From positions 1-32,512 of the forward strand of contig JAUIHB010000006.1 of assembly GCA_030432465.1 (NCBI GenBank): DNA of 32,512 bases, written 5' to 3'. The stretch's first letter is position 1. Each line of letters opens with the position of its first letter. The notes under the pieces are model-generated. The model did not search any database, was not told the DNA's origin, and saw only the letters and a program-made list of their open reading frames with translations. Source of the stretch: Gammaproteobacteria bacterium. Its GTDB lineage: Bacteria; Pseudomonadota; Gammaproteobacteria; Enterobacterales; Kangiellaceae. Positions 1 through 32,512 of this stretch are shown here, one piece after another. A program made the position numbers and the translations under genes.

Positions 1-183
1 ATTGAAGATGGCGCTTTTATTGGATCTGACACTCAGTTGATCGCACCTGTCAAAGTCGGCAAAAACGTGACTGTCGGCGCTGGAACTACAGTGACAAAAG
101 ATATTGATGATGACGTGCTATGCCTTAGCCGCGTTAAACAAAAACAAATTGATGGTTGGAAACGTCCAACCAAACAGTCTTAG
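1..183 (+). CDS. glmU: GlmU C-terminal fragment (bifunctional UDP-GlcNAc pyrophosphorylase / GlcN-1-P acetyltransferase), 5' truncated by window
   Basis: Frame 1 translates [60 protein letters not shown], a left-handed beta-helix hexapeptide end typical of GlmU, directly upstream of glmS. Confidence 0.9.
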
Positions 184-200
184 ATCAGGAGTTTTCATAA

Positions 201-2033
201 ATGTGTGGAATTGTTGGCGCAGTAGCGCAAAGGGATATCGCTGAAATCTTAGTAGAAGGCTTACGGCGCCTTGAATACAGAGGTTACGACTCTGCTGGTT
301 TAGCTGTTATTCAAAATGGAGAAATTACGCGTTTGCGTCGAGTTGGTAAAGTTTCTCAGCTAAAAAAAGCGATTGAAGAGTCGCCTATTGATGGCAATAT
401 TGGTATTGCGCATACTCGCTGGGCTACTCATGGTGAGCCAAATGAATCTAATGCTCACCCTCACTTTTCCAATGATGGTATAGCTATTGTTCACAATGGA
501 ATTATTGAAAACTATGAGTCATTACGCGAAGAATTAAAATCTCAAGGTTTCACATTTTCTTCTGATACCGATACAGAGGTCATGGCACATTTAATTGAAC
601 GCGAAAGAAAAAATACTGATGATTTATTGGGAGCTGTTTTAAAAGCGACTAAATTATTAGATGGTGCCTATGGCACCGTAGTAATGGAAAAAGCAAATCC
701 AGACCGTTTAGTTGTGGCACGTTCAGGGAGTCCTTTAGTTATTGGTAAAGGGATTGGGGAAATGTTTATTGCCTCTGATCAATTAGCATTACTACCTGTT
801 ACTCGACAGTTTATGTTTTTAGAAGAAGGTGAAGTTGCTGAAGTAACGCGTCGTGAGGTGAAAATTCTTGCACCTGATGGCCAATTAATCGAGCGCGATT
901 TTGAAGAGTCTAGTGTGCAGCATGACGCCGGAGATAAAGGTCAGTTTCGTCATTTTATGATGAAAGAAATTTATGAGCAGCCTTCTTCAATAAATGACAC
1001 TTTAGAAGGTCGTTTATTAAATGACACAGTGATCGTTGAGTCTTTTGGTAACAAAGCTCCAGAGTTGCTAGCTAAAGCAGAATCCGTACAAATTATTGCC
1101 TGTGGAACGAGCTTTCATGCGGCGATGGTTGCTAAATATTGGATTGAATCGATGGTTGGTATTCCTTGTCAGGTTGAGATTGCGAGTGAGTATCGTTACC
1201 GTAAAACGGTAGTTGTTCCTAACTCGTTGTTTATCAGCATTTCACAGTCCGGTGAAACAGCGGATACTTTAGCTGCTTTGCGAGTGGCTAAAAAGCAAGG
1301 GTTTATGGCGAGCTTAACGATTTGTAACGTTCCTGGTTCATCCTTAGTACGTGAATCTGATATGGCATTTATGACTCGAGCTGGTGCTGAAATTGGGGTA
1401 GCTTCAACGAAGGCATTTACTACTCAGTTAACTGGTTTATTGATGTTGGCAGTTGCACTGGCGCAAACTAAAAAGACGCTTGAAGAGAAGGAAATCACTG
1501 AGATTGTTACTCAGTTACGTCAATTACCAGCAGAAATTAATCAAGCGCTTACTATGGATGGATTAATTGAGCAGATTGCTGAAGAGTTTAGTGAAAAACA
1601 GCACTGTTTATTCTTAGGACGTGGCGAGCAGTACCCTATCGCAATGGAAGGTGCACTTAAACTTAAAGAAATTTCTTACATTCATGCTGAAGCTTATGCT
1701 GCAGGTGAACTAAAACATGGTCCATTAGCTTTGATTGATCAAGATATGCCTGTGGTGGTGGTTGCACCAAACAATGAACTTATTGAAAAATTAAAGTCGA
1801 ATATGGAAGAAGTGCGTGCGCGTGGTGGTCAATTATACGTTTTTGCAGACAAGGCGAGCGAGATTTCTGAAAATACTGGGTTAAAAATTATTCACTGTTC
1901 GACAATTGGTAATTATATTGCGCCAATCGTATTTACGGTTCCATTACAGTTGCTTTCATACCATGTTGCGGTCATTCGCGGCACAGATGTTGACCAACCG
2001 CGTAATCTGGCAAAATCTGTAACAGTAGAATAA
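201..2033 (+). CDS. glmS: Glutamine--fructose-6-phosphate aminotransferase (isomerizing)
   Basis: 610 aa; N-terminal [11 protein letters not shown] (Cys nucleophile), SIS-domain motifs ([18 protein letters not shown]), C-terminal [15 protein letters not shown]-like aggag upstream. Confidence 0.98.
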
Positions 2034-2061
2034 TTAATTAGATAAAGTAAATGAGGTTGTT

Positions 2062-2691
2062 ATGATAATAAATAAGCGCTTTTGGGGCGTATTTTTAAGC
2101 ATTTTTATGGGAGTTTTGGCTTCTGGAGTTAATGCACAACAAAATGGTTATGTTGCTGGTGAAGATTATGTCATTACCGCTGCTGACTCTAGTGATGAGC
2201 CGATGGTTGAAGAGTTTTTTAATTATGCTTGTGGTGCCTGTTATTCAATGGAAGGTTTTGTTACTGAACTTAAGAAAAACAACCCCAACTTAAAAGTGAA
2301 AAAAATTCCTTTAGAGTTACGCCCATCATGGAAAATTTATGTAAAAGCTTATTATATTGGTGAAAAATTAGGTATTTTGGAGCAAAGTCATGGGAAAATT
2401 TTTCATCGGCTTCATGTTGAAAAGAGACATTTTAAAGATGAAGATGATATGAAAAGCTTTTTTCTTGATTTAGGGGTAGAAGAAAAAGCCTATGATGATA
2501 TTGCTAAATCTTACTGGTTAAACACTCAGTTAAGATCATCAAAGCAATATGCAATGAAGCATAAAATTGCGAGTACGCCAGTATTTTTGGTGAATAAGCG
2601 TTATAAGTTAGATTCTACTAAGTTGGCTGGAGTCGATCGTATTGAAGGTGCGATTAAAACTTTGTCTGGACTGAATGCAACTCAACAATAG
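2062..2691 (+). CDS. DsbA-family thiol:disulfide interchange protein (periplasmic)
   Basis: 209 aa; N-terminal signal peptide; thioredoxin-type CxxC (CGAC in NYACGACYSMEGF), cis-Pro region STPVFLVN. Confidence 0.85.
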   Translation: MIINKRFWGVFLSIFMGVLASGVNAQQNGYVAGEDYVITAADSSDEPMVEEFFNYACGACYSMEGFVTELKKNNPNLKVKKIPLELRPSWKIYVKAYYIGEKLGILEQSHGKIFHRLHVEKRHFKDEDDMKSFFLDLGVEEKAYDDIAKSYWLNTQLRSSKQYAMKHKIASTPVFLVNKRYKLDSTKLAGVDRIEGAIKTLSGLNATQQ

Positions 2692-2716
2692 TATTAGCGC
2701 TTTAGTCATTGATAAG

Positions 2717-2740
2717 AACGCGCTTTTTGCGCGTTTTTTT
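2717..2740 (+). terminator. Rho-independent terminator
   Basis: AACGCGC-TTTTT-GCGCGTT perfect 7-bp stem followed by a T run, just after the DsbA-like stop codon. Confidence 0.85.
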
Positions 2741-2852
2741 ATGGTAGGTGAAAAGTCTGTAACAGTTGCTTACATCCTTGTGTGATATTTTCCGACTTTC
2801 GGGATATTGTAAGCGTCATAGTAAGGGTCTAAATATCTTTGGAGGATAGAAA

Positions 2853-3647
2853 ATGCGTAAAGTTATGTTAACTACGCTATTGTGTGGGGTGATATCTGGT
2901 GTGGCTGCGGAGTCTAATGTTTGCCACTACTCGACAGATTATAATATCAATGTTGTAGAAAATGGGGTGATATTTTCGAAATCCAGTGGTGAAAAGCTAG
3001 AGTTTGCAGGTAATAATTTGTTAATCAATAACAAACAAGTTGGATTAGATGATAAACAGATAAAGGCTTCAGTTGCTTTTGAAAAAAATGCTCGCCAAAT
3101 GGTGCCACAAATTGCAGAAATTGCGGTTGATGGTATGGAGTTAGGGTTAAAAACCACTTCAATGGTTATGGCACAGTTATTTGCGGATGATGTGCAAGTT
3201 CAAAAAGACTTAATTCAACCGATAGAAAGACTATCTCTTAAATTAAAGCAAAATATTAATCATGAATTTGTCAATGTTGAAGCTTTAGAGACTTCCATTG
3301 AAAAAGCTTTTGATGAAGAGTTTGCCCAGTTGATTGAAACTGCAGTTACTAAATATTCAGGAAAAATAATGGGTAACGTCTTGTCAAGTGTGTTGTCTGG
3401 AGATAGTGAGGAGCTTGAAGATTTAGAGTTTCGTATGGAAAACCTCGAACATAATATAGAAAAATATGTTGAAGACAATGCTGGGGGATTAAAGGTTCGT
3501 GCTGAGCAGTTATGTGATCAAGTGGCTGAACTGGATAAGTTGGATGAAACATTACGTGGTGTTGAAGGTTATCCTAAAGAAGGCTTAATCCAAAAAAATA
3601 GTAAAAAAGGCTTTAAATTTAGTACCTTAGATATAAAGTTTGACTAA
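2853..3647 (+). CDS. YggN-like periplasmic protein (DUF2884 family)
   Basis: 264 aa with signal peptide; CHYSTDYNINVVENGVIF...LLINNKQVGLDDKQ pattern resembles the YggN/DUF2884 family; GGAGG ribosome binding site upstream. Confidence 0.65.
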   Translation: MRKVMLTTLLCGVISGVAAESNVCHYSTDYNINVVENGVIFSKSSGEKLEFAGNNLLINNKQVGLDDKQIKASVAFEKNARQMVPQIAEIAVDGMELGLKTTSMVMAQLFADDVQVQKDLIQPIERLSLKLKQNINHEFVNVEALETSIEKAFDEEFAQLIETAVTKYSGKIMGNVLSSVLSGDSEELEDLEFRMENLEHNIEKYVEDNAGGLKVRAEQLCDQVAELDKLDETLRGVEGYPKEGLIQKNSKKGFKFSTLDIKFD

Positions 3648-3669
3648 ATTTTAGTGGTTAACGAGAAAA

Positions 3670-3710
3670 ACTCGATAATAACTAACTTGGTTGTTATCGG
3701 GTATTTTATG
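3670..3710 (+). terminator. Probable rho-independent terminator
   Basis: ACTCGATAATAAC-TAACTTG-GTTGTTATCGGGT: 13-bp stem including two G-U pairs, followed by ATTTTATGTTT; lies after the YggN-like gene. Confidence 0.6.
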
Positions 3711-3846
3711 TTTATGTCTAAATATTTTGTGTCTTTGTACTAAAGACAAAGCCTTTAAAAACTATCTCAGAACTTGAATAGATTTTGCCCTCTCCGTCTT
3801 TTTTTATTATCATCCGCTTCCATCATAATTTGAGATCCATTCAGCA

Positions 3847-4680
3847 ATGGCTAGTTTAAGAACAGTGTCTTTATCTCGGCTCGAAGCCATTAATTCCAGT
3901 AAATTATTTCAATCACTTGTGATCACGGTGATTATTGTTTCGGCGCTATTAATCGGGGCAAGAACTCATGAATTACCGGAAAGTGTGGTTAACATCATCA
4001 CATTACTGGATTACAGCATTACAGTATTTTTTGTGATTGAAATTGTTATACGTTATGCCGCAACCAACAGTTTTCGACGTTTCTTTGCCAATGGGTGGAA
4101 TATATTCGACACAATTATTGTCATTGGTAGCTTGGTGCCATCAGGTGGTTCCGGAGTTTTACTCGCAAGACTCTTACGTGTGTTTAGAGTATTACGCTTA
4201 GTTTCGATAATTCCAGAGTTACGTCTTTTAATTAACGCACTGATCAAAGCCGTGCCTCGCATGGGATATATTGTACTGCTAATGTTTGTTATTTTTTATA
4301 TCTACGCCGCAGTAGGCAGTATATTGTTTGAAGATATTAATCCTGTTTTATGGGGAGATGTGTCTATTGCAATGCTCACCTTATTTCGTGTGGCCACATT
4401 CGAGGATTGGACGGATGTAATGTATGAAACGATGGAGCTTTATCCCTTAAGTTGGATCTTCTATTTAACTTTCATTTTCTTTACTGCATTTGTTTTTCTC
4501 AATATGATGGTCGGAACCGTACTCGAAGTTATGGCGCAAGAGCATGAAGCATTCAGGGCTGAATCTCATGGTGAGTCTGCTGAAGGTGGTGAACCAGCAA
4601 GTCGCGCTCAAATTGAGGCTTTACATGCGGAAGTTGCAGAGCTAAAAGCGTTAATGATGAGCCTGAATAAACATGATTAG
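3847..4680 (+). CDS. Voltage-gated cation channel, NaChBac/BacNav-like single-domain 6TM ion transporter
   Basis: 277 aa; S4-like LLARLLRVFRVLRLVSIIPELRLL, pore filter ATFEDWTDVM, C-terminal coiled-coil (IEALHAEVAELKALMMSL). Confidence 0.85.
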   Translation: MASLRTVSLSRLEAINSSKLFQSLVITVIIVSALLIGARTHELPESVVNIITLLDYSITVFFVIEIVIRYAATNSFRRFFANGWNIFDTIIVIGSLVPSGGSGVLLARLLRVFRVLRLVSIIPELRLLINALIKAVPRMGYIVLLMFVIFYIYAAVGSILFEDINPVLWGDVSIAMLTLFRVATFEDWTDVMYETMELYPLSWIFYLTFIFFTAFVFLNMMVGTVLEVMAQEHEAFRAESHGESAEGGEPASRAQIEALHAEVAELKALMMSLNKHD

Positions 4681-4743
4681 TGCTTTGCATCACTCTGATA
4701 GTTTTTTAAATAACACTAAAATACAATAACTGGTTGAATTTCA

Positions 4744-5661
4744 TTGGCCTATCGCGATAGAAAAAGTACTCAGATTAAAGGTGCCCTACTGCTTGCTTTG
4801 CTGCGTCTCACCTATTGGTTACCTCAAAGTGTGAGCCGATACATTAGTTGGTTTTTCAGCTATTTTAATTATCTTATTAATGGCAAAGCGACCAAAATAG
4901 TCAGGAAAAACTTACAAATAGCCTATCCCGAGCTTTCTCAGGTTGAAATCAATCAGCATATACGAGATTTCCTACGGCAAAACGCTTATTTGACTCATGA
5001 AATCGCAACAGCATGGTTAGGCGAAAAATCTAATATAGCTTCAAAAATGACCCGTGTAGTTAACCAGTCGTTGATCGATGATGTTATTGCGCAAGATAAA
5101 CCCTTAATTATTGCTGTTTTACATTTGGGGAACTGGGAGTTTTGTTGGCACTGGATACAAATGACTTACCCTGCATTTGGCATGTACCAGCCTGCTAAGT
5201 TTAAACAGATCGATCGTTATGTATTACAAGCACGTGAAATGTTTGGAGGTCAGGCCTTCGCAACCGACCCAAAAGGTATTATGGGATTATTGAAAGCACT
5301 GAAAAAGCGTGAAGGGATTATGACGATTTTACCTGATCAAGCTCCCCGTGAAGGAGCTGGGATTTACACCCCTTTTTTTAATCACCCTGCATATACTATG
5401 ACCTTATTACATAAATTTTTGCAAAAAAGTCAGGCACGGTTATTATTTGCCAATTGTATTCGATTACCTGATGGTAAATCTTTTGAAGTACAGATTGAAG
5501 CACCTGATTTTGATTATACCAATTCAGAAGTTGAGTTTTTTAATCAACAACTGAATTTGCAAATTGAGTCGATTATTAAGCAAAACCCTGCCCAATATCA
5601 ATGGAGTTATAAACGTTTCAAGCGTCAACCTGAAGGTCAAAACCCTTACCAGTCGTTGTGA
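4744..5661 (+). CDS. LpxL/HtrB-family lysophospholipid/lipid A acyltransferase
   Basis: 305 aa from TTG; HLGNWE (HX4E-type) motif, DQAPREGAGIYTPFF motif typical of lipid A biosynthesis acyltransferases. Confidence 0.85.
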   Translation: MAYRDRKSTQIKGALLLALLRLTYWLPQSVSRYISWFFSYFNYLINGKATKIVRKNLQIAYPELSQVEINQHIRDFLRQNAYLTHEIATAWLGEKSNIASKMTRVVNQSLIDDVIAQDKPLIIAVLHLGNWEFCWHWIQMTYPAFGMYQPAKFKQIDRYVLQAREMFGGQAFATDPKGIMGLLKALKKREGIMTILPDQAPREGAGIYTPFFNHPAYTMTLLHKFLQKSQARLLFANCIRLPDGKSFEVQIEAPDFDYTNSEVEFFNQQLNLQIESIIKQNPAQYQWSYKRFKRQPEGQNPYQSL

Positions 5662-5708
5662 GAAGCTTAAATTGGTCCGCTATGAGATAAAGGGAGTTTG
5701 CTTTCAAA

Positions 5709-6215
5709 TCAGTGGAAGCAGGCATCCATATTTTCAAGCCATACAGCGGCTTCTTGTTTACCTGGTAAATTGAATAATACCATCATAACAACCCACTTGA
5801 GCTGGTCCAGATCAACAGGTTTATCTGAATTAAGCGCAAGTACGCGATCAACTACAGCTTCCCGAGAATGAGGGTCTAACACGCCGACATGCTCTAAGAA
5901 ATATAAGAAATCACGACAGGCAACGGATAAGAAATGTTGCTCATAAGGATGATATATGCGAGTACTTTGGAGTGTTGTCTTGGTTGGTTCAAAGTCTTTA
6001 GAGCTTGTATCAACCAATCCATCCAGCCAAGTTAGAGCAGAGTTTATTTCACCAGTTTGAAAGCCAACTTCTTCAAGTTCACCTACTAATTGTTGTGCTT
6101 TTTCCACTGGGACAAATTCGTCGTCTTGAAAACGTTCAAAAATATACAGTAGCACATCCATTACTTCTGCTTTCATTGATTTTCCCCAAAAATATTTATT
6201 GGCGGATGTATCCAC
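5709..6215 (-). CDS. smg: Smg family protein (DUF494)
   Basis: 168 aa; MKAEVMDVLLYIFERFQDDEF N-terminus (likely start at the internal ATG), C-terminal LDQLKWVVMMVLFNLPGKQEAAVWLENM; adjacent to dprA as commonly seen. Confidence 0.9.
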   Translation of the reverse strand: MDTSANKYFWGKSMKAEVMDVLLYIFERFQDDEFVPVEKAQQLVGELEEVGFQTGEINSALTWLDGLVDTSSKDFEPTKTTLQSTRIYHPYEQHFLSVACRDFLYFLEHVGVLDPHSREAVVDRVLALNSDKPVDLDQLKWVVMMVLFNLPGKQEAAVWLENMDACFH

Positions 6216-7284
6216 CTGCGCTGTTAATTATCCAGCCTTCTAGTTCTAGCGTTAGTAGTTTATTAGTCACAGCTTCTACTGTCAATTGACTCCGCGCTAT
6301 GATGGTATCTATTGAGGTAATGTCGTAGTCGATATATTTTAAAAACTCAGCGGTTTCTTCATTGAGGGGGGATATTGTTTTTGGCTCATTAAACACTTGA
6401 AAGCCTTTGCTAATACTGGGTAGATCTTCAAGAATATCTTCAATGGTATCAACTAGCTTAGCTCCTTGTTTTATCAGGTTATGACAGCCTTTAGATAATG
6501 GATTGTGAATTGAACCTGGTATGGCGAATACTTCTCTACCCTCCTCCATAGAATGATTGGCTGTGATGAGTGTACCGCTTTTTTCAGCTGCTTCAATGAC
6601 TAAAGTACCTAAACTTAATCCTGCGATGATTCTATTTCGTTGTGGAAAACTGCCACGATCATAATTTTCATTGGGCATTTTCTCTGAAACCAGTACACCA
6701 TTTTGAGCAATTTGATGAGCCAACTCACGGTGCATTGCTGGATAAACGCGATTTAGACCTGTTCCGGTTACCGCGATAGTATAGCCATTGCATTTCAGGG
6801 CACTTCGGTGAGCTTCGCCATCTATACCCATTGCTAACCCGCTAGTGATCGTAATACCATGCTCACATAAACTCTGGCAAAAATTTTGAGTGTTAGTAAT
6901 GCCTTGAACTGATGGTGAGCGAGCGCCAACTACGCCTATTTGAGGAGCAAGCAATATTTCGGGATTTCCTATCGCAAACAGTATCATAGGTGGGTTATTA
7001 ATTTGCGCCAACAATGGAGGATACAGAGGAGAATTAATCGGGATAATAAAGCGTTCTGGTTGTTTGGCCCAAGCAAGAACATTTTCCATCGAGTCGAGAT
7101 CAAAATGACGGATTTGATCAGTTATTTTGGATTTTAGCTTACAGGCTTGTAGCGCGTTTAAGGAAGCGGCAAAAATATTCGCTGCACAGGAAAAGTGGGC
7201 AAGTAGCTTGAGTGCTGTGATGTTACCGATGCCTTGAATAGATTTTAAAGCTAAAAGACAGGTTAATTCGTGTTGATTATTCAA
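6196..7284 (-). CDS. dprA: DNA processing protein DprA
   Basis: 362 aa; VGARSPS, SGLAMGIDGEAHRSAL, TGLNRVYPAMHRELA, FPQRNRIIAGLSLGTLVIEAAEKSGTLITA motifs. Confidence 0.96.
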   Translation of the reverse strand: MNNQHELTCLLALKSIQGIGNITALKLLAHFSCAANIFAASLNALQACKLKSKITDQIRHFDLDSMENVLAWAKQPERFIIPINSPLYPPLLAQINNPPMILFAIGNPEILLAPQIGVVGARSPSVQGITNTQNFCQSLCEHGITITSGLAMGIDGEAHRSALKCNGYTIAVTGTGLNRVYPAMHRELAHQIAQNGVLVSEKMPNENYDRGSFPQRNRIIAGLSLGTLVIEAAEKSGTLITANHSMEEGREVFAIPGSIHNPLSKGCHNLIKQGAKLVDTIEDILEDLPSISKGFQVFNEPKTISPLNEETAEFLKYIDYDITSIDTIIARSQLTVEAVTNKLLTLELEGWIINSAGGYIRQ

Positions 7285-7477
7285 TGGCGTTCCTTGCCTG
7301 AAGATAGTATTTTATTTATGTTACAAAAAAATGCTTTTATACAATTTATTTAAGCGCTTATTAATCTAAAGTTTATAGGTTAGTTTGGTATCAATTAATG
7401 GGCGACTCATAGATAATCGCCCTAGAAAAAACTTATCAAAACTAACTTTCTTACTAAACCCTTTTAAGTAGGTGTGT

Positions 7478-8575
7478 TTAGTAAGGCATTTTTACCTTAT
7501 CTAAGACGTAAATAGTTTTTTCTGCTTTTAAAACAAGTCCTAAGCTGACTTTTTCAAAGGTACGGAAAATCATTAAACGACCAGCATGTTCATCTGGTAG
7601 AGTGACCATTTCTTTACTGTTAGTTACAGAATCTGTCAGTTTATCCCAAGTGCTGACATTAGGATCATTCTTGCGTCTTTTGGTGGCTTCTTGATCAACA
7701 ATTGTAGAACCCGTGCGATAAATAGATAAAACATGGCCTACTTCCATATGTTCTCTTTCCCCACGATTGATAACTACAACATCATATTGACCTATTTGTT
7801 GAACACCACCATAAACAGAGATAATTTGTCCACCGTCAAAAGCTTTAGGAGAATGCGGAAAATAGACTGGACGAAGTTGCTCGTCATTAGTCGGCCAAGC
7901 TCTGTCACCTTTACGTAGTTCTTGCGTTGATTTTGTTAATACCATAACGGTTGGATCGCCCGGGCGAGTTTTTTTCCCTTCAGCAATATGAATGGCTTCT
8001 ACTCCGAGTAACTCCCCTGTTTCAGGATCAATGTAAGGGTCACCTTTTCTAAAAAATGTATATTTTGTTGCTGCTTCGTCAATAATTCCACGGACATAAA
8101 CTTTATTCTCTTCAGCAGCTAGTAGGCGGTCACTATCGCTACCTACCACATATGGAGAATCATCTAATTGTTCTTCTGAAACAACTTGTGCTGAAGTTAA
8201 AAAGGGTAAAATGGCATCTAAAGGTAAAGTGGTGATAGCTGAGTCAGCTGAGAGTTCACGAGCTTTAGGTCTGAGCTTGACCGTTCCGTTGGGTAATTGA
8301 TTAGTTTTGGTAATTCTGGGTTGTCCATCAATATAAACTAAGGAAATAATGTCGCCGGGGAAGATTAAGTGAGGATTTCCGACTTGATTGTTAACGTACC
8401 AAATTTCAGGCCACAACCAAGGTGATTGTAAAAAAGTTTGGGAAATATCCCAAAGCGTATCACCTGGCTGAACTACGTGGAATTCAGGGTGATCTTGTCT
8501 TAATTCTGCTGCGCTAACAAAGAGCGTTGAAATGCTGAAAAAAGCAGACAAAATGCCAATGGTGAGTTTTTTCAT
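7478..8575 (-). CDS. LysM peptidoglycan-binding domain protein
   Basis: ORF opens at 8608 (TTG), but the signal peptide starts at the internal ATG (MKKLTIGILSAFFSISTLFVSAAEL) at 8575; LysM segment HVVQPGDTLWDISQTFLQSPWLWPEIWYVN; conserved location next to dprA/def. Confidence 0.9.
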   Translation of the reverse strand: MKKLTIGILSAFFSISTLFVSAAELRQDHPEFHVVQPGDTLWDISQTFLQSPWLWPEIWYVNNQVGNPHLIFPGDIISLVYIDGQPRITKTNQLPNGTVKLRPKARELSADSAITTLPLDAILPFLTSAQVVSEEQLDDSPYVVGSDSDRLLAAEENKVYVRGIIDEAATKYTFFRKGDPYIDPETGELLGVEAIHIAEGKKTRPGDPTVMVLTKSTQELRKGDRAWPTNDEQLRPVYFPHSPKAFDGGQIISVYGGVQQIGQYDVVVINRGEREHMEVGHVLSIYRTGSTIVDQEATKRRKNDPNVSTWDKLTDSVTNSKEMVTLPDEHAGRLMIFRTFEKVSLGLVLKAEKTIYVLDKVKMPY

Positions 8576-8773
8576 TGTGCTATCCCATTTGATATAGTCT
8601 TTAGGCAAAATTTTTAGACCGTTACTTTGAATAGTTTGCCCTATTTAAGCCATTTTAGCCTAAAATTTGTCTAAAAACCCAGTGTATTAACAACAAATTT
8701 TCCAGTATGATCATTAGTTTAGCAGTATTACTTGCGATTTTACTAGAACTTACGTCACAGAGTTGCCAGCTTC

Positions 8774-9283
8774 ATGTCCTTATTAAAGATATTAGAATAC
8801 CCAGACAAACGTCTTAGAACTCCTGCGCAAGCGGTCACTGAGTTTGACGAGACATTACAAAAACAAATAGATGATATGTTTGAAACTATGTATGCAGCAC
8901 CCGGTATTGGGCTAGCTGCAACTCAGGTTAATGTGCATAAAAAGCTGTTTGTCATTGATGTTTCTGAAGATAAATCCCAGCCTTATGTGTTTATTAATCC
9001 TGAAATTGTCGAATTACGTGGCGTTGAGGAAATGGAGGAAGGTTGTCTGTCATTTCCGAGTGTGTATGCCAAAGTTCAGCGAGCCGATGAAGTTACTATT
9101 AAAGCATTGGATCGAAATGGCGAACCTTTTCAAATTGATGCGGATGGTTTATTTGCGGTATGCATTCAACATGAGCTTGATCATACTAAAGGTAAGCTAT
9201 TTGTTGATTATCTTTCGCCGCTTAAACGGGAACGAATTCGTAAAAAATTGGAAAAAGAACACAAAACACGCAACAAAATGTAG
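8774..9283 (+). CDS. def: Peptide deformylase
   Basis: 169 aa; [25 protein letters not shown] metal-binding motifs. Confidence 0.98.
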
Positions 9284-9350
9284 TTTCTAGCCTATCGACG
9301 ATACTTGAGCATATATCTCATATTTAACTTGTCGTACTTAACTTGAGTGA

Positions 9351-10319
9351 TTGAATTTGAAAATAATTTTTGCCGGAACACCTGATTTTGCTGCTGTAGC
9401 ATTACAAGCGTTACTTGATGCGGGGCATCAAATATGTGCGGTTTATTGCCAGCCAGATCGACCCAGTGGGCGCGGTAAAAAATTAATCGCAGGACCAGTC
9501 AAACAACTTGCTTTGTCCCACGACATTCCGGTAGAGCAACCTATCAATTTTAAGCACTCAGAAGATTTGACAAGATTACAGGATTATCAGGCAGATATCA
9601 TGGTCGTTGTAGCTTATGGTTTACTGCTACCCGTTGAGGTTTTAGAAACTCCCCTCCACGGCTGTCTTAATATTCATGGCTCTTTGTTGCCTAAGTGGCG
9701 TGGTGCCGCGCCGATTCAGCGTGCTATCGAAAATGGTGATCAAGAAACTGGTATAACCATTATGCAAATGGATATTGGGTTAGACACGGGCAACATGTTA
9801 TTGAAGTTTGCCTGCCCGATTACTGCGGAAGACACAGGGAGTTCTCTGCACGATAAATTAGCAGTCTTAGGTGGTCGAGGAATAGTTGATTATCTGTCGA
9901 GTTTTGATCCTGCGTATCGAGGCGAGTCACAACATGATAAAGAAGCTAATTATGCGCATAAGTTGAGTAAGCAGGAAGCTGAAATTGATTGGCATGCATC
10001 AGCCACTCAAATAGAGCGAAAAATTAGAGCATTTAATGCTTGGCCTGTATGTTTTACCCACGTGGGTGATAAGCGTTTGCGGATATGGCAAGCAAGTTCA
10101 GGTAATAAAATTAGCAACCAACTACCGGGAAGTATCATTAGTTTATCGAAACAAGGAATCGAGGTGGCTTGCGGAGATGCCCACTCTCTGATTTTAACTC
10201 AGTTACAACCAGACGGAAGCAAATCGATGGATGCTTCTGCCCTGCTTAACTCGCGTAAAGACTGGTTTATTGAGCATCCAAGATTGGGTCTAAATAACGA
10301 CTCAGATCAAGTGATTTAG
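9351..10319 (+). CDS. fmt: Methionyl-tRNA formyltransferase
   Basis: 322 aa from TTG; NLKIIFAGTPDFAAVAL, HGSLLPKWRGAAPIQRAI motifs; immediately after def. Confidence 0.98.
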   Translation: MNLKIIFAGTPDFAAVALQALLDAGHQICAVYCQPDRPSGRGKKLIAGPVKQLALSHDIPVEQPINFKHSEDLTRLQDYQADIMVVVAYGLLLPVEVLETPLHGCLNIHGSLLPKWRGAAPIQRAIENGDQETGITIMQMDIGLDTGNMLLKFACPITAEDTGSSLHDKLAVLGGRGIVDYLSSFDPAYRGESQHDKEANYAHKLSKQEAEIDWHASATQIERKIRAFNAWPVCFTHVGDKRLRIWQASSGNKISNQLPGSIISLSKQGIEVACGDAHSLILTQLQPDGSKSMDASALLNSRKDWFIEHPRLGLNNDSDQVI

Positions 10320-10327
10320 TCAGTTAC

Positions 10328-11635
10328 ATGGTTAATCCACGCTTCGTAGCAACTCAATGGCTGGCTCAAGTTACCATTGACGGTTTGTCTGTAAATCAGC
10401 TGTTTAGCCAGTCAAGTGAACTGTCTCCTCAGCAAACAGCACTTGCAAAACAATTGTTGTTCGGCTGTTTACGCTATTATCATCAATTACAAACTTTACT
10501 TAATACACTACTTGATAAGCCACTTAAACCTAAAGATAGCGACATTGGTTTAATCATTTTGCTAGGTTTATATCAGTTAAAATACTTATCAACACCCGAT
10601 CATGCTGCCATTTCAGAATCCGTTGAATTGGCTAAACTCTTAAATAAGCCATGGGCCAAAGGATTGATCAATGCGGTTTTACGGGGTTATCAAAGGCAAA
10701 GCGAACAGGTTGAACTGCAATTGGCTAAATCATTACAGTTTCAATTTTCTCACTCTGGCTGGATGATAAAACGTTGGCGTCAGGACTGGTCTCACGCGGC
10801 GGAAGATATACTGCATAACAACAACCTCCAAGCCCCGATGGTAATTCGAGTAAATACTCAACAATATACACGTAGTAATTATTTAAAGGTGTTAGAAAAA
10901 AATAGTATTGTGGCTTTTGAGCATCCAGTTGCTCCTGATGCTCTAGTATTAGACAAAGCAGTTGACGTCTATCAGTTACCCGGATTTGAGGAAGGTGGTG
11001 TAACCATACAAGATGCAGCAGCGCAATTAGCGGTGGAAATGCTGGATTTAAAAGCTGGACAAACAGTACTTGATGGCTGTGCTGCACCTGGAGGTAAAAC
11101 AACCCATATTTTGCAGCGAGAATCTGATGTTAAATTAACCGCGGTCGAGTTGTCTGCCTCACGAGCAGAAAAAATTAAAACAACATTGACTAGAATGAAT
11201 ATGTCTTGTGAAGTTATTCAAAGTAATATTTTGGACGGCGAGCGCTGGTGGAATGGTGAACTATTTGATCGCATTCTGTTAGATGTTCCTTGTACAGCGG
11301 TTGGGGTAATTCGTCGGAATCCTGATATTAAAATTCACCGTAAAACGACTGATGTTGAACCGACAAGGTTACTACAGCAAAAAATTCTTGAGTATTGCTG
11401 GCAGTTGCTAAAACCTGGAGGCAAGCTGGTTTATGCGACTTGCTCTACATTTAAAGATGAAAATCAACATCAAATAGAAGCATTTAAGCAAAAACATAAT
11501 TGCGAACTTTTAACGATGCCGGAAAACATCCACCAACAATTGTCCCATCGGGCTTCGGTGGGTTATCAAATATTTCCCGGTGAATTGTATATGGATGGCT
11601 TTTATTTATGTGGGTTACAAAAAGCCACTAACTAA
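10328..11635 (+). CDS. rsmB: 16S rRNA m5C967 methyltransferase
   Basis: 435 aa; NusB-like N-terminus, DGCAAPGGKTTH, LDVPCTAVGVIRRNPDIK, YATCSTFKDEN motifs. Confidence 0.97.
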   Translation: MVNPRFVATQWLAQVTIDGLSVNQLFSQSSELSPQQTALAKQLLFGCLRYYHQLQTLLNTLLDKPLKPKDSDIGLIILLGLYQLKYLSTPDHAAISESVELAKLLNKPWAKGLINAVLRGYQRQSEQVELQLAKSLQFQFSHSGWMIKRWRQDWSHAAEDILHNNNLQAPMVIRVNTQQYTRSNYLKVLEKNSIVAFEHPVAPDALVLDKAVDVYQLPGFEEGGVTIQDAAAQLAVEMLDLKAGQTVLDGCAAPGGKTTHILQRESDVKLTAVELSASRAEKIKTTLTRMNMSCEVIQSNILDGERWWNGELFDRILLDVPCTAVGVIRRNPDIKIHRKTTDVEPTRLLQQKILEYCWQLLKPGGKLVYATCSTFKDENQHQIEAFKQKHNCELLTMPENIHQQLSHRASVGYQIFPGELYMDGFYLCGLQKATN

Positions 11636-11705
11636 CGCTTTAAATTGTGCATTTTTACTGATTTCAGTGTATGGTGAGTGCAACAAAAAAAGGCCGTAAT
11701 AACGA

Positions 11706-13079
11706 ATGAAAATAATTATTTTAGGTGCGGGTCAAGTCGGTGGAACACTGGCGATTAGTCTTGCTGGTGAAGATAATGATATTACTCTGGTCGACACTAA
11801 CCCCAAAAAACTTCGTGCGCTGCAAGATCATCTTGATTTAAGAACTATTGTTGGTTATGGGTCGCATCCACATATTTTACGCCAGGCAGGAGCCGAAGAC
11901 GCTGATATGGTGATCGCAGTAACTAATAGCGATGAGACCAATATGATTGCTTGTCAGGTTGCCTACTCTATCTTCAACACACCGACCAAAATTGCACGTG
12001 TCCGCAGTGCTGAATATCTTAAAGAAAAGAAGCTTTTTGACTCAAAAAATTTACCTGTTGATGTGGTTATTAGTCCAGAGCAATTAGTCGTAAAGTATAT
12101 TTGCCGTTTGGTTGAAAATCCTGGGGCATTACAAGTCGTTGATTTTGCTGAAGGTTTGGTGCGTTTGGTGGCGGTAAAAGCTTATTACGGTGGTTTGCTG
12201 GTTGGTAACGCATTATCTGCCTTGAAAGATCACATGCCTAATATTGAGACTCGTGTAGCAGCCATTTTCAGACGCGGAAAAGCCATCGTTCCAACGGGCG
12301 ATACTGTTATTGAAGCAGATGATGAAGTCTTTTTTATTGCTGCCAGTCACCATATACGCCGTGTTATGGGTGAGCTGCAAAAATTAGAAAACCCCTACAA
12401 AAGGATTATGATTGCTGGTGGCGGGAATATTGGTAAAGGTTTGGCTAAGGCTTTAGAAAACAAATATCACGTTAAATTGATCGAAGCAAACCCGCGTATT
12501 GCTTTATCTATTAGCGATGAACTGGAAAATACCATTGTACTCAGTGGTGATGCGAGTAATCAGGATTTATTGATCGATGAAAATATTGATCACATGGATG
12601 TTTTTATTGCCGTAACTAATAAAGATGAAGCTAATATTATGTCAGCTATGCTGGCTAAACGTTTAGGTGTTCGCAAAACCATGGTACTAATCAACCGCGT
12701 TGCTTATACCGATTTATTGCAGGGTAATGAAATAGATATTGCGTTATCTCCTCAGCACACCACGACTAGTAGCTTATTACGTCATATTCGGCGCGGCGAC
12801 GTGGCTAATGTATATTCATTAAGGCGTGGTGCAGCAGAAGCAATGGAAGCTATTGCTCATGGAACAGAAGATACATCAAAGGTGGTAGGTAAAGCTATTG
12901 GCGAAATTGATTTACCACGGGGTACGACAATTGCAGCAATTGTGAGAGACAACAAAGTAATTATAGCGCATCACAATATCGTGATCCAAACCAATGATCA
13001 TGTCATTCTATTTTTGGTAGATAAAAAATATGTACCAGATGTTGAGCAATTATTCCAAGTTGATCTCACTTTTTTCTAA
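11706..13079 (+). CDS. trkA: Trk system potassium transporter, NAD-binding subunit TrkA
   Basis: 457 aa; two RCK/TrkA-N repeats ([27 protein letters not shown]). Confidence 0.97.
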
Positions 13080-13138
13080 AAGTTACCAATGTATAAAAAT
13101 GATAAACCGCTTAAAAACAACAAACGACTGAAATAGGC

Positions 13139-14587
13139 ATGCAAAGTAAATTAGTTATCCGCATATTGGGTATTTTACTGATGATCTTCAGTACCACTAT
13201 GATCCCGCCGATTATTGTTTCTATACTTTACGGCGATGGTGGTGGTGCGGCTTTTTTCACTGGCTTCTTTATTAGTATGTTTACCGGATTACTTCTCTTT
13301 TTGTTTAACAAGGAACAACAGGGAGAATTGAGAAATCGTGATGGTTTTTTAGTTGTCGTGTTATTTTGGGCGGTATTGAGTTTGTTTGGTGCGATTCCGC
13401 TTTATTTTAGTGAAATCGAAAATTTTGGTGTTGCTGATGCTGTATTTGAGTCATTTTCTGGATTAACAACTACCGGGGCAACAGCCATTGTTGGTTTAGA
13501 TGGCTTACCGCACTCAGTATTATTTTACCGTCAACAGTTGCAATGGTTAGGCGGTATGGGAATTATTGTTTTAGCGGTGGCTATTTTACCAATGTTAGGT
13601 ATCGGAGGAATGCAGTTATATCGAGCTGAAACCCCTGGACCTGTTAAAGACTCAAAACTCACACCACGAATAGCTGGAACTGCGAAAGCACTTTGGTACA
13701 TTTATTTAGGCTTAACCGTCGCGTGTGCTCTAGCCTATTGGGGAGCTGGCATGAGTTTGTTTGATGCCATCAGTCATAGTTTTTCAACGGTGGCAATAGG
13801 TGGTTTTTCAACACATGACGATAGTATTGGCTGGTTTAGTAGTACTCGAATTGAAATGATTTGTACGTTGTTTATGATTATCAGTGGCGTTAATTTCTCA
13901 TTACACTTTGCAGCCGTTCGACGTTTAAGTATTCAACCTTATGGTAATGATCCAGAATTTAAAGTTTATTTATCAATTATCGCGATAGTAACTTTATTAG
14001 CCGCTGTTGTTTTAGTGGTACAGGCTGGGAACTCGTTCTCAGAAGCATTTACTGATGGATTGTTTCATGCCGTATCAATGGCAACTACCACTGGGTTTGC
14101 AACCGAAAAGTTTTATACTTGGCCAGTATTTTTGCCCGTTTTGTTAATCTTTGCTAGTTTTATTGGCGGTTGTGCAGGTTCAACTGGAGGGGGAATTAAA
14201 GTCGTACGGTTTTTACTGCTATTCAAGCAAGGTTCACGAGAAATACGTAAACTTATTCACCCTAATGCGATATTTAAAATACGCATTGGAGCCAATGTTT
14301 TGCCAGAAAATATTATTGAAGCCGTTTGGGGTTTTTTTGCTGCTTATGTGGCTTTATTTTTTCTATTCATGTTAGTTTTGATGGCTGATGGTTTAGATCA
14401 AATTACAGCTTTTTCGGCTGTCGCTGCTTGTATGAATAACTTAGGGCCAGGTTTAGGAGGTGTCGCAGCCAACTATTCAGAGATAAGTGCCCTATCTAAA
14501 TGGACACTTTGTTTGGCCATGTTATTTGGTCGTCTTGAAATTTTTACTTTATTGGTTTTATTTAGCCCTGACTTTTGGCGTAGTTAA
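13139..14587 (+). CDS. trkH: Trk system potassium transporter membrane subunit TrkH
   Basis: 482 aa; LTTTGAT, STVAIGGFSTHDDS, ATTTGFAT, GGCAGSTGGGIKV filter/pore loops. Confidence 0.96.
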   Translation: MQSKLVIRILGILLMIFSTTMIPPIIVSILYGDGGGAAFFTGFFISMFTGLLLFLFNKEQQGELRNRDGFLVVVLFWAVLSLFGAIPLYFSEIENFGVADAVFESFSGLTTTGATAIVGLDGLPHSVLFYRQQLQWLGGMGIIVLAVAILPMLGIGGMQLYRAETPGPVKDSKLTPRIAGTAKALWYIYLGLTVACALAYWGAGMSLFDAISHSFSTVAIGGFSTHDDSIGWFSSTRIEMICTLFMIISGVNFSLHFAAVRRLSIQPYGNDPEFKVYLSIIAIVTLLAAVVLVVQAGNSFSEAFTDGLFHAVSMATTTGFATEKFYTWPVFLPVLLIFASFIGGCAGSTGGGIKVVRFLLLFKQGSREIRKLIHPNAIFKIRIGANVLPENIIEAVWGFFAAYVALFFLFMLVLMADGLDQITAFSAVAACMNNLGPGLGGVAANYSEISALSKWTLCLAMLFGRLEIFTLLVLFSPDFWRS

Positions 14588-14635
14588 ACAATGATAAAGT
14601 TGTTACTTCACGATTAGGTGATAAGAGAGATTATT

Positions 14636-15949
14636 ATGAATAATATTGTGATCAAAAAAATAACCTTACTCTGTTTTATAGTGTTATTCATTATGCTGAA
14701 TAGTGGATTAAAAGCGAACACTATTGTTAATGAAGCTGCTTTGCAATATGTGAGGTTAGTTTTAGCGTTAGGTGAGCATGATGAGGGCTATGTCGATGCT
14801 TATTACGGACCACAAGACTTAGCTGAAAAAGCTAAAAGTAGTAAAATGTCATTAAAGAATATTGTTATTGCTTCCAAGATGATTCAAGACGTTATTGCGG
14901 AGCAGACTTCAAATCCTGAGAATGACTGGAATGAGTTAGAAGAGTTACGTTTAAGTTATTTGAAAACTCAATTGAGTGCCGTATCTTCAAGAGCTTTGAT
15001 GTTAATAGGTAATGTGAAGTATGATTTTGATCAGCAAAGCAAAGCATTATATGACACCTTGCCACCGAGTAAAAAATTAGCTGATTTTCAACCAACCCTA
15101 GATAAATTGAATCAGTTATTACCTGGCGATAAACCGTTGATTGAAAAAGTCACTGCATTTCGTCAGCAATTTATTATTCCGAAAGAAAAATTATCAGTCG
15201 TATTTGATGCTGCTATTAAAGAATGTCGCGAGCGGACTAAAAAATATATCGACTTACCTGAAAACGAAGATTTTACTTTAGAGTATGTGACTGATAAACC
15301 ATGGAGTGGATACAATTGGTATAAAGGAAAAAGCTTTTCATTAATACAGGTAAATACAGAACTTCCTATTGAAATTTCGCGTGCAATTGATTTGGGATGT
15401 CATGAAGGTTACCCAGGACATCATACTTACAACGGATTGTTAGAGAAAAATCTGTATCGAGCATTAGGTTGGATTGAATATTCTGTTTATCCCCTATTTA
15501 GTCCACAGTCACTGATTGCCGAAGGTAGTGCGAACTATGGTATTGAAATGGCGTTTCCCGGAAACGAAAAACTTCAATTCGAAAAAAAGGTACTTTACCC
15601 TTTAGCTGGAATTTCTCCTAAAATTGCAAATTTGTATATTCAAGTAAATGAGTTAACTCAGCAGTTAACTTATGCTGGCAATGAAGTGGCACGACAATAT
15701 TTAAACCAAAAAATTGATGCCGAAAAAGCACAAGCCTTATTGCAAAAGTATGCGTTAATGAATCCAGAAAAAGCAAAACAGAGAGTTAGATTTATCGATA
15801 CCTATGGTGCTTATGTAATTAATTATAACTGGGGAAAAGATTTGGTTAAACAGTGGGTTGAATCTGGATCAGGTAAAACGCAAGCCGAACGCTGGAAACG
15901 ATTTTCTCAACTGTTATCTTCACCTCGTTTGCCATCAACGCTAAACTGA
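14636..15949 (+). CDS. DUF885 family protein (putative secreted metallopeptidase-like)
   Basis: ORF opens at 14618 (GTG), signal peptide starts at ATG 14636; HEGYPGHHTYN motif and VYPLFSPQSLIAEGSANYG typical of DUF885. Confidence 0.85.
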   Translation: MNNIVIKKITLLCFIVLFIMLNSGLKANTIVNEAALQYVRLVLALGEHDEGYVDAYYGPQDLAEKAKSSKMSLKNIVIASKMIQDVIAEQTSNPENDWNELEELRLSYLKTQLSAVSSRALMLIGNVKYDFDQQSKALYDTLPPSKKLADFQPTLDKLNQLLPGDKPLIEKVTAFRQQFIIPKEKLSVVFDAAIKECRERTKKYIDLPENEDFTLEYVTDKPWSGYNWYKGKSFSLIQVNTELPIEISRAIDLGCHEGYPGHHTYNGLLEKNLYRALGWIEYSVYPLFSPQSLIAEGSANYGIEMAFPGNEKLQFEKKVLYPLAGISPKIANLYIQVNELTQQLTYAGNEVARQYLNQKIDAEKAQALLQKYALMNPEKAKQRVRFIDTYGAYVINYNWGKDLVKQWVESGSGKTQAERWKRFSQLLSSPRLPSTLN

Positions 15950-16015
15950 TATTGTTTTAAGTAATATAGAGTGAAGCTTCAGCTGCTTTCCATTTAATAT
16001 AAAAGAGTCGTGATT

Positions 16016-16213
16016 ATGTCTGATGACAAGCAACCAACAATCAAATCACCCTGCGTAAGCCAATGTTGTTTAGATGAGCAAGATGTTTGCGTAGGGTGCT
16101 TTAGACATATTGACGAAATTACCGGTTGGCATGGTGCAAATGATAGTCGGCGACAACAAATTTTAAATAATTGTGCAAAAAGGAAAATAGAAAAACATAC
16201 AAAGCATTTTTAG
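16016..16213 (+). CDS. DUF1289 family small Cys-rich protein
   Basis: KSPCVSQCCLDEQDVCVGCFRHIDEITGW matches the C-x3-C-x6-C-x2-C...EI..W pattern of DUF1289. Confidence 0.9.
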   Translation: MSDDKQPTIKSPCVSQCCLDEQDVCVGCFRHIDEITGWHGANDSRRQQILNNCAKRKIEKHTKHF

Positions 16214-16266
16214 CTATATTTTTATTATTTGTTCTTCATTGTTATTACAAAAATACAAACCCAAAT

Positions 16267-16290
16267 AAAATCTCATCAAGAGATTTTTTC
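16267..16290 (+). terminator. Terminator-like hairpin
   Basis: AAAATCTC-ATCAA-GAGATTTT perfect 8-bp stem followed by TTC; downstream of the DUF1289 gene. Confidence 0.5.
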
Positions 16291-16343
16291 TCAATATTTT
16301 TCATTAATCAATTCCGCTGAATAAAAATTTACTGAGTAACGGT

Positions 16344-16370
16344 AAAAATCTCTGCTTGAGTTTTTTTGTT
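16344..16370 (+). terminator. Second terminator-like hairpin
   Basis: AAAAATCTC-TGCTT-GAGTTTTTT stem with one T-T mismatch, then T-rich tract. Confidence 0.35.
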
Positions 16371-16382
16371 TTCTTTAAATTT

Positions 16383-16404
16383 ATTCACACTTTTTAATGT
16401 GAAT
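16383..16404. repeat. Short inverted repeat
   Basis: ATTCACA-CTTTTTAA-TGTGAAT, 7-bp perfect arms. Confidence 0.5.
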
Positions 16405-16409
16405 TTACT

Positions 16410-16449
16410 ATGAAATCAAACAATACAGTATTGTATTGTTTGATTTCAT
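16410..16449. repeat. Perfect 17-bp inverted repeat with 6-nt loop
   Basis: ATGAAATCAAACAATAC-AGTATT-GTATTGTTTGATTTCAT; arms exactly complementary. Confidence 0.95.
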
Positions 16450-16736
16450 CAGTTATAGTCAGCCTCGTTTTTCGGTAGCTGAATTCTATGATAAGTCAAG
16501 TTGTTATAATTATTTTGTGCTAGAGTTTTGAGATTTTTTAATGATTTAACAACATAAATAATTAAGCTTTCAATAAAAAATTCAATACCTGAAATAATTA
16601 AATAAAAAAAGTGAGCATTATATTTCCGTCTGAGATTTAGAGATATAAGTTCAAATGATAAATTGCACCGTCTTTAATTGTGTTAGTTAAAGTTACGCTT
16701 TGTTGAAGTGTAAGGGAAACGTGGGTGAGAGAAAAT

Positions 16737-17993
16737 ATGAGTAAGCAGGAAAAGGAAAGAAGAGTTGTTGTAACTGGAGTTGGTGCGTTTACTTCCATGG
16801 GAAATAATACCGCTGACATCTGGCAAAATATATTAGATTATAAAATTGGTTATAAGCGTTTTGAATTTTCAGATGAAACCTTAAATGCAAAATATTTTGG
16901 TTTTTTAGATTTTGATAAAAAACTCCTAAAAAAATTCTCTAAAAGAATTACAAAAATGTTACCTATGTATGCGAAGTACGGATTAATCGCATGCGATGAA
17001 GCTATTACTATGGCTTTTGGTGATTCTGATCTTGACTCTTTTGTCTCGCCTTTTGAGCGTGGAGTCGTCATTGGTACAGGTTGGGGAGGATTAGATTCCG
17101 CGAACGAAAATAACAATGATTATCAAAGTTCGGGAATCGCGACTTCTTTTGCAACTGTAGCTTCTATGTGCAACGTAGCGACTGCGGCCACATCAATGAA
17201 TTGGAATTTCCGAGGATATCAAAACAGTCCTATAGCTGCATGTGCGACAGGAAGTTTGGCGATTGGCGAAGCCTATGATGCAATTAAGTATGGTAAAGCC
17301 AAAGTAATGCTTGCTGGTGGTAGTGAATCTTTAAAAGATCAATTTAATGTTTGGTCAATTGATGTCATGCAGGCCTTAAGTAAAGAACAAGAAGACCCTA
17401 GGTTAGCTTGCTGTCCTTTTAGTAAGGGACGAAGTGGTTTTGTTTTATCAGAAGGTGCAGCAGTTGTTTGTTTAGAAGATTACGAATTCGCAAAGGCACG
17501 TGGTGCTAACATTTTGGCTGAAATAAAAGCTTACGCTAATTATTCCGATGCTTTTGATATGACTGCACCTGCAACTGATATGCAGGCAAGAATTAGAGTG
17601 ATTAGAGAGTTATGCAAGAACTCTGATATTTCAGAAAAAGAAATTGATTACATCAATTTACATGGCACTTCTACGCCATTAAATGATCTCAATGAAACGG
17701 TATCAGTCAAAGAAGCTTTGGGCGATTCTGCTTATAAAATTCCAATGTCGAGCACTAAGTCATACACTGGTCATTTAATTGGAGCAGCAGGTAGTCTAGA
17801 AACTATTTTTTGTATTAACGCGATGAACACAGGCGTATTGCCTGCAACTGTTCATTTAGATAACCCCGATCCTGAATGTGATTTAAATTACTTACCTAAT
17901 CAACACTTAGAAAACCAGACAATTAATAACGTTATGAATTTAAGTTTTGGTTTTGGCGGTGCTAATGCTGGCTTAATGATTAGTAAAACTTAG
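16737..17993 (+). CDS. FabF-like beta-ketoacyl-ACP synthase (KAS)
   Basis: ORF opens at GTG 16725, likely start ATG 16737; RRVVVTGVGAFTSMG, ACATGSLAIGEAYDAI (Cys), HGTSTPLND (His), KSYTGHLIGAAGS (Lys/His), NLSFGFGGANAG. Confidence 0.95.
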   Translation: MSKQEKERRVVVTGVGAFTSMGNNTADIWQNILDYKIGYKRFEFSDETLNAKYFGFLDFDKKLLKKFSKRITKMLPMYAKYGLIACDEAITMAFGDSDLDSFVSPFERGVVIGTGWGGLDSANENNNDYQSSGIATSFATVASMCNVATAATSMNWNFRGYQNSPIAACATGSLAIGEAYDAIKYGKAKVMLAGGSESLKDQFNVWSIDVMQALSKEQEDPRLACCPFSKGRSGFVLSEGAAVVCLEDYEFAKARGANILAEIKAYANYSDAFDMTAPATDMQARIRVIRELCKNSDISEKEIDYINLHGTSTPLNDLNETVSVKEALGDSAYKIPMSSTKSYTGHLIGAAGSLETIFCINAMNTGVLPATVHLDNPDPECDLNYLPNQHLENQTINNVMNLSFGFGGANAGLMISKT

Positions 17994-17996
17994 TCA

Positions 17997-18812
17997 GTGG
18001 TAAATAAGATGGAATTTACTTTTACGGCAAATGATATTGAAAACTGGGCCGAGTTTTCAAGCGACAGAAATCCAATTCATTTTGATAAAGATAAAGCTAG
18101 TTTACTGGGTGTGAACGATGTAGTAGCGCATGGAATGCTTGCGCTACTACCAGTTAAGCACCAGATAAGCTTGCATGTTGAAAAACAAAACTTAGATAGT
18201 TGGACTCAATTTAAAGCTACATTTAAGTCGCCTATTGTTAAGGATAGTGAAATGATCCTTAACACCAAACAAAAGCGCAAAAAATTGGGTTTTAGTTTAG
18301 ATTGCAAAAAAACGAACGTCACTACATTGATCGGTAATCTTTCATTTGTAGATAATGCTGACTGGTTGTCGAATAAAGAAAAAACAGAAATAGATCAGGA
18401 CGAAATTTCTAAACAATTTGATAATTTCCGGAAAAATTTTTGTAAAGAATATTCTTCTTGGATTTGGTTAGATGGTCTGGTTTTTAGTCACTTTATAAAA
18501 AACAAAATCGGTTATGTCATTAGCTTGGTTAGTGAACAGTATGAAGTGCCTGATGATGCATCTCGTTTAGAAGATTTGCCTGACTTTACCGTCGTCCAGA
18601 TTAGTCATCAATGTACTTACGATAAGTACCTAAGTGGCCATAATTATACATCCCAATCATTACCTGATATCGCTTATCAAATCGATAATATTTATATTAC
18701 TCAAGAAAAAGATAGTGCATTTGGTACATTAGAATTGGGTGTCATCATAAATCAACAACACCGTATGACAATTGAAATTGGTTTGCTTATTAAAGACAAC
18801 AAAAAAAATTAA
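17997..18812 (+). CDS. MaoC-like hot-dog dehydratase domain protein (probable double hot-dog, divergent C-terminal half)
   Basis: 271 aa; N-terminal FTANDIENWAEFSSDRNPIHFDKDKASLLGVNDVVAHGML (MaoC hydratase motif D-x4-H). GTG start, or ATG at 18009. Confidence 0.75.
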   Translation: MVNKMEFTFTANDIENWAEFSSDRNPIHFDKDKASLLGVNDVVAHGMLALLPVKHQISLHVEKQNLDSWTQFKATFKSPIVKDSEMILNTKQKRKKLGFSLDCKKTNVTTLIGNLSFVDNADWLSNKEKTEIDQDEISKQFDNFRKNFCKEYSSWIWLDGLVFSHFIKNKIGYVISLVSEQYEVPDDASRLEDLPDFTVVQISHQCTYDKYLSGHNYTSQSLPDIAYQIDNIYITQEKDSAFGTLELGVIINQQHRMTIEIGLLIKDNKKN

Positions 18813-18836
18813 TTATTTTTATATGAGAGGAAAATT

Positions 18837-19088
18837 ATGAATTACGAAAATATATTTGAAGCATCTGTTGAAATTATTTGTGATCTTAAAGATTTTGACG
18901 AAGATGAAGTAAAAGGAGATATGACATTTGAGCAATTAGATTTAGATAGTATGGATTTTATTGAGCTTCAAGTTGTATTTAGGAAAAAATTCGGGGTAAA
19001 CATGGAATCTGAAGTTTTTGCTGATGGCAAAGTGTCTACCATAGATGAAATGTGCCATTACGTTCTTGAATTACGCCAAGCAGCGTAA
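18837..19088 (+). CDS. Acyl carrier protein
   Basis: 83 aa acidic; LDLDSMDFIELQVVFRKKFGV with Ser for 4'-phosphopantetheine; SD-like AGAGGA upstream. Confidence 0.9.
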   Translation: MNYENIFEASVEIICDLKDFDEDEVKGDMTFEQLDLDSMDFIELQVVFRKKFGVNMESEVFADGKVSTIDEMCHYVLELRQAA

Positions 19089-19133
19089 TTTATCGCAATT
19101 TAAAAGAGATCTTCAAACCAAAGGGGTGTTTAC

Positions 19134-20027
19134 ATGTCCGCTGAACTGAATATTCTGCCTTTATCAGAAGAAAGAATTAATAAAGTAAAAAAATTGAGTA
19201 AAACCTCGCATGATAATGTGATGGATTTTAAAACGGTATTGCCATGGGATAATGGGGTCGATAAAAGTCTCTATCCTAAGCAGCCCGATCATTTGTGGAT
19301 TTATGGAACACCTTATTGTGACGCACTAACAGATGAGCAAAGATTAGAGTTGGCTTGGTTAGAAACTGCCAGAGATATTTCAATGTTTATTTGGCTAGAG
19401 CAAACCATACCGGTTCTGTATATGGGTTATATTACTCAATATGGGGATCAACTCAATAAAGAAACAACTGAATATCTAATGATATTTTCCAAAGAAGAAA
19501 TTGTGCACACTATGACATTTAAGCGATTTATGAAAATTGCAAATTTAGATATGTGGCATCCTCCTGTTGGTTTATATGATTTGTTGACAAAAACACTGCC
19601 TAAAATGTCACCGCCAGTTGGTATTTTATTTACTTTATTGATTGAGTGGGTTGCAGAGCTTGGTGCTATGCACACATCACAGAAAGATAATATTGAACCT
19701 ATGACTCGTCAATTATTCAAGGCTCATCATTTTGATGAAGCAAGACATATTGCTTTTGGTCGCTGGATATCTGAAGCATTTATAGAAAATGCGCCTGCAG
19801 AACAAGTTGCTCAAGTTAGAGCAATGTCAAAAGAAATAATTCCAAAGCTTATCAATATGTTTACTTACAATCCTGAAATTCCACGTCATACAAGTTTTGA
19901 TTTTCCTATTGCATCAGATGATCAGGAAAAAATTAATGAAATTTGGAACTCTGAAAATAATCAAAGAATCAACAGTGAACGATTTACTGAGTTTTATTCA
20001 TGGATAGACAAGCTTGGTTTGCGATGA
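19134..20027 (+). CDS. AurF-like diiron oxygenase (ferritin-like fold)
   Basis: 297 aa; LETARDISMFIWLEQ, FSKEEIVHTMTFKRF, LIEWVAELGAMH, AHHFDEARHIAFGRW give E, ExxH, E, H-x3-E-x2-H carboxylate-bridged diiron ligand spacing like AurF. Confidence 0.75.
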   Translation: MSAELNILPLSEERINKVKKLSKTSHDNVMDFKTVLPWDNGVDKSLYPKQPDHLWIYGTPYCDALTDEQRLELAWLETARDISMFIWLEQTIPVLYMGYITQYGDQLNKETTEYLMIFSKEEIVHTMTFKRFMKIANLDMWHPPVGLYDLLTKTLPKMSPPVGILFTLLIEWVAELGAMHTSQKDNIEPMTRQLFKAHHFDEARHIAFGRWISEAFIENAPAEQVAQVRAMSKEIIPKLINMFTYNPEIPRHTSFDFPIASDDQEKINEIWNSENNQRINSERFTEFYSWIDKLGLR

Positions 20028-21553
20028 GTACAGAGATTAAAAATTGGGATGCTATTTTTGTCGGTGCTGGAATTACTAGTCTGGCGTGTGCTGCTCTATT
20101 AGCTAAAAAAAATCCAGGTATAAAATTATTACTTGTGGATAAGCATATTGTAGCTGGTGGCTATGCGAGTGTTTTTTCTCGACCTAAAGCGAATGCCACT
20201 TTTGATTGTAGTTTGCATAAGTTAAGTGGCATGCAGCACCAAGGAAATTTGCAGCGTATATTTGAATATTTAGGGTTGGATAATGCGCTAGAGCTTGTTT
20301 ATCCAGAAGATTATTTTTGCAGTTTTTTTGACGACCATTCATTACCATTACCTAACGATGCAAATGGTGTTGAAAAGTTGTTGTGTAAGCAATTTCCTGC
20401 AGAATCGAAAGGCATTAAAACATTTTTTGAACAAGTCAGAACTTTTGGTCGAAATGGCTATTATCAATTTCAAATGCAGGAAGGTAGTTTCGAGCCTGAT
20501 ATTGCGCAATTAAGATACGCTCATAAAAATTTAAAAAATATAACCGTTGAACAAGGTTTAGATGAATTATTTGATGACCAGAAATTAAAAGAAATTCTGG
20601 CAGCTCCTGGCATCTATGTTGGTGGTTATCCAGAGGATTTAGGTTATCTGTATTATTTGCATGTTGTTTATGCAACTTTAAATAAAGGTAATGCTTATGT
20701 GAAAGGTGCATCACAAAATTTATCAAATACATTAGCTAAACAAATTGAAGATGCTGGTGGAAAAATTCAATTAGGAACTAAAGTTGAAGAAATTTTGGTA
20801 GATGACAATTTATGTGTCAAAGGTATACAGACTAAACGTGGTAATTTTTATAGTGATAGAGTGTATGTCAATGTATCACCACATTATGCGATAGAGCATT
20901 TGTTTGATGAAAAAATTGATTTTACGGATATTAAAGAGAAACTCCGAGCGCTAAAGCCTGCCAGATCAACTACAACAGTTTATTTGACTACTGATTGTTC
21001 GCCTCAGGAATTAGGAGTTATCCATAGTGAATCGATGATTTTTAGTTCTCAATTGTGTAACGCAGCAGTACAACGCAAAGCTGCGGAATTAAATGATTTT
21101 GATGAGCAGTTAAGTGAAGAAGCTTTTTGGAAGCACTCACCAATGGAAGTTACAAATTATTATAAACTTGATTCGGCGGGTGGTTATGTTATTTGTTTAA
21201 ATGTTCTAGATTCGATCAAACATTGGCCTATGCGTCGAACGCAACCTTATCGTGAAAAAAAGCAACGAGCAGCTGAAATAATGACGCAACGTTTAATTAA
21301 TCATGTACCTCAATTGGAAGGACGTATTAATTATAGTGAAGTGTCGTCTCCTCATACTTACGTCAAATTTACAAATAATACTGATGGTTCTGGTTATGGT
21401 GCAATGGTAAGTACGGATCTAAGTGGTCATCTTTTTCACCGTAAATTTCCTGTTAAAGGGGTAGAATTTGTTAGTGCCTGGGTTGCAGGCCCAAGTTATG
21501 AAGCAGCATTTGGATATGCTGAAATGAAAGCGAAAAAATGGAGAGCAGCATGA
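20024..21553 (+). CDS. FAD-dependent oxidoreductase, CrtI/CrtISO/RetSat-like (paralogue 1)
   Basis: ORF opens at 20000 but ATGA overlap at 20024 with upstream gene suggests that start; AIFVGAGITSLACAALLAKKN, VDKHIVAGGYASVFSR, C-terminal SSPHTYVKFTNNTDGSGYG. Confidence 0.85.
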   Translation: MSTEIKNWDAIFVGAGITSLACAALLAKKNPGIKLLLVDKHIVAGGYASVFSRPKANATFDCSLHKLSGMQHQGNLQRIFEYLGLDNALELVYPEDYFCSFFDDHSLPLPNDANGVEKLLCKQFPAESKGIKTFFEQVRTFGRNGYYQFQMQEGSFEPDIAQLRYAHKNLKNITVEQGLDELFDDQKLKEILAAPGIYVGGYPEDLGYLYYLHVVYATLNKGNAYVKGASQNLSNTLAKQIEDAGGKIQLGTKVEEILVDDNLCVKGIQTKRGNFYSDRVYVNVSPHYAIEHLFDEKIDFTDIKEKLRALKPARSTTTVYLTTDCSPQELGVIHSESMIFSSQLCNAAVQRKAAELNDFDEQLSEEAFWKHSPMEVTNYYKLDSAGGYVICLNVLDSIKHWPMRRTQPYREKKQRAAEIMTQRLINHVPQLEGRINYSEVSSPHTYVKFTNNTDGSGYGAMVSTDLSGHLFHRKFPVKGVEFVSAWVAGPSYEAAFGYAEMKAKKWRAA

Positions 21554-22389
21554 GTCAGGCTGCTCTTTCTGTAAGCTGGCGTGCGAAAATATTTTCTATT
21601 TTTTTCATGCGTATTATGTTTTCCAGAGTGCAAGGTTGGAAAAATGATATTCCCACACGAGCAAAAAAATTTGACCGTATTGCTTTAGATGGCAGTAGTT
21701 TAGAAGGTGCAATTCATGAGTCACAAAATTTAAAGCCTTTAGGTGTAGTGATTCTTTGTCACCCTTTTGTTAAGTATGGTATGCACTACTTTTTTAAAAA
21801 TGAATTAGATATTGAGCTAACAAAGCTTGGATACCATGTTGTATCGTTTAATTTTAAAGGCTTTGGCCGCAGTAATATTAAAGGACACGCCTATTTTAAT
21901 GATGTTTTATCTATTGGGCAGTCATTACGTGAACAATATCCAAATCTACCAATTCATTTAATAGGATGTTCGTTCGGTGGATTTCACTTATCACATGCAT
22001 TAGCTCAGAACACTTCACTGTTTACATCTGCTGTATTGGATAGTGTTCCCTGCTCAGTTAATGTTTATTTTAAAAAAGGCATTCTTTCGCACGCTATGGC
22101 TTGGTTGAGTAGTAGTAAACTTGCTCCGATTACGGGCACACAGCCAATAAAAGACTCACTTAAAAAAGTTAATAATTTCCCCTTACTTTTCTTACATGGC
22201 GCATCTGATAATTATTTACCAGAAGCAGATGTTGAGGAACTTAGAGCTTTATGTGCATCAATTCAGTTTAAAAAATTTGAAGAATGTAAGCATCTAGAAA
22301 TTATCAAAAAATATAGAAGTGACTATCTTCAACTAGTTTCACAGTTTTTTAACGATAGTCTACAAAACCAAAGAATAACAGGTAAGTAA
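21550..22389 (+). CDS. Alpha/beta hydrolase
   Basis: ORF opens at 21538; ATGA overlap start at 21550. HLIGCSFGGFHLSHA (Ser elbow), FLHGASDNYLP (Asp), ECKHLEII (His). Confidence 0.8.
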   Translation: MSQAALSVSWRAKIFSIFFMRIMFSRVQGWKNDIPTRAKKFDRIALDGSSLEGAIHESQNLKPLGVVILCHPFVKYGMHYFFKNELDIELTKLGYHVVSFNFKGFGRSNIKGHAYFNDVLSIGQSLREQYPNLPIHLIGCSFGGFHLSHALAQNTSLFTSAVLDSVPCSVNVYFKKGILSHAMAWLSSSKLAPITGTQPIKDSLKKVNNFPLLFLHGASDNYLPEADVEELRALCASIQFKKFEECKHLEIIKKYRSDYLQLVSQFFNDSLQNQRITGK

Positions 22390-22390
22390 A

Positions 22391-23146
22391 ATGAATAACT
22401 CAGAAGTACAAAATAAACCATGGATTCTTGTCACTGGCGGAAGCCGCGGTATTGGTAAAGCTATTGTCAAAATGTTAGCAAGCCATCAATGGCAGGTGAT
22501 TTTTACTTATAATTCATCGAGTGATGCAGCTTTGAGTTTAGAGTCAGAAGTTGAACGTTCAGGTGGAGCCGCTAAAGGTTTTAAATGTGACGGAAGTGAT
22601 TTTTCTCAAGTTGAAAAATTATGCCGTGATTTGCAACAGTATTACGGTAACCCAGCTGGCTTGATTAATAATATGGGGATTACAGCGGATGAGCTGATTT
22701 ATAATTTAGACATCGAAACTTACCAAAAAGTTATTAATACTAATTTAAACTCTTCCGTCTATTTTAGTAAATGTTTAGTCCCCATGATGAGTGAAAATGG
22801 ATATGGAAAAATCATTCAAATGTCATCAGTTACAGCCTTTAAAGGTAACAAGGGACAAATTGGTTATGCTGCAACTAAAGCTGCAATGTTAGGCATTACT
22901 AAATCTTTATCATTAGAGGTGGCAAGATTTAATATTACAGTAAATGCTGTTGCACCGGGTTTTATTGCGACAGAAATGGTTGATCAAATTCCTGAAAAAA
23001 CTCGTAAAAATATAAAAAAAGAAATTCCGCTAAAGCGTATGGGAGAAGTTGATGAAGTCGCGAGTTTAGTTAGATTCTTAGTTTCAAAAGAAGCAGACTA
23101 TATCACCGGACAAACCTTTGTCATCGATGGCGGACTGACAGTCTAA
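22391..23146 (+). CDS. FabG-like 3-oxoacyl-ACP reductase (SDR)
   Basis: 251 aa; VTGGSRGIGKAI, NNMGIT, IQMSSVTAFKGNKGQIGYAATKAA (Ser, YxxxK), TVNAVAPGFIATEM. Confidence 0.95.
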   Translation: MNNSEVQNKPWILVTGGSRGIGKAIVKMLASHQWQVIFTYNSSSDAALSLESEVERSGGAAKGFKCDGSDFSQVEKLCRDLQQYYGNPAGLINNMGITADELIYNLDIETYQKVINTNLNSSVYFSKCLVPMMSENGYGKIIQMSSVTAFKGNKGQIGYAATKAAMLGITKSLSLEVARFNITVNAVAPGFIATEMVDQIPEKTRKNIKKEIPLKRMGEVDEVASLVRFLVSKEADYITGQTFVIDGGLTV

Positions 23147-23174
23147 TTAAAAATTATAACTTTAAGGCGTTGTT

Positions 23175-24683
23175 GTGAAATCAGAATACGATGTGATATT
23201 TATTGGTGCGGGTTTAGGCGGCTTAACCGCAGCCAGTCTAATTGCACAAAAAGGAAAAAAGGTTCTTGTTATTGATAAACATAACATAGCTGGTGGCTAT
23301 GCAACCAATTTTAAACGTAAAGATTTTGAATTTGATGTTTCGCTTCATTCTTTTGATGGTGTGGTTAAAGGTGGTAATTCCTATAAAATAATCGAAGCCA
23401 GTGGTGTTGCTGATAAAATTGAATTTTTAGGTCATGATACACTTTACCATTATCAATGTGGTGATATTGATATTAAAGTTAAGCATCAAGATATTGAAGG
23501 ATACAAAAAACAATTAGTCCATTATTTTCCAGAAGAAGAAGGTAATATTGAAAGATTATTTTCTGAGGCCGACAAAAACTATAAAGACATGAGTGGTTTT
23601 TTATATTCCACTAAACGATTTTTTCTAAGAATTATGGCAACTCCCCTCTTTTATCGACGAATATTAAAGTATGAACATTATACTGTTGATGATTATTTTT
23701 CTCGTTATACAAAAAATGAAAAGCTTAAAGCCGCCCTTTCAGCTCAATGGAGTTATTATGGATTACCAGCAAAAGATTTAGCCTTTGGTTATTTTTCTTA
23801 TCCATTTATTGATTATCTAAGATTTGGTGGTTATTCAATTAAAGGTGGATCTCAGAAGTTGTCTAATGCTTTGGTTGACACTATCGTTGAACATGGCGGT
23901 GAGGTTCAACTAGCTTCTCCCGTGACAAAAATAGTCACCAATGAAAAGAATAAAATTATTGGTATTGAGTCAAAGAAAACAGGTTTTGTTAGAGCAAAAA
24001 AAATTGTTTCAAACATTAGTCCATATGCAGTTGTTTCACTAACTGGGGATGAACAGTTTGATCAAAAATTTAAACAAAATCTCAAACAACTAAAACCTTC
24101 TATTTCGGGTTTTCAAGTATATTTAGGACTTAATTGTACACTTGATAAACTTGGAGTTAAAAAAGATGAATATATTCGTTTTTTCTCTCCAACATTAAGC
24201 CAAAGAGAGCAATTTGATAATTTAAAAAATGGCAATGTGTTTGAAGACAAAACAGGATGGTCAATTAACTACTTTTCAAATGTTGATGATTCTTTAGTTT
24301 CTCCGGGTAAGTCCTCTCTTGGTTTATTTACTTTGGTAGGCACCTCTAATTGGCATAGCCTCAGTAAAATGGAATATAGAGAAAAGAAACAGGAACTGAC
24401 TCAAGTGTTAATCGATAAAGCATCTAAAGTGTTACCGGGCTTGGTTGATCATATTGAAGTCTGTGAAGCAGGAACGCCTAGAACTATGACAAAGTTTACC
24501 AATAATCCTGGAGGAGCTATTTATGGCTTTGAACAAAACATTAAACAATCGGGATTATTCCGTCGTTTCCCACAAAAATACCCATTAAAGGGATTGTATC
24601 AAGTTGGTGCTTGGACTTTTCCCGGAGCTGGGTTTATTGGCACTATGCTTTCTGCAAAAATACTAGTCGACCGATATTTTTAA
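23175..24683 (+). CDS. FAD-dependent oxidoreductase, CrtI/CrtISO/RetSat-like (paralogue 2)
   Basis: 502 aa from GTG; VIFIGAGLGGLTAASLIAQKG, IDKHNIAGGYATNFKR, TPRTMTKFTNNPGGAIYGFEQ. Confidence 0.88.
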   Translation: MKSEYDVIFIGAGLGGLTAASLIAQKGKKVLVIDKHNIAGGYATNFKRKDFEFDVSLHSFDGVVKGGNSYKIIEASGVADKIEFLGHDTLYHYQCGDIDIKVKHQDIEGYKKQLVHYFPEEEGNIERLFSEADKNYKDMSGFLYSTKRFFLRIMATPLFYRRILKYEHYTVDDYFSRYTKNEKLKAALSAQWSYYGLPAKDLAFGYFSYPFIDYLRFGGYSIKGGSQKLSNALVDTIVEHGGEVQLASPVTKIVTNEKNKIIGIESKKTGFVRAKKIVSNISPYAVVSLTGDEQFDQKFKQNLKQLKPSISGFQVYLGLNCTLDKLGVKKDEYIRFFSPTLSQREQFDNLKNGNVFEDKTGWSINYFSNVDDSLVSPGKSSLGLFTLVGTSNWHSLSKMEYREKKQELTQVLIDKASKVLPGLVDHIEVCEAGTPRTMTKFTNNPGGAIYGFEQNIKQSGLFRRFPQKYPLKGLYQVGAWTFPGAGFIGTMLSAKILVDRYF

Positions 24684-24739
24684 AGAATATGTAATTAATT
24701 ATTTAATAGAAAACCGTTTAATTAGAGAAGAAAACTGTT

Positions 24740-25063
24740 ATGACATACGTAGTAACTGACAATTGCATTCAGTGTAAACATACTGAATGTGTGGATATTT
24801 GTCCTGCTGATGCTTTTCGTGAAGGAAAGAATTTTATCGTTATAGATCCTGATGAGTGTGTAGATTGCGGATTGTGTGTTCCTGAATGTCCAGAGGAAGC
24901 TATTTTTGCAGAAAGTGAGTTGACTACGGATGATGAACATTTTCTTGAACTCAACGCAGAACTTGCAAAGGAATGGCCATTAATTTTGGAAAAATTACCA
25001 CCTATTGAAGGATATCAATCGTGGAGTGGTAAACCTAACAAGTTGGCACATTTAGAAAGGTAG
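24740..25063 (+). CDS. FdxA-type 7Fe/8Fe ferredoxin
   Basis: 107 aa; TYVVTDNCIQCKHTECVDICPADAFREGKNFIVIDPDECVDCGLCVPECPEEAI with two Cys cluster motifs. Confidence 0.93.
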   Translation: MTYVVTDNCIQCKHTECVDICPADAFREGKNFIVIDPDECVDCGLCVPECPEEAIFAESELTTDDEHFLELNAELAKEWPLILEKLPPIEGYQSWSGKPNKLAHLER

Positions 25064-25119
25064 TAAAATTTTAACAATTTTACCGAAATTAATATTAGAT
25101 AATAGTAAAGGAATTAGCG

Positions 25120-26760
25120 ATGAGTAAAAATAATTTAAAAAGAACTCATGTATTAGAAGATGATAAATTTGATGTGATTGTTGTTGGTGCAGGTATCGGA
25201 GGATTAACTGCGGCAGGAACTTTAGCTAAAAGAGGAAAAAAAGTTTTAGTTTTAGACATGCATTATGAATTGGGTGGATGTGCCACAGTATTTCATAGAC
25301 ATGGTAAAGCTTATGAATTTGACGTTGGTCTGCATTATATTGGTGATTGTGGAGAAAAAGGTTTAATTCCACGTATTTTAAAAGGCGCTGGGATTGAATA
25401 TCATGAAATTAATTTTCTTGAACAGGATCCTGATGGTTTTGATACATTATGTTTTCCTGAGTTTACTTTCCCTATTCCTAGAGGCGTTGAAAAATTTAAA
25501 CAAAGTTTAATTGAGGAATTTCCTGATGAAATAAAGGGAATAAACCGATATTTTAAATTTTTAAATCAGGTCTGGGATTTTATGGGTATTCACTCTAACC
25601 CACTTTCAGCACTTTGGATTTTGCCACGTTCAATTTTATTGGCTCGTTACGCGACAGCAACTGTTGAAGAATTCCTTGATACTTGTACTAATGATAAAAA
25701 ATTGCGTGCCATATTGACAGGACAATTAGGTGTTTATCATCAACCGCCTAGTAGGGCATCGATGGCCGGTCACGCTGGTGTAACCAATCACTTTTTGCAA
25801 GGTTCATTCTATCCATCTGGTGGTGGACAAGTTTTCTCTGATAAGCTTGGCGCTGCGATTGAAAAGAATGGCGGAAAAATATTATTAAGATCAAAAGTAA
25901 CTAAGATACTAGTTGAGAATAAACGTGTAATCGGTGTTGAATTTGAAAATAAAAAACTAGGCAGTAAAAAAGTTTATGCTGATTATGTTATTTCAAATGC
26001 AGACCTTAAAAAGACACTGCTTGACCTGGTTGGGGAAGAACATTTATTAAGTAAAACAATTCAGCGAACAAAAAATTATGAAATGTCACCTGCAATGGGA
26101 ATTGTTTATTTAGGTGTTGATCTTGATATGAAGGCATTGGGACATAAGAATACTAATTACCGTATTTATCCAAGCTATGATTATGAAGTTGCTTACAATG
26201 AGATATTTGAACAACGTTTTCCTGAAGCTCCTCACGTATTTATTGGTAATGCAACATTAAAAGATCCAGATAATCCTAATATTGCACCAGAAGGAATTTA
26301 TAACCTACAGTTAATGTCGGTTGTACCCAATTCACCTGAAGCTTGGGGGTTAACGCAAGCGGAAGTAGATGATGGTAGTTATCGAAAAAATAAAAAGTAT
26401 CAAGAAAAAAAGCAGTGGTATGCCGAACAGTTAATCAAAGCTACTGAATCTGTTATTCCCGGGATCAGTAAGCATATTGTTTATCAAGATGTATCAACGC
26501 CTTTTTCTGTCACACGTTTTATTGGCGCAACAGGTGGAACATCTTATGGTATTGCATTTACGCCAGAGCAGTTCCTACATAATAGACCAAGTGAAAAAAC
26601 AGAAATAAAAGGCTTAATATTATGTGGTGCTTCTACTCGTACAGGACATGGAATTTTTGGTGCAATGACCGGAGGAGTAGAAGCAGCAGCAGCAGTATCA
26701 GGTAAAAAGGTACGCTATGAAATATTAGATAAGGGAGAAAGAGCTGTTGCCGAAGCTTAA
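25120..26760 (+). CDS. FAD-dependent oxidoreductase, CrtI/RetSat-like (paralogue 3)
   Basis: 546 aa; VIVVGAGIGGLTAAGTLAKRG, LDMHYELGGCATVFHR, YEFDVGLHYIGD, STPFSVTRFIGATGGTSYG. Confidence 0.88.
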   Translation: MSKNNLKRTHVLEDDKFDVIVVGAGIGGLTAAGTLAKRGKKVLVLDMHYELGGCATVFHRHGKAYEFDVGLHYIGDCGEKGLIPRILKGAGIEYHEINFLEQDPDGFDTLCFPEFTFPIPRGVEKFKQSLIEEFPDEIKGINRYFKFLNQVWDFMGIHSNPLSALWILPRSILLARYATATVEEFLDTCTNDKKLRAILTGQLGVYHQPPSRASMAGHAGVTNHFLQGSFYPSGGGQVFSDKLGAAIEKNGGKILLRSKVTKILVENKRVIGVEFENKKLGSKKVYADYVISNADLKKTLLDLVGEEHLLSKTIQRTKNYEMSPAMGIVYLGVDLDMKALGHKNTNYRIYPSYDYEVAYNEIFEQRFPEAPHVFIGNATLKDPDNPNIAPEGIYNLQLMSVVPNSPEAWGLTQAEVDDGSYRKNKKYQEKKQWYAEQLIKATESVIPGISKHIVYQDVSTPFSVTRFIGATGGTSYGIAFTPEQFLHNRPSEKTEIKGLILCGASTRTGHGIFGAMTGGVEAAAAVSGKKVRYEILDKGERAVAEA

Positions 26761-26819
26761 TATTCAATAAAGTAATTGTTTTATACTATTAAGTGTAATC
26801 TAAATTATTGGGAACCAGC

Positions 26820-27869
26820 ATGAGAAAACTAAATGTTAATCAGTTTTTCAGTTTGAATTTTTTATTATTTGTAGTTTTTTACGCTAATAGTGTCATTGCT
26901 TTTACTGAAGAAAAAGTCATTATAGAAAAAGCAGTGAGAAAAAATCAGAGTATTGATATTCATGTTTCTGGTAAGTTGTCACGAAAAACAACCATGCGAA
27001 TGGCTTTTAACATTGATGGATTAGTTGAGTCTGTTTTAGTTAATCCGGGGGATAGATTTGTAAAAAACCAGGTTCTTGCTAGATTAAATGAGAGTGAAAT
27101 AAAAGCGCAGGTTATACATGCTAAATCAGCCTATGATTCTGCATTCAATGATTGGCAAAGAGCAAAAAACTTATTTGATAAATCATTAATACCACAATCA
27201 CAGTTGCAACATCAAAAAGCGTTGTTGGATGGTGCGGGCTCTACTTTAGAAACTGTTCAATTTAATCAAGACATGGCTACTATTAAAGCGACAGTGAATG
27301 GAGAGGTTTTAGAAAAATATATTGAAGAAAACGAGCTGGTTACTGCTAAACAGACTGCATTTCTTGTATCAGTCAATGCTCATGGTTGGGTGGTTAGTGT
27401 GGAAATACCCGATCACCAAGTCGTAAGATTAAACTTAGGTGATAAGGCAGAGGTTCGTTTTAGTGCGTATCCGGATAAAAGCTACTCAGGTAAAGTAAGT
27501 GAAATATCAGCCAAATCAAATAATCACTCAGGTTTATTTTCTGTTGAAGTGATGTTAGATAGTTTCGAAGATAATTTCCGTTCTGGTTATTTAGCTAGTG
27601 TAGATATATTGCCTGAATCAGAAGAGAAATTAACATTTATCAACTTGGATTCGGTTATTACGGTTAAAGATAACCAAGCCATGTTTTTTGCTTATGATGA
27701 ATTAACAAAAAAAATAAAAAAGTATTTTACCAAAATTCAGTTTATAAGTGAAAACTCCATTGTTTCTAATGAAAATTTGAGTGAAGTTTCTTACGTTGTC
27801 AGGAATGCTTCTATAGATTTAAAAGATGGGGAATTAGTTCAAGCATTTCCTATTGCTATGGCGAAGTAG
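26820..27869 (+). CDS. RND efflux periplasmic adaptor subunit (HlyD/MFP family)
   Basis: ORF opens at TTG 26808, likely ATG 26820; signal peptide, VNPGDRFVKNQVLARLN lipoyl-like, coiled-coil hairpin AKNLFDKSLIPQSQLQHQKALL. Confidence 0.9.
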   Translation: MRKLNVNQFFSLNFLLFVVFYANSVIAFTEEKVIIEKAVRKNQSIDIHVSGKLSRKTTMRMAFNIDGLVESVLVNPGDRFVKNQVLARLNESEIKAQVIHAKSAYDSAFNDWQRAKNLFDKSLIPQSQLQHQKALLDGAGSTLETVQFNQDMATIKATVNGEVLEKYIEENELVTAKQTAFLVSVNAHGWVVSVEIPDHQVVRLNLGDKAEVRFSAYPDKSYSGKVSEISAKSNNHSGLFSVEVMLDSFEDNFRSGYLASVDILPESEEKLTFINLDSVITVKDNQAMFFAYDELTKKIKKYFTKIQFISENSIVSNENLSEVSYVVRNASIDLKDGELVQAFPIAMAK

Positions 27870-27896
27870 TATCTAATGATAACGAATGAGTAAATT

Positions 27897-30800
27897 ATGA
27901 AAATTGTTAATAGCGCACTGGGGAATTATCGCTTTACTGTTGTAATAATGCTTACTATTGTTTTGTTGGGCTTATTATCATTTTTAACTATGCCCCGTTC
28001 TGAAGATCCCCAACTTTCGTTTTCAATAGATTATTTAGTAGTGATTCATCCGGGGGCTTCGGTTCTTGATATGGAACAGTTGATAGTCGATCCGATTGAA
28101 GATGCGATTAATTCGTTAGAAGATCTGAAGGAAATAAAAACGGATATTCGAGACGGTATGGCAAAGTTTAGAATTGAATTTGAACATAATACTGATCCAG
28201 ATAAAAAGTATGATGATATTGTAAATGCTGTTGCAGGTATTCGTAATCAGCTACCTTCAAATTTAGCAAAGTTAGAAGTCAAAAAATTATCACCCACAGA
28301 TGTTAATATATTTCAACTAGCACTCACCTCGGAAACAGCATCTTATCGTGATTTGAGGTTATATGCAGAAAGATTAGAAAATAGTCTTGAACGACTTAAT
28401 GGAGTTAAAGGAGCTGATATCTGGGCAATTCCACAGCAAATGGTTCAAGTGACTTTAGATTTTGAAAAAATGAAGCATTACAACCTTTCAATGACTGAAA
28501 GTTATAAAGCGTTACAAGGAGAAGCAGCTAATATACCGGGTGGTCATGTTAATACTCTGAATAGACGTTTTAATATTCGTACAAGTGGAAAATATCAAAA
28601 TCTTAAGGCAATAGAAAACACTTTAATCAGCTCACCTAATGGAAGACCTATTTACGTCAAAGATGTTGCGAGTGTTGAATTTGTTGATAGTGAAGCGAAT
28701 TATTTAGCACGATTTAATGGTGAAAGAAGTGTTTTTGTTACCGCCATGCAAAACGAAAATGCCAATATATATAATGTTATTAAAGCAATTAATGCAGAAG
28801 TCGATAAATTTAAAAAACAACTTCCCGAGACTATTTCTGCTAAGGTAGTACTTGATAAATCCGAAAGTGTTACCAGGCGATTAGGTGATTTTTTTAGTAA
28901 TTTAGTTTTTGGTTTGTGTTTTGTTGGCTTGGTTGTTTTTCTTTTTTTAGGCTTCAGAAATATGATTATCGTTATTACGGTTATTCCTATTTCTATTTTA
29001 ATTGCATTTGGATTGTTAGATCAGTCTGGTTTTGGCATCCAGCAAATGTCTATTGTTGGTTTAATTATTGCCTTAGGTCTTTTGGTTGATAATGCTATTG
29101 TTGTATGTGAAAACATTGCGCAAAAAATGCGTCAGGGTCATTCTATTTATACCAGCGTTACCGAAGGAACTTCTTCCGTTGGGTGGGCAATAACCAGTGG
29201 TACTTTGACAACACTATTATCCTTTTTACCTATTCTGGCAATGCAAACTAGCTCAGGTGCATTTATTCGTTCTTTACCTTTGGTGGTTATTTATTCCTTA
29301 ATTGCTTCTTTAGCTGTTGCATTATTTATAACGCCATTACTTGCGCTAAAATTATTTAATGTGGGTTCTAAAAATAAACAAAAAAATCAGCAAAGAGTAG
29401 GGTTTTCTGGAAAAGCAGTTATGTTATTGCAAAAAATTTCTCAAGGGCCTTATCAAAGATTTTTGTGTGGCGTTATTAATAAACCTAAAACGACAATTGT
29501 TCTGACACTAATTTTGTTTGTTTTGAGTTTAACTTTATTTAAGAGTGTAGGCGTTAGTTTATTTCCTAAAGCTGAAAATAATCAAGTTATGGTTAACCTT
29601 ACTTTAAATGAGAATGCAAGTTTAGCTGAAACTCAACGTATAACGGAACAAGTTGAATCGGTATTAGCAAAGTTTAAAGGAATAAAGAGCTTTACTTCAA
29701 ATATCGGTAGAGGTAATCCCAGAGTTTATTACTCTGAAACTCCTCCACCAGAAAAAGCTAACCGAGCACAATTATTTGTCCAGTTAAATGCTGATAATGC
29801 AGGTGAATATTGGGCATTAGTGAAAGGTTTGCGCGAGCAATTAGAAACAATAGTTGGTGCTGAAATTAATGTAAAAGCTTTTCAGCAAGGTAAGCCAATA
29901 GAAGCTCCTGTTGTTTTAAGAATTTACTCTGATAACTTTGATATTCTTCGTCAAGTATCTAGTGAAGTTGAATCATTAATGAGAAAAAATGAAATTTTTC
30001 ATTTAATTGAAAATCCTATAGGAAAAAATAAACTTGATTTTCAACTTAGCATTGATAAAGAACGGGCAGCCCTTTTAGACATACCTATTGGTAAAATTGA
30101 TGCAGCTGTTAACATGAGTCTTACTGGAGTTCAAGTTGGAAAATTTCGTGATGAATATGGAGATGATTTTCCTATTACTGTCAAACTTTCTAAACCGAGT
30201 GGCGCTGTTGTTTCTGATCTTGAACAAATAATGGTCGAAAATAATTCTGGAATATTATATCCGCTAAGCCATGTTGCAAGACTTGAACTTATTTCAACAC
30301 CTGCGTATTTACAGCACTTTAATAATCAACGTTCAGCAAAAGTGACAGCCGATGTTATTGAAGGAGAAAATGTTGAAAAAGCTACATTACAACTTCAAGA
30401 AGATTTAAAAAGTATCCAATTGCCTGATGGGGTGACTTTAGAGTTGGGCGGAGAAAGAAAATCAAGAGGAGAAGCTTTTAGAGGCTTTATAAAATCTACA
30501 GTTGTTGCATTATTTGGTATTTTTACAGTATTGGTTTTTCAATTTCGATCATTTACACAACCATTTATTGTGTTTGTTTCTATACCGTTTGCAGTGTCAG
30601 GATCTATCTTAGCTCTGTATTTAACTGGTTATTCATTTTCGTTTATGGCCTTTTTAGGTGTGGCAGGGCTCGTAGGTATTGTTGTGAACAACGCTATCAT
30701 ATTAATTGATACTGCGAATAATTTGCAGCTTGAAGGAATGAGCCAATATGATGCTTGTATTGAAGCAAGTAAAAGCCGACTCACTCCTATATTTTTAACA

Positions 30801-31007
30801 ACATTAACAACTATCGTTAGTTTATTACCATTAGCTTTTCAAAAGAGTTTAACTTGGTCACCACTGGCATTGACCATAATTGGGGGGTTAGCAGTTTCCA
30901 CACTGATCAGTTTAGTGTTGGTTCCGCTGCTGTATACTTTATTTACCACAGCTATAGCACCGTCATCATTAGAGATGGAAAATCAACTTCAGGATATTAA
31001 AGCATGA
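27897..31007 (+). CDS. RND (AcrB/HAE1 family) efflux permease
   Basis: 1036 aa; MPRSEDPQL, PGASVLDMEQLIVDPIEDAI, GLLVDNAIVVCENI, GLVGIVVNNAIILIDTANN, repeated 12-TM architecture. Confidence 0.95.
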   Translation: MKIVNSALGNYRFTVVIMLTIVLLGLLSFLTMPRSEDPQLSFSIDYLVVIHPGASVLDMEQLIVDPIEDAINSLEDLKEIKTDIRDGMAKFRIEFEHNTDPDKKYDDIVNAVAGIRNQLPSNLAKLEVKKLSPTDVNIFQLALTSETASYRDLRLYAERLENSLERLNGVKGADIWAIPQQMVQVTLDFEKMKHYNLSMTESYKALQGEAANIPGGHVNTLNRRFNIRTSGKYQNLKAIENTLISSPNGRPIYVKDVASVEFVDSEANYLARFNGERSVFVTAMQNENANIYNVIKAINAEVDKFKKQLPETISAKVVLDKSESVTRRLGDFFSNLVFGLCFVGLVVFLFLGFRNMIIVITVIPISILIAFGLLDQSGFGIQQMSIVGLIIALGLLVDNAIVVCENIAQKMRQGHSIYTSVTEGTSSVGWAITSGTLTTLLSFLPILAMQTSSGAFIRSLPLVVIYSLIASLAVALFITPLLALKLFNVGSKNKQKNQQRVGFSGKAVMLLQKISQGPYQRFLCGVINKPKTTIVLTLILFVLSLTLFKSVGVSLFPKAENNQVMVNLTLNENASLAETQRITEQVESVLAKFKGIKSFTSNIGRGNPRVYYSETPPPEKANRAQLFVQLNADNAGEYWALVKGLREQLETIVGAEINVKAFQQGKPIEAPVVLRIYSDNFDILRQVSSEVESLMRKNEIFHLIENPIGKNKLDFQLSIDKERAALLDIPIGKIDAAVNMSLTGVQVGKFRDEYGDDFPITVKLSKPSGAVVSDLEQIMVENNSGILYPLSHVARLELISTPAYLQHFNNQRSAKVTADVIEGENVEKATLQLQEDLKSIQLPDGVTLELGGERKSRGEAFRGFIKSTVVALFGIFTVLVFQFRSFTQPFIVFVSIPFAVSGSILALYLTGYSFSFMAFLGVAGLVGIVVNNAIILIDTANNLQLEGMSQYDACIEASKSRLTPIFLTTLTTIVSLLPLAFQKSLTWSPLALTIIGGLAVSTLISLVLVPLLYTLFTTAIAPSSLEMENQLQDIKA

Positions 31008-32359
31008 GCAATGTGAGTGCAGAACCAACACAACGAGAACAGTTGGAACAAGTCAATATATTATTCTCCGGTGACTCTGGCGATGGTATACAAACAATCG
31101 GTAGCAAACTTGCTTATTCGTCATCGGTGGCTGGTAATGAAATTAGTTGTTTTCCGGATTTTCCAGCTGAGATAAGAGCACCTGCGGGAACTATTGCTGG
31201 GGTGTCTGGTTTTAAACTGTGTTTTGCTAGTCAACCGATAAGTGCCCCAGGGGATAACCTTAATGCTTTAGTGGTGATGAATCCTGCCGCACTAAAGCAT
31301 AGCCTGAATGAATTATCAGAGAACGGGCTACTGCTAGTTAACAGCGATAGTTTTAAAGATAAAGATTGGATAAAAGCTGGTTATCAAGAGGATCCTTTAG
31401 CATCGGGAATTTTATCAAAATATAGAGTGATAAAAGTACCAATGACAACGTTAGTTTTAAAATCTTTGGAAGAAACCGATGTTCCAAGGAAACAAGCTCT
31501 AACTTGCAAAAATATGTTTGCTTTGGGTATTGTTTGTTGGCTTTATGAAAGAAATATTAGTGTTATCAGTAATTGGTTAAATGAAAAATTTAAGCGTGAT
31601 GAAGCATTAGCTAAAGCGACAAAACTGGCATTATTAGCTGGTTATCACTACGCTGACACTGTTGAGTTATTTAGTGCTGGCTTTCAAGTTCCTAAAGCGG
31701 CATTAGTGGAAGGTAAGTATCGGCATATTACGGGTAATGAAGCTTTAGCACTTGGAGCAGTGGTCGCTTCTATTAAATCGCAGAGAGAATTATTTTTTGC
31801 TAGTTACCCAATTACACCTTCATCTGATGTACTACATCAATTGTCTCAGTATCATGAAATTGGTGTTAAAACATTTCAATCAGAAGATGAAATTGCAGCG
31901 ATGTCTAGTGCTATTGGTGCTGCTTTTTCCGGGCGTTTAGCATTAACCAGTACAAGTGGACCTGGGTTAGATTTAAAACAGGAAGCTATTGGTTTAGCCA
32001 TGATAGCTGAGTTGCCTGTCGTTATTTTTAATATTCAGCGAGCGGGTCCTTCGACTGGTATGCCAACTAAAACAGAGCAATCTGATTTGTTGGCTTCAGT
32101 GTTCGGCCGTCATGGTGATTGTACTTTACCCGTATTAGCGGCTGCGACACCCAGCGATTGTTTTTACATGGCAATACAAGCATTTGAAATTGCAACCAAG
32201 TTTATGACTCCCGTTATTTTATTATCTGATGGTTATTTGGCCAATAGCGCAGAATCTTGGCTTATACCTTCAGCTTCAGAAATTCCAGATTTCAATTTGG
32301 ATAATTCAGAAGACTATTCTAAGTCCAAGCTATTTGAACGAAATCCAATCGCCCTATAA
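31004..32359 (+). CDS. 2-oxoacid:ferredoxin oxidoreductase, fused gamma/alpha subunit (KorA-like), 3' end replaced at a junction
   Basis: LFSGDSGDGIQTIGSKLAYSS gamma-domain start; alpha domain GNEALALGAV, SYPITPSSDVLHQLS, TSTSGPGLDLKQEAIGLA, QRAGPSTGMPTKTEQSD, PVILLSDGYLANSAE. The conserved C-terminal part expected for KorA is missing after ~32300. ATGA overlap with the RND gene. Confidence 0.88.
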   Translation: MSNVSAEPTQREQLEQVNILFSGDSGDGIQTIGSKLAYSSSVAGNEISCFPDFPAEIRAPAGTIAGVSGFKLCFASQPISAPGDNLNALVVMNPAALKHSLNELSENGLLLVNSDSFKDKDWIKAGYQEDPLASGILSKYRVIKVPMTTLVLKSLEETDVPRKQALTCKNMFALGIVCWLYERNISVISNWLNEKFKRDEALAKATKLALLAGYHYADTVELFSAGFQVPKAALVEGKYRHITGNEALALGAVVASIKSQRELFFASYPITPSSDVLHQLSQYHEIGVKTFQSEDEIAAMSSAIGAAFSGRLALTSTSGPGLDLKQEAIGLAMIAELPVVIFNIQRAGPSTGMPTKTEQSDLLASVFGRHGDCTLPVLAAATPSDCFYMAIQAFEIATKFMTPVILLSDGYLANSAESWLIPSASEIPDFNLDNSEDYSKSKLFERNPIAL

Positions 32360-32512
32360 AGCCATTGTCGCTTTTTCTGGCAAAAAGAAACACTACCAAA
32401 CAGGGCAGGATGTTACCGAGGAGAAAATGAATCGTTTCCCCGATGGCAACAACGACATCCCCAAGCAATTCAGTAAGCAGCCCTACCGATTCCTCATCGT
32501 TGCCAACAAATA
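32331..32512 (+). pseudogene. hsdR: Fragment of type I restriction enzyme HsdR (helicase domain), 5' truncated at junction and 3' cut by window
   Basis: Frame YLNEIQSPYKAIVAFSGKKKHYQTGQDVTEEKMNRFPDGNNDIPKQFSKQPYRFLIVANK matches the HsdR region SPYKAIVAFSG...VTE.KMN.F...YR.LIVANKFQTGFD. No start codon or upstream HsdR coding sequence is present. Confidence 0.8.

What the first reader, a model, noticed from the sequence alone, without database searches (positions are those of the whole stretch)
16737..32340. Candidate undescribed ACP-dependent, ferredoxin-linked acyl/polyene biosynthesis and export cluster
Seen: 13 co-directional, closely spaced genes: KAS, MaoC-like dehydratase, ACP, AurF-like diiron oxygenase, FAD oxidoreductase 1, alpha/beta hydrolase, FabG, FAD oxidoreductase 2, ferredoxin, FAD oxidoreductase 3, RND adaptor, RND pump, KorA-like subunit. 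Known: KAS + FabG + dehydratase + ACP is a dedicated type II FAS/PKS-like elongation set; CrtI/RetSat-family enzymes desaturate, isomerise or saturate conjugated double bonds. Inference: the product is a modified (poly)unsaturated acyl chain, lipid or hydrocarbon, hydrolysed or transferred by the alpha/beta hydrolase and exported by the RND pump. The combination does not match the aryl-polyene, oleABCD or pfa PUFA layouts I know. Several CrtI-like proteins with FAS genes resemble in outline the candidate ladderane loci of anammox bacteria, but no radical SAM gene is visible here.
Basis: partly seen in the sequence, partly recalled or inferred. Interest (0 to 1): 0.85.

Follow-up and report, generated by a model that had tools for sequence, protein, structure and literature searches.

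The report
Quorum-linked unsaturated acyl biosynthesis gene cluster
A block of about sixteen bacterial genes, ten of them found in the same order in distantly related Pseudomonas species, looks like a dedicated assembly line for an unknown oxidised, unsaturated fatty-acid-like compound, and no described pathway that we found has this combination of enzymes.

Summary
The 13 genes are real and closely packed (gaps of 59 bp or less). A ten-gene core, KAS-MaoC-ACP-AurF-CrtI1-ABH-FabG-CrtI2-ferredoxin-CrtI3 (16737-26760), is collinear at 35-73% protein identity in eight of nine Pseudomonas-genus loci. Shorter forms without CrtI2/CrtI3 occur in the ninth, in Stenotrophomonas and in a relative of its family. 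All nine Pseudomonas loci carry luxR and luxI beside the core and a small membrane protein after it; eight have a conserved lux-box-like dyad. The RND pump and KorA are absent there. In this genome the locus continues on another contig (C281): end of KorA, KorB, TetR, and that same membrane protein. The whole block is inserted between genes that neighbour each other in same-genus relatives, so RND and KorAB belong to the locus in this organism. Catalytic residues checked in AurF, KAS, MaoC and ABH are invariant; AurF lacks the CylC halogenase glutamine. The own genome shows no phytoene synthase. Best reading: a specialised-metabolite pathway for an oxygenated, unsaturated acyl product. Product and reaction order are inferred. 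The AurF-CrtI pair recurs in a second, different type II cluster.

The parts
16410..16449 (.). perfect 18-bp inverted repeat with 4-nt loop about 290 bp upstream of KAS; possible regulator operator
   Evidence: no second copy found near the TetR gene on C281, so its function is unproven
16737..17993 (+). KAS (FabF-like ketosynthase; ORF opens at GTG 16725, ATG at 16737)
   Evidence: C169, H309, K341, H346 (numbering from the 16737 start) invariant in 14 sequences
17997..18812 (+). MaoC-like (R)-hydroxyacyl dehydratase; only the N-terminal half matches the MaoC model
   Evidence: D23/H28 (D-x4-H) invariant in 12 sequences
18837..19088 (+). acyl carrier protein with DSMD motif
19134..20027 (+). 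AurF-family ferritin-like diiron oxygenase
   Evidence: E89, E122, H125, E171, H198, E202, H205 invariant in 16 sequences; AlphaFold model pLDDT 90, best PDB match CmlI 5hyh, AurF also found
20024..21553 (+). CrtI1, CrtI/CrtISO-like flavoprotein, always next to AurF
   Evidence: forms one clade with the CrtI of the second cluster type
21538..22389 (+). alpha/beta hydrolase, likely thioesterase
   Evidence: S145, D224, H252 invariant in 10 sequences; absent in L021 and L065
22391..23146 (+). FabG-like 3-ketoacyl-ACP reductase
   Evidence: over the cut-off of NF009466
23175..24683 (+). CrtI2, CrtI-like flavoprotein; optional
   Evidence: missing together with CrtI3 in L021, L064, L065
24740..25063 (+). 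FdxA-type ferredoxin
   Evidence: 146 bits, over cut-off 135 of NF045490
25120..26760 (+). CrtI3, CrtI-like flavoprotein; optional
   Evidence: missing together with CrtI2 in L021, L064, L065
26808..27869 (+). HlyD-type adaptor of an RND pump (lineage-specific part)
   Evidence: not in any related locus
27897..31007 (+). RND (AcrB-family) pump (lineage-specific part)
   Evidence: only a 22% hit on the opposite strand in L021
31004..32359 (+). KorA-like 2-oxoacid:ferredoxin oxidoreductase subunit, C-terminus cut by the contig end
   Evidence: C-terminal 158 aa and KorB lie at the start of contig C281
32350..32512 (.). chimeric contig tail, not part of the locus
   Evidence: KorA reading frame breaks here; GC 46% against 35%; another frame is open across the tail

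Best explanation
It is a horizontally spread specialised-metabolite operon that builds, oxidises and releases an unsaturated acyl chain on its own carrier protein. KAS, FabG and MaoC elongate and dehydrate an acyl-ACP without an enoyl reductase in the cluster, which would leave trans double bonds (inferred from known type II chemistry). The diiron AurF-type oxygenase, fed by the cluster ferredoxin (reduced here probably by the cluster KorAB; in other hosts by general reductases), oxygenates the chain, and its constant partner CrtI1 introduces, moves or isomerises double bonds. CrtI2 and CrtI3 are an optional pair giving further desaturation or isomerisation. The alpha/beta hydrolase frees the acyl group from ACP. 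In this organism an RND pump was added for export and a TetR gene lies beside the locus; in Pseudomonas LuxI/LuxR probably switch the operon on by quorum sensing. Shown: gene content, conservation, intact active-site residues, insertion, luxI/luxR linkage with a shared dyad. Inferred: substrate, product, order of steps, export.
For: Collinear ten-gene core in eight other genomes and shorter forms in three more. Active-site residues invariant in KAS, MaoC, AurF and ABH. FdxA-type ferredoxin present in every window-type locus found, while the distant cluster type has a flavodoxin: both have a dedicated electron carrier in the AurF cluster. Second KorAB copy in this genome, about 30-40% identical to the ordinary one on C230, placed inside the insertion. 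luxR and luxI adjacent in all nine Pseudomonas loci, dyad such as CTGTACCTAGATACAG upstream of KAS in eight, with a degenerate aligned site in the ninth, L020. No phytoene synthase in the own genome or in eight of ten other cluster-bearing genomes tested, so the CrtI proteins need not serve carotenoids. In L065 the core lies beside NRPS genes and a cyclic-peptide exporter, and ABH is absent there, consistent with acyl transfer to a peptide in place of hydrolysis.
Against: No product is known. A single KAS without chain-length factor, with no loading enzyme or malonyl transferase in the cluster, does not fix how many rounds it runs, so 'polyene' is not demanded by the genes. The complete AurF 3-His/4-carboxylate set is described as largely unique to N-oxygenases among ferritin-like diiron oxygenases (PMC12101540), which would suggest a nitrogen substrate that nothing in the core supplies. 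ABH is also missing in Stenotrophomonas (L021), where no NRPS was seen in the flanks. The RND pump is not conserved.
Confidence: 0.65

Rival explanations
1. AurF acts as an N-oxygenase: the pathway makes a nitrogen-containing acyl product (hydroxylamine, nitro, azoxy or similar) from an amine made elsewhere in the cell, and the acyl genes only supply a tail.
For: All seven AurF iron ligands and the second-shell carboxylates are present (ligand set and its link to N-oxygenases from PMC12101540); the nearest solved fold is the N-oxygenase CmlI. In L065 the core sits next to NRPS genes.
Against: No aminotransferase, adenylation domain or amino-acid enzyme in the window core or inside the Pseudomonas cores. 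Sequence identity to characterised AurF-fold enzymes is only about 14-16% in the structural matches.
Confidence: 0.2
2. A membrane-lipid or hydrocarbon pathway (PUFA, polyunsaturated hydrocarbon or ladderane-like): the CrtI proteins desaturate acyl chains that end in lipids.
For: FASII genes with several CrtI-like proteins resemble in outline the anammox and Desulfotalea loci (PMC2649909); the two anammox CrtI-like proteins tested did not replace CrtI in lycopene formation (PMC4790861).
Against: No radical SAM or SAM methyltransferase gene; an O2-using diiron oxygenase is present in place of anaerobic chemistry; no acyltransferase to glycerolipids in the core; about 2% presence in Pseudomonas and luxI/luxR linkage point to a specialised metabolite.
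Confidence: 0.12
3. The dedicated acyl-ACP feeds the adjacent LuxI, so that the cluster makes the acyl chain of an unusual acyl-homoserine lactone signal.
For: LuxI enzymes use acyl-ACP (general knowledge), and luxI lies beside the core in all nine Pseudomonas loci.
Against: The own genome and the Stenotrophomonas, Microbulbifer and Cellvibrio carriers have no LuxI-family gene detected; a lux-box-like dyad upstream of KAS fits the ordinary role of regulation.
Confidence: 0.04
4. Carotenoid tailoring: the three CrtI proteins act on carotenoids and the FAS-like genes make an acyl decoration.
For: Best NCBIfam matches of the CrtI proteins are carotenoid isomerase/desaturase models.
Against: All are far below those models' cut-offs; no phytoene synthase in the own genome (83% complete) or in eight of ten other carriers tested.
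Confidence: 0.02

Closest known systems
Aryl polyene (APE) clusters
   Same: Type II KAS, ketoreductase, dehydratase, ACP, thioesterase and an RND-family transporter, co-directional and operon-like (PMC8253772).
   Different: APE has an aromatic-acid synthetase, several ketosynthases including a chain-length factor, two ACPs and methyl-, acyl- and glycosyltransferases, and no AurF, CrtI or ferredoxin in its gene table; the window cluster has one KAS, no ligase, three CrtI and AurF.
Anammox / Desulfotalea FASII clusters proposed for ladderane or polyunsaturated hydrocarbon synthesis
   Same: FASII-type genes together with CrtI-like flavoproteins (PMC2649909, PMC4790861).
   Different: Those have radical SAM and SAM methyltransferase genes and occur in anaerobes; none here, and AurF needs O2.
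CylC/NocO diiron halogenases of cyanobacteria
   Same: AurF-fold diiron enzymes; CylC chlorinates an acyl chain at an unactivated carbon (PMC12101540, PMC8406957).
   Different: Halogenases have QExxH; here EExxH in all 16 sequences, so the halogenase signature is not met.
Photobacterium/Microbulbifer/Cellvibrio type II cluster with AurF+CrtI (uncharacterised; L008, L009, L023, L043)
   Same: An AurF next to a CrtI1-clade protein, FabG and KAS in all four; ACP and a small DUF3995-type membrane protein in the two read in full, L008 and L009.
   Different: L008 and L009 have a benzoate-CoA-ligase-like enzyme, two KASIII, a chain-length-factor-like protein, FabZ, SCP2, a metallo-beta-lactamase-fold protein and flavodoxin in place of ferredoxin; AurF only 22-25% and CrtI 31% identical.
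Solanimycin (sol) cluster of Dickeya solani
   Same: Quorum-sensing-controlled product with a conjugated polyene acyl chain in a gammaproteobacterium (PMC9765074, PMC10204066).
   Different: Modular trans-AT PKS/NRPS with P450; no AurF, CrtI or ferredoxin named in the paper's gene table.

Membership tests
Type II FAS/PKS-like acyl biosynthetic cluster | Discrete catalytically intact KAS, ketoreductase, dehydratase and ACP | tested here: met
Aryl polyene cluster | Aryl-acid ligase and KAS/chain-length-factor pair | tested here: not met
   One KAS with full Cys-His-His triad, no second KAS and no AMP-binding protein among the 13 ORFs
Ladderane-type cluster (anammox) | Radical SAM enzymes beside FASII and CrtI genes | tested here: not met
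   No radical SAM family in any ORF of the core or in C281 genes 1-2799
AurF-type diiron oxygenase fold | 3 His / 4 carboxylate ligand set | tested here: met
   E89, E122, H125, E171, H198, E202, H205 invariant; fold match to CmlI/AurF
CylC-type diiron halogenase | QExxH motif in place of D/E-ExxH | tested here: not met
   E121-E122-x-x-H125 invariant (criterion from PMC12101540)
N-oxygenase (AurF/CmlI function) | Oxidation of an amine substrate | not testable with these tools
   ligand set compatible, substrate unknown
Carotenoid pathway | Phytoene synthase present in the genome | tested here: not met
   PF00494 absent from G000 and eight of ten other carriers; G000 is only 83% complete
Quorum-sensing-regulated cluster | luxI/luxR linkage and lux-box-like operator upstream of the operon | tested here: inconclusive
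   Met in all nine Pseudomonas loci for luxI/luxR and in eight for a scored dyad; not in the window's own genome
2-oxoacid:ferredoxin oxidoreductase (KorAB) | POR gamma + POR_N alpha with matching TPP-binding beta subunit | tested here: met
   KorA in window, C-terminus and KorB on contig C281; the joining of the contigs rests on reading frame and synteny

The most novel reading that the evidence does not exclude
AurF and CrtI1 are a reusable two-enzyme module, a diiron oxygenase plus a CrtI-type flavoenzyme with its own ferredoxin or flavodoxin and a small membrane protein, that performs a so far undescribed oxidative rearrangement or cyclisation on ACP-bound unsaturated chains and has been plugged into at least three kinds of assembly line: this short FAS-like one, an aryl-ligase/KASIII/chain-length-factor one, and one beside an NRPS.
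Probability: 0.3. Interest if true: 0.78.

Novelty: new variant of a known kind. Interest (0 to 1): 0.6.

Why it matters
It gives natural-product chemists a small, well-bounded cluster family with ready hosts (Pseudomonas sp. TH31 and Au-Pse12, Stenotrophomonas pennii) and in Pseudomonas a predictable switch (acyl-homoserine lactone), so an unknown product class and two enzyme activities (AurF on a carrier-bound acyl chain; CrtI-like enzymes outside carotenoid metabolism) become directly testable. CrtI-like enzymes acting on acyl-ACP are also a step proposed for ladderane lipids, so a tractable aerobic system could inform that open question.

Tried and rejected
AurF searches in 40 relatives, 369 class genomes and the 40 held family genomes found no orthologue besides the own one; they gave only the distant type (G049) and weak unrelated AurF proteins (L010-L013). 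Plasmid searches with CrtI1 and AurF gave only the distant Photobacterium type as a cluster match. Literature leads considered and dropped: thailandenes, lahorenoic acids (only a 'candidate cluster' mentioned, no gene list), cinnamoyl-lipid type II PKS, solanimycin, ladderane. Rfam found nothing in the window. The palindrome has no clear second copy near the TetR gene. The small membrane protein's confident model (pLDDT 91) has no significant PDB match. PADLOC gave nothing for three neighbouring proteins.
Full report
What is there. The window is contig C355 (positions 1-32,512) of a 3.77-Mb, 83%-complete draft genome in 388 contigs. Left of them are ordinary genes: glmS, a DsbA-like gene, dprA, def, fmt, rsmB, trkA, trkH.

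The core is conserved. A scan of about 85,000 species genomes with a CrtI1 alignment found close relatives in Pseudomonas sp. TH31 (L020), Stenotrophomonas pennii (L021) and Pseudomonas sp. Au-Pse12 (L022), 63-65% identical in CrtI1. Whole-genome searches with AurF then found it in 8 of 399 genomes of the genus of Au-Pse12 (that genome included) and in 2 of 247 of the Stenotrophomonas family, with no hits of intermediate strength at the thresholds used. In eight of the nine Pseudomonas-genus loci the order KAS-MaoC-ACP-AurF-CrtI1-ABH-FabG-CrtI2-Fdx-CrtI3 is identical. Identities to the window run from about 35-45% (ACP, MaoC) through about 50% (ABH) to about 59-73% (KAS, AurF, CrtI1-3, FabG, Fdx). 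One Pseudomonas-genus locus (L064), Stenotrophomonas (L021) and a further relative (L065) lack CrtI2 and CrtI3 together; L021 and L065 also lack ABH. CrtI1, CrtI2 and CrtI3 are three separate, well-supported clades.

What lies around it elsewhere. Every Pseudomonas-genus locus has a LuxR-type gene and a LuxI-type gene beside KAS and a small membrane protein after the last core gene. Between luxI and KAS a 20-bp dyad of lux-box form is found in eight of the nine; the ninth (L020) has only a degenerate aligned site. The window's own genome and the Stenotrophomonas, Microbulbifer and Cellvibrio carriers have no LuxI-family gene detected. None of the related loci has the window's RND pump or KorA beside the core.

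The locus runs past the window. The membrane protein, absent from the window, was found in the same genome on contig C281. C281 begins with the C-terminal 158 residues of a KorA, then KorB, a TetR-like gene (weak Pfam match) on the opposite strand, and the membrane protein. The window's KorA lacks that C-terminal part, and the last ~160 bp of the window are unrelated and GC-richer. In same-genus genomes the trkH region left of the cluster is followed within a few kilobases by the TonB-receptor, sensor, regulator and rpiA genes that lie to the right on C281 (seen in L096, L099, L100, and in L098 without the 14618-type protein; L097 has other genes there). So C355 and C281 are very probably adjacent and the cluster is an insertion. 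The inserted part has 35% GC on both contigs, against 39-40% in the flanks. RND and KorAB are therefore bracketed by conserved cluster genes and share their composition: they belong to the locus in this organism. The ordinary KorAB is elsewhere (C230).

How it probably works. KAS has the Cys-His-His triad and lysine, MaoC the D-x4-H dyad, ABH a Ser-Asp-His set, AurF all seven diiron ligands and the CmlI/AurF fold. These invariances argue for working enzymes. From established type II chemistry, KAS + FabG + MaoC without a cluster enoyl reductase would leave double bonds; this is inference. The ferredoxin, present in every window-type locus, and a flavodoxin in the distant cluster type, fit electron supply to AurF; KorAB in this genome fits reduction of that ferredoxin; both are inference. 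AurF and CrtI1 are neighbours in all window-type loci and in the distant cluster type of Photobacterium, G049, Microbulbifer and Cellvibrio, and their CrtI proteins form one clade, so they are the likeliest functional pair. CrtI2/CrtI3, missing together, are likely optional tailoring. In L065 the short core lies beside an NRPS piece, a phosphopantetheinyl transferase, a thioesterase, an FMN dehydrogenase, an aminotransferase, a 4HPPD-like fragment and a cyclic-peptide exporter, and ABH is missing; this suggests the core can hand its acyl chain to a peptide synthetase. The 4HPPD-like frame is short, so a hydroxyphenylglycine pathway there is only a guess.

Compared with what is known. It is a type II acyl assembly line by test, but not an aryl-polyene cluster (no ligase, no KAS pair), not a ladderane-type cluster (no radical SAM), not a carotenoid pathway (no phytoene synthase found in the own genome), and its AurF does not have the diiron-halogenase QExxH. 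N-oxygenation by AurF remains the main rival because its ligand set is typical of N-oxygenases. No paper found describes this gene combination; the library lacks most subscription journals, so a published product cannot be excluded.

Verdict. A real, bounded, mobile biosynthetic cluster family with unknown product; a new variant of a known kind. Interest lies in the AurF-CrtI pair on carrier-bound chains and in the ready-made quorum-sensing handle in Pseudomonas.

Noticed in passing
window 32350-32512: Contig end is chimeric: the KorA frame breaks and an unrelated open frame follows (it reads like a type I restriction HsdR helicase segment to me, from memory; Pfam gave no hit to a 52-aa piece).
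   Followed up: partly
window 16410-16449: Perfect 18-bp inverted repeat with a 4-nt loop in the AT-rich region upstream of KAS; no regulator gene next to it in the window.
   Followed up: partly
L020:6298-6735 and the luxI-KAS intergenic regions of L022, L058-L064: Conserved lux-box-like dyad (CTGTACCTAGATACAGTT in several) and in several loci a second one nearer luxI; the signal molecule is unknown.
   Followed up: partly
L065 (G1208:C43): Short core next to an NRPS end with terminal condensation domain, PPTase, thioesterase, sulfotransferase-SCP2 fusion, cyclic-peptide ABC exporter and possible hydroxyphenylglycine-type genes.
   Followed up: partly
L008 (Photobacterium sp. GJ3 plasmid pGJ3-1), L009, L023, L043: A second uncharacterised type II cluster with AurF+CrtI (in L008 and L009 with benzoate-CoA-ligase-like protein, two KASIII, SCP2, flavodoxin and a DUF3995-type membrane protein).
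   Followed up: partly
L082:2365-2799 and homologues after the core in L020-L022, L058-L065: Small helical membrane protein family (no Pfam hit for the window-type members; the distant type is DUF3995), model pLDDT 91, no significant PDB match; function unknown.
   Followed up: yes
L020:15111-16685: CrtI3 of Pseudomonas sp. TH31 ends about 20 residues early (in-frame stop within the aligned region).
   Followed up: no
window 14618-15949: Protein of 443 aa with no Pfam match at E<=0.001, found after trkH in several same-genus genomes; marks the left edge of the insertion site.
   Followed up: partly
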